Below are positions 1 to 64,000 of a DNA stretch of 64,000 nucleotides, piece after piece. The stretch is from Phaeovibrio sulfidiphilus (lineage in GTDB: Bacteria > Pseudomonadota > Alphaproteobacteria > Rhodospirillales > Rhodospirillaceae): assembly GCF_014861485.1 (NCBI RefSeq), contig NZ_JACZHT010000001.1, positions 248,001-312,000 of the forward strand. Direction: 5' to 3'. The notes under the pieces were generated by a model that ran no database searches, had not been told where the DNA came from, and worked only from the letters and a program-made list of their open reading frames with translations. The position numbers were made by a program, and so were the translations under genes. How positions within the stretch are numbered: position 1 is the first letter of the stretch; each line of letters starts with the position of its first letter.

Positions 1-2340
1 ATCCGAAGATCCGGGGCCTACCACCTGTACATCACGCGAGCGGTCCCGCCGTAGCTGTCACGCTGGCCGACAGAGCCCTGGAAGCCGGCGCCCACAGACA
101 GCGTCTCCAGCGCGGTCCACTGGACACCGACCTCACCGATACCGGTGTGCCCCATGACGTCGATGGCCGGGATGTGCGCAACGTTCGGAGAGCCGATCTT
201 ACGGGCGGAACCCTTCTGGGTGCCGTCGAACTCGTACTCCCACGCCGCACCCACATAGCCCTTCAGACTGGGCAGGAAGGTGTGCGACAGGCGGGCACCG
301 AGGCGCGAGCGGGCCGACAGGGAGCTGTCGAAGCGCAGTTCCTCGCCGGCCGTGTCGCTCGCCGTGTCCGACCCCATGTGGGCGAACAGGCCCTTCGCGT
401 AGAGGTCGGCCTGGCCGTCCTGCCACGTGTCAACCAGCATGCCGAGGCCGACGTGACCGCCGACGTAGGTGGCGTCGGTGTCGAAGTTGGTCGCGGACTG
501 GTGCCCCTCGTACTCCGCGTCAACGTAACCGGCGCGAACCGAGGCGTCGGCGTAGATGCCGTTGCAGAAGCTGTCGTGACGGACAACCAGCGCACCGCCG
601 TAGTAGCTGGCGTCGGCCCTCCCGTTGAACGCACCGCGCCAGGCGAAGGCATTGTTCAGGTCATAGCCGCCCCAGCCGGCCTCGAACAGGACACCGACCG
701 TCGTGCGGCCGTACTCGTGGTCGAGAGCAACTCCGGGACCAGCCGCCAGGCTGAAGCCCGTGCCCGAGACATCTGAGCCCGTCGTCACCCTGGAGTGGCC
801 ACCGCCAACGGTAACCATGGCGACGGGCTGGATGCCCCTGGCCGGGTTGTAGGCGCCAAGCGGAAGCGCGGTGTCGAACGCATCCACCAGAAGATCCTGA
901 CCCTGGTTCAGCAGGGTTTCGGACGCCGTGCGGGCCTGCAGCGCGGACGTGCCACGGTCAGCCGCGATACCGCGGAACTCAGCAATAACCGAGTCGTTGG
1001 TACCCCAGTCGCGGATCGTGTCGGTGGCGTCGTTGTTGCCGTAACCGACCGCGTACACGCCCTCGATGAAGCCCTGGTGAGCCCAGGAACGCGCCTCGAT
1101 GGTGGCGGCCCGGTCCTCGGAAAACGTCCTGCCGCGGATCGTGGACACATCACCCTGGATCCGGTCAACCAGCGTCAGGCGGGGGTTGATGCCCTTCTGA
1201 GCGTATTCCTTGCTCTTGCGCAGGCTCTCCATGTCGTCGATGGAGTCCAGACGCTGGCTCAGGTCGACAGACCGGTCGCGATCAAGGTGAACGATCGGAG
1301 CCGTGCCACCCACAACCTCAAGAGCCACGATGCCGTTGGCACCGGTCTCGGTCACGAGCTTGTTCTTCTTGCCATCGCTGCCGGTGGCAAGACGCTGGCC
1401 GTCAAACTTGGCCTGCCACGCGTCCGCCTCGGCGATACGACCCGGGAGGTCGTTCGACAGGTGGAACAGCGCCTCGTTCACGGTCAGAGCCTGACCCGGG
1501 GCAGTCGAGGTGATCGCCAGACGGGCCGATGTGTGGTAGCCGCGGAACATGTCCCCCACCTCCAGACGGCCGCCGAACGCGTAGTTGCCCGTCCCACCGG
1601 CGCCCGCCATGTCGCCCCTCACCACGGTCTGGGAGCCGGAGCCCAGCCACAGGGTGCTGAAGGCCACGCCGCGAGCCGACCGATCCTTGAGGTTGCCCGC
1701 AACCGCATTCTGGAAGTCCAGCGTGGTGGCCGTGATCTGGACCGGGTTCTCGATCCAGTCCCGGGACACGGTGTTCGTGGTCGCAACGTGGATACGATCG
1801 GCCCACAGGTCCGCACGACCGCGGGTGCCCTTGTTGTCATCGACCGTGATGGCGATGCTGTTCGGGCCCGAGTAGCGGTTGTCGACGATGGTCAGCGTTC
1901 CCGGAAGAGACAGGCGACGGACATCGTTCGCATCGGCCGTTGTCGTGGTCGTGAGATCACGATCGTTGTCGATCACCCAGTCCTTGCGGATCTCGAAGCC
2001 AGTGATCGTCGCCTGCAGGTAGTTCTTCTTGTCCGCGGCGGTCACGATACCCAGCGAGTAGGTCGCGTCCGCCACGTTGCCCCAGGTGTCGCCGATGGTG
2101 CCGGCGCCGTTGTGACCCGTGAAGGTCGAGCCCGCCGCCGTGTTGACCAGGTTCACGGCCTGGCCCAGACGGACGTTGTCCGCGCCCAGGATGTTGACCT
2201 TCGTGGTGTCGCTGATCGCCAGGCCGGAGCCATCCTTCGAGCCCGCGTTCACCGACAGAATCTGGGGCACGAGGCCCTCATTCGGAACGTGCGCAAGGTT
2301 CGCCACGTCAAAGACAACGGTCCGTCCGGACGCGGACAGC
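1..2340 (-). repeat. Shared 3' block of the autotransporter pair, copy 1
   Basis: This block encodes the conserved C-terminal ~770 residues of paralog 1. It matches 5821-8160 at a constant offset of 5820 bp at every point I compared between positions 18 and about 2340, so no net insertion or deletion is visible there. Beyond ~2340 the register slips (a 3-nt shift) and similarity decays. Only one base differs in spacing in the 3' flank. Confidence 0.85.
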
Positions 2341-5300
2341 GGGACCGCCACCTCTCCGAGCTCCCTGTCCGTCCGGGTCACATCAAGCCGGTTGGGCGTG
2401 TTGACGCCATTTTGAACCGCATTGCCCGCGTAGAGATGACCCCCCGCCTGCCAGGTCCAGCCGGGGGAGCCGGTGGCCGAGGCAAGGGACAGCGTCCGCC
2501 CCCCGCTCATGCCCAAATGGGTAAATGCGACCCGATAGGCGCCCCCCGGCAACGTGGTACCGGTTACGGGTCTCTCGTTGAGCTTCAGGGTCAGATCCTC
2601 GTTTGCGGCGAAAAGGGTGGTGGCGGTCACGAACACCGACCCGTGCGCCCGGTCGATGTTCAAAACCGAGCCCGATCCTCCGCCCGTACGCAGGACCGAA
2701 ACCTCAACCCTCGCCTCGCCCGCGTGAGGCGCAGCAAACCCTGCGTCATCAAAATCGGACCACGTCCCGCTGATCCGCCCGCTGTGAGTATCCATATTGG
2801 TTACCGTCAGCGTGTCGGCTGTCAGGCGGGAGACAGACCCCCTGCCAGTTGCGAATTTGTGCCCGTTCCCTCCGTAAATTCTCAAATGATCCGCCACGTG
2901 AACATGACCGCCCCTCACGGCAAGCGTCACGTCGCCGCCCGAACCGTTGTCCAGGGGCCGGTCTCCCGTCGCCCGGGTCTGGCCTCCTCCACGCAGACTC
3001 AGCCCCTGGCCGAAGTACGCCGAGCCGCGGCTCACGTCCACCGTCACGGACCCACCATTCCCCCCGGTGAAGTTGATGGACGCGCTGCCCGCCCTGCCCC
3101 CGATGAACAACCCCTCTCCCGCCACATCAAGGGTACCCACGGCAATACGGGCGTTTCCGGCCCGCGCTCCGGCCACCTTTTCGTTTGCGTGCCCGCCGTC
3201 GCCGCCACGAATTACGAGCTGGCGGCCAGCCTGATACGTGCCTCCCACAGAGACCTCGAGATCGCCCCCTACTCCGGCCACGACAGCGCCCGTCGGAATA
3301 CGGGGGTCGAGCTGGTGGTTCGCGGCCCTTGAGTTTCCCGCATACCCGGTCACAAGCGAATGATCGCCCCCGACACGCACGTCCCGTGCAACCGAAAGGG
3401 TGGCGCCTCTTCCATTCCCGGCCCGCCCCGCGGTCTCAAAGCCGGAAAGGATCCCGCCGCCGGAGGCCGGGTTTATCTCCAGCCCCCCCGAGGCCGAGAC
3501 AAGGTCGCGCCCGACTGTCACCTGAATGGCACCCGAATCACCGGCATCCCCGCCAGTGGCCACACTGCCACCCTGGGCTCTGATCCCGATCCGCAGCACA
3601 TTCCCAAACGTGATATCGGACGCGTAGCTGACCCGAACATCGCCACCATCACCGCCCCGGGCGGGGCCTCCCTCACCCCAAGCCTCCCCCCCGCTCCCGC
3701 TTGCAAAGGAGGCCCCCCCTGCATAAACGGCGGCACCGTGGTAGATCTCCTCCACGTTCCCGCCCCGGCCGCCCACACCTGCACTGTTAACCAGGCTCCC
3801 AATTCCCCCAATCACACGGTATTGGTGGTCCAGTGTCGTGCCCGAGCTGAGGCATACATCCGTAACCCCGGTGAGGCGCGAGGCACCGTAAACCACGCGG
3901 ACATCCCCACCCGCACCGCCCTCACGCGTCTCCCGGGCGTCCCTATCCAAAGAGAGGAAGCCTCCGCCCCCTGCAACAATTTCCGCATCGCCCCCGATCA
4001 GGGTGCGACCGCCCACGCTCAGAAAAACGCCGCCGCCCTCGCCGCCTTTTCCCGCAAGGCCGGACGCGCCTCCATGGCCTGCTTGAAGAACAAAGCGGCC
4101 GCTGTAGTACACGGGTGAGCCGTCCGAAAGCGTTGCCTGGCGGACCTCGAGAGTGTCCTCGACCCGGAGGATAACATCCGTGGACCGGCCTCCCCTCCCC
4201 CCCGAATCCGTATCGGAGCCGGATCCGCCCGTGGCGCCGTCGCCCGTCGAGTTCATTGCGGCGACCAGGTTGCCGTAGACCGAAATCCTGCCCGCATCCA
4301 CAGTAATCGTGGACGCATTACCGCCGGTACCGGTCCCCGCGCCGCGTCCGGATCCCGCCAGAACCGAGCCACCGCCCGCTGTTTCGATGAAAAAATCCCC
4401 CGCCGCGTATTCCCCGGGGGGCATCCCGTTGGCGTACCCGACCTCCACTTCCCCGAAAATTTCGTGTTTCGCCGTGCCGTCACCGCCCCGCCCACGGCCT
4501 GACGCATCCCCGCCGGCGGCGCCAGACAGGGTCAGGGTGCCGTCAGCACCACCAAGAACGACCAGCTTTTTCGCAAATGTCACGACGCTCCGGCCGCCGG
4601 ACCCACCATCTCCGACGCCACCTTCGCCCCCCGCAACCGCGGTTGACCGGTACTGCCCCTTGACGACCACGTCCTCGAGAAAGCTCACGGTAACCGTTCC
4701 GGCACTGCCGCCCGTTGACCCGGCCCCCTGCCCGCCCCGACCGCCTTGTCCGCCCGGTCCGATCTCAACCCGAGTTCCCAACGCGGTGGACACGGTGCCT
4801 GAGAAAACGGCCGTGACGTCTCCCCCGTCGCCGCCACGACCGTTCGGAAGAGCACCCCCGTCGCCCCCCTTGCCCGACTGAATGGTGAGAGTTTTGCCGC
4901 TGGCGAGAACCAGGGGACCGTTGAGCGTCACCGTCGCAGCCCCACCCGAGGCGCCGGCACCGCCGACCCGCCCATCCGCCACGGACCAGCCCGAAGACCC
5001 CTCCCCGCCGGCGAGGGTCACGGACCCCATACCTCCGTTCGGATCGACGCCTGCGAAAGAGCCGGACCAGCGGGCCTCGCCTCCAGCCCCCACGCTGAGC
5101 GTCCCGCCGCTGGACGCGGTGAATGCACCGGCCTTGCCCCCCGTGACGGTCAGTGTATCGCCATCCTGGAGAACATCCCCTGTCACCCACGCCTCGCCGC
5201 CCTTCAGGTCTCCGGCGGGAGGAACCGGTGCACCCCGGTGCTCCGACCCTCCGTCTGCGCGCACAGCCTCCCCTGCAAGGCCAGACGTCGCCGATGCATC

Positions 5301-5432
5301 ATTGCTCGCACCCTCTCCCCCTTTGACGACCGCCGACGCCGCGCGAGCATCGCCCGCGGCAACGAACGGACACGCCGCAACAAGTGCAAGCACCGAAACA
5401 AGAACTCCCGCCCGCCCAACTCCGCACTTCAT
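18..5432 (-). CDS. Large Gly-rich autotransporter (type Va), paralog 1
   Basis: A 1804-residue surface protein predicted to be exported by Sec and to thread its passenger through its own C-terminal outer-membrane barrel. Residues 1-31 form a signal peptide (MKCGVGRAG, hydrophobic core, cleavage near ARA). Residues ~32-1060 are repeats of ~40-50 residues that alternate GG-rich turns with short beta strands, as expected of a parallel beta-helix. The last ~270 residues are the autotransporter barrel, ending in the aromatic motif MYRW. The start at the MKCGV methionine is preferred over an upstream ATG because it gives a signal peptide matching that of the downstream paralog. From about residue 1030 to the end it aligns with that paralog almost without gaps; the passenger does not. 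The barrel holds one cysteine (HDSFCNG). The passenger ligand or function cannot be told from sequence. The 3' flank is cut by the window edge. Confidence 0.93.
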   Translation of the reverse strand: MKCGVGRAGVLVSVLALVAACPFVAAGDARAASAVVKGGEGASNDASATSGLAGEAVRADGGSEHRGAPVPPAGDLKGGEAWVTGDVLQDGDTLTVTGGKAGAFTASSGGTLSVGAGGEARWSGSFAGVDPNGGMGSVTLAGGEGSSGWSVADGRVGGAGASGGAATVTLNGPLVLASGKTLTIQSGKGGDGGALPNGRGGDGGDVTAVFSGTVSTALGTRVEIGPGGQGGRGGQGAGSTGGSAGTVTVSFLEDVVVKGQYRSTAVAGGEGGVGDGGSGGRSVVTFAKKLVVLGGADGTLTLSGAAGGDASGRGRGGDGTAKHEIFGEVEVGYANGMPPGEYAAGDFFIETAGGGSVLAGSGRGAGTGTGGNASTITVDAGRISVYGNLVAAMNSTGDGATGGSGSDTDSGGRGGRSTDVILRVEDTLEVRQATLSDGSPVYYSGRFVLQAGHGGASGLAGKGGEGGGVFLSVGGRTLIGGDAEIVAGGGGFLSLDRDARETREGGAGGDVRVVYGASRLTGVTDVCLSSGTTLDHQYRVIGGIGSLVNSAGVGGRGGNVEEIYHGAAVYAGGASFASGSGGEAWGEGGPARGGDGGDVRVSYASDITFGNVLRIGIRAQGGSVATGGDAGDSGAIQVTVGRDLVSASGGLEINPASGGGILSGFETAGRAGNGRGATLSVARDVRVGGDHSLVTGYAGNSRAANHQLDPRIPTGAVVAGVGGDLEVSVGGTYQAGRQLVIRGGDGGHANEKVAGARAGNARIAVGTLDVAGEGLFIGGRAGSASINFTGGNGGSVTVDVSRGSAYFGQGLSLRGGGQTRATGDRPLDNGSGGDVTLAVRGGHVHVADHLRIYGGNGHKFATGRGSVSRLTADTLTVTNMDTHSGRISGTWSDFDDAGFAAPHAGEARVEVSVLRTGGGSGSVLNIDRAHGSVFVTATTLFAANEDLTLKLNERPVTGTTLPGGAYRVAFTHLGMSGGRTLSLASATGSPGWTWQAGGHLYAGNAVQNGVNTPNRLDVTRTDRELGEVAVPLSASGRTVVFDVANLAHVPNEGLVPQILSVNAGSKDGSGLAISDTTKVNILGADNVRLGQAVNLVNTAAGSTFTGHNGAGTIGDTWGNVADATYSLGIVTAADKKNYLQATITGFEIRKDWVIDNDRDLTTTTTADANDVRRLSLPGTLTIVDNRYSGPNSIAITVDDNKGTRGRADLWADRIHVATTNTVSRDWIENPVQITATTLDFQNAVAGNLKDRSARGVAFSTLWLGSGSQTVVRGDMAGAGGTGNYAFGGRLEVGDMFRGYHTSARLAITSTAPGQALTVNEALFHLSNDLPGRIAEADAWQAKFDGQRLATGSDGKKNKLVTETGANGIVALEVVGGTAPIVHLDRDRSVDLSQRLDSIDDMESLRKSKEYAQKGINPRLTLVDRIQGDVSTIRGRTFSEDRAATIEARSWAHQGFIEGVYAVGYGNNDATDTIRDWGTNDSVIAEFRGIAADRGTSALQARTASETLLNQGQDLLVDAFDTALPLGAYNPARGIQPVAMVTVGGGHSRVTTGSDVSGTGFSLAAGPGVALDHEYGRTTVGVLFEAGWGGYDLNNAFAWRGAFNGRADASYYGGALVVRHDSFCNGIYADASVRAGYVDAEYEGHQSATNFDTDATYVGGHVGLGMLVDTWQDGQADLYAKGLFAHMGSDTASDTAGEELRFDSSLSARSRLGARLSHTFLPSLKGYVGAAWEYEFDGTQKGSARKIGSPNVAHIPAIDVMGHTGIGEVGVQWTALETLSVGAGFQGSVGQRDSYGGTARVMYRW

Positions 5433-5837
5433 ACCTTTTACCCCGTACTTCGTGGATCCGCCCCCGAACCACTCCTCAAAAGGGCACTCCCGAGAACAGG
5501 GCGGACACAACAACCTTGCAGTGGAAAATACAATAAAAACTCCCGAAGACACAGAATTTTACAGCCTTAAAAATGAGATTTGTCCACATCGCTACCCTAA
5601 AGCGGCATTAGTACACATCACACATGTGAAGATTCCCACTGGAAGCACGCAACTTATTGGTTTTTCTATTACCTCAGATTTAAATTCACAGGCGGCGACG
5701 CAGCGACACCATCCCGGAACAAGCGCGGTGACGCTCCGGCAGCAGGACCGGACAAAAAAAAGGCGGCTCCCGAAGGAGCCGCCCATTCAGATCCGAAGAT
5801 CCTGGTGTCTACCCGATGGATCCGAAGATCCGGGGTC
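5433..5837. other. AT-rich spacer between the two autotransporter genes
   Basis: This holds the leader of paralog 1 and the 3' end of paralog 2. Positions ~5515-5700 are strikingly A+T rich for this genome and probably contain the paralog 1 promoter, though I cannot assign convincing -35/-10 hexamers. A CACATGTG palindrome lies near 5621. The 12-mer ATCCGAAGATCC occurs near 5791 and again near 5820, and also at positions 1-12 beyond paralog 1. No protein gene is seen. Confidence 0.6.
5754..5783 (-). terminator. Intrinsic terminator of autotransporter paralog 2
   Basis: On the minus strand a perfect 9-bp stem (GGCGGCTCC / GGAGCCGCC, loop TTCG) is followed by eight T residues. It lies 55 bp past the stop of paralog 2, so the two autotransporters are transcribed separately. 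Confidence 0.9.
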
Positions 5838-8160
5838 TTACCACTTGTACATCACGCGAGCGGTACCGCCGTAGCTGTCACGCTGGCCGACGGAGCCCTG
5901 GAAGCCGGCACCGACCGACAGGTTCTCCATCGCGGTCCACTGGACGCCGACCTCACCGATACCGGTGTGGCCCTTGACGTCGATGGCCGGGATGTGCGCG
6001 ACGTTCTGGGAGCCGATCTTACGAGCGGAACCCTGCTGCTTGCCGTCGAACTCGTACTCCCACGCCGCACCGACATAGCCCTTCAGGGTGGGCATGAAGT
6101 TGTGCGACAGGCGGGCACCGAGGCGCGAGCGGATGGAGGTCGAGCCGTCAAAGCTCAGCTCTTCCCCAGCCGTGTTGTGCACGGTGTCCGAACCCATGTG
6201 GGTGAACAGGCCCTTCGCGTAGAGGTCGGCCTGGCCGTCCTGCCACGTGTCAACCAGCATGCCGAGGCCAACGTGACCGCCGACGTACGTGGCGTCGGTG
6301 TCGAAGTTGGTCGCGGACTGGTGACCCTTGTACTCCGAGTCAACGTAACCAGCGCGGACCGAGGCGTCGGCGTAGATGCCGTTGCAGAAGCTGTCGTGAC
6401 GGACAACCACCGCACCGCCGTAGTAGCTGGAGTCGGCCTTCGCATTGAACGCACCGCGCCAGGCGAACGCGTTGTTCAGGTCGTAGTCACCCCAACCGGC
6501 TTCGAACAGGACACCCACCGTCGTGCGACCGTACTCGTGGTCGACGGAGAGACCCGGACCGGCCGCCAGGCTGAAGCCCGTACCGGAGACGTTCGAACCG
6601 GTATCCACCTCACGGTGGCCACCACCGACCGCAACCATGGCGACGGGCTGGATGCCCTTGGCCGGGTTGTAGGCGCCGAGCGGAAGCGCGGTGTCGAACG
6701 CGTCGACCAGCAGATCCTGACCCTGGTTCAGCAGGGTTTCGGACGCCGTGCGGGCCTGCAGCGCGGACTTGCCGAGGTCAGCAGCGATACCGCGGAACTC
6801 AGCGATAACCGAGTCGTTGGTACCCCAGTCGCGGATCTTGTCGGTGGCGTCGTTGTTGCCGTAACCGACCGCGTACACGCCCTCGATGAAGCCCTTCTGA
6901 GCCCAGGAACGCGCCTCGATGGTGGCGGTCCGGTCCTCGGCGAAGGTCTTGCCGCGGATCGTGGACACATCACCCTGGATCCGGTCAACCAGCGTCAGAC
7001 GCGGGTTGATGCCCGACGGAGCGTAAGCCTGCTTCTTGCGAAGGGTCTCCATCTCGTCGGTGGAGTCCAGACGCTGGGTCAGGTCGACAGTCCAGTCGCG
7101 ATCGAAGTGAACGATCGGAGCCGTGCCACCGACAACCTCAAGAGCCACGATGCCGTTGGCACCGGTCTCGGTCACGAGCTTGTTCTTCACACCGTCGGTG
7201 CCGTTGGCAAGACGCTGGCCGTCAAACTTGGCCTGCCACGCGTCCGCCTCGGCGATACGACCCGGGAGGTCGTTCGACAGGTGGAACTGAGCCTGGTTCA
7301 CCGTCAGAGCCGCCGCGGCAACAGACGCGTCGTTCGTCAGGCGAGCCGAGGTGTGGTAGTCGCGGAACTTGTCGCCAACTTCCAGACGGCCACCGAAGGC
7401 GTAGTTGCCAACACCGTCAGCACCCGCCATGTCACCCCGCAGGTTCGTCGCCGAACCGGAGCCGAGCGCCAGGGTGTTGAAGGCCACACCACGAACCGAA
7501 CGGTCCTTGAGGTTGCCCGCAACCGCGTTCCCGAAGTGCAGCGTGGTCGAGGTGATCTGGTTGCCGTTCTCGATCCAGTCGCGGGACACGGTGTTCGTGG
7601 TCGCAACGTGGATCTTGTCGGCCCACAGGTCCGCACGACCGCGAGTACCCTTGTTGTCATCAACCAGGATGCCAAGGTTGTTCGGGCCCGCGTAGCGGTT
7701 GTCGACGATCTTCAGGGTACCCGGCAGGGACAGACGACGAACGTCGCTACCGTCGGCAACGTCAGCGGTCTCAAGGTCACGGCTGTTGTCAATGACCCAG
7801 TCCTTGCGGATCTCGAAGCTGGTGATCGTCGCCTGCAGGTAGTCCTTCTTGTCCGCGGCGGTCACGATACCCAGCGAGTAGGTCGCGTCCGCAACGTTGC
7901 CATAGGTATCCCCGATGGTGCCGGCGCCGTTGTGACCCGTGAAGGTCGAACCGGCAGCGGTGTTCACCAGGTACACGGTCTGGCCAAGACGCAGGTTGTC
8001 CGCGCCCAGGATGTTGACCTTCGTGGTGTCGTTGATCGCCAGACCGAAGGCGTCAGCCGAAGTGGCGTTCACCGCCAGGATCTGGGGGACAGCACCCTTG
8101 GCCTCAACGCGGTCAAGGTTGGCCACGTCGAAAGCGGCCGTACGACCGGCTGCCGACTGC
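5821..8160 (-). repeat. Shared 3' block of the autotransporter pair, copy 2
   Basis: Partner of 1-2340 at a fixed offset of 5820 bp. Most differences are single substitutions, many at third codon positions. Confidence 0.85.
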
Positions 8161-11096
8161 TGAACCGCAACGATATTGGCCGACTTGTCATCCTTGCGGG
8201 TCACGGTCAGCGTGTTGGCTGCGTTGTCGGTACCGTTGTGGGCGTTGGCAGCGTACAGGTGGCCGCCGGCAACCCACGTGTAAGCGACGGTCTCGTTCGC
8301 GGAGGCGATCGCCAGATTGGAGGCGCCACTCATACCCAGGTTGGTGAAGGACACCTGGTAAGAACCCGGGTTGATCTTGTTGGCACCAATCGGACGCTCG
8401 TTCAGCACCAGCGACAGATCCTCGTCCACCGCGACAACGTTGTCGGCGGTGACCGAAACCGTGCCGTTCTGACGATCGATGGTCAGCTTCGAACCCGCAC
8501 CGTCGTTCGTACGCAGGATGCCCACGTTCAGCGTGGCCGAGCCAGCGTGGGTGGCAACCTTGCCGTCCGTGTTGTAGGCGGAGGCCGTACCCTGGATCTT
8601 ACCGTCCGTAACGCTTCCCAGAGTCAGCGACTTCGCGCTCACCCGGGCTGCACCGGCATCCGTGTTCGCCTTCTCGGCGCCGTCACCACCGGTGATGCCA
8701 AAGGCACCGACCGAGTAGATGTAGCCCTCGTTGGCGGTGAAGGTCGCGTTACCGGCCGCACCGTTCTTCGCCTTGGTGGCGTCCTCGGCGTTGTACTGCT
8801 TGCCCGCAGCCACCGAAAGACCCTCACCGAAGAACGCAGCGCGCCCCGTAACGGTCGCATTCACGTCACCAGCGTTACCGCCCGCGAAACCAGCCGTTGC
8901 GCTGCCCGCGTTACCACCGGCAAAGGAGCCGCCCTTCGCGACGTCAAAGACGCCGACCGTGACATTCGCCTTGCCAGCGTTGGCACCGGCAACCTTGGCG
9001 CCCGCGTTACCGCCCTGACCGCCGGAGTACGTAACAGCGTCGGTCGAACCATAAACGCGCTTCACGGAAACCGTGAGGTCGCCACCGTTACCGGCCGAAG
9101 CGGTGTTACCGGGGCGAGAATTACCAGCAACTGCCAGATCACCGGAGTTGCCAGCGCTTCCTGCCGAAGCCGTGTGAGCACCCGAGACGATCAGGTCGCG
9201 AGCGACAGTAACAGTCGTCGCCTGGCCGTTACCAGCCTTGCCCGTAGCGGTCCCATCGGTAGCAGAACCACCGTTTGCAGCGCCGAGCTTCAGCGCGGCG
9301 TCACCGAGCAGGTCGCGAGCGACAGACACCTGAACAGTACCGGAGTCGCCGGCCTTACCGGCGCCAACCACTTTACCGCCAGCGCCACCGGCGATGGTGA
9401 TCTTGCCAGTCGCCTTCGCGTCAGAGCCGTAAGCAACCGCGATGTTGCCACCGACACCCGCTTCCGCCGTCTCAGTAGTACGGAGGTTGGCGTCACCACC
9501 GGTGCCGCCCGTGATGTCGAGGGTACCAGCGTAGTTGGCCGCACCGACGTAGGTCTCGGTGACATTGGCACCGCGACCAGCCTTGCCGGAAGCAAGAGCG
9601 TCCGTCGCGACCGCCGTGCCCGCAGCACCACCGTTGCCCGCGGTCACCCCATAAGCGGTACCCGCGTTCATCACGACAGTCGTGATCTTGTCCTTGAAGG
9701 ACGTGCCATAGGTGTTGGTGACGTCACCGGCAGCACCACCCGTCGCCGTAGCATTGCTGCCCTTGACGGCGTCTCCGCCCGTACCACCCGTGAAGCTGGC
9801 GTTGCCCGTGATGGTGGTCGCACCGGCAACCGTCAGGGCAAAAGCACCGCCAGCACCACCGTTACCGATGGTTCCGCTGTCACCGCCGTTGTTACCGCCA
9901 ACGGTCAGATCGCCGCCTGCGGGAGTCCCAGCCTTGTCTGCGCGGACGGTCAGATTGCCGCCAACAGTGATGCTGGTCGAACCGCCGGCACCGCCCGTGC
10001 CGCCATTGGCGACATCGGAACCCTTGCCACCAGCGGCACCGGTCACCTTCAGATCACCAATCACGACAGCGTCCTTGGCAACCTCAAGGGCAACAACAGA
10101 ACCCGCGCCACCCTGGCCGGTGCTCTTCGCATCGCCACCCTTACCGGTGGTGACAGTGAGATCGCCCTTCTTGGTGTCGAGACCAACGGTGAGCGAGCCA
10201 TAGCTCTGGGAGATGGCCGAACCGGCACCACCCGTGCCCGACCCGCTCGAGTCGGCACCGTTTCCGCCTTTGATAGCCAGCGCGGAGTCAAACGCGGCAG
10301 CCTTCTCGAACTTGGTGGTGATAACACCACCATTTCCACCATTTCCGGAAGCAGCCGCGGCAACCACGCCACCAGAAACACCGTTAACAGTGAAGGAACC
10401 GATTTTCGAGTCGTCGAGGACCGTCAGGGAGACGTTCCCCACGTTACCGCCGTTGCCCGTGGAGGCAGCCTGACCAGCCGCCTTGCCGGTCGCATTGATC
10501 ACGAGCGCCGCTTCAGTAGCGCCGGTTGCGTCAGCAGCCTGAGAAAGGCCGCCGTTGATCACGAGCGTCACGCTGCCGGAATCACCGCCGTTGGCAGCAG
10601 CGCCGTTGACCGCATCACCGGCAAGAAGCTCAAGCTTCTTGCTCGCCGCGAGCGTCACACCGTTGGTGAAGTTCACCGTCACGCTACCGCCGACCGCGCC
10701 GGCGGTCGCGCCACCGACAAGGCCACTGCCCGACGTCAGCGAGATGTCGGAAGCCCCCTGGGTGTCAGCGTTACCGCCAATAAAGGAGCCGCTCCAGCTG
10801 GCGTTACCGCCCGCGCCAGTGGCAGTCCCAGCACCACCCTTAATCGTGAGCTTCTTGCCGTCGGCAATCGTGTCGTCCTTGACGGACACGTTCGCGCCGT
10901 CCTTGGTCACTTTGTCTTGTTGAGTGTACGTGGTGTCACCCAGTGTCGGGTCAACCGCGGGAGCTCCGCCGTCCGCACCCGTCACCACAGCGTCCTGAGC
11001 AGCAGCCCAGGCATTACCTGCCGAGAGCGCCGGGACGGCCAGGGCGAGTGCGAGCGCCGAAACGACAACTCCGCTTCTCCTGATCGAAACCTTCAT
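5838..11096 (-). CDS. Large Gly-rich autotransporter (type Va), paralog 2
   Basis: A 1752-residue autotransporter with a signal peptide at residues 1-31 (MKVSIRRSG, cleavage near AWA). The passenger to residue ~1000 is dominated by GG-rich modules interleaved with short V/T/I strands. The C-terminal barrel begins around residue 1480 and ends in MYKW. The chosen ATG has a good ribosome-binding site (AGAGGG, 8 nt upstream); the longer open frame would bury the signal peptide. It is a tandem paralog of the next gene downstream: about 735 C-terminal residues align without indels, while the passengers differ in length and sequence. Compared with paralog 1, its passenger is richer in Ala/Asn/Thr and poorer in Arg/Pro. 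A role in adhesion or surface shielding is typical of the family but is only inferred here. Confidence 0.94.
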   Translation of the reverse strand: MKVSIRRSGVVVSALALALAVPALSAGNAWAAAQDAVVTGADGGAPAVDPTLGDTTYTQQDKVTKDGANVSVKDDTIADGKKLTIKGGAGTATGAGGNASWSGSFIGGNADTQGASDISLTSGSGLVGGATAGAVGGSVTVNFTNGVTLAASKKLELLAGDAVNGAAANGGDSGSVTLVINGGLSQAADATGATEAALVINATGKAAGQAASTGNGGNVGNVSLTVLDDSKIGSFTVNGVSGGVVAAAASGNGGNGGVITTKFEKAAAFDSALAIKGGNGADSSGSGTGGAGSAISQSYGSLTVGLDTKKGDLTVTTGKGGDAKSTGQGGAGSVVALEVAKDAVVIGDLKVTGAAGGKGSDVANGGTGGAGGSTSITVGGNLTVRADKAGTPAGGDLTVGGNNGGDSGTIGNGGAGGAFALTVAGATTITGNASFTGGTGGDAVKGSNATATGGAAGDVTNTYGTSFKDKITTVVMNAGTAYGVTAGNGGAAGTAVATDALASGKAGRGANVTETYVGAANYAGTLDITGGTGGDANLRTTETAEAGVGGNIAVAYGSDAKATGKITIAGGAGGKVVGAGKAGDSGTVQVSVARDLLGDAALKLGAANGGSATDGTATGKAGNGQATTVTVARDLIVSGAHTASAGSAGNSGDLAVAGNSRPGNTASAGNGGDLTVSVKRVYGSTDAVTYSGGQGGNAGAKVAGANAGKANVTVGVFDVAKGGSFAGGNAGSATAGFAGGNAGDVNATVTGRAAFFGEGLSVAAGKQYNAEDATKAKNGAAGNATFTANEGYIYSVGAFGITGGDGAEKANTDAGAARVSAKSLTLGSVTDGKIQGTASAYNTDGKVATHAGSATLNVGILRTNDGAGSKLTIDRQNGTVSVTADNVVAVDEDLSLVLNERPIGANKINPGSYQVSFTNLGMSGASNLAIASANETVAYTWVAGGHLYAANAHNGTDNAANTLTVTRKDDKSANIVAVQQSAAGRTAAFDVANLDRVEAKGAVPQILAVNATSADAFGLAINDTTKVNILGADNLRLGQTVYLVNTAAGSTFTGHNGAGTIGDTYGNVADATYSLGIVTAADKKDYLQATITSFEIRKDWVIDNSRDLETADVADGSDVRRLSLPGTLKIVDNRYAGPNNLGILVDDNKGTRGRADLWADKIHVATTNTVSRDWIENGNQITSTTLHFGNAVAGNLKDRSVRGVAFNTLALGSGSATNLRGDMAGADGVGNYAFGGRLEVGDKFRDYHTSARLTNDASVAAAALTVNQAQFHLSNDLPGRIAEADAWQAKFDGQRLANGTDGVKNKLVTETGANGIVALEVVGGTAPIVHFDRDWTVDLTQRLDSTDEMETLRKKQAYAPSGINPRLTLVDRIQGDVSTIRGKTFAEDRTATIEARSWAQKGFIEGVYAVGYGNNDATDKIRDWGTNDSVIAEFRGIAADLGKSALQARTASETLLNQGQDLLVDAFDTALPLGAYNPAKGIQPVAMVAVGGGHREVDTGSNVSGTGFSLAAGPGLSVDHEYGRTTVGVLFEAGWGDYDLNNAFAWRGAFNAKADSSYYGGAVVVRHDSFCNGIYADASVRAGYVDSEYKGHQSATNFDTDATYVGGHVGLGMLVDTWQDGQADLYAKGLFTHMGSDTVHNTAGEELSFDGSTSIRSRLGARLSHNFMPTLKGYVGAAWEYEFDGKQQGSARKIGSQNVAHIPAIDVKGHTGIGEVGVQWTAMENLSVGAGFQGSVGQRDSYGGTARVMYKW

Positions 11097-11449
11097 ATTT
11101 TCAACCCTCTTTCCTAGTTGTTCGGTGATTAACCCCGAACGGTCTATGAGCGACGCGAAAAATTTCCTTCGCTGCCCTTCCTTTGAAGTACAGCAAAATG
11201 CCCCCCCACTCAAAGGCTCCATGGCCGTCAGGTGACTTTTTTTTAGCCTTGTTGCAAAAAGGCAACAAACACCATAAATCGTTGTGTACAATCCAGGGAC
11301 GAAAAAAAGGGGGATAGCGCCGATCTGGCCCCACCCCCCTTCACCTGCATAGCGTGCCAAGCCCGTTGTAAAACAACCATAAACTTGGCTTAAAGTCCCT
11401 GGGCCGGACCCGGCCCGGTCTCACTCGCCGTGAGCGAGACAGAGCCCTT
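11097..11449. other. Leader region of autotransporter paralog 2
   Basis: This gene-free stretch is relatively A+T rich at 11150-11320. It contains an inverted repeat and possible promoter (listed separately). At 11418-11440 an imperfect hairpin (GTCTCACTC / GAGCGAGAC) without a T-tract lies just beyond the stop of the Old Yellow Enzyme gene and might act as a weak terminator. No coding signal is seen. Confidence 0.5.
11240..11268 (-). promoter_or_regulatory. Possible promoter and inverted repeat upstream of autotransporter paralog 2
   Basis: A perfect 7-bp inverted repeat, TTGTTGC-N6-GCAACAA, spans 11249-11268. On the minus strand TTGTTG (11268-11263) and TAAAAA (11245-11240) are 17 nt apart and could serve as -35 and -10, which would place the repeat over the spacer like an operator. 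The hexamers match consensus only moderately. The distance to the ATG is about 145 nt. Confidence 0.35.
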
Positions 11450-13468
11450 TCACTTCTTTCGGCCCGACTTTCCGCCCTTGGCGGCCTTACCCGATTTCCC
11501 GGATTTCGGCGCGGCCGGGGCTGCGGGAGCCACCGGAACACGCGGAGCCGGAGCGGCGGGCATCCCCGCCGGCGGCACCATTCCCGCCACAAAAGGAACC
11601 TCCCGGGACGCCGGGCGCACCGATTCCGGCACCAGACGCGGTGAAACCGCCGGTTTCAGGACAACCGGGTCCGGAGCTTTGGGAGGCTGGGAAGGCGCAA
11701 CCGCCGGTTTCGGAGCCTCGACGGGCTTCGAATCAACATTTTGGGGGTCCGGCTTCACCGACTCCACTTTCTGAGGTTCCGGAGTCGCCACAGCGGCCTT
11801 CACCTCGGCCTTCACGGGCTCGGGCTTCACCGGCACTGCCTTCGGGGGCTCCGGGGCCTTCACCTCGGCAGGCTTCACAGGTTCGGGCTTCGCCGGCACC
11901 GCCTTCGGGGGCTCCGGGGCCTTCACCTCGGCCTTCACCGGCTCGGGCTTCGCCGGCACCGCCTTCGGGGGCTCCGGGGCCTTCACCGCGGCAGGCTTCA
12001 CGGGCTCCGGCTTCACCGGCGCCGCCTTCGGGGGCTCCGGGGCCTTCACCGCGGCAACCTTCACGGGCTCGGGCTTCGCCGGCACCGCCTTCGGGGGCTC
12101 CGGGGCCTTCACCGCGGCAACCTTCACGGGCTCGGGCTTTTTCGCAACCGCGGGTTTCGGAGCCGGAAGGGCCTCCGGGGTCGGGCGGGCCGTCAGGGCG
12201 GGGGGCGCTGCGGGCGCGGACGGAGCCGCCGAGGCCGCACGGGCCTCCCTGCGGCGGCGCTCCTCCACCCGGTGTGCCGCGCGGCGAAGCTGCTCGGCGC
12301 GGCGGCCCAGAGCGGTCGCGGGCCCCTCGGCCTTAGCGGGATCGACGGGAACCTCATACGGCTTGAAGTCCGTGTAGCCCTTCGAGCCCCCGCCAAAGAA
12401 CACGGCGGGATCGGCGATGGCCAGCGGCCAGCCGTTGCGCAGGCGCTCCACAAGATCCGGGTTGGCAATGAACGGACGCCCGAACGAGGCGATGTCAATC
12501 AGACCGCCGACAAAACCGCCGCCCTGGCTCATCAGGCGCTCGGCCTCGGCGCGGTCCAGGCTGCCCGCGAGGATGATGGTGCCCGAGAACGCCGCCCGGA
12601 ACAGGCGCAGGAAGGACTCCGGGATCGCCCGCTCGCCCGAGGGCAGCATCTCGCTGTTGAAGTGCACATAGGCGAGACCCATGCGCGACAGCGCCCGGCC
12701 CAGAAGAATATAGGTCTCGGCAATGGACTCGTAATGCGGGTTGTCGAGCCGCGTGCTGAACGGCGACAGGCGCACGCCCACACGGGACGGGCCCACCCGG
12801 TCCGCAACCGCCTGGAGCGTCTCCACCAGGAACCGGACGCGGTTCTCAACCGAGCCGCCGTAGCAGTCGCTGCGGTCGTTGATGTTCGGGTTCAGGAACT
12901 GCTCGAACAGGTAGCCGTTGGCCCCGTGGATCTCGACACCGTCGAAACCGGCCCGGATGGCGTTCTCCGCCGCCTGGGCGAACTCGCGGGAGATGCGGGG
13001 CATCTCCTCGGTCTTCAGGCCCCGGGGCTGGGAGGGGGACACAATCTTCGGCTGTCCGTTCTCCAGGCCCGTGACAACCCGGAACAGGTCGTCCTTCAGG
13101 GTCTTGTCGGTGGAGCTGACCGGCGCGGCCTTTCCGGGCTGGATGTCCGAGTGGGAGGCGCGGCCCGCGTGCCAGATCTGCGCGAAAATGACCCCGTCCT
13201 CCTTGTGGACGGCGTCCGTGACCTTTTTCCAGCCGCGGATCTGGTCCTGGGTCCAAAGACCGGGCGTGGCGATCGAGCTCATGGCCTCCGGCGACACGGC
13301 AATACACTCGGAGACGATCAGTCCGGCCCCCGCGCGCTGCGCATAGTAAAGGGCCGTGTCCTCGTGGGGGATCGTGTCAGGCGTCCGCGACCGGGTCATG
13401 GGAGCCATGGCAATGTGATTGGCCAGGCGTCGCCCGGCAAGATTATACGGGGTAAACAAGGATTTCAT
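11450..13468 (-). CDS. Old Yellow Enzyme (NADH:flavin oxidoreductase) with repetitive Pro/Lys/Ala C-terminal tail
   Basis: 672 residues. Residues 1-~370 are a complete FMN-dependent ene-reductase of the NemA/alkene reductase family. It starts LFTPYNLAGRRLANHIAMAPMTR, spread over the first residues, and has the substrate-binding pair His181/Asn184 (HGAN), the FLNPNINDRSDCYGG segment and a TIM-barrel phosphate loop around ILAGSLD and GRPFIANPDLV. Family members normally stop near residue 365-375. Here the frame continues through an Arg/Ala-rich helix (~385-410), six or so repeats of ~20 residues built on KPEPVK..VKAPEPPKA.P (~443-560), then a Pro/Ala segment and a basic end (GKSGKAAKGGKSGRKK). 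The reaction is NAD(P)H-dependent reduction of activated alkenes or related electrophiles; the natural substrate is unknown. The tail resembles TonB-like or histone-H1-like low-complexity spacers. The long uninterrupted frame argues against a frameshift artefact. Confidence 0.9.
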   Translation of the reverse strand: MKSLFTPYNLAGRRLANHIAMAPMTRSRTPDTIPHEDTALYYAQRAGAGLIVSECIAVSPEAMSSIATPGLWTQDQIRGWKKVTDAVHKEDGVIFAQIWHAGRASHSDIQPGKAAPVSSTDKTLKDDLFRVVTGLENGQPKIVSPSQPRGLKTEEMPRISREFAQAAENAIRAGFDGVEIHGANGYLFEQFLNPNINDRSDCYGGSVENRVRFLVETLQAVADRVGPSRVGVRLSPFSTRLDNPHYESIAETYILLGRALSRMGLAYVHFNSEMLPSGERAIPESFLRLFRAAFSGTIILAGSLDRAEAERLMSQGGGFVGGLIDIASFGRPFIANPDLVERLRNGWPLAIADPAVFFGGGSKGYTDFKPYEVPVDPAKAEGPATALGRRAEQLRRAAHRVEERRRREARAASAAPSAPAAPPALTARPTPEALPAPKPAVAKKPEPVKVAAVKAPEPPKAVPAKPEPVKVAAVKAPEPPKAAPVKPEPVKPAAVKAPEPPKAVPAKPEPVKAEVKAPEPPKAVPAKPEPVKPAEVKAPEPPKAVPVKPEPVKAEVKAAVATPEPQKVESVKPDPQNVDSKPVEAPKPAVAPSQPPKAPDPVVLKPAVSPRLVPESVRPASREVPFVAGMVPPAGMPAAPAPRVPVAPAAPAAPKSGKSGKAAKGGKSGRKK
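11800..12140 (-). repeat. Tandem repeats encoding the tail of the Old Yellow Enzyme
   Basis: About six in-frame units of 60-63 bp encode KPEPVK-(A/V)(A/E)..VKAPEPPKA(V/A)P. Units differ by single codons or a 3-bp deletion, so the reading frame is kept. Slippage-prone copy number would change tail length without breaking the frame. Confidence 0.85.
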
Positions 13469-13599
13469 GGCGTGCCCTCTATCCTGTTTTCAGCGCCGGA
13501 GGAAAGACAGGATTATAGAAGGCGAAAAATATTCCTCAAACCCTAAACGCAATTCCGACATATTTTAATCACGGACGGTGATAAAAAATGCCACATTTT

Positions 13600-14610
13600 T
13601 CAGCCGGTTCGAGACCCGCCCGCCGCAGGCACCACAAGCCTGAGAGGAACCGGGTCCACCGACACACCGGACAGGGCCCCGGGGCAGGCGTCCCCGTCGA
13701 TCTGGGCGCCTTCGCGCTCCAGGCCGTGCAGCCGGACACTCCGGGCGGACACGATCCGGACGTCGGGGAAGCGGTCCAGGCGCCCCAGCGCGAGACCCCA
13801 GGCATAGCGCAGGCAGTTCAGGGGGCCGGGGCGCTCCAGAATCAGAACCTCGAGCTCGGGACGGGAGAGGTCGGCGCCGGGAGCCACAACAAACGCGCCC
13901 CCGTAATGACGCCCCTTGCAGAACACCGCCGAGGCCGCCCGGAAGCGCTGCCAGTCGCCCTGCGGGGTCTCGATCTCGAGGGAGCACAGGGGGAAGCCAT
14001 AGGTGAAGGCCCCGCGCAGGGCGCTCCAGACATAGGCCAGCTTGCCGCCCACCCGCTTGAGGGACGGGCTGACGGTGCCCACCACGTGGGCATCGAAGCC
14101 GACCCCGGCCATCATGACAAACCGCCGGGCCTCGCCGGAGTGGCCGGCGGAATCCGGCGGCGCACACCGGGCCACACCCAGATAAAGGGGCCGTTCGACG
14201 CCCTGAACGAGAATCCGGGCCGCCCCGGCCGGATCCCGCGGGATTCCGGCCTCGATCGCCAGAACGTTGGCCGTGCCCAGCGGCAAAATCCCCAGCGCCA
14301 CCCCGGGACATCCGGCTCGGGCCAGTCCGTTGGCCACCTCGTTGACGGTTCCATCCCCTCCGGCCGCCACGATCACGTCGTAGCGCCCTTCCCGGGCGGC
14401 CGCCCCGGCCAGACGGACCCCGTCACCCGCGCATTCGGTGTAGCGCACGTCCGCCGTCGCCCCCAGGGCCCGAACATCGTCCAGCACACGCCTGAGAATG
14501 GCCTTGCGCGCCGTTCCCGCAGTCGGATTGGCAATCACAAGCAGCCGCCGGGGCGAACCGGAAGCCCCGGCACAGGCACCCGGATCGCGGGCATCGGAAC
14601 AACACTCCAT
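13600..14610 (-). CDS. Diacylglycerol/lipid kinase family protein (DAGKc domain)
   Basis: 336 residues with the DAGK catalytic signature: LLVIANPTAGT near residue 25, then AAGGDGTVNEVANGL near residue 85 and LPLGTANVLA. The GGDGT loop binds ATP. The C-terminal half is the beta-sandwich domain of the YegS/DgkB/sphingosine-kinase-like superfamily. It probably phosphorylates a lipid hydroxyl (diacylglycerol or a related alcohol); the substrate is not identifiable. The start was chosen at the MECCSD methionine because GGAGGA lies 10 nt upstream and family length fits. The frame stays open for another 157 codons of low-complexity Gly/Arg sequence, which I regard as non-coding. It is transcribed away from the glycosyltransferase that follows. 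Confidence 0.85.
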   Translation of the reverse strand: MECCSDARDPGACAGASGSPRRLLVIANPTAGTARKAILRRVLDDVRALGATADVRYTECAGDGVRLAGAAAREGRYDVIVAAGGDGTVNEVANGLARAGCPGVALGILPLGTANVLAIEAGIPRDPAGAARILVQGVERPLYLGVARCAPPDSAGHSGEARRFVMMAGVGFDAHVVGTVSPSLKRVGGKLAYVWSALRGAFTYGFPLCSLEIETPQGDWQRFRAASAVFCKGRHYGGAFVVAPGADLSRPELEVLILERPGPLNCLRYAWGLALGRLDRFPDVRIVSARSVRLHGLEREGAQIDGDACPGALSGVSVDPVPLRLVVPAAGGSRTG

Positions 14611-15243
14611 CAGACAGCCATCCTCCGGCAGGGCGCGAGACAAGCATGCGACCGCCCCGGGCCGGAGCCGGACGCACTCCACCAAAGTCTCCGCAAGACC
14701 ATGACGCCGCAAGTAAAATAATGGACAGGCACACGGGGAACGGGAGCGGACAGCCCCGCCCCGGACGAACGGCGCCCCGCCCGCGCAAACGGCCCCGAGC
14801 CCATCCAGGGAGGCTGCGCAGCCCGGGGGATCGTGCCTCCAACCCGAGAGAGCGGGGGCCCGGGCAACACCAACAGCGCCCCGCCCGCACAAACCGCCCC
14901 GTGCGCCCGCCGGAGGCTGTCTCCGCCCGGGCGGGGGACAAAGCCTGACCTCGAACGCGCCCCTCTTCCATCCGTGAATGCCCCGGCGCGCCCGAGCCGC
15001 CCCGCTGCCCCTCTCCCCCCTGCCCCTCTCCCCCCTGCCCCTCTCCCCGCAGTCCCCGGCCCTCCCCGGAGTGCCGCACACCGCGACCCGCCGCCCGAAC
15101 CCCGCTCCCCGCCCCGTCCGGCGAGAAACGCGCCCGATACACGGGCATCCGTTTGCGAGTTATGATACACCTCCTGCTGTTTCCGCCCCCCGGGACTGAA
15201 GACCCACAAAGGACCACCAGAGGATCACCAGAGGACCGCCACA
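14611..15243. other. GC-rich spacer between lipid kinase and glycosyltransferase
   Basis: No convincing gene is present. The open frames here are Gly/Arg/Pro-rich artefacts of high GC. A three-copy 15-bp tandem repeat is listed separately. Just upstream of the glycosyltransferase, short direct repeats of CCAGAGGA(T/C)C precede its start. Both flanking genes read outward, so two divergent promoters should lie here, but none stands out. Confidence 0.5.
15006..15050. repeat. Three tandem copies of a 15-bp C-rich unit
   Basis: TGCCCCTCTCCCCCC is repeated three times head to tail, the last copy with one change. It lies in a gene-free spacer. Confidence 0.9.
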
Positions 15244-16260
15244 ATGCGCATTGCCCTGATTACGGACGCCTGGGCACCACAGGTGAACGGCGTGGTCCGC
15301 ACCCTGACGACCGTCACCCGCCTGCTGGAGGCGGCGGGGCACGAGGTTCTTGTGGTGGAGCCGGGACTGTTTCCCAGCGTCCCGTGCCCGACGTACCCGC
15401 AGATTTCCCTGGCGCTCTTTCCCGGCCGGAAAACCGCGGCCCTCCTGGATGCCTTCGATCCGGACGCCCTCCACATCGCCACCGAGGGCCCCCTGGGCCT
15501 GAGCGCCCGGCGCTACTGCCTGAAACGGAACCTGCCGTTCACCACGGCCTTTCACACCCGGTTTGCCGAGTACATCCAGGCCCGCACCGGCCTGCCCCTG
15601 GCCGCGGGCTACGGGCTCCTGCGGTGGTTCCACCGGCCCTCCCGGGGGATCATGGTGGCCACCGCCAGCCTGGCCCGGGATCTGCGCGCCCGGGGGTTCC
15701 AAAGCCCGCTCAATCTCTGGACCCGCGGCGTGGACACGGACCTCTTCCGCCCCCTGCCCGGCCCCGGCCCCGTGGACCTGCCCCCCGGCCCCGGCCCCCG
15801 GATGCTGTACGTGGGCCGCGTGGCGGTGGAAAAGAACATCGAGGCCTTTCTGGACGCCCCGGTTGACGGCACCAAAATCGTGGTGGGGGACGGTCCCGCG
15901 CTGGAGGGGCTGAGGCGGCGCTATCCCGGCGTCCACTTCGCAGGAGTCCGCCACGGCGAGGATCTGGTGCGCCATTACTGCGCGGCGGATGTGTTCGTGT
16001 TTCCCAGCCGGACCGACACCTTCGGCCTGGTGCTTCTGGAGGCCCTGGCCGCCGGCCTGCCGGTTGCGGCCTATCCGGTCTCCGGCCCCCGGGACGTTCT
16101 GGGCCCGGCGCCGGTGGCAGCGCTGCGGGAGTCCCTTCCGGACGCCATCCGCGAGGCCCTCACGATTGACCGGGAGGCCTGCCGCCGCTTTGCGCTCGAT
16201 CATGCATGGGAGCACAGTGCCCGGCAGTTTCTGGAGAACCTCTGCCCCCGCGCCCGATGA
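15244..16260 (+). CDS. GT4-family glycosyltransferase
   Basis: 338 residues with a GT-B fold typical of glycosyltransferase family 4. The N-terminal domain begins MRIALITDAWAPQVNGVVRT, which is characteristic of the GT4 group that includes sugar-lipid transferases (MgtA/SqdX-like). The C-terminal domain has the nucleotide-sugar site LYVGRVAVEKNIE, then DVFVFPSRTDTFGLVLLEALAAGLPVAA with the EX7E-type pair. It probably transfers a hexose from a nucleotide sugar to a lipid or envelope acceptor on the cytoplasmic face of the membrane. The adjoining lipid kinase on the opposite strand suggests a shared theme of membrane-lipid modification, but they are not co-transcribed. The ribosome-binding site GAGGA is ~10 nt upstream. 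Confidence 0.88.
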   Translation: MRIALITDAWAPQVNGVVRTLTTVTRLLEAAGHEVLVVEPGLFPSVPCPTYPQISLALFPGRKTAALLDAFDPDALHIATEGPLGLSARRYCLKRNLPFTTAFHTRFAEYIQARTGLPLAAGYGLLRWFHRPSRGIMVATASLARDLRARGFQSPLNLWTRGVDTDLFRPLPGPGPVDLPPGPGPRMLYVGRVAVEKNIEAFLDAPVDGTKIVVGDGPALEGLRRRYPGVHFAGVRHGEDLVRHYCAADVFVFPSRTDTFGLVLLEALAAGLPVAAYPVSGPRDVLGPAPVAALRESLPDAIREALTIDREACRRFALDHAWEHSARQFLENLCPRAR

Positions 16261-16634
16261 GCCCGGCACCGGAGTTTCCGACACCGGGGAACCCGGCACC
16301 GGGCTGCCGCACCCCCGACACGCCTCCACTGCCGCGCCAGCCTCCCCCGCCGCACCTCCCGCACCTCACAGACAGCACCCCCGGCTCCAGCCTTCCGCCC
16401 CCCGGGGAACCCGTCCCCGCCCCTCCACCGGAACAGCCCGCCGCCCCCTCCCGAGCCCCTCTCCCCGGAGCCGGTGTCCCCCGCCCCGGGCCGCAGGCAA
16501 AAACCACACCCGCGCGCCGTCCATCACGGATGCGCGCACGGCGGGTTGAGTGCCCTGTATGCGGTTGCTTCCGGCCAGGCCAGGCCTGTATAACGGAACC
16601 CTGTTTCATTCCTGCTATGAGGGGAGCGAAGCCA
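16261..16634. other. GC-rich spacer upstream of yicC
   Basis: No gene is seen. The first 250 bp are Pro/Ala-type low-complexity GC sequence with short CGGCACCGG-like direct repeats. The last 70 bp contain the probable yicC promoter. Confidence 0.5.
16565..16594 (+). promoter_or_regulatory. Probable sigma70 promoter of the yicC-gmk operon
   Basis: TTGCTT (16565-16570) and TATAAC (16589-16594) are separated by 18 bp, about 40 nt upstream of the yicC ATG. TATAAC matches five of six bases of the -10 consensus. Confidence 0.5.
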
Positions 16635-17528
16635 ATGGCGCTCGCAAGCATGACGGGCTTCGCCCGGATGCCGGGAGACGGAGCCGGACGACGCTGGGTC
16701 TGGGAACTCGCGGGGATCAATTCCAAGGGACTGGACATCCGCCTGCGGCTTCCCCCGGGATCCGAGGCCCTGGAGATCCAGGCCCGCCGGCTGATCGGCA
16801 GCCGCGTGTCCCGGGGCACGGTGACGGGCACACTGACGCTGGACTACCGGGACCAGGACCCGGGCTACACCCTGAACGAGCCCCTTCTGAGGCAGCTTCT
16901 GGACATGGCCCGAACCCTCGAGCCCGAGGGGGTTGAGCCTCCCCGGCTGGACGGCCTTCTTGCGGTCCGGGGGGTTCTGGTGCCGGTCACCGAGACGCTG
17001 GCCACGGATACGGCCGCGAAGGCGCTTGAGCAGGCCCAGATGGCCTCCCTCGAAGCGGCCCTCGGCGCGTTTCTCGCGGCCCGGGAGGACGAGGGCCAGC
17101 GCCTTGGGGCCGTCCTGAGCGGCCTGCTGGACGACCTGGAACACCAGACCCGCGACGCCGCAAGCCGGGAGGCCCTGCGCCCGGAGGCCGTGCGCGCCCG
17201 CCTGGAACGCCAGATCGAGGAGCTTCTGTCCGCCTCGGGCACCCACCGCATCTCGGAGGAACGCCTGTTCCAGGAACTCGCCCTTCTGGCCCTGAAGGCC
17301 GACGTGCGCGAGGAGCTGGACCGCCTGCGCTCCCACATCGAGGGCGCCCGGGAGCTGCTGGACAGCGGCGAGCCCTGCGGACGACGCCTCGAGTTCCTGT
17401 CCCAGGAACTGAACCGGGAGGCCAACACCCTGTGCGCCAAGTCCCAGGACGTGGCCCTGACCCGGATCGGCATGGACATGAAAGCCACCATCAACCAGTT
17501 CCGCGAACAGGTTCTCAATCTCGAATAG
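16635..17528 (+). CDS. yicC: YicC family endoribonuclease
   Basis: 297 residues. The N-terminus MALASMTGFAR and the C-terminal DUF1732 block (RRLEFLSQELNREANTL, then DMKATINQFREQVLNLE) are diagnostic of YicC. The family is associated with RNA cleavage and stationary-phase survival in enterobacteria. The ATG was chosen by GGGGAG 9 nt upstream and by the conserved start. It is followed 11 nt later by gmk, the usual alphaproteobacterial pairing, so the two are likely one transcript. Confidence 0.95.
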   Translation: MALASMTGFARMPGDGAGRRWVWELAGINSKGLDIRLRLPPGSEALEIQARRLIGSRVSRGTVTGTLTLDYRDQDPGYTLNEPLLRQLLDMARTLEPEGVEPPRLDGLLAVRGVLVPVTETLATDTAAKALEQAQMASLEAALGAFLAAREDEGQRLGAVLSGLLDDLEHQTRDAASREALRPEAVRARLERQIEELLSASGTHRISEERLFQELALLALKADVREELDRLRSHIEGARELLDSGEPCGRRLEFLSQELNREANTLCAKSQDVALTRIGMDMKATINQFREQVLNLE

Positions 17529-17539
17529 GTCTCCGCCTG

Positions 17540-18256
17540 ATGAGCGTTCCCCACTCCCTCCCCAGCCCGGCCGGACACGGCCACAGCCTCGAACACAGCC
17601 ACGGCCCGGCCATCGCCCGCCGGGGCCTGATGCTGGTCCTGTCCTCCCCCTCCGGTGCGGGGAAATCCACCATCTCCCGGGCCCTGCTGAACACCGAGCA
17701 CGGGCTCGAGATGTCCGTCAGCGCCACAACCCGCCCGCCCCGGCCCGGCGAGGTCCACGGCACCCACTACCGGTTCATGAGCGTGGACGAGTACACGGCC
17801 CTGCGCGAGCAGGGCGGCTTCCTGGAGCACGCCCGGGTGTTCGACAACTTCTACGGCACGCCCCGCGCGCCGGTGGAGGAGGCCCTGGCCCGGGGCCGGG
17901 ACGTGCTCTTCGACGTGGACTGGCAGGGAACCCAGCAGCTGCGGGAGGCCGCCCGGGATGACCTGGTGAGCATCTTCATCCTGCCGCCGGACCTGGCCGA
18001 GCTGGAGCGGCGCCTGAAAACCCGCGCCCAGGACTCGGACGAGGTGGTCGCCCGGCGCATGTCCAAAGCCCTGGACGAAATCAGTCACTGGGGCGAGTAT
18101 GACTACATCGTCGTGAACGAGCACATCGAAACCGCCATCGCGGACGTGCGCGCCATCCTCCGGGCGGAACGCCTGCGGCGCTCCCGCCAGAGCGGCCTGT
18201 TCGACTTCATTTCCGGCATGCGTGATTCCTGCGAGCACTCCCCCCATGATCCCTGA
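17540..18256 (+). CDS. gmk: Guanylate kinase
   Basis: 238 residues. It phosphorylates GMP to GDP with ATP in purine metabolism. The P-loop SSPSGAGKST (residues ~35-44) is followed by the GMP-binding region (SVSATTRPPRPGEVHGTHY), FLEHARVFDNFYGTP and DVDWQGTQQL. Relative to typical Gmk (~205-215 residues) it carries about 28 extra N-terminal residues that are His/Ser/Pro rich. An internal start just before the P-loop domain cannot be excluded. Its 3' end overlaps the next gene by 11 nt. Confidence 0.95.
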   Translation: MSVPHSLPSPAGHGHSLEHSHGPAIARRGLMLVLSSPSGAGKSTISRALLNTEHGLEMSVSATTRPPRPGEVHGTHYRFMSVDEYTALREQGGFLEHARVFDNFYGTPRAPVEEALARGRDVLFDVDWQGTQQLREAARDDLVSIFILPPDLAELERRLKTRAQDSDEVVARRMSKALDEISHWGEYDYIVVNEHIETAIADVRAILRAERLRRSRQSGLFDFISGMRDSCEHSPHDP

Positions 18257-19472
18257 TCCCCTGGCCCAGCTTCCCGACTACCCGTTCGCCCGGCTGAGAA
18301 CCCTTCTGGGAGACACGCCTCCGGGGAAACCGCCCGTGGACCTGTCCCTGGGCGAGCCCCAGCATGCGCCCCCGGCCTTCCTGACCGAGGTGCTGGACCG
18401 GAACGCCGACGGCTGGCGCGCCTACCCCCCTGTTGCGGGCACACCCGAATGGAAAGCGGCCGTGTGCGGCTGGCTGGCCCGGCGCTACGACCTGCCCGAG
18501 GGCATGGTGGATCCGGCGGCCGTCCTTCCCGCCAGCGGCACCCGGGAGGCCCTGTTTGCGCTGGGGCAGCTTCTTCTGCCCGCGGGCCTGGCAGGAACCG
18601 GCGGAGCGGACGGCACAGGCGGCACGGCCCGGGCCCCGCTTGTGATCATGCCCGACCCGGCCTACCTGCCCTACCTGGGCGCGGCGGTCCTGAACGGGGC
18701 CACGCCCTGGCCGGTTCCCTGGAGCCGCACCGCCGCCACCGGGGGCTTCCCGTCCCTTCCGGACACGGTCTGGGAACAGGCGCGCATGGCGTACATCTGT
18801 TCGCCCTCGAACCCCCAGGGGACGCTTGTTTCCCGCGAGGGCTGGAGGCGCCTGGTCGAGAAAGCCCGCGCGACCGACACCATCCTGATCGCGGACGAGT
18901 GCTACTCGGAAATCTATGACCGGGAGGCCCCCGCCGGCGTCCTGGAGGCCGTCCGGGATCTTGGGGGCTCCCTGAAGAATGTCCTGGTGCTGAACTCCCT
19001 GTCCAAGCGCTCGAACGCGGCCGGGCTGCGCTCCGGGTTCATCGCGGGAGACCCGGATCTGGTGGCCGCCTTCGCCCGCATGCGGGCCTACGGCGCCGCC
19101 GGAATGCCCCGCCCGGTTCAGGCCGCCAGCGCGGCGCTCTGGAACGACGAAACCCACGTGGAGGAAAACCGCGCCCTGTACCGGCGCAAGTTCGACCTGG
19201 CCGAGAAAATCCTGGGGCACCGGCCCGGTTTCCGTCGGCCGGAGGGCGGGTTTTTCCTCTGGTTCGACGCCACCGGTCTGGGCCCCTCCTCCGAGGCCGT
19301 CGCCCTGCGCCTGTGGGCCGAACAGGGGGTGAAAGTCCTGCCCGCCCAGTACATGATGGTGGGCTCCGACAGCCTCCCCGAGGACCGGATGCGGCTGCGC
19401 ATTGCCCTTGTCGCCACCGAGGACCGTCTGGGGGAGGCTCTGGAACGCCTGAACTCCCTCCAGCCCGCCTGA
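18246..19472 (+). CDS. Class I/II PLP-dependent aminotransferase (DapC-like)
   Basis: 408 residues with fold-type I aminotransferase features: the ATYP-type segment RAYPPVAGTPEWKAAV, LPASGTREALF, the Asp that pairs with the PLP pyridine (ADECYSEIYD) and the Schiff-base lysine in NSLSKRSNAAGLRSG (about residue 253). It most resembles the succinyldiaminopimelate transaminase (DapC) subgroup used in lysine and peptidoglycan precursor synthesis; other acceptors are possible. Two starts compete: ATG at 18246, chosen for the shorter overlap with gmk, and GTG at 18222. Neither has a strong ribosome-binding site, suggesting translational coupling to gmk. Confidence 0.85.
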   Translation: MIPDPLAQLPDYPFARLRTLLGDTPPGKPPVDLSLGEPQHAPPAFLTEVLDRNADGWRAYPPVAGTPEWKAAVCGWLARRYDLPEGMVDPAAVLPASGTREALFALGQLLLPAGLAGTGGADGTGGTARAPLVIMPDPAYLPYLGAAVLNGATPWPVPWSRTAATGGFPSLPDTVWEQARMAYICSPSNPQGTLVSREGWRRLVEKARATDTILIADECYSEIYDREAPAGVLEAVRDLGGSLKNVLVLNSLSKRSNAAGLRSGFIAGDPDLVAAFARMRAYGAAGMPRPVQAASAALWNDETHVEENRALYRRKFDLAEKILGHRPGFRRPEGGFFLWFDATGLGPSSEAVALRLWAEQGVKVLPAQYMMVGSDSLPEDRMRLRIALVATEDRLGEALERLNSLQPA

Positions 19473-19494
19473 CCGGCAGGGGTGAGGACCGTCG

Positions 19495-21990
19495 ATGCCA
19501 TACAAGCCCGGGCGCACGCCATTTCTGCCAAAAGCCGCCATAGCCGGACTGAAGACCGCCTCGGTCCAGGTCCTGGGGGGCCTGCTTTTGCTTGGCGCCG
19601 GGCTGCTGGCGGTGGCGCTGGCCACCTATGCCTCGTCGGACCCGTCGTTCAACACGGCCAGTGACGGCCCCATCCGCAACGCCCTCGGCCGCACCGGAGC
19701 CCTGGTCGCGGACCTGGGCCTTCAGGGCTTCGGGCTGGGCACCTGGATCCCCGTCCTGGGGTTCGGAGCCCTGGGACTGCGCATGTTCCTGGGGCGGAGG
19801 ATCTCGCTGCTGCCCCTGCGCATCGTGGCCCTTGTGGTGGCCATGGTGTCCCTGTGCGGCGCCTTCGACCTGGTCCCCGCGCCCTCGAGCTGGCGGGCGG
19901 GAAGCAGCCTGGGAGGCTGGACCGGCGCCCTCGCCCACGATCTTCTGGCACGCCTGTTCGAGAGCCTCTCCTCCGGGGGAACGGGAGGCGCCCTGACGGG
20001 CCTTGCCACCGGTTTGCTTGTGCCCTTCGTCCTGTGCCTGCTCGCCCTGCCCGGCGCCCTGGCCCTTCTGTGGAGCCTGGGGCTCCTGCGCGGACTTGCG
20101 GTGGTGCTGGGCGCCCTGGAACGGCGGCGCCAGCGGACCGCCGCACGGGCTCCGGCGGACCGGCGCCCGGCCGCGCGACGCCGTGCGGTGCCTGTGTTCA
20201 CCGGGCCCGAACTTCCCCCGGTGGTCCTGCCCCCCGGGACCGAGGCCGCCCATCCGGCTCCCGAGCCGCCGGCGCCCCCGCGGATCATTCCCGTGACGCC
20301 CCGCAGACCCGCACCGGAGCCGCCCCCCTTCCTGCAGGCCCCCGAGCCCGATCCGGCTCCCGGCCTGTCGCCGTTTTCCGGACCGGCACCGGACACCCAC
20401 CCCCCGGTGACCCTGATTGTCGCGGACTCGGCCCGACCGGCCCGGGCGCCCCTGGTACCCCTGCCCTCCCTGAACCTGCTGCGGGCCTCCCCGTTTGCCG
20501 GACCCGGCACCCCCGCCGAGGCCGAGACAAAACAGGCTCTGGCCGAAAGCTGCGAGCGCCTGAGGCAGGCCCTGGCGGACTTCGGCGTGAGCGGCACCGT
20601 GAGCGATGCCCGCCGGGGCCCGGTGGTGACGTTCTATGTGTTCACCCCCGCCGAGGGCACCAACCCGTCCCGGGTCCGGGGTCTGGCCGACGACATCGCG
20701 CGCCGCATGGACGTTCCCCACGCCCGGGTGGCCTCCTACGAGGGCTTCTCCTGGCTGGGCATCGAGCTGGCCAACCCGGATCCCCAGGAGTGCCGCCTTT
20801 ACGACATTCTTTCCAGAAAAGCGTTCCAGGGTCACGAGGGCATGGTGCCCCTGGTGCTGGGCCGGGACGTGTGCGGGGCTCCGGTGGTGGAGGATCTCAC
20901 CCGCATGCCGTTCTACCTGGTGGCCGGAACCGAGGGCACCGGCAAGACCACGGCTCTTGCGGCGGTCCTGCTCTCCCTGGTCTACCGCCTGACCCCCAGG
21001 GACGCCCGGTTCCTGGTGATCGACACGGGGCGCCGCTCCCTTGCGGCCTTCGACGGCATCCCGCATCTGGTGACCCCCGTCATCACCGACACCGCCGCGG
21101 GCCTGAACGCCCTGAAGTGGCTGCTGCGGGAGATGGAGCACCGCTACACCCTGATGAACACCCTGTCTGTGCGCACCATCGAGCAGTACAACCTGAAAGT
21201 CCGCGAGGCCCACGCCAGCGGAAACCCGCTGCGGCGCAAGATCCAGACCGGCTTTTCCGAGACCGGGGCCCCGATCTTTGAAAGCCAGACCATCGATTCC
21301 ACCCCCCTGGGCTACCTGGTGGTGGTGATCGACGAGATCGCCGAGATGATGGCCCAGTCTCCGGACACGGTGGAGACCGCGTTTGAGCGTCTGGCCGCCG
21401 TCTCCCGGGCCCTGGGCATTCACGTGATCGCCTCCACCGGGCAGGTCAACGCCCGGACCCTGACCCCGCGTCTCCAGGCCCTGTTCACCCACCGGGGCTG
21501 CTTCCGCACGGCGAACAAGCTGGATTCGCGGTTTATGGTCACCACCAACGGCGCCGAGCGCCTGCCCTCGCCGGGGGAAATGCTGTTCTTCCATGCGGGT
21601 GTCCCGACCGAGCGCATCCACGCCCCCCATGTCACCGCCGACGAGATCCGCCGGGTGTGTGACTTCCTGAGGGACCAGGCGCCTCCGTCCTACATTCCGG
21701 ATGTGACCGCCGAGGCCGAGATGGACCCGGTGCCCGCGCCGGCACCGCCCCGGGATCCGAGGGCCCCGACCCTGGGCCAGCCGGTCATCCGGGCCCAGAT
21801 CGACCCGCTCTATGACCGGGCGGTGGAGGTGGTGGTGCGCAGCGGCCGGGTCTCCCAGTTCCTGCTGCAAAAGCAGCTGAGAATCGGCGCGCCCCGCGCC
21901 AGCGCCATCATCCGCCGCATGGAGCAGGAGGGCCTTGTCTCCGCTCCGAACCTGGCGGGGAAGCGCTCCGTCATCGCCGGCAAGCGCTAG
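19495..21990 (+). CDS. ftsK: FtsK/SpoIIIE-type DNA translocase, divergent
   Basis: 831 residues. Four hydrophobic segments lie within residues ~20-190, followed by a Pro/Ala-rich linker (~215-335), the alpha/beta motor and a C-terminal winged-helix gamma domain (~770-831). Walker A is GTEGTGKT near residue 480 and Walker B is VVVIDEIAE near 610. FtsK anchors at the septum and pumps the chromosome terminus so XerCD can resolve dimers. The motor is unusual. The conserved DPK segment after the beta strand reads IDTGRRSLAAF, the ATQRPS motif reads ASTGQVN, and the gamma recognition helix has IGAPRAS instead of IGYNRAA. The position after the aminotransferase matches the usual ftsK locus in related bacteria, so it is probably the resident copy rather than an acquired one. 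The lolA gene that often follows is absent. Confidence 0.9.
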   Translation: MPYKPGRTPFLPKAAIAGLKTASVQVLGGLLLLGAGLLAVALATYASSDPSFNTASDGPIRNALGRTGALVADLGLQGFGLGTWIPVLGFGALGLRMFLGRRISLLPLRIVALVVAMVSLCGAFDLVPAPSSWRAGSSLGGWTGALAHDLLARLFESLSSGGTGGALTGLATGLLVPFVLCLLALPGALALLWSLGLLRGLAVVLGALERRRQRTAARAPADRRPAARRRAVPVFTGPELPPVVLPPGTEAAHPAPEPPAPPRIIPVTPRRPAPEPPPFLQAPEPDPAPGLSPFSGPAPDTHPPVTLIVADSARPARAPLVPLPSLNLLRASPFAGPGTPAEAETKQALAESCERLRQALADFGVSGTVSDARRGPVVTFYVFTPAEGTNPSRVRGLADDIARRMDVPHARVASYEGFSWLGIELANPDPQECRLYDILSRKAFQGHEGMVPLVLGRDVCGAPVVEDLTRMPFYLVAGTEGTGKTTALAAVLLSLVYRLTPRDARFLVIDTGRRSLAAFDGIPHLVTPVITDTAAGLNALKWLLREMEHRYTLMNTLSVRTIEQYNLKVREAHASGNPLRRKIQTGFSETGAPIFESQTIDSTPLGYLVVVIDEIAEMMAQSPDTVETAFERLAAVSRALGIHVIASTGQVNARTLTPRLQALFTHRGCFRTANKLDSRFMVTTNGAERLPSPGEMLFFHAGVPTERIHAPHVTADEIRRVCDFLRDQAPPSYIPDVTAEAEMDPVPAPAPPRDPRAPTLGQPVIRAQIDPLYDRAVEVVVRSGRVSQFLLQKQLRIGAPRASAIIRRMEQEGLVSAPNLAGKRSVIAGKR

Positions 21991-22413
21991 GCGAGGCCCG
22001 CAAGCGCCAGGCACCCGCACCGGGGCGCCCCGCCCCGCAGCCATAGGCAAACGGGGACACCGGGGAACGGGGCCCGACAGAGAAGCTCCGGGCGCATGAT
22101 CCGATCGGCAACACCCCCGCCGCGGAAGCGCCTGGCACGCACGCTTCTGACACTGGACATCACCCGACCGGATGCACACCCGCACCCGCCCGGCACCCGC
22201 ACCGGAACCACTGCCCGGGAGACCGGAGACAGACGCGGACACCGGCCCACGACAACGGCCGGGGAGCCGGAGACAGGGGCCCCCACAGACCGGAGGCACG
22301 CCAACTCAAGGCAGAGCGTCCGCCCCACCCGGCAGCCGGAGTGGCCGGCTCACGCCCCGGCCTCCCGAGCCCGCACCGGGGCGCCCCGCCCCGCCGCCGG
22401 GCCAGCGCGTGTC
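21991..22413. other. GC-rich convergent spacer after ftsK
   Basis: This lies between the convergent ends of ftsK and the acyl-CoA synthetase. It contains no gene and no clear intrinsic terminator. A 25-bp direct repeat with a palindromic CGGGGCGCCCCG core occurs near both ends (listed separately). Confidence 0.5.
22014..22394. repeat. Pair of 25-bp perfect direct repeats with palindromic core
   Basis: Identical 25-mers at 22014-22038 and 22370-22394 start CCCGCACCGGGGCGCCCCG and share a 12-bp palindrome. They flank almost the whole ftsK/acyl-CoA synthetase spacer. Confidence 0.85.
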
Positions 22414-24066
22414 CTACTCGAACGAGGCGAGAGACCCGACCCGGTCGCGCAGCATGTACTTCTGGATCTTCCCGGTGGACGTCCGGGGGATCTCGTCGAA
22501 GATGATCCGCCGCGGGATCTTGAAGCCCGCCAGGTGGTCCCGGCAGTGGCGGATGATGTCCTCCTCGGTGGCCTCCATGCCCGGGCGCAGCTCGATGAAC
22601 GCGGCCGGGGTCTCGCCCCATTTCTCGTCCGGAGCGGCCACCACCGCCACGATGTTCACGGCCGGATGGGCATAGATGGCATTCTCGACCTCGATCGACG
22701 AGATGTTCTCGCCGCCCGAGATGATGATGTCCTTCGAGCGGTCCCGGATCTTCACGTAGCCGTCGGGCATGGCCACGGCCAGGTCGCCGCTGTGGAACCA
22801 GCCCCCCTCGAACGCGTCCCGGGTCGCCTGGGGGTTCTTCAGGTACCCCTTCATGACGAAATTGCCCCGCATCATGACCTCGCCCATGCTTTCCCCGTCC
22901 AGGGGGCACGGCTCCAGGGTCAGGGGATCGAGGACGGCGGCGTCCTCCAGCACGTGGCTGGGAACCCCCTGCCGCCCGGCCAGCATCACCTTGTCCACCA
23001 TGGGCAGGTCGTCGTAGCCCGGCTTCTTGGGGCTCATCATGGACGCGCCGTAGGTCTCGGTCAGGCCATAGCCCTGGATCAGGTCGAAGCCGATCTTTTC
23101 CATGGCCTCCAGAACGGTCTGGGGCGGCGGGGCCCCTCCGCACAGCGCCTTGACCGTGTGGGTCACGCCCTCGCGCAGGGAGGCGGGCGCCTCGGCAATC
23201 AGCTTGTGGACAATGGGGGCGCCGCAGTAGTGGGTGACCCGGTGGGTGCGGATCCGCTCCCAGATGGCGTCGGCGGCAATCTGGCGCAGGCAGACGTTCA
23301 GGCCCGCGTTCGCCGCCATGACCCAGGGGAAAACCCAGCCGTTGCAGTGGAACATGGGCAGGGTCCAGAGATACACCGAGTGGGTCGGCATCCCCCACGA
23401 GACGTTGTGCCCCAGCGCCCCCAGGAAGGCCCCCCGGTGGTGGTAGACGACCCCCTTGGGGTTGCCCGTGGTCCCCGAGGTGTAGGACAGGGAGATGGCG
23501 TCCCACTCGTCCCCGGGCAGGGTGAAGGGCTCGGACGGATCGCCGGTGGCCAGCAGGGCCTCGTAGTCCATCCGCCCCAGGCGCTCGCCGGGGCCGGTGT
23601 ACTCGGGATCGTCCACGTCGATCACAATCAGGGACGGCCGGTGAAGCAGCTTCAGGGCCTCGGACACCACGGGGGCGTACTCCCGGTCCGTGATCAGCAC
23701 CCGGGCCTCGGCATGCTCGAGGATGAAGGCAACGGTCTGGGCGTCCAGGCGCGTGTTGATGGTGTTGAGCACGGCCCCCGCCCCGGGAACCCCGAAGTGG
23801 CACTCGTACATCTCGGGGGTATTGTTCAGAACCACAGACACCGTGTCGTTCTTGCCCACCCCCAGTTTTCTCAGGGCCGACGCCAGGCGGCGGCAGCGCT
23901 GCAGCGTCTCCCTCCAGACCCACGAGCGGCCTCCGTGCACCACCGACGGCTGGTCCGGAAAGACGAACGCCGTGCGCTCGATGTGGGACAGAGGTGTCAG
24001 CGGCACATGGTTGGCCGGGTTCTTATCAAGCCCCATGTCGTAAATGGACGGGCTGGTTTCCCTCAT
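22414..24066 (-). CDS. AMP-dependent acyl-CoA synthetase
   Basis: 550 residues of the ANL adenylating family, which activates a carboxylic acid as acyl-AMP and transfers it to CoA. Visible motifs are the phosphate loop YTSGTTGNPKG, GYGLTETYG, the hinge region GWFHSGDLA and DRSKDIIISGGENIS, and the catalytic lysine in RTSTGKIQK near the C-terminus. Overall length and the MFHCNGW segment fit the medium/long-chain acyl-CoA synthetase branch rather than acetyl-CoA synthetase; the substrate is unassigned. The start has GGGAG 7 nt upstream. It lies downstream of the nitronate monooxygenase-like gene on the same strand, across a 372-bp gap. Confidence 0.92.
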   Translation of the reverse strand: MRETSPSIYDMGLDKNPANHVPLTPLSHIERTAFVFPDQPSVVHGGRSWVWRETLQRCRRLASALRKLGVGKNDTVSVVLNNTPEMYECHFGVPGAGAVLNTINTRLDAQTVAFILEHAEARVLITDREYAPVVSEALKLLHRPSLIVIDVDDPEYTGPGERLGRMDYEALLATGDPSEPFTLPGDEWDAISLSYTSGTTGNPKGVVYHHRGAFLGALGHNVSWGMPTHSVYLWTLPMFHCNGWVFPWVMAANAGLNVCLRQIAADAIWERIRTHRVTHYCGAPIVHKLIAEAPASLREGVTHTVKALCGGAPPPQTVLEAMEKIGFDLIQGYGLTETYGASMMSPKKPGYDDLPMVDKVMLAGRQGVPSHVLEDAAVLDPLTLEPCPLDGESMGEVMMRGNFVMKGYLKNPQATRDAFEGGWFHSGDLAVAMPDGYVKIRDRSKDIIISGGENISSIEVENAIYAHPAVNIVAVVAAPDEKWGETPAAFIELRPGMEATEEDIIRHCRDHLAGFKIPRRIIFDEIPRTSTGKIQKYMLRDRVGSLASFE

Positions 24067-24438
24067 CCGTTTGCTCCCTGTTTTGTGCTGTTTTTGTCCT
24101 GTTGCGGATTTTTTCTTTTTTATGAAGGCTCAACCGGTGAGACCCCACGCGAGCGGTGTCCCCCCACACATTGGGACAGGCACCCGGGGGCGCCCGCCAG
24201 GCCCGGTCCTCCGGGCAGCATCCTGGCCCGGTCCTCCAGGCAGTACCCTTTCCCGGATCTCGGGGCAGCGTCGTGTCCCGAAAGCGGGCGACATCATGTC
24301 CCGGAGCCGGTCGCGTGGGCCTGCCCCGAACCGCCGGGACGGAAGCGGCGGCGGCTCCCAGCGGAGACCAGCGGACGGTCCGGCCCCGGAGCGGCCCGCT
24401 CCCGGCAGGACGCCCCAACACCGGGAAAGAACGTCCTT
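24067..24438. other. Spacer upstream of the acyl-CoA synthetase gene
   Basis: No gene is seen. Positions 24075-24130 are T-rich on the plus strand and may hold the acyl-CoA synthetase promoter. Positions ~24200-24250 hold two copies of GGCCCGGTCCTCC(G/A)GGCAG in tandem. Confidence 0.5.
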
Positions 24439-25473
24439 CTAGAACCGTGGCAGGCGATCCAGGGCGTCCCGGTACTCGCGCTCCAGCCGGGCGACCACAT
24501 CGGCCACCGTCTCCACGGCGGCGATGCCTCCGACCCCCTGACCGGCGCCCCAGATATCACGCCAGGAGCGATACTCGGCGGTGGACGGCTGCGGGGCGGC
24601 CTCGCCTCCCGGGCCCGCGGCCGAGGCGCCCCCGTTCGCCCCTGCCCCCGCGCCCGCCCCCGGGGCATCGGAGGCCGGTGCCCCCATGCGCTTGAGGGCC
24701 GGCGGGGTCGCCTTCGCAATCTCGGCAATGTCCAGCCCCTGGGCCTCGATGCTGGGGCGCAGAAAGTTGGCTGACACCCCGGTGAAGAAGGCCGTGTTCA
24801 CGACGTCCGCGGTCCCGCAGTCCACGATCATCTGCCGGTAGGCCTCGGCGGCGCGGGACTCGTGCGTGGCGATAAAGCGGGTGCCGATGTAGGCCGCGTC
24901 CACCCCCATCGCCAGGGCCGACAGGATCCCGCGCCCGGAGACAATGCACCCGGACAGAGCCAGGAACCCGGAATAAAACGAGCGGACCTCCTCGACAAAC
25001 GCGAGCGGGTTGAGGGTTCCGCAGTGACCGCCGGCTCCCGAACAGACCAGGACGATGCCGTCCACCCCCGCGGCAATGGACTTCTCCGCGTGGTGACGGC
25101 TGATCACGGTCTGGATCACCTTGCCGCCGTAGCTGTGGATCGCGTCGAACACATCGGGCTGGAGCCCCAGGCTGCTGATCACAAGCGGAACCTTGTGCCG
25201 GACACAGGCCGCCAGATCCGCATCAAGGCGGGCGTTGGCCTTGCGGTTGTTGATGAGGTTCACGCCGAACGCGGGCTCATGGCCCTCGCTGCGAAGCGTC
25301 CCGACAAGGCTGTCGAGCCACTCGTCCAGTTGCTCGCTGGTGCGCGCGTTCAGGGCCGGGAATGTGCCCAGAATTCCGGCCCGGCACTGGGCCAGAACCA
25401 GCTCGGGCCCCGAAACCAGGAACATGGGAGCACCGATAACCGGAAGGCGAAGGGATTTGAGAAGACTGTCCAT
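24439..25473 (-). CDS. Nitronate monooxygenase / 2-nitropropane dioxygenase-like flavoprotein
   Basis: 344 residues with an FMN-binding TIM barrel of the NMO/FabK superfamily. The N-terminal LRLPVIGAPMFLVS binds the FMN ribityl chain. CSGAGGHCGTLNP contains the conserved His150 of the active site. GVDAAYIGTRF is the phosphate-binding end of the barrel. The family oxidises alkyl nitronates; some members act on other substrates, so the function is by family only. A low-complexity Gly/Ala/Pro insertion of ~30 residues (about 285-318, GAGAGAGANGG type) interrupts the conserved C-terminal part before WRDIWGAGQGVGG. The start MDSLLKS was chosen because AGGTG is nearby and the longer frame adds an unrelated N-terminus. 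Confidence 0.9.
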   Translation of the reverse strand: MDSLLKSLRLPVIGAPMFLVSGPELVLAQCRAGILGTFPALNARTSEQLDEWLDSLVGTLRSEGHEPAFGVNLINNRKANARLDADLAACVRHKVPLVISSLGLQPDVFDAIHSYGGKVIQTVISRHHAEKSIAAGVDGIVLVCSGAGGHCGTLNPLAFVEEVRSFYSGFLALSGCIVSGRGILSALAMGVDAAYIGTRFIATHESRAAEAYRQMIVDCGTADVVNTAFFTGVSANFLRPSIEAQGLDIAEIAKATPPALKRMGAPASDAPGAGAGAGANGGASAAGPGGEAAPQPSTAEYRSWRDIWGAGQGVGGIAAVETVADVVARLEREYRDALDRLPRF

Positions 25474-25619
25474 GGAACCAGCACCTGTTTCACGTGGGAA
25501 CACCCGGGACGGCCCGCGAGAAACCAACGGGCGCGCGCGAAGCAGAGCATTGTTCGGCCATAAGACAATTAAATCAAGCCCGTTTTGATTTCTGGAAAAC
25601 AGAGGCTATAAAGGGCCAA

Positions 25620-25664
25620 AAATCCATAAACCCAGGCACAGCGATCACATTATTTTATGGATTT
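25620..25664. repeat. 11-bp perfect inverted repeat in an AT-rich island
   Basis: AAATCCATAAA (25620-25630) and TTTATGGATTT (25654-25664) are exact reverse complements separated by 23 nt. They lie ~150-190 bp upstream of the nitronate monooxygenase start. It could be an operator or a remnant of a small mobile element. Confidence 0.75.
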
Positions 25665-25701
25665 GCACAAGAAAAGCTGGGGCCCGCCGGGGCGCGGGCA
25701 C

Positions 25702-25732
25702 AAAAAAACGCCCCTCTGCGAAGACAGGGACG
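25702..25732 (-). terminator. Intrinsic terminator downstream of the lipoprotein gene
   Basis: On the minus strand the 7-bp stem CGTCCCT/AGGGGCG (one G-T pair) with a 10-nt loop is followed by seven T residues. It is about 400 bp past the lipoprotein stop and upstream of the nitronate monooxygenase promoter region. Confidence 0.6.
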
Positions 25733-25861
25733 TGGTGTGAGGGCCCGCAGGGGATCCGGACGGCCCCGAAGCGCCGGGCGGGGGGCTCCGGCAGGGCCAA
25801 GGACAGGCCCAAGGAGGCCCCGAACCGGGGGCCCAACGCCCGGGCTGGTGGAGGACTTGCA

Positions 25862-25972
25862 GCCGGGCCACAGCGGGCGCGAATGGGCCGGAGCGCAACG
25901 GGCTCAGGGCCGGGCCACAGCGGGCACGAAGGGCCGGAGTGCAACGGGCACGAGGGGCCCGAGCGCAACGGG
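25862..25972. repeat. Degenerate GC-rich direct repeats
   Basis: Three copies of the 18-mer GGGCC(G/C)GAG(C/T)GCAACGGG lie at 25885, 25931 and 25955. Two copies of GCCGGGCCACAGCGGGC lie at 25862 and 25909. Confidence 0.8.
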
Positions 25973-26071
25973 CTCACAGAGGGCTCTCGGCAGACTCTCG
26001 GCGCCCCGCAGCGGATCGCAGCGGGCGCGAGGGAGCCCGGCGCCGGATCATCCCGGCTCCCGGATACAGCC

Positions 26072-26139
26072 CTCCCCCTCCGTCAGCCGCAGGCCCACAC
26101 AGATGTCGAGCCCGGAGGCATCCTCCCCCGGCCTCAGGG
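26072..26139 (-). repeat. Duplicated 3' fragment of the adjacent lipoprotein gene
   Basis: This 68-bp segment is about 90% identical to 26173-26239, which encodes the lipoprotein's EDASGLDIYVGLQLTEGE stretch. The offset is 101 bp, not a multiple of three, and there is one extra G. Its right end overlaps the last codon and stop of the intact gene. Confidence 0.85.
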
Positions 26140-26697
26140 CTGGCGGGCGGAGCGGGCCTGGTTGTAGCGAAGCTCCCCCTCCGTCAGCTGCAGGCCCACA
26201 TAGATGTCGAGGCCGGAGGCATCCTCCCCCGCCTCGAGGGGGAGGCGAACCTCAACCCGCTCGTCGCGGTAGACGATCCGGTCCACGCTGTCCGGGAAGC
26301 GCACCGACACCGGGTAGACCTGCTTGGCCGCCTCGGAGGGGTAGAACTCGGGGATGGCCACAAAGTACTCGAACGCGGCCTCGCGCCCGTCCCGGGCGGC
26401 GGGCCCCAGCTCCAGCTGGAAGGACACGTTCATGTCCACCGTGACCCCGGAGGAATCATACGCGCACCCGCCCTCGGGAACGAGCACCCGCGCCGAAAGC
26501 CGCTCGTCTGTCACGTCCCGCCCCGGACCGGGGCCGAACTGGACCAGCTGGGCCGTGGCCGCATCAATGCGCACATGGGGGCAGGCCCGGCCGTCTTCCG
26601 TAACGAACGCATTGCACCCGCCAAGAAGAAACAGAACCGCGGCACCCGAGAGACTGGATCCGGCACGGAAACCGGAGCGACGGCAGGACCTGGACAT
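26134..26697 (-). CDS. Predicted lipoprotein, unknown function
   Basis: 187 residues. The N-terminus is basic, then hydrophobic, ending in the lipobox FLLGGC with the lipidated cysteine at residue 28. No domain was recognised in the mature part, which looks like a beta-rich periplasmic domain (VDMNVSFQLELG, FEYFVAIPEFYP, VEVRLPLEAG). The start was chosen at the second methionine because GAGG lies 8 nt upstream. It is divergent from thrB, in the place where related genomes often carry ispH. The 3' end has been partly duplicated just past the stop codon. Confidence 0.75.
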   Translation of the reverse strand: MSRSCRRSGFRAGSSLSGAAVLFLLGGCNAFVTEDGRACPHVRIDAATAQLVQFGPGPGRDVTDERLSARVLVPEGGCAYDSSGVTVDMNVSFQLELGPAARDGREAAFEYFVAIPEFYPSEAAKQVYPVSVRFPDSVDRIVYRDERVEVRLPLEAGEDASGLDIYVGLQLTEGELRYNQARSARQP

Positions 26698-26888
26698 GAA
26701 TCGGCCTCGCAGCAAGGGGAAACGGGACAACAACGGACCAAGGATAGACTTTTAACCACTCCATGAACAGTCCGGACCTGCACGCGGGCGTTCCTTTTTC
26801 CGACCGGGCACCAGCCCGTTTGCAGCCGGTCGCGCGCCGTGGTAGGAACGACCCTTGAAAAATCGCTCCATGGAAAGGCAGCACGGGC

Positions 26889-27854
26889 ATGGCGGTCTAC
26901 ACCGAAGTCTTCGACGACGATCTGGCAGAATTCCTGACGCACTACGACATCGGGCAGCCGCTCGCGCTGAAGGGAATCGCCGAGGGGGTCGAGAACTCCA
27001 ACTACCTGCTGATGACGGACCAGGGCCCCTTTATCCTGACGCTCTACGAAAAACGGGTGAAGGAGGGAGACCTCCCCTACTTCCTGGGGCTGATGCGTCA
27101 TTTCTCGGAAAAGGGCGTGGCCTGCCCCCAGCCGGTGCCCGGACGGGACGGCACCGCGCTGCGCCGCCTGAAGAACCGCCCGGCGGCCATCTTCACGTTC
27201 CTGCCCGGCGCCTGGCCCCGCCGCCCCGGGGTCGCCCAGTGCGGACAGCTGGGGAAAGCTCTGGCGGAGATGCACCTTGCGGGCCAGTCCTACCCCCACA
27301 CGCGGGCGAACGCCCTGTCCCTCGAGGGCTGGGAAGGCCTGTTCCGGGACACGGGCCACCTGGCGGACGAGTGGACCCCGGGACTGTCCGACGAGATTGC
27401 CGCCGAACTCGCGTTCCTGAAGGACAACTGGCCCCACGACCTGCCCACCGGGGTGATCCATGCGGACCTGTTTCCGGACAACGTCTTCTTCCTGGACGGC
27501 ACGCTGTCGGGCCTGATCGACTTCTATTTCGCCTGCAACGACCTTCTGGCCTATGACCTGTGCATCTGCCTGAACTCCTGGTGCTTCGAGAACCAGCGCG
27601 AGTTCAACGCCACCAAGGGCCTGCACATGATTGCGGGCTACCAGAGCGTCCGCCCGCTCACGCCCGCCGAGATCGAGGCCCTGCCGATCCTGGCCCGGGG
27701 CGCGGCCCTGCGCTTCCTTCTCACCCGGCTTTATGACGCCGCCAACACCCCCAAGGGCGCCATGGTGACCATCAAGAACCCCATGGAGTACGTGGACCGT
27801 CTGCGCTTCCACCAGAGGGTCCGCAGTGCCCTCGAATACGGGCTGCGGCCGTGA
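26889..27854 (+). CDS. thrB: Homoserine kinase (APH-type)
   Basis: 321 residues. It phosphorylates homoserine with ATP, the penultimate step of threonine synthesis. This is the aminoglycoside-phosphotransferase-fold ThrB of alpha- and gammaproteobacteria, not the GHMP kinase. Visible features are [16 protein letters not shown], the GVENSNYLL nucleotide loop, the catalytic [10 protein letters not shown] (His191, Asp193, Asn198) and the metal-binding IDFYFACND. It overlaps rnhA by 4 nt (GTGA), implying translational coupling. Confidence 0.96.
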
Positions 27855-28372
27855 GCGAGACCGTGAGCACGAGCGGAAGCGACACCGGGCGCGAGGCCGC
27901 CGGTCCGGTCCGGGTGGACGCCTTCACCGACGGAGCCTGTTCCGGCAACCCGGGCCCCGGAGGCTGGGGCGTGCTCCTGCGCTGGGGCGGGCACGAAAAA
28001 ACCTTCTACGGAAGCGACCCCGACACCACGAACAACCGCATGGAGATGATGGCCGTCATCGCCGCGCTGGAAAGCCTGAAGCGCCCCGTCGCCGTGCGGA
28101 TCCACACGGACTCCCGCTACGTGCACGACGGGATCACCCGCTGGATCCACGGCTGGCGGAAAAACGGCTGGAAGACGGCGTCGAAACAGACCGTGCGCAA
28201 CGTGGATCTCTGGCAGAGGCTGGAGGCGGCCATGAAACCCCACACCCTGGAGTGGGAGTGGGTGCGCGGCCACGCCGGTCACGAGGACAACGAGCGGGCG
28301 GATGCCCTCGCCCGGCAGGGCTCCAAAGAGGCCCGGGACTCCGTGACGGCCAAGGGCAGCCCCTCCGGCTGA
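27851..28372 (+). CDS. rnhA: Ribonuclease HI
   Basis: 173 residues. It cleaves RNA in RNA:DNA hybrids. The four metal-binding acidic residues are visible: Asp27 (FTDGAC), Glu65 (NNRMEMM), Asp87 (HTDSRY) and Asp151 (ERADALA), plus the His of VRGHAGH. It starts with GTG inside the thrB stop. A ~20-residue Ser/Thr/Gly N-terminal extension precedes the fold. The thrB-rnhA pair is common in alphaproteobacteria. Confidence 0.96.
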
Positions 28373-28417
28373 ACCGGGGGCCGACTGCGGACACCGGCGA
28401 GCGCAAGAGGGAGCGCT

Positions 28418-30025
28418 CTAGCGCCCCTCCCAGCGGATGGCCATCAGGGCGATGTCGTCGCTCTGGGCCTGATCCTTCCGGAACTCCCCCACGTCCTCCA
28501 GAACGCGGTCCACGATCTCCCGGGCGCTGCCCGTGCTGGCAAGGGGCGCCAGGGCCTTCTCCAGGCGATCGGCGGTGTACTGGTCCCTCTGGGGGTTCAT
28601 GGCCTCGGTCACGCCGTCCGTATAGAAAACCACGGCGTCCCCGGCACCAAGCTGGATGGTCCCGATGGTGTAGACCGTGTCCTCGAACAGCCCCAGGGGC
28701 TCGCCCCCCACCTTCTCGATGCGCCGGGCTGTTCCCTCGGCGCGGTTGAGGACAATGGCCGGCTCATGCCCCGCATCCACGTAAGTGACCCGCCCGGTCT
28801 CCATGTTCAGGACACCGGCCACCAGGGTCACGAACATGCCCTCCGGGTTGTTGCGCAGCAGGGTCTGGTTCACGGCGGTCAGGGCGTTCTGGAGGTGCTC
28901 GGGATCGTCCCGGACGGCGGCCCCCAGGAGCGTCTTGGTAATGGCCATGAACAGGGCCGCGGGGAAGCCCTTGTCCGACACGTCCCCGATGACAAAGTAC
29001 AGGTGGCGGGAATCGATGGGGAAGAAATCATACAGGTCGCCGCCCACGGCCTTTGCCGGATCGACAACGGCGTACAGATCCACGTTCCGGGCAATGCGGA
29101 CGTCAAAATTGTTGGGCAGGAGGCCCATCTGGATGGCCCGGGCCGCAGAGACCTCGTCCTCCATCTTCTGTTTCTGCTGGTAGGTCTCCCGCAGGGTGAC
29201 CAGATAGAACTCCAGGCGGGTCAGGAGGGATTCAAACCCGGAGGCCAGGGTCTCGATCTCCATAACCCGCTCGTTCTTGAGGGACTCGATCGAGGCCTTG
29301 ATGCTGGCATCCGGCTTGAAGTTGTCCTCGGCCAGCCGGGCCATGTCGCTGGTCAGCGTGCCCAGGCTCTCGGTCGCCCGCCCCACCAGCGAGCGCGACA
29401 GCATCACCCCCACGGAAATCAGGACAAGGCACAGGGCCGTCGCGGTCAGGAACTGGAGCCGGGCCGACGCGTTCAGATCCCGGGTGGTCAGGCTCAGAAG
29501 AAGGGCGCTGGAGGTGTCCACCTGGCCGTGGGGAATGGGCACCGCAACCAGCAGCATGGGCGGATCCAGAAAGAGAAACGACCGGGGTGTGTAGGCGATC
29601 CGCGACAGGGCCTGCCCCTCCACCAGGGCCTGCTTCACAAGGCGGATGTCCTCCTCGGTGGCCTCCCCCGCATTGACGGAAAAGAGAACCCGCCGCCGGG
29701 CGTCAAACAGCCGGATGCTCTCGATGTTGTCGTGGGAGGCCAGCCGCTCCAGAAGGGTCCGGGCGTCGCCGGACAGCCCGCCCGCGTCCGAGACCGCCCC
29801 CGCGGCCCCCAGGCGGTCGGCAATCAGGGTGGCGATGGTCTCGCTCTGGGAGCACAGCCGCACCACCGTCGCCCGAAGGGACACGAAGCCCGTCACCGTC
29901 GCGGTGGACAGAACCGCCACCGCGATGAGGACGGCAAAAAGGGTGCTGAGGGTCGAGCGCAATGCGATCCGTGCACGGGGTCTGGAGGCAGACTCGCGGG
30001 ATGTAGGAACCTCTTGCGCGCTCAT
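28418..30025 (-). CDS. Membrane-anchored SpoIIE/RsbU-type serine phosphatase with HAMP linker
   Basis: 535 residues. A transmembrane helix at ~24-50, an extracytoplasmic sensor domain to ~190 and a second helix (FLTATALCLVLISVGVML, ~190-212) are followed by a HAMP-like segment and coiled coil. A PP2C-type SpoIIE phosphatase domain follows (from ~310). Metal-binding aspartates sit in GGDLYDFF, GDVSDKG, YTDGVTEA and SDDIALMA. Such proteins dephosphorylate anti-sigma-factor antagonists in partner-switching systems, but no antagonist or anti-sigma gene is next to it. The start was chosen at MSAQEV (GGGAG 7 nt upstream). The upstream neighbour, 16 nt away, is a small membrane protein on the same strand, likely in one operon. 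Confidence 0.9.
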   Translation of the reverse strand: MSAQEVPTSRESASRPRARIALRSTLSTLFAVLIAVAVLSTATVTGFVSLRATVVRLCSQSETIATLIADRLGAAGAVSDAGGLSGDARTLLERLASHDNIESIRLFDARRRVLFSVNAGEATEEDIRLVKQALVEGQALSRIAYTPRSFLFLDPPMLLVAVPIPHGQVDTSSALLLSLTTRDLNASARLQFLTATALCLVLISVGVMLSRSLVGRATESLGTLTSDMARLAEDNFKPDASIKASIESLKNERVMEIETLASGFESLLTRLEFYLVTLRETYQQKQKMEDEVSAARAIQMGLLPNNFDVRIARNVDLYAVVDPAKAVGGDLYDFFPIDSRHLYFVIGDVSDKGFPAALFMAITKTLLGAAVRDDPEHLQNALTAVNQTLLRNNPEGMFVTLVAGVLNMETGRVTYVDAGHEPAIVLNRAEGTARRIEKVGGEPLGLFEDTVYTIGTIQLGAGDAVVFYTDGVTEAMNPQRDQYTADRLEKALAPLASTGSAREIVDRVLEDVGEFRKDQAQSDDIALMAIRWEGR

Positions 30026-30041
30026 GACAGCTCCCGAAAGG

Positions 30042-30353
30042 CTAGAAGGGGCGATGGGGGGGCTTCGTCTTCTTCCGGGAGGAGCCCCAGAGCCCCAGGT
30101 AGCGGGCACACAGGGCCATGAAAATCACGCCGGCCAGTAGGGCAAGGCCAACCTCTCCGGCGGTCCAGCTTTCCCGGTGCGCGTAGCCCAGGGCCGGAGC
30201 CGAGGGATAGGGCTGCATGGGCTGAATCGGTTCGGGCCAGAAGGACGAGGATTTCGGCGGAGCCACCTCAGGCTGGGCCTGGACCGGGAGGGACTCCACC
30301 GGAGTTTCCGACGCAGACGCACCGCTGTGCGGTTCGGAAGTGTCTAAGGGCAC
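30042..30353 (-). CDS. Small single-pass membrane protein, unknown function
   Basis: 103 residues starting at a GTG preceded by a consensus AAGGAGGA 6 nt upstream, one of the best ribosome-binding sites in the window. Longer in-frame starts lack one. The N-terminal ~65 residues are Pro/Ser/Glu rich; one hydrophobic helix (GEVGLALLAGVIFMALCARY) precedes a short basic C-terminus. It lies 16 nt upstream of the SpoIIE phosphatase gene, so it may be a partner or regulator. No family was recognised. Confidence 0.65.
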   Translation of the reverse strand: MPLDTSEPHSGASASETPVESLPVQAQPEVAPPKSSSFWPEPIQPMQPYPSAPALGYAHRESWTAGEVGLALLAGVIFMALCARYLGLWGSSRKKTKPPHRPF

Positions 30354-30540
30354 GCGATGTCCTCCTTTGGACTGGCGCGGCTCCCGTCCTGCCGGCTGCG
30401 AGCCCTGAGGCCACCACGGCAGAACGCAAAAGGGATCCGGAGCCCCGACGGGCCCGGTCCGGAAACAGCGCAATCGAAGTGTCAAATGGACGGGGACGTC
30501 CGGGGCTGCTCTTCAGTCTAGAGCCTAACCAGAAAACGCC

Positions 30541-30696
30541 AAAAAGAAAACCCCGTCCGGGAGGAGAGAACCGGACGGGGTTTGGCCGCTTTCCCCAGAT
30601 TGACTTCCGCCAGGCGATGCGTCCCCTTTGCTGGCGGAGGTCGATGCGACCGGACATGGAAAGAAGCGGCAGAACTAGAAGTCAGGAGTGCCTTCT
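30541..30696 (-). ncRNA. Candidate Fur-regulated small RNA
   Basis: The predicted ~155-nt transcript begins about 7 nt after a -10 element and ends at a strong intrinsic terminator. Internal structure is plausible: GTCAG/CTGAC near the 5' end, a near-perfect 12-bp stem (GACCTCCGCCAG / CTGGCGGAAGTC, 30603-30643), and the terminator stem. The terminator loop reads UUCUCUCCUC, complementary to GAGGAG-type ribosome-binding sites, as in anti-Shine-Dalgarno loops of known regulatory RNAs. The only internal ATG frame has no ribosome-binding site and runs through the terminator, so it is probably non-coding. No known RNA family was recognised. Confidence 0.55.
30548..30583 (-). terminator. Strong intrinsic terminator of the candidate sRNA
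   Basis: A perfect 13-bp stem (AAACCCCGTCCGG / CCGGACGGGGTTT) with a 10-nt pyrimidine-rich loop is followed on the minus strand by TCTTTTT. The nearest upstream minus-strand gene ends about 740 bp away, so it most likely serves the local transcript. Confidence 0.85.
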
Positions 30697-30703
30697 GACG
30701 ACG

Positions 30704-30732
30704 ACTATCCAGCAACTGATAATCATTGTCAA
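30704..30732 (-). promoter_or_regulatory. Sigma70-like promoter overlapped by a Fur box
   Basis: The -35 TTGACA (30732-30727, six of six consensus) and -10 GATAGT (30709-30704) are separated by exactly 17 nt. The plus-strand sequence TGATAATCATTGTCA at 30717-30731 matches the 7-1-7 Fur motif TGATAAT-N-ATTATCA at all but one position. It lies across the -35 and spacer, where Fur-Fe2+ would block RNA polymerase. Confidence 0.65.
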
Positions 30733-31003
30733 CATAGAAAACGCATCTTTTTTCATCCGGGGGAAAAAATCCACCCGAAGCAGGCCCACGGATCGGCGCC
30801 GAGGCCGGATTTCCCGGGTTTCCGGGGGACATCCCGGGCCGTCGGGCAAAAAGGAAGCGGGGAGCGGACAGAAAGCCGCACCGGCTGTGCCGCCCGCACG
30901 GGCCGAAAGGGGGGCCGGGACCGTCTTCCCGGGCAGACTCCGGCGGACGCGGGCGGAAACGGGACCGGATCGGGGCTCACGTGGGCAGGGACTCGCAGGC
31001 TCC

Positions 31004-31144
31004 GGCAAGACCACCGGCGGCGCGACCGGATCGGGGGTGGACACCGAAGCGACCCGCGGGCTCCGGCAGGACTACACAAGGAACGACCGGCTCAGGGCCG
31101 ACACCACAGGAATCGGCAAGACCACCGGCGGCGCAACCGGATCG
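31004..31144. repeat. 30-bp direct repeats in the spacer downstream of the helicase gene
   Basis: GGCAAGACCACCGGCGGCGC and the following 10 bases occur at 31004 and again at 31115 with one mismatch. The intervening sequence contains weaker relatives. Confidence 0.8.
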
Positions 31145-31321
31145 TGGCCGACGCCACAGGACTGGCGGGGGCGGACACACACCCTCACGGCGCCCGGTGG
31201 GGCCCCCTCTGCCCCCGTCGGGACACTCGGCCCCCGCTCGCGTGCGGACAATCGCCACGCCCCCGGCCCTGCCCCCCTGCGGACGGATCCACGCGCGCCG
31301 GAGGCCCGGCGGCCTGCAGGA

Positions 31322-34093
31322 TCAGGGCTCTCGCGGAGCACCCCCGTTCTCGGCCCGGACAATGGCCACGGCCTCCGCCAGCCCGACCCTCTCCACCACC
31401 ACACCGGGGGGGAAGGCGCTCAGCAGGCGCGACGGCGTGCGGGAATCCAGCATCACAAACACACCCCGGTCCCGGCTGGAGCGCACAAGCCGCCCGAAGG
31501 CCTGTTTCAGGCGCAGGCGGGTGATGCGGTCGTCGTACCGGGTCTTGCCCCACACGTCCCGCCGGGCCTTGTGGAGGATGTCCGGGCGGGGCCAGGGGAC
31601 GCGATCGAAGACAATCAGGCGCAGGGACCGCCCGGGCACATCCACACCGTCGCGCACCGCATCCGTCCCCAGCAGGCAGGAATTTTCCTCCTCCCGGAAG
31701 ATGGACACCAGCGTGCCCGTGTCCATGGCGTCCACGTGCTGGGCGTAGAGGGGCAGGTTCTGGCGGGCCAGCTCCGGCGCAATCCGGTCGTACACCGCCC
31801 GCAGACGGGACACGGCCGTGAACAGCCCCAGCCCCCCGCCCCCCGAGGCCCGGAACAGGGCGGACACGGCACTGGCCACCCGGTCGGGCACGTCCCGGGC
31901 CACGTCGGTGACGATCAGCACCCGGGTCATGGAGGGGTAGTCATAGGGCGAGGCCACCGCGGCCCGGATGGCCGGCTCCTCCAGGTGGATGGCCCCGGTG
32001 CGGCACTCCGCCACCCGCCACGAGGCCTCCGGGTCCGGATCGTTCGCGGACAGGTCACGCAGCGTGGCCGAGGTGATCACCACCCCCTGGGCCGTGCGGG
32101 ACAGAACACCGGCGAGCGGGCGGGTCGGATCGATCCAGTGGCGGCACAGCCCCACGTCCAGCTCCTGACCGTCGCTGCGCTCCACCGCCAGCCAGTCCAC
32201 AAAGCCGTCGGGCGTGGGCTCCCCCAGGCCGCGAACGATATCGCGCCAGGCCCTCAGGGGCGCAATGACCCGCCACTCCAGGGACCGGGCCAGGGACTCG
32301 ATCCGGTGGCGCACCGCGCTGTCCAGGGTCTCGGCCTCCGCGTCCAGGCTCTTGAGCAGGGCCCGGCTGAACTGCTGAAGGGGGGTGAACAGGGCCTCCA
32401 GCGCCTCGCGGGCGGCCGGTGCGCAGTCCACAAGGGCCTCCGAGGCGGGGACCACCTCGGTTTCCAGGCTGTGCCCCCGCTCGCCGTCCCGGGCCCGGGC
32501 GTGGACCTGCTCGCGGAAGGCGCCCAGAAGGGCCTCCAGAGGGCCAAGGGGCGAGCCCCCCGCAAGACGGGCCTGCCAGCCCATGGAGGGAAGGACCGAG
32601 GCCGCGGCCAGCGCGTCATCCAGAAACTCGGCGGCGTCCGTATCCGCCTCGAACAGGCCTTCCGCCCGGCGCTTCAGGCCCCGCCCCCGGGAGCGGGCCC
32701 CGGCGTCCTCGGCGCCCAGAAGCCAGCGGCGCATCTCCATGCCCTCCTGGGCCGTGACATGGACCGCAAAGGCCGAATCCGCCGCATCGAACAGGTGGTG
32801 CCCCTCGTCAAAGACGTAACGGGTCGGGTGGCTGTCGTCGTCCAGGCCGCCCAGAGCCGCCTGAACCAGGACCAGCGCGTGATTGGCCACCACAAGGCGT
32901 GCCTGCCCCGCCCGCCGGACGGCGCGCTCGACAAAGCAGCGGTTGAAGTGGTCGCAGCCCGAGAAGATGCACTCGCCGCGCCGGTCCGCAAGGCCCAGGG
33001 TGCGCTCGCGCCCCGCCAGGTCCGCCAGCCAGCCGGGGAAGTCGCCGCCCATCATGTCGCCGTCCCGGGTGGCCTCCGCCCAGCGGGCCATCAGGCCCAG
33101 GGGGACCGCCTCCCGCGGACTGGCGCCGATCCGGCGGACGGCCTCCTCCAGGTTCAGAAGGCACAGATAGTTTTCCCGCCCCTTGCGCACCACCACGTGG
33201 CGCGCCTTCTCCACCGGGTCGGGGTAGAGCCGGTCCAGCTCCTGGTCCAGCTGGCGCTGAAGGTTGCGGGTGTAGGTGCTGATCCAGACCGCGCCGCCGT
33301 TCTTCTCGGCCCACAGGCTGGAGGGCGCGATATAGCCAAGGGTCTTGCCGACCCCGGTCCCGGCCTCCGCCAGGACCACGTTGGGTGCGTTCTTCCGCTT
33401 TCCCGGAGTGAAGGCCGGGCACACCGCCGAGGTGTAGTCCGCCTGCTGGACCCGATGCTCCGAATCCGCGCCCAGAAGGGACTTCAGCCGGGCCCGGGCC
33501 TCGTCCGGGGTGACGGACAGGTTGCCCGGAGGCGGCAGGGGCGGAAACTCGGGGATCTCGGGCAGGCGCGACCAGACGGCAAAGGCCCGCGACGCGCCGC
33601 TGCGGGGCTCGGGTCCGGCACCCAGGGCCTGGAGAACCGGGAACGTCCATTCCCAGCCGCCCCGGCCCATGACCTCGGCCAGACCCACCGCGGTCTCCCG
33701 TTCCTTCGAGGCTGTCCGGGCCAGCCGGGCAAACAGGGCCATGGCCGCCGCCGGAAGCACAAGGGCCTCGGCCTCCAGGCTGTCCGGAGGCGCCGTCCCC
33801 AGCGCGCGGGCAAGGCCTCCAGGGGTCGGCGAGGCAAACTCCGCCGGGCAGGCAAAGGCAAACAGCTCCATCAGGTCGAAGGCGGGGAACCAGGACAGGC
33901 CAAGGCGCCGGGCCACGTGAAGCCGGTGGCACACCATGGGGCGCAGGCTCTCGATGCGGGACTGGAGACCCACACCGGGGCGGACGGTCTCGATCTCGCC
34001 GCCGGGGAACACCAGGACGCCCCCCTCCGCCCCGACGGCCAGGGCCGGAACAGGAGGCGGGTAGACGGGAGCGTGATCCGGCGGATGGGGCAT
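31322..34093 (-). CDS. DinG/YoaA-family ATP-dependent DNA helicase (XPD-like, Fe-S)
   Basis: 923 residues of superfamily 2, XPD-like 5'-3' helicase. Walker A is AEAGTGVGKT (~residue 240) and the DEAH-box variant is FDEGHH (~429). Fe-S-cluster cysteines lie in YLCLL and CIFSGCDHFNRC (~308 and 377-389). Motif III-VI regions include ITSATL and a QAFGRLVRSSRDRG arginine-finger segment. A ~200-residue N-terminal region without recognised motifs precedes the helicase core. It likely unwinds forked or R-loop/D-loop structures during repair. It stands alone, with GC-rich spacers on both sides. Confidence 0.92.
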   Translation of the reverse strand: MPHPPDHAPVYPPPVPALAVGAEGGVLVFPGGEIETVRPGVGLQSRIESLRPMVCHRLHVARRLGLSWFPAFDLMELFAFACPAEFASPTPGGLARALGTAPPDSLEAEALVLPAAAMALFARLARTASKERETAVGLAEVMGRGGWEWTFPVLQALGAGPEPRSGASRAFAVWSRLPEIPEFPPLPPPGNLSVTPDEARARLKSLLGADSEHRVQQADYTSAVCPAFTPGKRKNAPNVVLAEAGTGVGKTLGYIAPSSLWAEKNGGAVWISTYTRNLQRQLDQELDRLYPDPVEKARHVVVRKGRENYLCLLNLEEAVRRIGASPREAVPLGLMARWAEATRDGDMMGGDFPGWLADLAGRERTLGLADRRGECIFSGCDHFNRCFVERAVRRAGQARLVVANHALVLVQAALGGLDDDSHPTRYVFDEGHHLFDAADSAFAVHVTAQEGMEMRRWLLGAEDAGARSRGRGLKRRAEGLFEADTDAAEFLDDALAAASVLPSMGWQARLAGGSPLGPLEALLGAFREQVHARARDGERGHSLETEVVPASEALVDCAPAAREALEALFTPLQQFSRALLKSLDAEAETLDSAVRHRIESLARSLEWRVIAPLRAWRDIVRGLGEPTPDGFVDWLAVERSDGQELDVGLCRHWIDPTRPLAGVLSRTAQGVVITSATLRDLSANDPDPEASWRVAECRTGAIHLEEPAIRAAVASPYDYPSMTRVLIVTDVARDVPDRVASAVSALFRASGGGGLGLFTAVSRLRAVYDRIAPELARQNLPLYAQHVDAMDTGTLVSIFREEENSCLLGTDAVRDGVDVPGRSLRLIVFDRVPWPRPDILHKARRDVWGKTRYDDRITRLRLKQAFGRLVRSSRDRGVFVMLDSRTPSRLLSAFPPGVVVERVGLAEAVAIVRAENGGAPREP

Positions 34094-34561
34094 GGAAACG
34101 ACAATCCTCGACAGCCCGGGCGGATCCGAAATGAACCGCGCTCGCGCGCAAGGCCGGCCGGGCCGTCGGGAAACGGTCTGCGGCCGACCGGTTCCGGTCC
34201 CCGGGGGGGTTCTGTTCTGGCACAGCGTCCGGGCACAATCAACTGCGCTGACAGGGGCCAGGCCGGGTTTGAGAGCGCCGCGCTCCCGCCGGGCCCGCCG
34301 CTCCCCAATTCAGAGAACAGGCGGTCCACCCCGCCCGCCGGACCACCCGCGGCCGCGGGAGCGGGCGGGAACACCGGGACACCGAAGGGGCTGGGGCCGG
34401 CGTTACAGGCCGTGTACCACAGGGAGCTCCGGGAGCGGGACCGGACACACGGGATGAGCCCGCCCGCACCGGAGGCCAAGGAAAAAGGCGCCCGCACCGT
34501 GTGCGGACGCCCCCTGGAATTCGTAGTTGGAAATGCTTTCTGGAACAGGATACTGACGAGA
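34094..34561. other. Spacer between the helicase and DUF333 lipoprotein genes
   Basis: No gene is seen. It is low-complexity GC-rich sequence, with the lipoprotein gene's terminator at 34482-34511. The helicase promoter should lie near 34100-34250, but no clear hexamers stand out. Confidence 0.5.
34482..34511 (-). terminator. Intrinsic terminator of the DUF333 lipoprotein gene
   Basis: The 11-bp stem GGCGTCCGCAC / GTGCGGGCGCC (one G-T pair, 3-nt loop) is followed by TTTTT on the minus strand, about 50 bp past the stop. Confidence 0.85.
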
Positions 34562-34867
34562 CTACTTGCTATCGCCGTCGCCGTCCTGGTCGCCGGTCTC
34601 ACCGCCATCCGCATCCGGCTGCGGGTGCTCCTGACGGAAAAGCTCCCAAACCTCAATCTCGGTCCCGTCGGGCAGAATGCAGATCGCCAGATCTCCGCTC
34701 TCGGCCGGGCGGTTCTCAACCTTTCCACCCTTCTCCTCGATACAATACGTGTACGCCGGATTGGGCATACCCACAGCCTTTTCGGCATCCTCATTGCTTT
34801 TGGTCTCGCCAGAATCGCAGGCGGTCAGCAGAAGAGCGGCACCAATAATCATAACTGCTTTTTTCAT
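34562..34867 (-). CDS. DUF333 domain-containing lipoprotein
   Basis: 101 residues. The signal ends in the lipobox LTAC (lipidated Cys17). The DUF333 motif follows: MPNPAYTYCIEEKGG, then a Gly/Asp-spaced region, CILPDGTEIEVWELF. The C-terminus is acidic (Asp/Gly/Glu). DUF333 proteins are small putative hemolysin-like or copper/stress-associated lipoproteins; the function is unproven. The start has GGAG 7 nt upstream. With its own promoter and terminator it looks monocistronic. Confidence 0.9.
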   Translation of the reverse strand: MKKAVMIIGAALLLTACDSGETKSNEDAEKAVGMPNPAYTYCIEEKGGKVENRPAESGDLAICILPDGTEIEVWELFRQEHPQPDADGGETGDQDGDGDSK

Positions 34868-34927
34868 GCTTTTCTCCGTGATGTCTCGAACAGGAGGGAG
34901 GGAGAACCTTAAACTGTTCGGACGCCC

Positions 34928-34956
34928 ATAGTGCGCGTTTAACGGGCTATTTTCAA
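34928..34956 (-). promoter_or_regulatory. Probable promoter of the DUF333 lipoprotein gene
   Basis: TTGAAA (34956-34951) and CACTAT (34933-34928) are 17 nt apart on the minus strand. The start point would be ~55 nt upstream of the ATG. The surrounding 50 bp are locally A+T rich. Confidence 0.45.
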
Positions 34957-35290
34957 GAGCCTTTATAAATACAGACTCGCGGTGTTCTCCAGCCTCGCCC
35001 TCGGGTTTCAGACCGGAGGCGGGACGAGAACCCTCTCCACACAGGCCAGAAAAACGCGTAAAAATTGCAGGAGCCGGAGGGCATGGCGCCCTGTCCCCGG
35101 GGGCCCCGGAAGCCCTTGTGCCCTGGGCCGGCCCCGGCGCACGTGCGAGCCGGCCGCCCCGGAGGACATCCGGACATCCCTGGAAATGGCGGGGCGCGCC
35201 CGGCACGCCGCGAGGGAACGGGCGGTGAGGAGCGCCGCCCCCCCGGCGGGCGGAGGGAAGGGACGCCGGTCCCTGAGCGTGGCATTCGGG

Positions 35291-35346
35291 CCGGGAGGCC
35301 GGGAGGCCGGGAGGCCGGGAGGCCGGGAGGCCGGGAGGCCGGGAGG
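35291..35346. repeat. Seven perfect tandem copies of an 8-bp unit
   Basis: CCGGGAGG is repeated seven times without interruption, ending 3 bp from the stop codon of eipB. Confidence 0.95.
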
Positions 35347-35349
35347 GGA

Positions 35350-36249
35350 CTAGCCCCCGCAGTCGGGCTGCGGAAGGGCCTCGAGGGACTTGAGTTTCGC
35401 GTTCACGGAAAAGCTCCCGTAATCCAGGACCATATCCGAGATCACACCGTTTTCGTGCAGAACACCGCGGAGCTCATGACTGGAAACCCCATCCCCCGAG
35501 GATCCGTCGGCCCCCTCGTCCCCGGACAGGAAATACGCCATGGACACCATCCAGCCCCGGGTTTTCAGAAGCGGGCTGTCCAGCCGTTTGGCCGACGGAT
35601 CGGACGTGACCGGCGTCAGGGCCGTGGCCACCAAAGACCCCGCCCCCGGAACAGAACCGTCGAACAGACTGGCCGACATAAACGGCCGCCCCTCAAGACC
35701 CGCCTGAACCACCCCCCGGGTGTAGGCATTGGGGAACAGGGCCCCGGCAGCCACGACGACGTCCTCGGCCTCCGGCTTGACAAAACGCGCGATAATGGGC
35801 TGCACCCCCGCCTTCGGTTTCGCATCCCGCCGGACCGACCCCTCGGTGATTTCCTGAACACGGTCGTTTGAAAGCAACCGGCTGTAAAAGGACAGGTCGT
35901 TCCCGTCGAAGCTCTCCCAGGCGGAATACTCCATAACGTTATTGGTCTCCAGCCCCTGGCTGTTGCGAACCATCACGTCCAGGTGCACGGAGTTTGTCCA
36001 GCCCGTGCAGGCCGCATCAACCCGGAAGGTCAGGGAGCCCGCGAACGCCACAATACCCCCGCGCTCGGCCCGGGCCAGGGACAGATCGTAGACCGCCTTG
36101 TGGAGAGCCAGGTGAACCGGCGGCGCGGCGCCATCGGTGGCAGCGGAAGCCGAGGGCTCAGGGACCGGCCGGGGGGACGGGGCGGCAGAGGCCGTTGAAC
36201 CGACGGCCAGCGACACGAGAAGGGTAACCAGAGGAACGATCTTTCCCAT
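35350..36249 (-). CDS. eipB: EipB-family cell-envelope integrity protein (DUF1849)
   Basis: 299 residues. A Sec signal peptide (cleavage near SASA-AP, residues ~20-23) precedes a periplasmic domain beginning HKAVYDLSLARAERGG. EipB of Brucella is a periplasmic spiral beta-protein needed for envelope integrity, with a conserved disulfide. The two cysteines expected of the family are present, Cys81 (DAACTGW) and Cys297 (PQPDCGG). The segments SNDRVQEITEGSV and FPNAYTRGVVQAGLEG match the family layout. The family is restricted to alphaproteobacteria, supporting the taxonomic call. Upstream is a long GC-rich spacer; downstream an octamer array. Confidence 0.88.
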   Translation of the reverse strand: MGKIVPLVTLLVSLAVGSTASAAPSPRPVPEPSASAATDGAAPPVHLALHKAVYDLSLARAERGGIVAFAGSLTFRVDAACTGWTNSVHLDVMVRNSQGLETNNVMEYSAWESFDGNDLSFYSRLLSNDRVQEITEGSVRRDAKPKAGVQPIIARFVKPEAEDVVVAAGALFPNAYTRGVVQAGLEGRPFMSASLFDGSVPGAGSLVATALTPVTSDPSAKRLDSPLLKTRGWMVSMAYFLSGDEGADGSSGDGVSSHELRGVLHENGVISDMVLDYGSFSVNAKLKSLEALPQPDCGG

Positions 36250-36870
36250 ACCGATGCGGACTCCCGTAAGTTTTTCTCGCGAGAATCCGGGCTCCCGCGC
36301 CCTTTCTTTGTACTCGCTCCAGGCAGGACAGTGTCAAGAGGAAAGGATAGGGGGGTATGGGGGACAGGGAGACAGGAGGGATGTGGGAGAACCGCCGCAC
36401 GCCCGGCACCCGGGTCTGTCCCGACGCCTCGGATGCCCGGTCCGGCTACCGGCACGGGTCGGCGTCCGGGGCCGCCCCCCTCGGGCGCGCCCATGGCCTG
36501 TCCCAACCCATGCGTGCCCCCCGATACATCCGGCTCTGGGCACATCCAATTCCGCCGGACACCCCGAGCCAGGCGGGTCTCCTGACACATCCGGCCCGGA
36601 GCCCATCCGGTTTCCTCCCGATGCCCCGTGCCCCCTGGCAGCAAATCTGGCCGCGAGACAGGGCGTTGCGGGCGCGGGGGATATGGCACGGCAGCGGGGC
36701 AAGGCGTTGCGGGGGCGGGAAGGTGGCGGGGCAGCGGAACCGCACAGAAACACGGCAACAGGCTAACGCACGCCCGCTCCCGGGTCCGGTCCGGTCCCGC
36801 AGGCGGCCGGCGGACCCACCGGGCCGCTCGCATCCGACGACCCGAGACGATCGGGCCGGAAAGGGGGAGA
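36250..36870. other. GC-rich spacer between eipB and pdxJ
   Basis: No gene is seen. It contains degenerate repeats: GGCGTTGCGGG(C/G)GCGGG near 36664 and 36700, and CACATCC(A/G)-type segments of ~60 bp at 36535-36625. The eipB leader is within 36250-36340. Confidence 0.5.
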
Positions 36871-37605
36871 TTACCGCCGGGCGGCGTTCATCCGGGCGCG
36901 CATGCCCTCGATGGCCGCTTTCAGGCCCACAAAGACCGCCTCGCCCACAAGGAAGTGGCCGATGTTCAGTTCCCGGATGGTCTCGATGGCCGCGACGGGC
37001 CCCACGGTGTCATAGGTCAGGCCGTGGCCCGCATGGCATTCCAGCCCCAGTTCCTCTGCCACCCGGGCCGCCTCGACGATGCGGGCCAGTTCCCGCTCCC
37101 GGGCCGGGCCGTCCGCCGCGTCACAGTAGGAACCGGTATGAAGCTCGACAACCGGAGCCCCCAGCGCCCGCGCGGTCTCCAGAACCCGGGGGTCCGGCTC
37201 CACAAACAGGGAGACCCGGATCCCGGCATCCGAAAGGGCCGCGATGGCCGGAGCCAGACGCGCCCGCCCGCCGATGACATCAAGACCGCCCTCGGTGGTG
37301 CGCTCCTCGCGCTTCTCGGGGACCAGGCAGGCCGCATGGGGGCGGGTCTTCAGGGCAATGCCCACCATCTCGTCGGTCACGGCCATCTCGAGATTGAGAG
37401 GCAGCGGAATGTCCGCACGCAGACGCGCAATGTCGGAATCGATGATATGGCGCCGATCCTCGCGCAGGTGGGCGGTAATGCCGTCCGCCCCGGCCTCGCA
37501 GGCGATCCGGGCGGCCCGCAGCGGGTCCGGCCAGGCGCCACCGCGCGCATTCCGGAGTGTGGCAACGTGATCGATATTCACACCAAGACGCAAAACGTTT
37601 TTCAT
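36871..37605 (-). CDS. pdxJ: Pyridoxine 5'-phosphate synthase
   Basis: 244 residues. It condenses 1-deoxyxylulose 5-phosphate with 3-amino-2-oxopropyl phosphate to form pyridoxine 5'-phosphate. The N-terminus [18 protein letters not shown], the HLREDRRHI segment, [25 protein letters not shown] and the C-terminal [11 protein letters not shown] / [17 protein letters not shown] are all diagnostic. It starts 7 nt after the rsh stop and is the last gene of rpoZ-rsh-pdxJ. The acpS gene that usually follows in relatives is absent. Confidence 0.97.
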
Positions 37606-37612
37606 TTTATGA

Positions 37613-39835
37613 TCAATGCCTTGCCCGCACCACCGAGTGAACGGCAGAGCTTGCCTTCAGGGAACTGATAATGGAGGTCAGATGCCGGAGGTCGGACACC
37701 TCGACATCAATGATCATATCGCAGAAATCCGCACGGCGCAGGGTGGTTTTCATGGACCGGACCATACCCTTCCCCTTGGCCACCACGCTCGTCACAGCCG
37801 CAAGCGCCCCGGGGTCATTGCGGATATTCATCTCCAGGCGACCGACGTGGCTCGTTCCCCCGCCCGCGTCATCGTCCCAGGAGAGATCAAGCCAGCGCTC
37901 GGACTCGTTGTTGTACTGGACCAGCTGCTCGCAGTCGATGGTGTGAACCGTGACGCCGCGCCCGGAGACCACAATTCCCACAATCCGATCGCCCGGAAGC
38001 GGGTGGCAACACTTGGCAAAGCTCATGGCCATGTTGGGAACCAGCCCGCGAATGCCGGGCCGTGATTTTGCATCCGACCGGGATTTCGGCGGCGCGGGAC
38101 GAATGATGGGGGGCAGCTTGGTCCGGATGATCGGCCCGCCCACCTGGGTGATCACATCACGGGGATGGATCGCGTTCTCGCCGATGGCATAGAACAGGTC
38201 ATCAAGCTCGCTCACCCGGAAATGCTTCAAAACCCCTTCCAGCGCCTTGTCGGACACCGAGTGCCCCGCCACACGGAAGGCGCGCTCCAGATACTGGCGC
38301 CCCATGCTGATGGACTCGCCGCGCCTCTGGAGACGGGTGTGGCGCCGGATCGAGGCCTTGGCTTTCCCGGTGACCACGAACACTTCCCAGTCCGGGTTCG
38401 GGGTCTGGGCTCGGGAGGTGCCGATCTCCACCTGGTCGCCGTTGCGCAGCAAGTGGTGGAGCGGAACGATCCGGCCGTTGATCTTGGCCGAGACGCAGTG
38501 GTCCCCGATCTCGGTGTGGACCGCGTAGGCGAAGTCCACCGGGGTGGATCCGTTGGGCAGGCCAATGACCTCACCCTTGGGGGTGAAACAGAAGACCTGG
38601 TCGGCGTACATCTCGAGTTTGGAGTTCTCGAGGAACTCCTCGGGCGAGTCGGCCTTTTCCAGGATATCGAGAAGTTCGCGGATCCAGCGGTACTGGGGCT
38701 CTCCGAGAGCCGGGGTCCCCTGCTTGTAGGACCAGTGGGCGGCCACGCCCAGCTCGGAGATCTCGTGCATTTCGCGGGTGCGGATCTGGACCTCGATGCG
38801 CTGGCGCTCGGGCCCGATGACCGCGGTGTGAAGGGACTGGTATTTGTTGGGCTTGGGGGTGGAGATGTAGTCCTTGAAGCGGTCCGGGATCATGGGATAC
38901 GCCGCGTGGATAAAGCCCAGGGCCCTGTAGCACTCCTCCACCGAATCGACGATAATCCGGAAGGCCAGGATGTCGGTCAGCTTCTCCATGGAGATGTTCT
39001 TGCTGCCCATCTTCCGCCAGATGGAGTACGCGGTTTTCTCGCGCCCCGAGACCTCGGCCTTGAGGTCGTGTTTGCGCAAGGTGCGCACCAGCTGGTCCAT
39101 GATCCGGTTGACCACCGACGAGCCCTCATCGCGCAGATGGGAGAGGTGGGTCAAGATCGCCTCACGGGCCTCGGGCTGGGTCTCGGCGAAAGCCAGATCC
39201 TCCAGCTCGGTCTTGATCTCGGCCATGCCGATGCGCTCGGCGAGCGGGGTATAGATGTCCAGGGTTTCGTTGGCGATGCGCCGCCGCTTCTCGGGCTTGT
39301 CGATGAAGCGCAGGGTGCGCATGTTGTGCAGCCGGTCGGCAAGCTTGATGAGCAGGACGCGGATATCCTTGCTCATGGCGATCAGAAGCTTGCGGAAGTT
39401 CTCGGCCTGCTTTGCGTGGTCCGAGGAGATCTGGAGCCGGTTCAGCTTGGTGACACCGTCCACCAGATTGGCCACGTCCTGGCCGAAGAGCTTGCGGATA
39501 TCGTCGAGGGTGGTGTCCGTGTCCTCGACCGTGTCGTGCAGCAGGGCTGCAACGATGGTGGCACAGTCCAGACGGTAGTTTGTCAGGATTCCGGCCACCT
39601 CGAGCGGGTGGGAGAAGTAGCTGTCCCCGGAGTGCCGGACCTGGGATCCGTGCACCTTCATCGCGAAAACATAGGCGCGGTTGAGAAGATCCTCATCCGC
39701 GCCCGGATCGTAGGACTTTACCCTCTCGACCAGCTCAAACTGGCGCATGAGAGGGCGGGCCACAGCCCGCCTGGCGAGTGGCTCAGGAGTCGAGACCCGC
39801 TTTACACGGGTGTCCTGTTTTGTTTCCGCGTTCAA
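37613..39835 (-). CDS. rsh: Bifunctional (p)ppGpp synthetase/hydrolase (RelA/SpoT homolog)
   Basis: 740 residues. Domains in order: HD hydrolase ([30 protein letters not shown]), synthetase ([34 protein letters not shown]), TGS ([31 protein letters not shown]), a Zn-finger/CC region ([11 protein letters not shown]) and a C-terminal ACT domain. Both catalytic centres look intact. It sets alarmone levels for the stringent response. The start is assigned to a TTG with GAGAGG 5 nt upstream, 12 nt after the rpoZ stop; an ATG 29 codons later lacks a ribosome-binding site. It is co-transcribed with rpoZ. Confidence 0.96.
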
Positions 39836-39847
39836 TAAGACCTCTCA

Positions 39848-40318
39848 TCAGTCATCGTCACCGAGAAGGGAGGGATCGACGTCGTCGTAATCCTCGTCTG
39901 ACGCGTCATCCGTATTTCCGGCGCTCTCGTTGCCAAAGGAGTCGTCATCGTCGCCATCCGGGGATTCCTGGAGGCTCAGGCCGTCGGCCAGGAGCTCCTC
40001 CTCGGTATCCATCCCGATGGTATCATCGCGCAGGTCAGCGTCGGCCGCCACAGCGTCCATCTCCGGGTCGTCATCCTCGGGCTCGTCGATCTCGACCCGA
40101 CGCTGGAGCGCCGACACGAGGGACTCGCGAAGGGCATCGGGGCCCACGGTCTTGTCCGCGATCTCCCGCAGGGCGACCACAGGGTTCTTGTCGTTGTCCC
40201 GCTCCACCGTCAGCGGAGACCCGGCGGAAATCTGCCGGCCGCGCTGGGCGGCGGCGAGAACCAGCTCGAAACGGTTGGGAACAATGGTAATGCAATCTTC
40301 AACAGTTACGCGAGCCAT
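39848..40318 (-). CDS. rpoZ: RNA polymerase omega subunit with acidic C-terminal extension
   Basis: 156 residues. Residues 1-~75 are the conserved omega fold ([41 protein letters not shown]). Omega assists RNAP assembly and contributes to a ppGpp-binding site, which fits its position directly before rsh. The remaining ~80 residues are strongly acidic (runs of Asp/Glu). Typical omega is ~70-130 residues, so this tail is long. GGAG lies 7 nt upstream of the ATG. Confidence 0.96.
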
Positions 40319-40450
40319 CGAAATCTCCGCAGTGGGCCCCGGACCCGGTACAGGTGTGCCGGAGCGCCAGGATATCGTCCAGGATCAAGACAGGGGGCGA
40401 AACCGCCCGGAACAGGGAAGTTTACAGCCAAGAGGCACCGAACGCAACAC

Positions 40451-40467
40451 CTGGTACAGTATACCAG
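40451..40467 (-). promoter_or_regulatory. Extended -10 promoter inside a palindrome, upstream of rpoZ-rsh
   Basis: CTGGTA and TACCAG form a 6-bp inverted repeat (40451-40456 and 40462-40467). On the minus strand it contains TGGTATACT, an extended -10 (TG-N-TATACT, 40466-40458), about 140 nt upstream of rpoZ. No good -35 is present, as expected for extended -10 promoters. The palindrome could be an operator. Confidence 0.4.
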
Positions 40468-40516
40468 AAGGGGTCGGGCGCGGCGTTCCACAAGGGGAAA
40501 ACGCACGGAAGGACGC

Positions 40517-40542
40517 AAAAAAGACCCGCACCCTGTGGTGCG
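40517..40542 (-). terminator. Intrinsic terminator after folK
   Basis: On the minus strand a 6-bp stem CGCACC/GGTGCG with a 4-nt loop is followed by GGTCTTTTTT. It separates folK from the rpoZ promoter. Confidence 0.65.
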
Positions 40543-40745
40543 ACGTTTTCCCGCCCTGCGCGCGGCCCGGCGCCCCGCGTGCGATTCCCGTGTGCGATCC
40601 GCGTGTGCGATCCGAGTATCCTCCCACGACGCCCCCCGGCGGAGCCCAGGGGACACCGGCGCCCCTGACCGTCCGGGCCTTTGAGCCTGAACACGCGCGG
40701 AAATCCTGTACAGACACCCCGCACCCGGGCGGTCAACGGCGGATC

Positions 40746-41252
40746 TCAGGATCCCGCGCCCTCATCCTCCAGACACCGGATGTCCTGATCCGGGTCCAGC
40801 GCGGCACACAGGGTGTCGAGGGAGGCCCCGGTCAGCGGGTGACGCCATTCGGGAGCCACATCCCGCAGCGGATACAGGACGAAGGCCCGCAGATGCGCCC
40901 GCGGATGGGGAAGGGTCAGGCGCCCGCTGTCCAGGCACAGGCCCCGGAAGTCAATCAGGTCAAGGTCCAGGGTCCGCGCGGCGTTGGGAACCGACCGAAC
41001 CCGCCCCATCTTCTGCTCGATTCCCTGAAGCGCCTCCATCAGCGCCAGCGGCTCCAGGGCGGTGTCCACGCTCACCACCCCGTTTATGTAGTCGGGCTGG
41101 CCGGACCGGGGCACCGGCGAGGTCACATACCACCGGGAGCGGGCCAGAACCTGGATCCCCGAGGCCGGCATCAGGCCAAGGGCGGTCTCCAGCGCGTCCA
41201 GCGGAGCCCCCGCCGGCCCGGGGAGATTGGCCCCGAGTGCTATTAAAATCAT
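40746..41252 (-). CDS. folK: 2-amino-4-hydroxy-6-hydroxymethyldihydropteridine pyrophosphokinase
   Basis: 168 residues. It pyrophosphorylates the pterin precursor in folate synthesis. Visible motifs are MILIALGANLPG at the N-terminus, QPDYINGVVSVDT, the RTLDLDLIDF metal/ATP motif and LPHPRAHLRAFVLYPL. The start at MILIAL has GGAG 5 nt upstream; an upstream in-frame start would add 23 non-family residues. It is divergent from the NYN gene. Confidence 0.96.
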   Translation of the reverse strand: MILIALGANLPGPAGAPLDALETALGLMPASGIQVLARSRWYVTSPVPRSGQPDYINGVVSVDTALEPLALMEALQGIEQKMGRVRSVPNAARTLDLDLIDFRGLCLDSGRLTLPHPRAHLRAFVLYPLRDVAPEWRHPLTGASLDTLCAALDPDQDIRCLEDEGAGS

Positions 41253-41432
41253 GTTATCTCCAACGGTTTGACTGCGAAGGACTTGCGGCAGGCGGATTTT
41301 ATCTCTAGCTTTAATAGACACGGATACCGGGAGGCAAAACCCTCGGCCCGATATGCGGCTTTCTCATTCGGAAGGCCCTGATTTTCTTACACCCGTTTTT
41401 TAAAAGCCTTTAACGCTTTTCGAGAGGTATCC

Positions 41433-42062
41433 ATGGAAATTTATCCCCAGGAGAGACTTGGGCTCTTTATCGATGGCTCCAACCTTTACTCTGCAGCGCG
41501 CTCCCTTGGCTTTGATATCGACTACAAGCGGCTGCTGGACTTTTTCTCCAAGGAGGGGCGCCTGGTCCGGGCCTTCTACTACACGGCGCTGCTGGAGGAC
41601 CAGGAGTATTCGCCGATCCGGCCGCTGGTGGACTGGCTGGACTACAATGGATACACCATGGTCACCAAGCCGACCAAGGAGTTTACGGACGCTCTCGGCC
41701 GCCGGAAAATCAAGGGCAACATGGATATCGAGCTGGCCATCGACGTCATGGAGATGGCCCCGCACCTTGACCACATTGTGCTGTTCTCGGGGGACGGCGA
41801 CTTCCGTCGGCTCGTGGAGGCCGTGCAGCGCAAGGGACTGCGGGTGACCGTGGTCTCCACCGTGCGCTCCCAGCCGCCCATGGTCGCGGACGAGTTGCGC
41901 CGCCAGGCCGACCGCTTTGTGGAGCTTGCGGACCTGGAGAAGCGTATCGCCCGCCCGCCCCTTCCGCCGCGTGACCGCCCCGACACCCGCGGCGACTCGC
42001 TGTCCGGCGATGACATGGCCCCCGACTACGGGCCGCGGGAGAGCATTGAGGATCTTTTCTGA
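41433..42062 (+). CDS. NYN domain protein (LabA/DUF88 family)
   Basis: 209 residues. It is a PIN-like NYN nuclease domain with conserved aspartates in LGLFIDGSNLY, KGNMDIELAIDVME and FSGDGDFRRLV, followed by a Pro/Arg/Asp-rich tail. NYN proteins are predicted Mg2+-dependent ribonucleases; LabA-type members influence gene expression or RNA turnover. GAGAGG lies 5 nt upstream of the ATG. It is divergent from folK across 180 bp that must carry both promoters. Confidence 0.92.
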   Translation: MEIYPQERLGLFIDGSNLYSAARSLGFDIDYKRLLDFFSKEGRLVRAFYYTALLEDQEYSPIRPLVDWLDYNGYTMVTKPTKEFTDALGRRKIKGNMDIELAIDVMEMAPHLDHIVLFSGDGDFRRLVEAVQRKGLRVTVVSTVRSQPPMVADELRRQADRFVELADLEKRIARPPLPPRDRPDTRGDSLSGDDMAPDYGPRESIEDLF

Positions 42063-42451
42063 CACACCCGCCCTGACACCCCGGCCGCCGGACCGATTGC
42101 CGCCCGGGGCCGGAGCGACCAAGGACCGCCCCCGAGGCCCGACCGCCCAAAGGCCGCCGGACCGACTGCCGTCCGGAGGCCGGACCGCCAGAGGCCCAGC
42201 CGCCCGAAAAGCCCGGGCCCATTGACAAAGTCCCGCGCCCTCCGGCCGCCGCGAGAGCGCGTCTCCCCTGTTCCGGGGCGGCCCTGCCCGCCCCTGACCG
42301 CGCCGCCCCCTGAGGCCCCGCGGCCCACCCGATCTTTATTTCGGGGCGATCCGCGCCCTTAACCGCCTCTTAAGGAAGCGGTGCTAGGGTGAGGATGCAG
42401 ACACAGACGAAACGACATCGACAAAAATTGAGGCAAATACGGGAGGCTTCC
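42063..42451. other. Spacer between NYN gene and small membrane protein
   Basis: No gene is seen. A 32-bp direct repeat is at 42083/42152 (listed separately). An inverted repeat CCGCCTC-TTAAG-GAAGCGG at 42364-42382 sits between possible TTAACC and TGCTAG hexamers ~75 nt before the next gene. Confidence 0.5.
42083..42183. repeat. Two copies of a ~32-bp GC-rich direct repeat
   Basis: GGCCGCCGGACCGA(T/C)TGCCG(C/T)CCGG begins at 42083 and at 42152, offset 69 bp. Confidence 0.8.
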
Positions 42452-42670
42452 ATGTCCCGGGACTCCTCGACCCTGAAACAACACCTGCTCCTTGTGGCCT
42501 GTGTTCTGGCCGCCGGCCTTCTGATCGGAAGCGCACTGGAGCACGCGGCAAAGCAGACCGCCGCCATTGGCACCCCGATGGTGGTTCCGCACAGCCGCGA
42601 CCATGTCCCCTCACCCCAGTGGGGGCCAGTCCTCCTCAACTCCGCGGGAGAGTGGCGGACCCTGAATTAG
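42452..42670 (+). CDS. Small single-pass membrane protein, unknown function
   Basis: 72 residues. A hydrophobic helix (HLLLVACVLAAGLLIGSALE, residues ~11-30) is followed by a ~40-residue hydrophilic tail with VVPHSRDHVPSPQWG. The ATG has GGGAGG 5 nt upstream, and a strong terminator follows the stop, so it is probably a real monocistronic gene. No family was recognised. Confidence 0.7.
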   Translation: MSRDSSTLKQHLLLVACVLAAGLLIGSALEHAAKQTAAIGTPMVVPHSRDHVPSPQWGPVLLNSAGEWRTLN

Positions 42671-42705
42671 GACCGCAGCCGGCCCATCCGGGTGGCCGCC
42701 TGCCC

Positions 42706-42740
42706 ATGCCCCGTCGGCGTCGCGTCCGACGGGGCATTTC
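42706..42740 (+). terminator. Intrinsic terminator after the small membrane protein gene
   Basis: The perfect 12-bp stem ATGCCCCGTCGG / CCGACGGGGCAT with an 8-nt loop is followed by TTCTCTGTT, a modest U-tract. Confidence 0.75.
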
Positions 42741-42818
42741 TCTGTTCCGGACCAGAGCGTCCCGGCGTATAACACCCGCCTCATTGTCCCTATCCCAGAC
42801 CATTGCAGGGCCACACGC

Positions 42819-43427
42819 ATGCCGGAACCTGAAAAGCAGACCTGGACGCGGCGCCTGATCGCCCGGGCAAACTCCCGCTCCGCACTCGTCTGGCTGGGGG
42901 TCATCTCCTGCATCGAGAGCATCTTCCTGCCCATGACGGCAGACGTGCTGCTGATCCCCATGATCCTGGCCAACCGCAGCCGGTGGGTGTTCCTGTGCCT
43001 CTACACCGCGGCCACGTCCGTCCTGGGGGGCCTGTTCGGCTGGCTGATCGGCTACTTCCTGATGGAAACCGTGGGGTTCTGGCTGATCGACCTCTATTCG
43101 GCCCAGGACGTGTTCCGCCAGTTCACCGGACTGGTGGACCGGTGGGGAGCGCTTGCGGTGTTCATCGCCGGGGTCTCGCCGATCCCCTACAAGGTGGCCA
43201 CGGTCACCGCGGGCGCCGCCCAGATGAACCTGGTGGTGTTCCTGCTGGCCTCGGTGGTCTCGCGGGCGCTGCGGTTCCTGGTGGTGGGGGTCGTCTTCGC
43301 GCTGTTCGGGCACCGGGCCCTGGACTTCTACATGGCCCACCGGCGGCGCATTCACATTGCCGGCGCCCTCGCCCTTCTTGTGGCCGGCGCGGCCGCACTG
43401 GCGGCCTTGCTTCTGGGAGCCTTCTGA
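42819..43427 (+). CDS. YqaA/DedA-like (VTT domain) membrane protein
   Basis: 202 residues with four to five membrane segments (near 22-50, 58-82, 120-140, 145-175, 180-200). The family signature is visible in FLPMTADVLLIPMIL and VFIAGVSPIPYKVATVTAGAAQMN, matching the YqaA branch of the SNARE-associated/DedA superfamily. Relatives are lipid scramblase-like or transporter proteins of the inner membrane; the role here is inferred only by family. It precedes lepB by 124 bp on the same strand. Confidence 0.88.
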   Translation: MPEPEKQTWTRRLIARANSRSALVWLGVISCIESIFLPMTADVLLIPMILANRSRWVFLCLYTAATSVLGGLFGWLIGYFLMETVGFWLIDLYSAQDVFRQFTGLVDRWGALAVFIAGVSPIPYKVATVTAGAAQMNLVVFLLASVVSRALRFLVVGVVFALFGHRALDFYMAHRRRIHIAGALALLVAGAAALAALLLGAF

Positions 43428-43551
43428 AAAGACGTGCCACCGTGGGACAACTGTCGCGCGCGCATCACGCGGGCCTTTAATTCACACGTCTTTGCCTTTA
43501 TGATGCCCCTGAATCCACAGTCCATTCTGACAGGGTACCGAGTCAAACTTC

Positions 43552-44301
43552 ATGAGTAGCTACCAGAGGAACAAGGACAGCGCATTTTACGACACTGCCG
43601 TAACCGTCGCCTATGCGCTTCTCATCGCCATCCTGATCCGGACGTTCGCCTACGAACCGTTCCGCATTCCCTCGGGATCCATGGAGCCGACGCTCCTTGT
43701 TGGAGACTATCTCTTCGTTTCCAAGTTCTCCTATGGATATTCAAAGTACTCGCTCCCCTTTGCCCTGATCCCCTTCGAGGGGCGGGTTCTGGCCTCCGAG
43801 CCGGAGCGCGGCGACGTGGTCGTGTTCAAGAAGCCCGGCGACACCAGCCTTGACTACATCAAGCGGGTGGTCGGCCTTCCCGGGGACCAGGTCCAGATGA
43901 TCGACGGGCGCCTGTACATCAACGGGACCGTGGTGCCGCGCCGCAAGATCGAGCCCTACCAGGAAATCTCCCCGGGCGGCGCCGTGTCGCGCCATCCGCG
44001 CTACATGGAGACCCTTCCGGGAGGCAGGGAGCACCAGATCATCGAGGTTCACGGCGACGACTACTACGCCGACCGGACCGGGGTCTATGTGGTCCCCGAA
44101 GACCACTACTTCATGATGGGCGACAACCGGGACAGCTCGGAGGACTCGCGCACCGCGGAGGTCGGCTACGTCCCGTTCGAGAACCTGATCGGCCGGGCCG
44201 AGTTCCTGTTCTACTCGAAGGACGAGCGCTCCCCCTGGTGGGCCGTCTGGTCCTGGCCCGAGGCGGTCCGCTGGGATCGCATCTTTGATGCCATTCAATA
44301 A
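43552..44301 (+). CDS. lepB: Signal peptidase I
   Basis: 249 residues. It cleaves Sec signal peptides on the periplasmic face of the inner membrane. One N-terminal membrane helix (VTVAYALLIAILIRTFAYEPF) is followed by the catalytic serine in PSGSMEPTLL and the general-base lysine in DYIKRVVGLPGD. The GDNRDSSEDSR motif is intact. The ribosome-binding site is weak. It starts the lepB-rnc-era block with 12 nt to rnc. Confidence 0.97.
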   Translation: MSSYQRNKDSAFYDTAVTVAYALLIAILIRTFAYEPFRIPSGSMEPTLLVGDYLFVSKFSYGYSKYSLPFALIPFEGRVLASEPERGDVVVFKKPGDTSLDYIKRVVGLPGDQVQMIDGRLYINGTVVPRRKIEPYQEISPGGAVSRHPRYMETLPGGREHQIIEVHGDDYYADRTGVYVVPEDHYFMMGDNRDSSEDSRTAEVGYVPFENLIGRAEFLFYSKDERSPWWAVWSWPEAVRWDRIFDAIQ

Positions 44302-44313
44302 GGCAACCCGGTC

Positions 44314-44994
44314 ATGAGTGCCTCCGATACGGGGCGACTTGCCAGCAATCTCGGATACCGGTTCCAGACCCCGCGGCTTCTGGAGCAGGCCCTCACCCAC
44401 AAGTCCCGCGAGGGGCGCCCCAGCTACGAGCGCCTGGAATTCCTGGGCGACCGGGTCCTGGGCCTGGTTGTGGCCAGGCTGCTGTACGAACGTTTTCCCG
44501 CCGAGGACGAGGGCGCCCTTGCCCGCCGTCACGGCCACCTGGTGTCCCAGGAAACCGTGGCCCGGGTGGCCATCGTCCTGGACCTTGGCGCGGTCATGCG
44601 CCTCAGTCCGGGAGACGACCACGCCGGAGCCCGCCGGAACCCCAGCCTTCTGTGCGACGTCTGCGAGGCCGTCTTGGGCGCCGTTTTCCTGGACGGCGGC
44701 CTGGACGAGGCTGACCGGATCATCACCGAACTCTGGACCCCGCTCATTCTGGAGGATGCGACCCCACCCCGGGCCCCCAAGACGGCGCTCCAGGAGTGGG
44801 CCCAGGAGCGGGGGCTGCCTCTCCCCGAATACCTCGAGGAACAGCGCGACGGACCTCCCCACCGTCCGGTGTTCACTGTGCGGGTCGCGGTCAAGGGCCG
44901 GGGATCCGCCCGAGCCCAGGGCTCGTCAAAACGCGTCGCGGAGCAGGAAGCCGCACGCCTTCTTCTTGAAAGACTCGAACAAAATGACGAATGA
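44314..44994 (+). CDS. rnc: Ribonuclease III
   Basis: 226 residues. It cleaves double-stranded RNA in rRNA and mRNA processing. The catalytic signature YERLEFLGDRVLGL has Arg where most have Ala, but the acidic residues are kept. The second metal-binding region is DVCEAVLGAVFLDGG. A double-stranded RNA-binding domain fills the C-terminal ~70 residues (KTALQEWAQERG, GSSKRVAEQEAARLLL). It overlaps era by 11 nt. Confidence 0.96.
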   Translation: MSASDTGRLASNLGYRFQTPRLLEQALTHKSREGRPSYERLEFLGDRVLGLVVARLLYERFPAEDEGALARRHGHLVSQETVARVAIVLDLGAVMRLSPGDDHAGARRNPSLLCDVCEAVLGAVFLDGGLDEADRIITELWTPLILEDATPPRAPKTALQEWAQERGLPLPEYLEEQRDGPPHRPVFTVRVAVKGRGSARAQGSSKRVAEQEAARLLLERLEQNDE

Positions 44995-45925
44995 ACCGAC
45001 CCCGGACTCTCCGGCGGACACGGACAGCGGTGCTCCCCAACGGTGCGGCTTCGTCGCCGTCATCGGCGCACCCAATGCCGGCAAGAGCACCCTGGTCAAC
45101 CAGCTGGTGGGTGCCAAGATCAGCATTGTGACCCCCAAGGCCCAGACCACCCGCACCCGCGTGCGCGGCGTGGCCATGCGAGGCGACACCCAGGTGGTCC
45201 TGATCGACACCCCGGGCATCTTCGAGCCCCGCAAGCGCATTGACCGCGCCATGGTCGCTGCCGCCTGGGAGGGCTCCATGGAGGCCGACCGGGTGCTTCT
45301 CGTGGTGGACGCCCGCCGCGGAATGACCGAGGCTGTGAGCGCCCTGGTGGAGCGCCTGGCCGAACTGGGCCGCCCGTGCAGCCTCGCCCTCAACAAGGTG
45401 GACGCCATGGAGCGGGAAAAGCTCCTGGGCCTGGCCGCGCGCTTCAACGAGGCCTTCCCCTTTGAGCGGATCTTCATGATCTCGGCCCTGACCGGGTCCG
45501 GCTGTGACGATGTGCTCCAGTCCCTGGCGGACTCCCTGCCCCAGGGGCCCTGGATGTTCGATCCCGACGACCTCTCGGATCTGCCGCAGCGCCTTCTGGC
45601 CGCCGAGATCACCCGGGAGAAGATCTTCCTCCAGCTTCACGAGGAGCTGCCCTACGCGAGCGCCGTCCACACGGACCGCTGGGAGGAAAAGCCCGACGGC
45701 TCAATCCGCATCGAACAGACCATTTTCATTGAGCGTGACACCCAGAGGGCTATTATGCTCGGAAAAGGCGGCGCCCGCATCAAGGCCATCGGCCAGGCGG
45801 CCCGCACCGAACTCTCCAGCCTTCTGGAACAGCCGGTCCACCTGTTCCTTCACGTGAAGGTGAACGAGCGCCTCTGGGAGGACCGCGAGTCCTACTCGAC
45901 CTGGGGCCTGGACTACAACGCCTGA
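44984..45925 (+). CDS. era: GTPase Era
   Basis: 313 residues. It is a ribosome-assembly GTPase that binds the 3' end of 16S rRNA. G motifs are GAPNAGKS (G1), TTRTRVRG (G2), DTPG (G3), NKVD (G4) and ISALTG (G5). The C-terminal KH domain includes LGKGGARIKAIG. A ~20-residue acidic/Ser N-terminal extension precedes G1. The ATG lies inside the 3' end of rnc, so translation is probably coupled. Confidence 0.97.
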   Translation: MTNEPTPDSPADTDSGAPQRCGFVAVIGAPNAGKSTLVNQLVGAKISIVTPKAQTTRTRVRGVAMRGDTQVVLIDTPGIFEPRKRIDRAMVAAAWEGSMEADRVLLVVDARRGMTEAVSALVERLAELGRPCSLALNKVDAMEREKLLGLAARFNEAFPFERIFMISALTGSGCDDVLQSLADSLPQGPWMFDPDDLSDLPQRLLAAEITREKIFLQLHEELPYASAVHTDRWEEKPDGSIRIEQTIFIERDTQRAIMLGKGGARIKAIGQAARTELSSLLEQPVHLFLHVKVNERLWEDRESYSTWGLDYNA

Positions 45926-46107
45926 CCGGCGGCCAAGGCAACACTGCCGTGAGCCCCGCCCGGGCCACCCCCTCACCGGATCCGACGCACCCGCGCCGGA
46001 TCCCGGACCGCCCTGCCGGAGGCGACGACGTCCGGCCGGAGCACGCCCGCTGGGCCTGCCCCGTGTGTGTTGTTGCCCCTGCCGGGGCCTGTGGTGATTG
46101 GTGTTGA

Positions 46108-46866
46108 ATGAACGACCTCACGGATACCGGAATCGTTCTCGCAGCCTCGCCCCACGGCGAGCATGCAGCCCTTGTGACCCTCTTCACCCGCAGCACGGGC
46201 CTGTATACGGGCTATGTCCCCGGCGGCCAGAGCCGCAAAATCCGCGGCTTCCTTCAGCTGGGCACCTTCGTGAACGCGCGCTGGCGCACCCGGATCGAGG
46301 GCCGCATGGGCACCCTGGAGCTTGAACCCCTCCCTGGCATCCCCTCGCCCCTTCTGGCGGACCGGACCCGCCTCGCGGGCACCGCGTCCATGCTGTCCCT
46401 CGTGCGCCAGTTCCTGGCCGAGCGTGACCCCTTCCCGGGCCTTCATGACGCCACCGCGGCGACCCTCGAGAACCTCCTCCAGGCCCGGACCGACACCATG
46501 ACCTGGGCGGCGGACGTGGCCCGCTGGGAATGCCTGCTGCTGGCGGAGACCGGCTTCGGGCTGGACACACACCGCTGCGCCCTGACCGGCACCCGCGAGG
46601 AACTCGCCTGGATCTCGCCCCACACCGGGCGGGCCGCCTCCCGCGCCGCCGGACAGCCCTGGTCCGACCGCCTTCTCCCCCTGCCCCCGTTCCTCCTGAG
46701 CACCACCCTGCCCTCGTCCCCGGGCGAGTTGCTTCAGGGGTTCCGTCTGAGTGGCCACTTCCTGGCCCGGATTGAAACCCACACGGCCTCAGGCGCCCGC
46801 TCCCCCCTTCCGAGCGCCCGGACCCGCTTCCTGTGCCGCCTCTCCACCGAGCTGGGCGCCGTCTGA
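46108..46866 (+). CDS. recO: DNA repair protein RecO
   Basis: 252 residues. It loads RecA with RecR at single-stranded gaps. The N-terminal OB fold is recognisable from DTGIVLAASPHGEHAALVTLFTR and GLYTGYVPGGQSRK; the helical domain (ARWECLLLAETGFGLDTHRCALTG) follows. The cysteine-based zinc site of some RecO proteins is not complete. It lies 182 bp after era. Confidence 0.94.
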   Translation: MNDLTDTGIVLAASPHGEHAALVTLFTRSTGLYTGYVPGGQSRKIRGFLQLGTFVNARWRTRIEGRMGTLELEPLPGIPSPLLADRTRLAGTASMLSLVRQFLAERDPFPGLHDATAATLENLLQARTDTMTWAADVARWECLLLAETGFGLDTHRCALTGTREELAWISPHTGRAASRAAGQPWSDRLLPLPPFLLSTTLPSSPGELLQGFRLSGHFLARIETHTASGARSPLPSARTRFLCRLSTELGAV

Positions 46867-47046
46867 GGGCTCCACGCCGTCCACGATGCCCTTCGCCCAC
46901 GCACGGCCCGTCGCTGTCTGAGGCCTCCCCAAGGTCCGCGAGACCTATCGCACAAGCACCGCACGGCGCCCGCACGGCGCCGTCTGAGCCCTCCCCTCTC
47001 CGCCCTGCCACACGCCACTCCCCCAGCCCCGCACGGGACCGCGCAC

Positions 47047-47076
47047 AAAAAAACCCCCGGACGAGCCGGGGGTTTT
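47047..47076 (-). terminator. Bidirectional terminator at the end of the ribosomal super-operon
   Basis: A perfect 11-bp stem (AAAACCCCCGG / CCGGGGGTTTT, 5-nt loop) is followed by TTT on the minus strand and runs into TTTTC on the plus strand. It can stop both rplQ and recO transcripts. Confidence 0.9.
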
Positions 47077-47102
47077 CGGTCTGCACCGGGACGGGCCCGG
47101 TT

Positions 47103-47516
47103 TTAGTCCTCGTCGTCTTCCTGGAAGACCGGGCCGGAGTCCTGGCCCTTGGCGGTCACGTCGCGGTCCACGAACTCGATGATGGCCATCGGAGCCGCGT
47201 CGCCGTAGCGGAAGCCGGCCTTCATGATGCGGGTGTAACCGCCCGGGCGACCCTGGTAGCGGGGGCCCAGAACCTCGAACAGCTTCGAGACGGTCTTGTC
47301 ACAGCGCAGGATGGCGAACGCCTGACGACGGTCGTGCAGGGTGCCACGCTTGCCGAGGGTCACGAGACGCTCCACGATGGGGCGGAGGTCTTTCGCCTTG
47401 GGCAGGGTGGTCTTGATCTGCTCGTGCTTCACAAGAGCCATCGCCATCGAGGCGAAAAGGGCTCTGCGAGAGCTGGCGTTGCGGCCGAGCTTACGGCCGG
47501 ACATACGATGACGCAT
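47103..47516 (-). CDS. rplQ: 50S ribosomal protein L17
   Basis: 137 residues, last gene of the alpha operon. [24 protein letters not shown] at the N-terminus and [21 protein letters not shown] are standard L17. It ends in an acidic tail (QEDDED). The gene is followed 27 bp later by a strong terminator. Confidence 0.98.
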
Positions 47517-47641
47517 GGCGTTTCTCCTGTGTTACGGCGGCATGATGCCGATTGTGGGCATCCGGGCCTCCCCCGCGGGCAGCGGGGTCAAGAACCCGAA
47601 CGACGCCCCGACGGATGCGGGACGATTGGGAAGGCGGAAAC

Positions 47642-48664
47642 TCAGTAGTGTTCCTCGAGCTTGCGGGCCAGTTCCTCGATGTTCTCGGGCGGCCAGTCGG
47701 GGATTTCCATACCGAGGTGAAGCCCCATGGTGGCGAGGACTTCCTTGATCTCGTTCAGCGACTTGCGGCCGAAGTTCGGCGTGCGCAGCATCTCGGCCTC
47801 GGTCTTCTGGACCAGATCGCCAATGTAGATGATGTTGTCGCTCTTGAGGCAGTTGGCCGAGCGGACCGAAAGCTCCAGCTCGTCCACCTTGCGAAGAAGG
47901 TTCTTGTTGAACGGCAGATCGTCCTCGCGCTTCTCGGGCAGGGCAACCTGCGGCTCCTCGAAGTTGATGAACAGCTGCAGCTGGTCCTGGAGAATGCGGG
48001 CGGACAGGGCCACCGCGTCCTCGGGGGTCAGGGAGCCGTCCGTCTCGACCACGAGGGTCAGGCGGTCATAGTCCGTGATCTGGCCGACACGGGCGTTGTC
48101 CACCTTGTAGGACACCTTGCGCACCGGCGAGAAGATCGAGTCCACCGGGATGAAGCCGATGGGGGAGTCCTCGGTCCGGTTGGCGACGGCCGGGACGTAG
48201 CCCTTGCCCATGCCCACCGTGAACTCCATGGACAGGGAGGCGCCCTCGTCCAGATGGCAGATGATCAGGTCCGGGTTCATGATCTCAATGTCCGCGCCCG
48301 CCTCGATCTGGCTCGCGCGAACGGCGCCGGGGCCGGTCACATTGAGGGTCATGCGCCGCGGGCCTTCCACGTGCATGCGGATGGCAAGGGTCTTGACGTT
48401 GAGGATAACCTCGGTCACGTCCTCACGAACGCCGGGAATCGACGAAAACTCGTGCAGAACGCCGTCGATCTGGATCCCGGTCACCGCGGCACCCTGAAGG
48501 GACGACAGCAAAATGCGCCGCAGCGCGTTGCCAAGCGTGAGACCGAAACCGCGCTCGAGCGGCTCGGCGACCATGGTGGACGCGTTACTGAAACCGCTGT
48601 TGGGCGTGATAACAGGCTTTTCCGGCTTGATCAGTTCCTGCCAGTTTTTTTGAATCAAGGACAT
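47642..48664 (-). CDS. rpoA: RNA polymerase alpha subunit
   Basis: 340 residues. The N-terminal domain ([25 protein letters not shown]) dimerises and binds beta/beta'. The C-terminal domain ([40 protein letters not shown]) contacts UP elements and activators. The start at MSLIQKNW gives the usual length; the longer frame adds 14 unrelated residues. It lies between rpsK (222 bp upstream) and rplQ (125 bp downstream), with gaps wider than elsewhere in the operon. Confidence 0.98.
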
Positions 48665-48886
48665 GGTGATTTCCCGAGCAGTAGCCGTGGCGAAGCGATT
48701 CCGCACGGCTTTATTTCAAACAGCGCCGTCCGGGACACCCGACAGGATCGGGCCCCGGACGAAACACCTGGATCGGGGGAAAGAGAGGCAAGGGTTCCGG
48801 AAAAACGGAACCCGACAGGCCTTTCCCAGTAGGATCGCGCGACGTGCCGGCGTGATCTGCGCGCCGGATGCCGCGCCCCGGGCGTC

Positions 48887-49276
48887 CTAGACGCGACGAC
48901 GCTTGCGCGGACGGCAACCGTTGTGCGGGATCGGGGTCACGTCCTTGATGACCGTGACCGTGAAGCCCACAGCCTGAAGAGCACGCAGAGCGGACTCACG
49001 GCCCGAACCCGGTCCCTTCACCATGACCTCAAGCGTCTTGACGCCGTGCTCCTGAGCCTTGCGGCCCGCGTCCTCGGCGGCAATCTGCGCCGCGTACGGC
49101 GTGGACTTCCGCGAGCCCTTGAAGCCCTGGGCACCGGCCGAGGACCAGGAGATGGCATTCCCCTGAACGTCGGTGATGGTGATCATGGTGTTGTTGAACG
49201 ACGCGTTGACGTGGGCGATGCCCGACGAAATGTTCTTGCGCTCGCGCTTGCGCATTCTAGCTGCTGGCTTGGCCAT
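48887..49276 (-). CDS. rpsK: 30S ribosomal protein S11
   Basis: 129 residues. [26 protein letters not shown] and the C-terminal [13 protein letters not shown] are characteristic. S11 shapes the platform at the mRNA exit region. It lies 67 bp after rpsM. Confidence 0.98.
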
Positions 49277-49343
49277 TGCGGTGTATGGTCCCGTTTTCTA
49301 GCGATCTCGGATTGGGGACGCGCACCCGGTGCGCGTCCGGCTC

Positions 49344-49712
49344 TTACTTCTTCTTGCCGGCGATCGGCTTGGCCGGGCCCTTGCGGGTGCGGGCGTTCGT
49401 GTGCGTACGCTGGCCGCGGACCGGGAGGCCCTTGCGGTGACGCAGGCCGCGGTAGCAGCCCAGATCCATCACGCGCTTGATGTTCATCGCGGTCTCGCGA
49501 CGCAGATCACCCTCGACCTTGTACTCCGCGTCGATCAGTTCGCGAATCCGGACGACTTCGTCATCCGTCAGGTCGTTCACGCGACGGCTGTCGGCGATGC
49601 CGACCCGTTCGCAGATTTCCGCGGCTTTCGTACGGCCAATGCCGTAAATGTACGTAAGCGCGATACAAGTCCGCTTGTTAGACGGAATATTTACGCCAGC
49701 GATGCGCGCCAA
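49344..49712 (-). CDS. rpsM: 30S ribosomal protein S13
   Basis: 122 residues when started at TTG ([10 protein letters not shown]), which has GGAG 8 nt upstream and matches the family length exactly. An upstream GTG would leave no room for a ribosome-binding site. The C-terminal basic tail ([21 protein letters not shown]) reaches the P-site tRNA. Confidence 0.97.
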
Positions 49713-49721
49713 GGCCCACAC

Positions 49722-49856
49722 TCCTCGTCTTCAGAATTGGCAAAAAGGTACTGCGTCGCATTTTTTCAAAGAGCGGCGCATTATAGGAAGATTCGCGTCC
49801 GAGTCAATCCGTTGAGTCCGGAATTCAGCCCGGACGCGAAAAAAAGCGGCTCCGGC
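49722..49856. other. Inverted repeats in the adk-rpsM spacer
   Basis: TTCGCGTCCG (49792-49801) and CGGACGCGAA (49831-49840) form a 10-bp perfect inverted repeat. A competing GTCCGG/CCGGAC pair (49816-49821, 49830-49835) shares the right arm. On the minus strand a run of seven T precedes the structure, so it is not a conventional terminator. Confidence 0.6.
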
Positions 49857-50438
49857 TCACACAGTCTCGAGGATCTGCACCAGAGCGTTCGTAACCTGTT
49901 CGATGGTCATGGTGCCATCCACAACGTGGAGGAGCCCCTTGGCCTCGTAGTACGGGAGAATCGGAACCGTCTGCGCGTGGTACACGGTCAGACGCTTGCG
50001 AAGGGTCTCCTCGTTGTCGTCGGCCCGGACCGTCTCCGACTGGGCGGCGCGGGTGCGAATCCGGTCAAACAGGATTTCGTCCGGCACCTTCAGCTGGATG
50101 ACCCGGTCCAGGTCCATGCCCTTGCGGGCCAGCATCGAATCCAGAGCCTCGGCCTGGGGAACGGTTCGCGGGAAGCCGTCCAGGATGAAGCCGTTCACGC
50201 AGTCCGGCTGGGAGATCCGGTCCTCGATCATGGACACCATCAGGTCGTCGGGCATGAGCTCGCCCCGGTCCATGATGTCCTTGGCCTTCTTCCCGAGCTC
50301 GGAGCCCGCCGCCACCGCCGCACGGAGCATGTCGCCCGTGGACAGCTGCGGGATGGAGTACTTGTCCTGAAGGATCTGGGCCTGCGTGCCCTTGCCCACC
50401 CCCGGCGGGCCCATAAAGATAATGCGTCGAGCGGTCAT
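49857..50438 (-). CDS. adk: Adenylate kinase
   Basis: 193 residues, the short form without a zinc-binding LID. It interconverts ATP + AMP and 2 ADP. The P-loop is GPPGVGKGTQ. STGDMLRAAV, DGFPRTVPQAEAL and VYHAQTVPIL are diagnostic. Its ribosome-binding site AGGAGAGG overlaps the 3' end of secY, 3 bp away. Confidence 0.98.
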   Translation of the reverse strand: MTARRIIFMGPPGVGKGTQAQILQDKYSIPQLSTGDMLRAAVAAGSELGKKAKDIMDRGELMPDDLMVSMIEDRISQPDCVNGFILDGFPRTVPQAEALDSMLARKGMDLDRVIQLKVPDEILFDRIRTRAAQSETVRADDNEETLRKRLTVYHAQTVPILPYYEAKGLLHVVDGTMTIEQVTNALVQILETV

Positions 50439-50441
50439 TGG

Positions 50442-51776
50442 TTATCCTCTCCTGCCCCGAAGCTTGGCCTTCTTGATCAGGCCTTCATACTGGTGCGCCA
50501 GCAAGTGCGACTGGATTTGCCCGACCGTGTCCAGGGTCACCGTGACCACAATCAGAAGACTCGTGCCGCCGAAGTAGAACGGGACGCTCGCGTGCTTCAT
50601 CAGGAACTCGGGGAGCAGACAGATGGCCACGAGGTAGATCGCACCGACAAAGGTCAGACGCGACAGCACGTAGTCAAGATACTGCGCCGTGTTCCGTCCC
50701 GGACGGATGCCCGGAATGAAGCCACCGAACTTCTTCAGGTTCTCTGCGGTATCCGCCGGGTTGAAGACAACCGCGGTGTAGAAGAACGCAAAGAAAATGA
50801 TCATTCCGGCGTAGAGCGCCATGTAGGCGGGAGCGCCATGCTCGAGCCAGATCCGCAGCGTGGCCAGCCACTCGGGCCCCTGCCCGGCCGAGAAGCCGAG
50901 GACCGTCATGGGCAGCAGCAGCAGCGAGCTTGCGAAGATCGGCGGAATCACACCCGACGTGTTGATCTTCAGGGGCATATGGGAGCTCTCGCCACCAAAA
51001 ATGCGGTTGCCCTGCTGTCGCTTTGGATACTGGATGAGAATGCGCCTCTGGGCCCGCTCGATGGCCACGATCGCGGCGATCACACCCACAGCCATGACGC
51101 CAATCAGCAGCACGAACAGGGGGTTGAGCGTTCCCACACGGGTTGCCTCAAGCGTCTGGACAAGAGCCAGGGGAAGCTGCGCGACAATACCGGCGAAAAT
51201 AATGAGCGAAATACCGTTTCCGACTCCACGGGCCGTGATCTGCTCACCCAGCCACATCAGGAACAAGGTGCCCCCGAGAAGGGTGATGACCGCCGTGAAA
51301 CGGAAGAACCAGCCCGGATCCAGAACCGGCGAGCCCGGCATGCCCTCAAGGGCAACCGCAATGCCGTAGGCCTGGGCGATGGTGATGAGAACGGTAAAAT
51401 AACGGGTGTACTGGTTGATCTTCTTTCGCCCGGACTCCCCTTCCTTCTTCAGCGCTTCCAGCGACGGCACAAGGGACGTCATCAGCTGCATGATAATGGA
51501 GGCGGAAATGTAGGGCATGATATTCAGCGCAAAGATCGTCATACGCGAAAGGGCGCCACCCGCGAACATGTCAAACATGCCCAGGATGCCACCTTTCTGC
51601 TGATCAAAGAGCTGCTTCATCACTCCGGCGTCAATGCCGGGGATCGGAATGTATGTACCAATACGATAAACAACAAGCGCAAACAGGGTGAACCACAGGC
51701 GCTTTTTCAGCTCCGTCGCTTTGGCGAAAACGCCGAAATTGAGGTTTGCTGCGAGTTGCTCAGCTGCGGACGCCAT
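50442..51776 (-). CDS. secY: Preprotein translocase subunit SecY
   Basis: 444 residues with ten membrane helices, forming the SecYEG channel. IPIPGIDAGVMKQLF and the plug/first loop (GGALSRMTIFALNIMPYISASI) are visible, as is the cytosolic PGIRPGRNTAQYLDYVLSRLT loop. The start MASAAEQLAANLNFG was chosen from GGGAG 8 nt upstream; 18 upstream in-frame residues are unrelated. Confidence 0.98.
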   Translation of the reverse strand: MASAAEQLAANLNFGVFAKATELKKRLWFTLFALVVYRIGTYIPIPGIDAGVMKQLFDQQKGGILGMFDMFAGGALSRMTIFALNIMPYISASIIMQLMTSLVPSLEALKKEGESGRKKINQYTRYFTVLITIAQAYGIAVALEGMPGSPVLDPGWFFRFTAVITLLGGTLFLMWLGEQITARGVGNGISLIIFAGIVAQLPLALVQTLEATRVGTLNPLFVLLIGVMAVGVIAAIVAIERAQRRILIQYPKRQQGNRIFGGESSHMPLKINTSGVIPPIFASSLLLLPMTVLGFSAGQGPEWLATLRIWLEHGAPAYMALYAGMIIFFAFFYTAVVFNPADTAENLKKFGGFIPGIRPGRNTAQYLDYVLSRLTFVGAIYLVAICLLPEFLMKHASVPFYFGGTSLLIVVTVTLDTVGQIQSHLLAHQYEGLIKKAKLRGRRG

Positions 51777-51839
51777 CCGCTTGCTCCCTGAAAAAAGGGG
51801 ACCGGCCGCCCTCGGGGGGCGACCGGACACACATTTGGA

Positions 51840-52322
51840 CTACTGCTCTGCGACGTCTTCCCGGGGAGCCCGGACGGTCACCGTGCCGCCAGCCTTCTCG
51901 ATGGCCTGGCGCGCGGTATCCGAAGCGCCGGTCACCTCGAGGTTCAGAGCGGTGGTCACCTCGCCCCGGCCAAGGAGACGGACACCGTCCCGCTTGCGGC
52001 GGAGAATGCCGGAGGCAACCAGCAGATCCTCGGTGATGGGAGCGGAGGCGTCGAGACGACCCGCTTCCACCGCAGCCTGAATGTTGCCAACGTTGATCAC
52101 CACGTATTCCTTGCGGTTCGGCTTCGTGAAGCCCCGCTTCGGAAGACGACGGTAGATCGGCATCTGGCCGCCCTCAAAGCCGTTGATCGACACACCGCTG
52201 CGCGACTTCTGGCCCTTGACGCCGCGACCGCCGGTCTTGCCCTTTCCAGAGCCGATACCGCGGCCGACCCGCATGCGCTCTTTCGTCGCACCCGGGTTGT
52301 CGGCAAGTTCGTTGAGTTTCAT
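51840..52322 (-). CDS. rplO: 50S ribosomal protein L15
   Basis: 160 residues. [22 protein letters not shown] and the Gly-rich [16 protein letters not shown] segment are typical. The start is set at MKLNEL (GGAAAGG 9 nt upstream) rather than three codons earlier. Confidence 0.98.
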
Positions 52323-52346
52323 AACGAACAACCTTTCCAGTTAAGA

Positions 52347-52547
52347 TCAGGACTCTTCGACGCGAACCAGGTGGGCGACCGTGTTGATCATGCCCCGCAC
52401 GGCCGGAGTATCCTCCAGCTCGCGCGTCCTGTGCATCTTGTTGAGCCCGAGCCCTTTGAGCGTCTCACGCTGATAGGCGGGACGACCGATGGGGCTGCCG
52501 ATCTGCGTGACCTTCACGGTGCCCGCTTTCTTCGTTGCTTTCGCCAT
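52347..52547 (-). CDS. rpmD: 50S ribosomal protein L30
   Basis: 66 residues. [23 protein letters not shown] and the C-terminal [13 protein letters not shown] match L30. It lies between rpsE and rplO. Confidence 0.98.
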
Positions 52548-52560
52548 GGTTCAGTTCCCC

Positions 52561-53160
52561 CTAGTCCGCCACAGCGGCCATGATGGCGCCATCCCGGCGT
52601 GCGACGATCTCGGCGACCTTCTTGCCGCGACGCGCCGCCACCTGACGGGGCGCCTGCGAGTTGACAAGAGCGTCAAACGTGGCCTTGACCATGTTGTACG
52701 GGTTGGTGGTGCCGGTGCACTTGGCAACGACGTCCGCCACGCCCATGGTCTCGAAGACCGCGCGCATCGGACCGCCCGCGATGATACCGGTACCCGCCGG
52801 AGCCGAGCGCAGCGTCACACGACCGGCACCGAAGTGACCGTTGATGTCGTGGTGAAGCGTGCGGCCGTCCCGAAGCGGAACCTTGACCATGGTGCGACGG
52901 GCCTGCTCGGTGGCCTTGCGGATTGCCTCGGGAACCTCGCGGGCCTTGCCGGTACCGAAACCGACGCGACCCTTGCCGTCACCGACAACAACCAGAGCGG
53001 CAAACGCAAAGCGACGCCCGCCCTTGACCACCTTCGCAACGCGGTTGATGTGAACGAGCTTGTCAAGAAGCTCGTCCTCACGCTCCTCGCGGGGCGCGCG
53101 CTCGCGATTGCGGTCTTCTCCGCCTCTCTGGCGGCGTTCAGTACTGGGTGTACGTGCCAT
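52561..53160 (-). CDS. rpsE: 30S ribosomal protein S5
   Basis: 199 residues. The N-terminal ~27 residues are charged and Arg-rich, then [19 protein letters not shown] starts the dsRBD-like fold. [15 protein letters not shown] and [16 protein letters not shown] are diagnostic. S5 contributes to decoding fidelity and mRNA unwinding. Confidence 0.98.
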
Positions 53161-53170
53161 TGTCTATCCC

Positions 53171-53530
53171 CTAGAACGTAAGACCGGCCTCACGCGCGGC
53201 ATCCGCCAGCGCCTGAACACGACCGTGATATTTGTATGCACCGCGGTCGAAAACCACGGCCTCCACACCCGCCTGGCGCGCGCGCTCGGCCACAAGTTTG
53301 CCAACCGCAGCGGCGGCTTCCTTGTCGCCGGTCTTTGCCAGACCCTTGAGTTCCGCCTCGACGGTGGAGGCGGCTGCCAGAGTGCGGCCAGCCGCGTCGT
53401 CGATAATCTGGGCGTAGATATGCTTGTTCGAACGGAAGACGGAAAGACGCGGACGCCCGTCGCTCTTCTTCCGCAACTGGTAGCGCGTGCGAGAACGCCG
53501 GCGCAAAAACAGTTCCTGTGAGGACTGCAT
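53171..53530 (-). CDS. rplR: 50S ribosomal protein L18
   Basis: 119 residues. It is a 5S rRNA-binding protein. [18 protein letters not shown] and [24 protein letters not shown] are standard. The start at MQSSQEL has AGGAG 9 nt upstream; a longer frame overlaps rplF. Confidence 0.98.
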
Positions 53531-53541
53531 AATTCGGGCTC

Positions 53542-54075
53542 CTACTTCTTCTTGCCTTCCTTGCGGAGAATCCATTCGTCAGCGTACTTGACGCCCTTGC
53601 CCTTGTACGGCTCGGGCGGACGGAACCGACGGATCTCCGAGGCCACCTGGCCAACTCGCTGCTTGTCGACGCCCGAAACCTCGATGGTGGTCGGGGTGGG
53701 AGCGACGATCTTCAGGTCAGCCGGAATGGGATAGTCGATGTCGTGGGAGTAGCCGAGGGACAGCTTCAGGACGTTGCCCTGGACCGCCGCCTTGTAACCC
53801 ACGCCAACCATTTCCAGCTTCTTGGTGAAGCCCTCCGACACGCCCACAACGATGTTGTGCAGGCGCGAGCGGGTGGTGCCCCACTTCTGACGGGCCTCCT
53901 TGGACTCCAGAGCCGGGCGAACCCAGATCTGGCCGTCTTCCAGGGTGGTCCGGACCTCGTCGGCCGAGACGTATTCAAGCTGGCCGAGCTTGCCCTTGGC
54001 CACGAGCGTGTTGTCGTTGACCGTAACGGTCACGCCAGCAGGCACGGGGATGGGATATTTACCAACGCGAGACAT
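53542..54075 (-). CDS. rplF: 50S ribosomal protein L6
   Basis: 177 residues. [17 protein letters not shown] and the C-terminal [15 protein letters not shown]-type segment ([21 protein letters not shown]) are diagnostic. It sits near the GTPase-associated centre. Confidence 0.98.
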
Positions 54076-54087
54076 CCTACACCCCCC

Positions 54088-54486
54088 TTAGAACACGCGG
54101 CACAGGACTTCGCCGCCCACGTTGGCCTGACGAGCTTCGTGGTCGCTCATCACGCCCCGCGGGGTCGACAAAATCGAGATGCCAAGACCGTTGTAGACCT
54201 TCGGAAGGTCTTTGATCCCGGAGTAAACCCGACGGCCCGGCGTCGAAACGCGGGCGATCTCACGGATGACGGGTTCGCCCTCGTGGTACTTCAGCTCGAC
54301 GCGGAGCTCGGCGATGCCCTTGCGGACCTCGACCTTCTCCCAGGCGCGGATGTAGCCCTCGCGGACCAGCACGTCCAGGACACCCGCACGAAGCTGGGAG
54401 GCCGGGGACATGACCGAGCTCTTGCGAGCCCGCTGGCCGTTGCGGATACGGGTCAGCATATCGCCGATAGGATCAGACAATGCCAT
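54088..54486 (-). CDS. rpsH: 30S ribosomal protein S8
   Basis: 132 residues. [21 protein letters not shown] and the C-terminal [20 protein letters not shown] are characteristic. S8 binds central-domain 16S rRNA and, in E. coli, represses the spc operon by binding its mRNA. Confidence 0.98.
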
Positions 54487-54501
54487 AACTTCGCCCTCCC
54501 C

Positions 54502-54807
54502 TTACCAGCTCGACTTGACCATGCCGGGAATCTGACCCTGGTTGGCCAGATCACGCAGCACGACACGACCCAGGCGGAACTTGCGGTACACGCCGTGCGG
54601 ACGGCCTGTCAGCTCACAACGGTTGTGCACGCGGATGCGGGCGCCGTTGCGGGGAAGTTTCGCCAGTTTCAGCGCGGCCTCGAAACGCTCTTCCGGAGCC
54701 CCGCTCTTGTCCATAACCATCTTCTTGAGAGCAGCGCGCTTGGCGGCGTCTCTCTTCGCCATGTATTCGCGCTTCTTGTTGCGCTCAACGGCAGACGTCT
54801 TTGCCAT
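54502..54807 (-). CDS. rpsN: 30S ribosomal protein S14 (zinc-independent form)
   Basis: 101 residues. [14 protein letters not shown] starts the long, zinc-free S14 found in most proteobacteria; the CxxC pairs of the short form are absent. [16 protein letters not shown] is diagnostic. The longer open frame upstream overlaps rplE and was rejected. Confidence 0.97.
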
Positions 54808-54823
54808 AGTGTTTCTCCCGCGC

Positions 54824-55363
54824 TTACTTCGTGAAGGGCATGTCGAAAGCCGCGAGAAGCGCACGCGCCTCGTCATCGGTCTTCGCGCTGGTGCAGATGA
54901 TGATGTCCATGCCCCGGACCTTGTCGACACGATCGTAGTCGATTTCGGGGAAGACGATCTGCTCTTTCAGGCCCAGAGCATAGTTGCCACGCCCGTCGAA
55001 GCTCTTCGGGTTGACGCCGCGGAAGTCGCGGACGCGCGGCAGTGCCATGTTCACCAGACGGTCAAGAAACTCGTACATGCGGTCGCTGCGCAGGGTGACC
55101 TTGCAGCCGACAATCATGTTCTCGCGGATCTTGAACCCCGCAATGGACTTCCGGGCGCGCGTGATGACAGGACGCTGGCCGGAAATGGCCGTCATGTCGT
55201 TCAGCGGACCCTCGATCAGCTTGCGGTCCTGGGAAGCCTCACCAACACCCATGTTGATGACGATCTTCTCCAGTCTGGGCACTTCCATGATGTTCTTGTA
55301 CCCGAACTTCTCCATCAGCTGCGCCTTGACGACGGACCGATAGTGTTCCTTAAGTCTAGCCAT
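54824..55363 (-). CDS. rplE: 50S ribosomal protein L5
   Basis: 179 residues. It contacts 5S rRNA and P-site t[41 protein letters not shown] and the C-terminal [17 protein letters not shown] are standard. The start at MARLKEH uses a GAGGCG ribosome-binding site that overlaps the rplX stop. Confidence 0.98.
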
Positions 55364-55374
55364 CGTCGGACGCC

Positions 55375-55695
55375 TCACTTATCGATGATTTCGCCGGAAC
55401 GCTTGGCGAAGCGCACCTTGGTGCCGTCCTCAAGCGTCTTGAAGCCGACACGGGTCGGCTTGCCATCTTTCGGATCCTCGTGAGCAACGTTCGAGACGTG
55501 AAGCGGAGCTTCCTTCTCGATGATGCCACCCTCCGAGGTCCGGTCCTGGCGCGTGTGACGCTTCACAAGGTTCACACCCTGAACGACGACGCGATCCTCT
55601 TTCGGAAGCGCCTTCAGAACAGTACCCTTGCGCCCCTTGTCGCGACCGGCGAGGACGACAACGCGGTCGCCCTTTTTAATTTTGGCAGCGGACAT
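55375..55695 (-). CDS. rplX: 50S ribosomal protein L24
   Basis: 106 residues. The KOW motif [21 protein letters not shown] and [26 protein letters not shown] identify L24, an assembly initiator that binds 23S rRNA. It abuts rplN. Confidence 0.98.
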
Positions 55696-56064
55696 TTACA
55701 GCACCTCCGGAGCCAGCGAGATGATCTTCATGAACTTCCTGGCGCGAAGCTCGCGGACGACCGGGCCGAAGATACGGGTTCCGATGGGCTCGTTCTGCTT
55801 GTTCAGCAGAACGGCCGCGTTCCGGTCGAAACGGATCGAGGTGCCGTCGGGACGGCGGATTTCCTTCGCGGTGCGGACGATGACGGCGCGATGCACGTCA
55901 CCCTTCTTCACCTTGCCGCGCGGAATGGCTTCCTTAACGGAGACGACGATAATGTCACCGACCCCGGCAATCATGTGCTTGGAACCTCCAAGCACCTTGA
56001 TGCACTGAACCTGGCGTGCGCCAGAGTTGTCGGCGACGTCAAGCCGCGTCTGCATCTGGATCAT
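55696..56064 (-). CDS. rplN: 50S ribosomal protein L14
   Basis: 122 residues. [27 protein letters not shown] and [13 protein letters not shown] are diagnostic. It forms inter-subunit bridge contacts. There is no gap to rplX. Confidence 0.98.
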
Positions 56065-56127
56065 TTATTTAGGTCCTTTTACTCACGGATGGTTACCAAC
56101 TGGCCCCGATGCCGGGCCCGGCTGGTC

Positions 56128-56367
56128 CTATTCCGCGTTTTCCAGAATGACTTCCCAGCTCTTGCGACGGGAAATGGGCGCGCATTCGCGAATGCGGACC
56201 AGATCGCCTTCCTTGAACTGGTTGTTTTCATCATGCGCGGCGAATTTCTTCGAGCGCTTGATAAACTTCTTGTAGATGGGGTGACGGAAACGACGCTCGA
56301 CCTTAACGACGACCGTCTTGTCCTGCTTGTCGCTAACCACGACCCCCTGGAGTATGCGCTTCGGCAT
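56128..56367 (-). CDS. rpsQ: 30S ribosomal protein S17
   Basis: 79 residues. [26 protein letters not shown] and [16 protein letters not shown] identify S17, an OB-fold primary binder of 16S rRNA. It starts 14 bp after rpmC. Confidence 0.98.
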
Positions 56368-56381
56368 GGCTGTGTGTCCTC

Positions 56382-56594
56382 TTACGCGCCCTGGACCGAC
56401 GAAGCGGCGTTCCGCTCCGTCTGAACCGTTCTGATGCGAGCAATCTCGCGGCGGATCGCGCGAAAGCGCGCCGTGTTCTCGAGCTGCCCGTTCGCCTTTT
56501 CGAAGCGCAGGTTAAGCTGCTCTTTCTTGAGATCAAGGACCAGTGCCTTGAGCTCAGCGTCCGTTTTGGAGCGGACGTCACCGATATCGGTCAT
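56382..56594 (-). CDS. rpmC: 50S ribosomal protein L29
   Basis: 70 residues. A two-helix protein with [20 protein letters not shown] and [16 protein letters not shown]. It lines the nascent-chain exit and contributes to the trigger factor/SRP docking site. It lies 4 bp after rplP. Confidence 0.98.
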
Positions 56595-56598
56595 CTAC

Positions 56599-57015
56599 TC
56601 AGACCTCCCCAATACGGGTTACAAACTTCGTCTTGATCGGCAGCTTGGCCGCCGCAAGCTCGAATGCCCCGCGGGCGATATCCTCGGGAACGCCGTCGAG
56701 CTCGAACATGATACGGCCCGGCTTCACACGCACCACCCAGAACTCCGGCGAACCCTTACCGGAGCCCATGCGGACCTCGGCAGGCTTCTGCGACACCGGA
56801 ACGTCCGGGAAAATGCGGATCCAGAGACGACCCTGACGCTTCATGAAGCGGGTGATCGTCCGGCGCGCCGCCTCGATCTGACGGGCGGTGATGCGCTCCG
56901 GCTCCAGGGCCTTCAGGCCGTAGGCGCCGAAGTTAAGGCTTGTTCCGCCTTTTGCCAAGCCATGAATGCGGCCTTTGTGCTGCTTGCGGAATTTTGTACG
57001 CTTCGGAGAAAGCAT
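56599..57015 (-). CDS. rplP: 50S ribosomal protein L16
   Basis: 138 residues. [36 protein letters not shown] and [17 protein letters not shown] are diagnostic. It positions the A-site tRNA. Confidence 0.98.
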
Positions 57016-57034
57016 GTTATCCCATCCTCATCCC

Positions 57035-57706
57035 TTAGCGGCCCTGATCCTGGGCGCGCTTGTCCAGGGCCATCGGATCGTGTTCCATGATCTCGCCCTT
57101 GAAGACCCAGACCTTCACACCGCACACGCCGTAGGTCGTGTGAGCCGAGGCCGTACCGTAATCCACATCAGCGCGGAGCGTGTGCAGGGGCACGCGACCC
57201 TCGCGGTACCACTCGGTCCGCGCGATCTCCGCACCGCCCAGACGGCCGCCGCAGTTGATCCGGATGCCCTGCGCGCCAAGACGCATGGCGTTCTGCACCG
57301 CACGCTTCATGGCGCGACGGAACGCCACACGGCGCTCCAGCTGCTGGGCGATGTTCTCGGCCACCAGCTTCGCGTCCAGCTCCGGCTTGCGGATCTCGAC
57401 GATGTTCAGGGAGACTTCCCCGCCCGTCATCTTCGAGAGCTCCTTGCGGAGCGTCTCGATGTCCTGACCCTTCTTGCCGATGATCACGCCCGGGCGCGCG
57501 GTGTGAATGGTGATGCGCGCCTTCTTGGCGGGACGCTCGATGGTGATCTGCGAGACGCCGGCACCGGAGAGCTTCTTCTTCAGGAAGGACTTCAGCTTCA
57601 GATCCTCGTGGAGGAGCTTCGCGTAGTCCTTGCCTGCGAACCAGCGGGAATCCCAGGTCCGGTTAACCCCGAGTCGAAGACCGATCGGATTGACTTTTTG
57701 TCCCAT
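57035..57706 (-). CDS. rpsC: 30S ribosomal protein S3
   Basis: 223 residues. The KH domain is seen in [38 protein letters not shown] and [18 protein letters not shown] are standard. S3 is part of the mRNA entry helicase. Its ATG shares one base with the rplV stop. Confidence 0.98.
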
Positions 57707-58086
57707 TATGCCGACTCCTCGACTTCACGCACGACAATGGTCAGATTGCTGAACGCCTTCTCGACGCGTCCCACGCGGCCACGGGCGCGGGCGTGCCAGC
57801 GCTTCATGACCAGGGCCTTGCCAACATAGGCTTCGGTGACAATCAGCGAGTCCACATCCAGCCCGTGGTTGTTTTCGGCGTTTGCGATCGCCGAGTCCAG
57901 GGTTTTCAGCACCGTGGCCGCAATACGACGACGCGAGAACGCGAGGGTCGTGCGGGCGGCGCCGGCGGACTTGCCGCGGATCAGCTCAGCGACGAGGTTC
58001 AGTTTATACGGGCTTGTGCGAATCATCTTCGTGACGGCACGGGCCTCGTTGTCGGCAAGCCGACGCGATTTTGCTGCCTTGCCCAT
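57706..58086 (-). CDS. rplV: 50S ribosomal protein L22
   Basis: 126 residues. [21 protein letters not shown], the loop [14 protein letters not shown] that reaches the exit tunnel, and [17 protein letters not shown] are diagnostic. The stop overlaps the rpsC start by one base (TAATG). Confidence 0.98.
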
Positions 58087-58088
58087 AT

Positions 58089-58367
58089 TTACTTCCTCTT
58101 CGCCTTCTTGTCGGCCGCGTGACCGTAGTAGGTCCGGGTCGGCGCGAACTCACCGAACTTGTGACCGATCATCTGCTCGGACACGAGAACGGGAATGAAC
58201 TTCTGGCCGTTGTACACGCCAAACGTCAGGCCGACAAACTGCGGCATGATGGTCGAGCGGCGAGACCAGATCTTGATAACCTCGTTACGACCGGAGGAGC
58301 GTGCCTTTTCGGCCTTGACAAGGAGGTATCCGTCAACAAACGGACCTTTCCAAACAGAACGAGCCAC
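58089..58367 (-). CDS. rpsS: 30S ribosomal protein S19
   Basis: 92 residues. [40 protein letters not shown] and [20 protein letters not shown] are diagnostic. Only 2 bp separate it from rplV. Confidence 0.98.
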
Positions 58368-58377
58368 AGGTTAACTC

Positions 58378-59217
58378 CTAGCGCTTTTTCTTGGCGAGAT
58401 GACGGGACCGCATGATGAGACTGTCGGTCTTCTTGTTGCTGCGGGTCCGCTTGCCCTTGGTCGGCTTGCCCCACGGTGTAACCGGGTGGCGACCGCCCGA
58501 GGTCCGGCCCTCACCACCACCATGCGGGTGGTCGACGGGGTTCATCACGACGCCGCGGACGTGCGGGCGACGGCCAAGCCAGCGATTGCGGCCCGCCTTG
58601 CCCAGGTCCTGGTTCTGGTTGTCCGGGTTGGACACCGCACCGACGGTGGCGAGACACTCGCCACGCACCAGGCGGAGCTCGCCCGAGGACAGACGCAGCT
58701 GCGCATAGCCGCCATCCTTACCGATCAGCTGGGCATAGCAGCCAGCCGAGCGGGCGATCTGAGCACCCTTGCCGGGCTTCATCTCGATATTGTGGATGAT
58801 GGTCCCGACCGGCATGTTCTTCATGGGCATGGCGTTGCCCGGCTTGATGTCCGCACGCTCGGAGGCCACAACGTGGTCACCGGGCTGGAGGCGCTGCGGG
58901 GCGATGATGTACGCCTGCTCGCCGTCCTCGTAGTTCACCAGAGCGATGAACGCCGTGCGGTTGGGATCGTACTCCAGACGCTCCACAGTGCCGACCACGT
59001 CGAACTTGTTGCGCTTGAAGTCGATGATGCGGTAACGGCGCTTGGCGCCGCCGCCACGGTTCCAGGAGGTGGTGCGGCCGTGGTTGTTGCGTCCGCCGGT
59101 CTTGTTCAGACCTTCGGTCAACGCCTTGACCGGCTTGCCCTTGTACAGGTCGGAGCGATCCACAAGGATCAGGCCGCGCTGACCGGGCGTTGTCGGATTA
59201 TAACGCTTGAGAGCCAT
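58378..59217 (-). CDS. rplB: 50S ribosomal protein L2
   Basis: 279 residues. [42 protein letters not shown] and the C-terminal [19 protein letters not shown] with the histidine implicated in peptidyl-transferase function are present. Confidence 0.99.
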
Positions 59218-59221
59218 TGGA

Positions 59222-59536
59222 CTAGATCCTCGTCGTCACGTCGATGCTGTGCCCTTCGGCCAGGGTCACAACGGCTTTTTTGTAGTCGGAGCGCTTGCCC
59301 ATCTTGCCGCGGAAACGCTTCGTCTTGCCCTTGACACGGATCGTGTTGACCGCAGTCACCTTCACCTTGTAGAGCTGCTCGACGGCGGCCCTGATCTCGG
59401 GCTTGCTCGCCTCGAGAGCCACCTTGAACGCCACCTGGCCGAACTCGCCGAACAGGGTCGTCTTCTCGGTCACCAGAGGCGAACGAATGATATCGAACGC
59501 TCTCTCGTCGCTGATAATGCGCTTTTCGCCGGTCAT
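59222..59536 (-). CDS. rplW: 50S ribosomal protein L23
   Basis: 104 residues. [16 protein letters not shown] and [22 protein letters not shown] identify L23, the main docking site for trigger factor and SRP. The start overlaps the rplD stop by 4 nt. Confidence 0.98.
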
Positions 59537-60153
59537 TGCAGGCGCTCCTCAAGGTGCTTGATGGCTTCCTTCGTCAGGACAAGGGTGTCGCGACGGAGAA
59601 TGTCATAGACGTTCGCGCCCTGCTGGGGCAGCACGTCGATGGTGGGGATGTTCCGGCTGGCGAGAGCGAACTTGATGTCCACTTCGTTGCCGCCGATGAA
59701 CAGGGCCTTCTCCAGACCGAGCGCCTTGACCTGGGCCAGCAGATCGCGGGTCTTGCCGCTCTCGGACACCAGATCCTCGAGGACAACGACCTTGCCCGCC
59801 GCAAGCTTCGCAGACAGCGCGGTCTTCAGACCGAGCTTGCGGAACTTCTTCGTCAGGTCATGGGCGTGGGAGCGCACAACGGGACCGAAGATGGTCGCAC
59901 CGCCGCGGTACTGCGGGGAGCGCTTCGAGCCCTGACGGGCGTGACCCGTACCCTTCTGCTTGAAGGGCTTCGCAGTGGTTCCCGAAATCTCGGAAATGCC
60001 CTTGGTCTTGTGGGTGCCGGCCTGGCGACGCGCCAGCTGCCAGCGAACCATGCGCTGCAGGATGTCCGCGCGCACCGGAAGACCGAAGACGGACTCGGGG
60101 AGGTCGATCTCGCCGACGCTCTTGCCGTCCAGAGTTTTCACTTCAAGTTTCAT
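59533..60153 (-). CDS. rplD: 50S ribosomal protein L4
   Basis: 206 residues. The tunnel-lining loop [27 protein letters not shown] is split around the usual Gly/Arg positions, and [18 protein letters not shown] follows. In E. coli L4 also represses the S10 operon; whether this holds here is unknown. Confidence 0.98.
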
Positions 60154-60159
60154 TGCCCC

Positions 60160-60882
60160 TTACTCCCCTTCGACGGCGCTGGATTCGGGAGCAGGCGCGG
60201 CACCAGCCACAGCCTTCAGACCCGCAGGCATGGGCAGACCTTCCGGCTTCTTCACCTTGACGGCGTCGCGGACTTCCAGCCAGCAGCCCTCGGCCCCGGG
60301 GACGGACCCCTTGACCATGATCAGGCCGCGGTCGGCGTCGGTCGCGACAACGGTGAGGCTCTGCTGGGTGACGCGCACGTCGCCCATGTGGCCAGCCATC
60401 TTCTTGCCCTTGAACACGCGGCCCGGATCCTGACACTGACCGGTCGAACCGTGGGAGCGGTGGGAGATGGAGACACCGTGGGTCGCTTCCAGACCACGGA
60501 AGTTGTGGCGCTTCATGACGCCCTGGAAGCCGCGGCCCTTGGAAATACCGGAGACGTCCACTTTCTGGCCGACCAGGAAGTGCTCGGCAGACAGCTCGGC
60601 ACCCGGCTCCAGGAGACACTCCTCGGAAACACGGAACTCGACGACCTTGCGCTTCGGCTCCACCTTCGCCTTCGCGAAGTGGCCACGCATGGCTTTCGAG
60701 GTTCGTTTGACTTTAGCAGCGCCGGCCCCAAGTTGAACGGCTGTGTAGCCGTCCTTCTCAGAGGTGCGAACGGCAACGACCTGACAGGAGTCAACCTTCA
60801 GGACGGTGACGGGCACATGAGCGCCATCTTCTTTGAACAGGCGGGTCATCCCCACCTTCTGGGCAATAAGACCGGAACGCAT
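60160..60882 (-). CDS. rplC: 50S ribosomal protein L3
   Basis: 240 residues starting at [16 protein letters not shown], with GAGGA 8 nt upstream. A GTG five codons earlier overlaps that ribosome-binding site and was rejected. [22 protein letters not shown] and the methylatable-Gln region [21 protein letters not shown] are diagnostic. The C-terminus carries ~15 extra Ala/Pro/Glu residues. Confidence 0.97.
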
Positions 60883-60919
60883 GTCCGAGATCCTCACTCA
60901 AGAATGGCGTAGTTGATTG

Positions 60920-61228
60920 TCAGAGCTTGATTTCCACGTCCACACCGGCGGCAAGATCGAGCTTCATCAGCGCGTCAACGGTCTGGGGCGTCGGATCGAC
61001 GATGTCCAGAAGCCGCTTGTGGGTACGGATTTCGAACTGCTCGCGGGACTTTTTATCGATATGCGGCGAGCGGTTCAAGGTAAACTTCTCAATGCGAGTC
61101 GGCAGCGGGATCGGCCCGCGAACCTGTGCACCCGTCCTCTTGGCGGTGGAAACAATTTCCCGGGTCGACTGATCGAGCACCCGGTGATCGAATGCCTTCA
61201 GGCGGATGCGAATATTCTGGTTGTCCAT
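60920..61228 (-). CDS. rpsJ: 30S ribosomal protein S10
   Basis: 102 residues. [40 protein letters not shown] and [18 protein letters not shown] are diagnostic. S10 also partners NusB in antitermination. Two adjacent ATGs precede it; the second gives the better spacing to AAGGA. It is separated from tuf by a terminator, so it may have its own promoter. Confidence 0.97.
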
Positions 61229-61280
61229 CATGGTCCTTGTCCGATCCAGACTTGCGTGGCTCTGTACAGCTTCAAACAAC

Positions 61281-61320
61281 AGAAAAAGGAAACCGCCCCC
61301 CTCACGAGCGAGAGGGGCGG
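61281..61320 (-). terminator. Intrinsic terminator between tuf and rpsJ
   Basis: On the minus strand a GC-rich hairpin (CCGCCCCTC ... GAGGGGGGCGG, slightly imperfect) is followed by TTTCCTTTTTC. It begins 14 bp past the tuf stop. Confidence 0.7.
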
Positions 61321-61334
61321 GCGCCTGTATACAC

Positions 61335-62525
<1,191 letters not shown>

Positions 62526-62556
62526 TACTCTTTTCTCCGTCCTCGGAAGCCTGGCC

Positions 62557-64000
62557 TCAGCCGGCAAGCTTGGCCTTGATTTCCTCGGCCACGTTGTTGG
62601 GCACCTCGGCGTAGTGATCGAAGTGCATCGTATACTGTGCGCGTCCCTGGGACATGGAACGCAGCGTGTTCACATAGCCGAACATCGACGCCAGCGGCAC
62701 GGAGGCCGTGATCACGCGCGCGTTGCCCCGCTGGTCCATTCCGGACACGTTGCCGCGACGCGAGTTCAGGTCGCCGATGATGTCACCCATGTAGTCCTCG
62801 GGGGTGACGACCTCGACCTTCATGATCGGCTCGAGCAGCTTCGGACCCGCCTTCGGCATGGCCTCGCGGAACGCGGCGCGGGCCGCGATCTCGAACGCCA
62901 GCACGCTGGAGTCGACGTCGTGGTAGGCGCCGTCCGTCAGGGTGGCCTTCAGGTCGGTCACGGGGAAGCCCGCGATGACGCCCGTGTCGATGGCGGACGC
63001 AAGGCCCTTCTCGACGCCCGGGATGTACTCCCTGGGAACCGAGCCACCGATGATCTTGCTCTCGAACTCGTAACCGGCGCCCGGCTCAAGCGGGGTGAAC
63101 TCGATGGTCACCTTCGCGAACTGGCCGGAACCGCCCGTCTGCTTCTTGTGGGTGTAGTCCACGGTGAACGGCTTCGAGATGGTCTCGCGGTACGCCACCT
63201 GCGGCGCGCCGACAGCGCAGTCCACCTTGAACTCGCGACGCATGCGGTCCACGAGAACCTCGAGGTGCAGCTCGCCCATGCCCTTGATGACGGTCTGGCC
63301 GCTCTCGGGGTCGGACGTGACGCGGAAGGACGGATCCTCGGCCGCGAGACGCGACAGGGCCACGCCCATCTTCTCGATGTCGCTCTTGGTCTTCGGCTCG
63401 ACGGCCACCTCGATCACGGGATCGGGGAAGTCCATACGCTCCAGAATGACCGGGTGCACCGGATCGCACAGCGTGTCACCGGTGGTGGTGTCCTTCAGAC
63501 CCACCAGAGCCACGATGTCGCCCGCCGCCGCGTACTTGATTTCCTCGCGGTTGTTCGCATGCATGAGCAGCATACGACCGATACGCTCGCGCTTTTCCTT
63601 GACCGTGTTCTGGACGTAGGAACCGCTCTCCAGGACACCCGAGTAGACGCGGGTGAAGGTGAGCGAGCCCACGAACGGGTCGTTCATGATCTTGAACGCC
63701 AGAGCCGCGAAGGGCTCCTCGGTCGAGGAGGGACGCGTGACCTCGTCCTCGGTGCCGGGCTTCACGCCCTTGATGGCCGGGACGTCCAGCGGGGACGGCA
63801 GGTAGGCAACGACGGCGTCAAGCATGGGCTGGATGCCCTTGTTCTTGAACGCGGAGCCGTTGAGCACCGGCACGAACATGCGGGCGATGGTGCCCTTGCG
63901 GATGCACTTGCGGAGAGTGGCCTCGTCCGGCTCGTTACCCTCAAGGTAGGCTTCCATGGCCTCATCGTCCGCCTCGACGGCGATCTCGATGAGCTTCTCG
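62557..64000 (-). CDS. fusA: Elongation factor G, 5' end outside the window
   Basis: The open frame continues to the window edge, so about 480 residues are visible of an expected ~690. The N-terminal GTPase core with G1-G3 is missing. Visible parts are the end of the G domain ([21 protein letters not shown]), domain II ([21 protein letters not shown]), domain III ([18 protein letters not shown]), domain IV ([12 protein letters not shown]) and domain V ([29 protein letters not shown]). It translocates tRNA-mRNA on the ribosome. Internal methionines near 63957 are not the true start. Confidence 0.98.

What the first reader, a model, noticed from the sequence alone, without database searches (positions are those of the whole stretch)
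1..11096. Tandem autotransporters with a homogenised 3' block and diverged passengers
The last ~2.3 kb of both genes align at a constant 5820-bp offset with no visible indel from the stop codons to about position 2340/8160. The passengers upstream differ in length and sequence. Such a sharp contrast suggests gene conversion keeping the barrel and its stalk uniform while the exposed part diversifies, a layout suited to surface variation.
Basis: partly seen in the sequence, partly recalled or inferred. Interest (0 to 1): 0.62.

Follow-up and report, generated by a model that had tools for sequence, protein, structure and literature searches.

The report
Autotransporter array with gene-converted barrels
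Four neighbouring genes for very large bacterial surface proteins appear to overwrite parts of one another's membrane-anchor end by recombination while the exposed part of each drifts apart, a known way for bacteria to keep a working export end under a changing surface.

Summary
In detail: two minus-strand autotransporter genes (A 18-5552, B 5838-11360; likely ATGs 5432 and 11096) align without an indel for about 2.3 kb at offset 5820. They are half of a four-gene tandem array (C and D lie outside the window). After correction for codon usage, passengers are at synonymous saturation for five of six pairs, while the 3' block (stalk, barrel, terminator) is not. The block is patchy, not uniform: the nearest relative switches A-B, A-C, A/B-D along it (split clustering, 0/20000 shuffles), the signature of ectopic gene conversion rather than plain duplication or protein-level constraint. 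In A, B and D the homology crosses the stop codon and ends after the terminator. The pattern recurs in two other autotransporter clusters of this genome; of four tandem pairs in relatives one shows it, one partly, two not. The barrel has the type Va autotransporter fold, though Pfam PF03797 misses it. No orthologue was found, so switching is untested. This is concerted evolution of outer-membrane paralogues as known from Helicobacter bab/hom: a new member of a known kind. Less expected: passengers differ in codon usage from their own barrels.

The parts
18..5432 (-). Gene A, autotransporter: signal peptide, Gly-rich passenger, stalk, barrel (ORF extends to GTG at 5552; ATG of the signal peptide at 5432)
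5838..11096 (-). Gene B, autotransporter, same layout (ORF extends to TTG at 11360; ATG of the signal peptide at 11096)
18..2360 (-). 3' block of A (stalk and barrel, 780 aa), homologous to B 5838-8180, no indel below 2359
5838..8180 (-). 3' block of B
939..1466 (-). A-B conversion tract in the stalk of A (A residues 1363-1538): synonymous mismatch 0.16 of saturation; the other pairs 0.71-0.85
579..938 (-). Tract in which D is nearest to A and B (A residues 1539-1658): A-D 0.29, B-D 0.37 of saturation, although D's stalk is near saturation
219..398 (-). A-C tract in the barrel (A residues 1719-1778): 0.25 of saturation
18..962 (-). Barrel of A: helix plus about 12 strands (block residues 467-780)
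5750..5837 (-). B 3' untranslated segment with intrinsic-terminator hairpin, 0.91 identical to A's and 0.87 to D's; homology ends after it
2361..5432 (-). Passenger of A (with signal peptide): GC3 about 0.70-0.72, against 0.83-0.86 in its stalk and barrel
8181..11096 (-). Passenger of B (with signal peptide); its 5' leader and signal peptide are close to D's (0.92/0.88 per 50 columns)

Best explanation
The two genes belong to an old tandem array of four type Va autotransporters (B, A, C, D in order of transcription). Each has a signal peptide, a long Gly-rich passenger, a stalk and a C-terminal barrel of about 12 strands; A, B and D end in a shared terminator segment. RecA-type ectopic recombination between copies overwrites patches of roughly 0.2-0.5 kb in the stalk, barrel and terminator, and different pairs have exchanged different patches. 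Passengers have diverged beyond the similarity that supports such exchange, and keep diverging. Shown here: the array, the mosaic, the homogenised non-coding end, recurrence elsewhere. Inferred: RecA as agent, ongoing exchange, barrel function conserved by exchange, surface display and any antigenic benefit.
For: Synonymous contrast with codon-usage control and bootstrap intervals. Switching of nearest relative: 178 informative sites in the block, AB 81, AC 58, AD 39; adjacent-equal 97 of 177 against a shuffled mean of 63.3, 0 of 20000 shuffles reach it; third positions alone (96 sites) 47 of 95 against 35.1, 118 of 20000. Longest shared runs exceed most shuffles for all six pairs when all sites are used (0-28 of 2000 reach them) and for three pairs on third positions (A-B 73, A-C 31, A-D 11 of 2000). 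Homology passes the stop codon and stops after the terminator. Same pattern in the C1:366852/371767 pair (872-nt exact match; about 112 nt past the stop nearly identical, then nothing) and in four C27 genes (100 informative sites, 0 of 20000). G009 tandem pair: barrels 99-100% identical to each other but 71-81% to the single syntenic gene of a congener, G028.
Against: Third-position run tests are null for B-C, B-D and C-D (988, 718 and 1754 of 2000). Part of the raw contrast is codon usage: block saturation pS is about 0.54, passenger 0.72. B-D passengers are slightly below saturation (0.79). Two of four tandem pairs in relatives show no homogenisation (G052, G069) and one only in its last 69 codons (G276). 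No strain comparison was possible.
Confidence: 0.85

Rival explanations
1. Recent tandem duplication of a barrel module with replacement of passengers by imported or shuffled sequence, so that the passenger rather than the barrel is the part exchanged.
For: Passenger GC3 is 0.63-0.79 against 0.83-0.91 in the barrels of the large autotransporters of this genome; C1 and G009 pairs have near-identical barrels with sharply different passengers; G009 has two genes where its congener has one.
Against: It does not predict the patchwork of nearest relatives inside the block of A-D, nor D's near-saturated stalk next to an A/B-like barrel. A GC3 step is also seen in autotransporters outside tandem clusters.
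Confidence: 0.3
2. Purifying selection alone: the barrel is conserved because it must work, and no exchange has occurred.
For: pN is low in the barrel (A-B 0.06) against the passenger (0.45).
Against: Synonymous sites are also far below saturation, differently for different pairs in adjacent tracts, and the non-coding terminator segment is 0.87-0.91 identical.
Confidence: 0.03
3. A dedicated antigenic-variation system with silent passenger cassettes or phase switches.
For: Array layout with variable exposed parts; the signal-peptide end of B and D is also shared.
Against: The passenger profile hits only the four genes in the genome; one short tandem repeat and only weak inverted repeats (70-89% complementary) in 1-11500.
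Confidence: 0.06
4. Assembly chimaera between similar copies.
For: The genome is a draft of 31 contigs.
Against: Longest exact match within the array is 83 nt (A-B), others 28-55 nt, so ordinary short reads should separate the copies; the C1 pair, with 872 nt, is not safe on this point.
Confidence: 0.03

Closest known systems
Helicobacter pylori babA/babB and homA/homB outer-membrane paralogues
   Same: Conserved 3' segment under concerted evolution by intragenomic conversion, variable middle segment (PMC2795765, passages read; the bab result is cited there from another paper that I did not see)
   Different: Not classical type Va autotransporters with Gly-rich repeat passengers (recalled); strain data exist there
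Bartonella tandem autotransporter clusters
   Same: Clusters of 5-7 type V autotransporters, said to expand and contract by tandem duplication and/or deletion; only the conserved beta-domain was used for the tree (PMC2697382, passages read). Hypervariable exposed part in CFA (PMC10936683, one section read)
   Different: Intragenic conversion tracts are not described in the passages I read; the cause of CFA variation is called unclear there
Type Va autotransporters EstA, EspP, AIDA-I, NalP
   Same: Barrel fold with a helix in front (Foldseek E 2e-13 to 1e-10)
   Different: 12-17% identity in those rows; Pfam PF03797 does not match A or B at E <= 1

Membership tests
Type Va (classical) autotransporter | C-terminal 12-strand barrel with a helix leading into it | tested here: met
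   AF2 model, barrel region pLDDT mostly 80-93, helix 467-496 and about 12 strands; the best PDB matches are autotransporter barrels. The stalk (1-467) is modelled with pLDDT mostly below 50.
Type Va (classical) autotransporter | Match to Pfam PF03797 (usual label, not a strict definition) | tested here: not met
   No match for A or B at E <= 1; A-D are not among the 13 genome matches. The paralogue C23:71237-75904, 31-34% identical to A-D in the barrel, scores 34.7 bits, above the cut-off of 26. Read as a limit of the model; the fold feature is met.
Type Va (classical) autotransporter | N-terminal signal peptide and large passenger | tested here: met
   Read from sequence; no signal-peptide program was run
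Type Va (classical) autotransporter | Self-translocation and surface display | not testable with these tools
   Needs experiment
Concerted evolution by gene conversion | Copies share tracts at synonymous and non-coding sites | tested here: met
Concerted evolution by gene conversion | Paralogues closer to each other than to orthologues of sister species | tested here: inconclusive
   No orthologue of the array found; met for the analogous G009 pair against G028
Cassette antigenic variation (pilE/pilS type) | Silent partial copies | tested here: not met
   The passenger profile A3 matches only the four genes in the own genome

The most novel reading that the evidence does not exclude
Stalk, barrel and terminator act as a shared recombination handle at the end of each gene, so that whole passengers of separate, compositionally distinct origin can be exchanged between copies and strains: two-part genes whose halves have different histories, across at least three autotransporter clusters of one genome and in another genus of its family.
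Probability: 0.25. Interest if true: 0.6.

Novelty: new member of a known kind. Interest (0 to 1): 0.4.

Why it matters
It gives a dissected case of conversion tracts in an autotransporter array, with a non-coding end as a less constrained marker and a codon-usage control. It shows that a genome with an unusual number of autotransporters has the same layout in three separate clusters. The GC3 step between passenger and barrel makes the question whether the passenger or the barrel is the exchanged part testable with strains.

Tried and rejected
Raw pS as the sole test: rejected as biased, because passenger and block have different codon usage; replaced by codon mismatch at identical residues divided by expectation. 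Search for orthologues of the block: none beyond the genome itself in 60 relatives, 72 other family genomes and 316 other order genomes (these sets overlap; fewer candidates were scored and it listed only 3 of the own genome's 6 matches, so weak relatives may be missed there). Nine named loci carry only a barrel, at 31-38% identity; L025 was left out of alignment A1 (8 of 9 used). Profile search of the PDB by sequence: 0 matches at E <= 10. Repeat and inverted-repeat scans gave nothing useful. Silent cassettes: none. Organism: among solved structures EF-G scores best against 6not (recalled as Rickettsia), so probably an alphaproteobacterium; not settled. Dropped rows: the ORF C28:80541-83303 is on the wrong strand and was caught by my script's rule; it was excluded from the barrel table, is printed and not used. 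The short gene C28:83304-85442 shows no GC3 step (0.82 and 0.84) and is left out of the ranges given for the large genes. The partial match C23:300231 (contig end) and the weak match C26:194257 were not compared.

Literature: paper searches (open PMC library only) did not list a paper whose title or abstract start concerns conversion tracts between autotransporter barrels; no wider claim is made. PMC2928814 was opened (passages) and had nothing on this.

Full report
What is there. The window is contig C1:248001-312000 of a 2.59-Mb draft genome. The finding's two genes are on the minus strand, A at 18-5552 and B at 5838-11360, with likely ATG starts at 5432 and 11096 in front of typical signal peptides. 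At the offset of 5820 the two 3' ends match without an indel up to 2359/8182. A search of the whole genome shows two further copies downstream, outside the window: C (C1:242208-247691) and D (C1:234886-240906). Over the last 780 residues B, C and D are 85%, 77% and 67% identical to A.

Protein family. Neither A nor B matches a Pfam or NCBIfam family at E <= 1, apart from one chance-level DUF for A (E 0.87). The barrels of A-D are 31-36% identical to two single autotransporters of the same genome, one of which scores above the PF03797 cut-off. AlphaFold2 on a 14-sequence alignment gave a well-modelled end (about 12 strands plus a preceding helix) and a poorly modelled stalk (mean pLDDT 56.9 overall). 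Foldseek against the PDB ranks EstA, EspP, AIDA-I and NalP in the first places. I read these as type Va autotransporters with a divergent barrel. The Gly-rich passengers were not modelled; a beta-helix is an inference.

Synonymous divergence. Raw pS is 0.62-0.70 in the passenger for all six pairs, and in the barrel 0.25 (A-B) to 0.40 (B-C, C-D). This overstates the contrast: GC3 is 0.71 in passengers and 0.86 in the block, so random-codon saturation is 0.72 and about 0.54 respectively. I therefore counted codon mismatches at identical residues and divided by the expectation from codon usage. Passengers: 0.94-1.03 for five pairs, 0.79 for B-D. Block: A-B 0.45, A-C 0.60, A-D 0.66, B-D 0.68, B-C 0.76, C-D 0.81. 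Within the block the values jump: A-B is 0.16 at window 939-1466; A-D and B-D are 0.29 and 0.37 at 579-938, where A-B is 0.49; A-C is 0.25 at 219-398. The tract limits are edges of 60-column windows chosen by eye, not fitted breakpoints.

Mosaic test. Of 178 informative sites in the block, 81 support AB, 58 AC and 39 AD. Neighbouring sites agree 97 of 177 times against a shuffled mean of 63.3, with 0 of 20000 shuffles reaching it; at third positions 47 of 95 against 35.1, with 118 of 20000. A run test in the manner of GENECONV is strong with all sites. On third positions it gives 73, 31 and 11 of 2000 for A-B, A-C and A-D, and nothing for the other three pairs.

Non-coding end. A, B and D share the segment after the stop codon (0.87-0.91 identity) up to and including a terminator hairpin; after it identity drops to 0.44-0.55. 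The hairpin core occurs once in the 64-kb window (5764) and three times in C1:240001-260000, behind C, A and B. C has the hairpin further from its stop. At the 5' end only B and D share the region around the ATG closely (0.92 and 0.88 per 50 columns).

Recurrence. In the same genome the pair C1:366852-371195 / 371767-376203 has identical last 300 residues, pS 0.00-0.10 there against 0.29-0.62 over the passenger (the first window, with the signal region, has 0.17), an 872-nt exact match, and near-identity for about 112 nt past the stop, then none. Four genes on C27 have barrels 94-99% identical with passenger pS mostly 0.5-0.9, and a clustered split pattern (100 sites, 70 of 99 adjacent-equal against 41.2, 0 of 20000). 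In relatives I looked at four tandem PF03797 pairs that I picked from the list (not all such pairs): G009 shows barrels of 99-100% with passenger pS 0.56-0.84; G276 only its last 69 codons (pS 0.10); G052 and G069 show none. The G009 pair sits where the congener G028 has one gene, and both G009 barrels are 71-81% identical to that one.

Reading. Duplicated autotransporter genes here exchange sequence by ectopic homologous recombination over the part that stays alignable: stalk, barrel and terminator. The passengers are too diverged to take part. Whether conversion of barrels or replacement of passengers dominates is open. The GC3 step (passenger 0.63-0.79, barrel 0.83-0.91 in the large genes, seven window genes with known families 0.81-0.90) would fit passengers of other origin or under weaker codon selection. 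GC-biased conversion in bacteria is proposed in PMC4450053 (abstract read), but the block merely equals the background and genes outside tandem clusters show the step too, so I do not invoke it.

Comparison with the known. Concerted evolution of the 3' segment with a variable middle is described for homA/homB, and cited for babA/babB, of Helicobacter pylori (PMC2795765, passages). Tandem autotransporter clusters that expand and contract are described in Bartonella (PMC2697382, passages). [quoted passage not shown] The finding is therefore a new member of a known kind.

Limits. No strain or species with the array is held, so switching and benefit are untested. The passenger alignment is uncertain in places, which is why only identical residues were used in the corrected test. 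The draft assembly looks safe within the array (longest exact match 83 nt) but less so for the C1 pair.

Noticed in passing
outside the window, C27:103002-115219 (+,+) and C27:140886-151269 (-,-): Two tandem autotransporter pairs facing opposite ways about 26 kb apart with barrels 94-99% identical: inverted repeats that could invert the segment between them.
   Followed up: partly
outside the window, C27:140886-145634: Passenger stretch with GC3 0.27-0.48 (about codons 150-600) inside a gene whose barrel has 0.90: perhaps a foreign passenger.
   Followed up: no
outside the window, C30:64732-70560 and C27:103002-108536: 5' leader and signal region 84-91% identical in DNA with barrels only 65% identical in protein: 5' ends may be exchanged independently of the barrel.
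   Followed up: no
whole genome: 13 PF03797 matches, more than any of the 71 other genomes in the same search (next highest 8), not counting the four array genes, which the model misses.
   Followed up: partly
30479-34912 (+): 1477-aa ORF without any Pfam match at E <= 0.001.
   Followed up: no

Follow-up and report, generated by a model that had tools for sequence, protein, structure and literature searches.

The intergenic region downstream of dinG in Phaeovibrio sulfidiphilus contains a candidate gene for a Fur-controlled small RNA. In our best reading, to which we assign about an even chance, it specifies a trans-acting, Fur-repressed RNA of ~157 nt with an iron-sparing function, the terminator loop of which would pair chiefly with the aconitase gene acnA. 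The features of the locus are given below in coordinates of the window, that is, the whole 64,000-nt stretch of DNA that was analysed.

30727..30732, minus strand: -35 hexamer TTGACA, 6/6 consensus matches
30704..30709, minus strand: -10 hexamer GATAGT, 4/6 consensus matches, 17-nt spacer
30717..30731, no strand assigned: Fur box TGATAATCATTGTCA, one mismatch to TGATAATNATTATCA, overlapping the -35 hexamer and the spacer
30541..30697, minus strand: predicted small RNA, ~157 nt; start placed 7 nt after the -10 hexamer, end at the terminator
30548..30583, minus strand: intrinsic terminator hairpin with 13 perfect pairs; U-tract at 30541-30547
30561..30570, minus strand: terminator loop UUCUCUCCUC, proposed anti-Shine-Dalgarno seed
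31322..34093, minus strand: upstream flanking gene, DinG-type helicase
30042..30353, minus strand: downstream flanking small ORF; GTG start preceded by AAAGGAGG, one apparent membrane segment (by eye)
28418..30025, minus strand: next gene, SpoIIE-type phosphatase with an N-terminal sensor region

A preliminary description of this DNA had proposed three aligned minus-strand signals, namely a promoter, a Fur box and a terminator, and all of them were found where it had placed them, in the correct order and with the correct spacing. The sigma70-type promoter indeed combines a perfect TTGACA (30732-30727) with a 17-nt spacer and GATAGT (30709-30704), thus matching the consensus in 10 of 12 positions; promoter-like sites occur here at a frequency of 2 per 3.5 kb versus 0.1 in shuffled sequences. 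The Fur box, which differs from the 7-1-7 motif by one mismatch as had been claimed, covers five bases of the -35 hexamer and ten bases of the spacer. From its predicted start (~30697) the RNA would extend over 157 nt to its end, and the whole gap between the flanking genes spans ~970 nt (30354-31321). Its part between dinG and the small RNA, at 30940-31180, also contains imperfect direct repeats (GACCACCGGCGGCGC(G/A)ACCGGATCG...).

Systematic counting of Fur boxes in the 2.59-Mb genome revealed three with at most one mismatch to the 7-1-7 motif, versus none for a backwards control pattern, and 23 versus 6 when up to three mismatches were allowed. The box at the small RNA locus is the second-best in the genome, tied with a box near sdhC; given the excess of box counts over the control, it is not a chance occurrence. 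The only perfect Fur box (contig C12 of this genome, 2091-2105) lies ~530 nt upstream of petABC (Rieske protein, cytochrome b; petA start near 2642). The sdhC box, with one mismatch, is situated ~200 nt upstream of that gene (contig C26, position 257913) and fits the direct regulation of sdh by Fur that has been described in Caulobacter. Boxes with two mismatches were found upstream of feoB and of an MFS transporter gene, and another near a gene whose product resembles a copper ATPase at its N-terminus (assigned by eye). Since the best boxes adjoin petABC, sdhC, feoB and a transporter gene, the motif is evidently used in this genome, in connection with iron. A single Fur-type protein, a single IrrA and Hfq are encoded, and in basal alphaproteobacteria such as Rhodospirillales Fur has been retained as the global iron regulator (PMC3751524). 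Binding of Fur at 30717-30731 is strongly indicated by the sequence.

The petABC box is located far from the genes for a normal promoter, and a weaker terminator-like hairpin follows it within ~110 nt; the two elements could belong to a second short RNA or to a long leader.

The 13-bp perfect terminator, expected ~150 nt downstream of the promoter, was also confirmed: its predicted folding energy is -24 kcal/mol (z -5.7) and it is followed by UCUUUUU. Intrinsic terminators of this strength are scarce, with three of this class in the 64-kb window and about 25 in 464 kb, so that by our estimate a correctly oriented one would fall into the ~200 nt downstream by coincidence in roughly 0.5% of cases. 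The fold of the entire RNA has a z-score of -3.7 because of the terminator, and the part outside it has an ordinary fold, comparable to that of shuffled sequence (z -1.1); the terminator is the sole structurally special part of the predicted RNA. No closed reading frame fits into the predicted RNA ahead of the terminator, and a search of Rfam gave no match at gathering scores, in agreement with the earlier statement that no known RNA family is recognisable. The suggestion of RyhB/PrrF-like control by Fur holds in part, as the sequence gives good support to a short noncoding transcript controlled by Fur, while the parallel to the role of RyhB and PrrF is confined to the logic.

Among about 25 terminators in 464 kb, only the one at the small RNA locus has an anti-Shine-Dalgarno loop. 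The complementarity of this loop to purine-rich ribosome-binding sites, noted previously, extends in full to that of acnA, where UUCUCUCCUC faces GAGGAGAGAG over 10 nt with nine Watson-Crick pairs and one G-U pair; the match is exactly the acnA Shine-Dalgarno sequence, 3 nt before the ATG. Aconitase is a 4Fe-4S enzyme, and its choice for testing, as one of the classic targets in iron sparing, preceded any inspection of its start region. Against a background of 306 genes from a 464-kb genome sample, acnA ranked first in predicted pairing (-16.3 kcal/mol, z -3.7), with both the loop and the acnA site predicted to be open (0.0 and 0.8 kcal/mol; loop 0.01 kcal/mol). Engagement of the complete ten-base loop in pairing may cause steric strain. 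Comparison of 30 acnA starts in the family showed the full-loop match in the P. sulfidiphilus genome only (next best -13.1), and several of the other starts contain GAGGAGA or GAGGAG. The target prediction by loop pairing thus yields acnA as a plausible iron-rich target and gives no support to the other classic ones, sdhC and ferritin, which do not stand out in the ranking. Since shuffled loops brought acnA to the first rank in 6% of trials, the pairing is suggestive of acnA as a target of the loop, not proof.

We consider it unlikely, though deserving of serious attention, that the Fur-repressed RNA is real and the acnA match fortuitous, its actual partner being a target of another RNA segment or a protein. 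The loop is a generic anti-Shine-Dalgarno sequence, and other iron genes are unremarkable in pairing; when the loop was shuffled, acnA ranked first in 6% of trials and its energy was reached in 2%, the respective values for random loops containing CUCCUC being 1.7% and 0.7%. However, a genome-wide search for the loop complement GAGGAGAGAR detected just five trans sites in 2.59 Mb, and acnA alone among them has it as a convincing ribosome-binding site. One further site (GAGGAGAGAA, contig C1, 451603-451612, minus strand) is a full loop complement ~90 nt upstream of an indolepyruvate-ferredoxin-oxidoreductase-like gene, which likely encodes another Fe-S enzyme. The remaining sites have no convincing start, one of them lying inside a long frame and abutting a GTG.

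The search of related genomes that had been proposed as a check of the small RNA returned no homologue: DNA comparison found none in 316 further genomes of this order, all from other genera, with 60 relatives searched as well. Similarly, no Fur box with up to two mismatches occurs downstream of dinG in the relatives, and the genes downstream of the small RNA were not found beside dinG there. According to these searches, the putative small RNA gene is either lineage-specific or too diverged to be seen. The single match kept from the DNA search, in genome G012, comprises the terminator only; it was rejected as a homologue in view of its different flanking genes, different loop and lack of a Fur box. 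At this locus (contig C67, 1514-1550) the near-identical terminator stem is preceded by an inverted repeat TTGCGAATGCG..CGCGATTGCG, and it represents perhaps another small RNA or a common GC-rich terminator. Two other matches were dismissed as chance, one inside a long reading frame (L005) and one between a tRNA and another gene (L004).

In the 28 genomes of the family with Fur boxes, we also screened these boxes for lookalikes combining a promoter with a terminator and lacking an ORF. The best of these, in a distant family member (G022:C73:962-976), is a perfect Fur box upstream of a ferric-iron-binding-protein-like gene and adjoining hemH. It was rejected as a small RNA, the box being explained by the substrate-binding-protein gene and the terminator by hemH.

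This lookalike, in which box and terminator likely belong to two flanking genes, illustrates an improbable interpretation of the P. sulfidiphilus locus: transcription of dinG would run on as far as the terminator, and the promoter with its Fur box would yield either no RNA or an antisense one. It is in line with the position of dinG as the next upstream gene on the minus strand, and with a 9/12 promoter-like site present on the plus strand too. On the other hand, the terminator lies ~740 nt past dinG, and the plus strand has no gene to serve, unlike the locus in the distant relative.

About as improbable is a Fur-controlled leader, in which the hairpin would act as an attenuator or allow partial read-through into the downstream membrane-protein gene (the small ORF, which has no Pfam family match) and the SpoIIE-phosphatase gene. 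Both genes are on the same strand, with the first start ~190 nt past the terminator, but nearly all transcripts should terminate at a hairpin of 13 pairs followed by a U-tract, and no competing antiterminator fold was seen in the predicted structures. Finally, the promoter is very improbable as the driver of a small protein from the only ATG, 41 nt into the RNA (30657), and we dropped this reading: the frame passes through the hairpin with no stop before the terminator, and it has neither a Shine-Dalgarno sequence nor a Pfam match.

The reading as a trans-acting small RNA suggests the following mechanism. When iron is present, Fe-Fur would occupy the box over the -35 hexamer and spacer and, judging from its position, block RNA polymerase. 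Under iron shortage the RNA would be made, ending at the strong hairpin as a transcript of ~157 nt. Its open 10-nt terminator loop could then pair with ribosome-binding sites rich in purines, primarily the one of acnA, and this pairing is predicted, with moderate support, to lower aconitase translation. Hfq may assist the pairing, given that the genome has an hfq gene and that the RNA would end in a suitable U-tract. Repression of acnA would spare iron and complement the Fur boxes located directly at sdh and pet. We tentatively propose, at somewhat less than an even chance, that this is a recently arisen, lineage-specific Fur-box small RNA, the terminator loop of which doubles as an anti-Shine-Dalgarno seed directed at aconitase, and that it stands in for Fur at a target lacking a direct Fur site.

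Fur-controlled iron-sparing small RNAs are known in enterics, pseudomonads, neisserias and Gram-positive bacteria. In Caulobacter, a well-studied Fur-using alphaproteobacterium, no iron-sparing small RNA with a Fur box was found (PMC6120978, PMC11005374), and a survey there reported no conserved Fur box at iron-induced small RNAs (PMC6120978). As far as the literature consulted shows, a Fur-box small RNA would be new for the alphaproteobacterial group, the kind itself being known. If confirmed with aconitase as its target, it would represent another independent origin of the Fur iron-sparing circuit and show a terminator loop serving as a seed.

Caulobacter Fur directly activates iron-enzyme genes (PMC6120978, PMC3751524), and the Fur boxes near sdhC and petABC suggest a similar arrangement in P. 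sulfidiphilus. A difference concerns acnA, the promoter of which is bound by Fur in Caulobacter (PMC6120978), whereas the P. sulfidiphilus acnA lacks a Fur box within 300 nt. RusT of Caulobacter crescentus is likewise an iron-starvation small RNA of an alphaproteobacterium with Hfq; it is, however, under the control of NtrYX, lacks a recognisable Fur box and acts mainly on outer-membrane transporters (PMC11005374), in contrast to the candidate with its Fur box.

The anti-Shine-Dalgarno motif in hairpin loops is shared with αr14 (NfeR1) of Sinorhizobium (PMC10746234, PMC3927594) and the AbcR small RNAs, and in the Rfam αr14 model (RF02344) it also occurs in the terminator loop. We rejected membership in this family. 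The αr14 model, whose terminator-loop motif makes it the most noteworthy of the weak matches, scored 23.6 bits at a cut-off of 58.8 (E 0.011 on 261 bases), while unrelated terminators in control stretches give similarly low E-values to other families. In addition, αr14 has three hairpins, each with CCUCCUCCC, whereas the candidate has one loop with UUCUCUCCUC, and NfeR1 answers to nitrogen regulators, not to Fur. Because unrelated terminators reach comparable E-values, the resemblance to αr14 is a likeness of design rather than demonstrated kinship.

With RyhB, PrrF, NrrF, FsrA and IsrR the candidate shares a Fur box over the promoter, an intrinsic terminator and, by prediction, an iron-enzyme target. 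It differs from all five in carrying its seed in the terminator loop, and its transcript is a predicted one. The Rfam models of RyhB, PrrF, NrrF and FsrA gave no match at the gathering score and were absent from the sub-threshold matches. The design of the putative seed resembles that of NfeR1/αr14 (PMC10746234) and that of FsrA, in which a C-rich motif binds Shine-Dalgarno sequences (PMC9410917). Several Fur-repressed iron-sparing small RNAs are mutually unrelated and yet share targets such as aconitase (PMC9410917), and the candidate is best regarded as similar to RyhB or FsrA in logic, not by homology.
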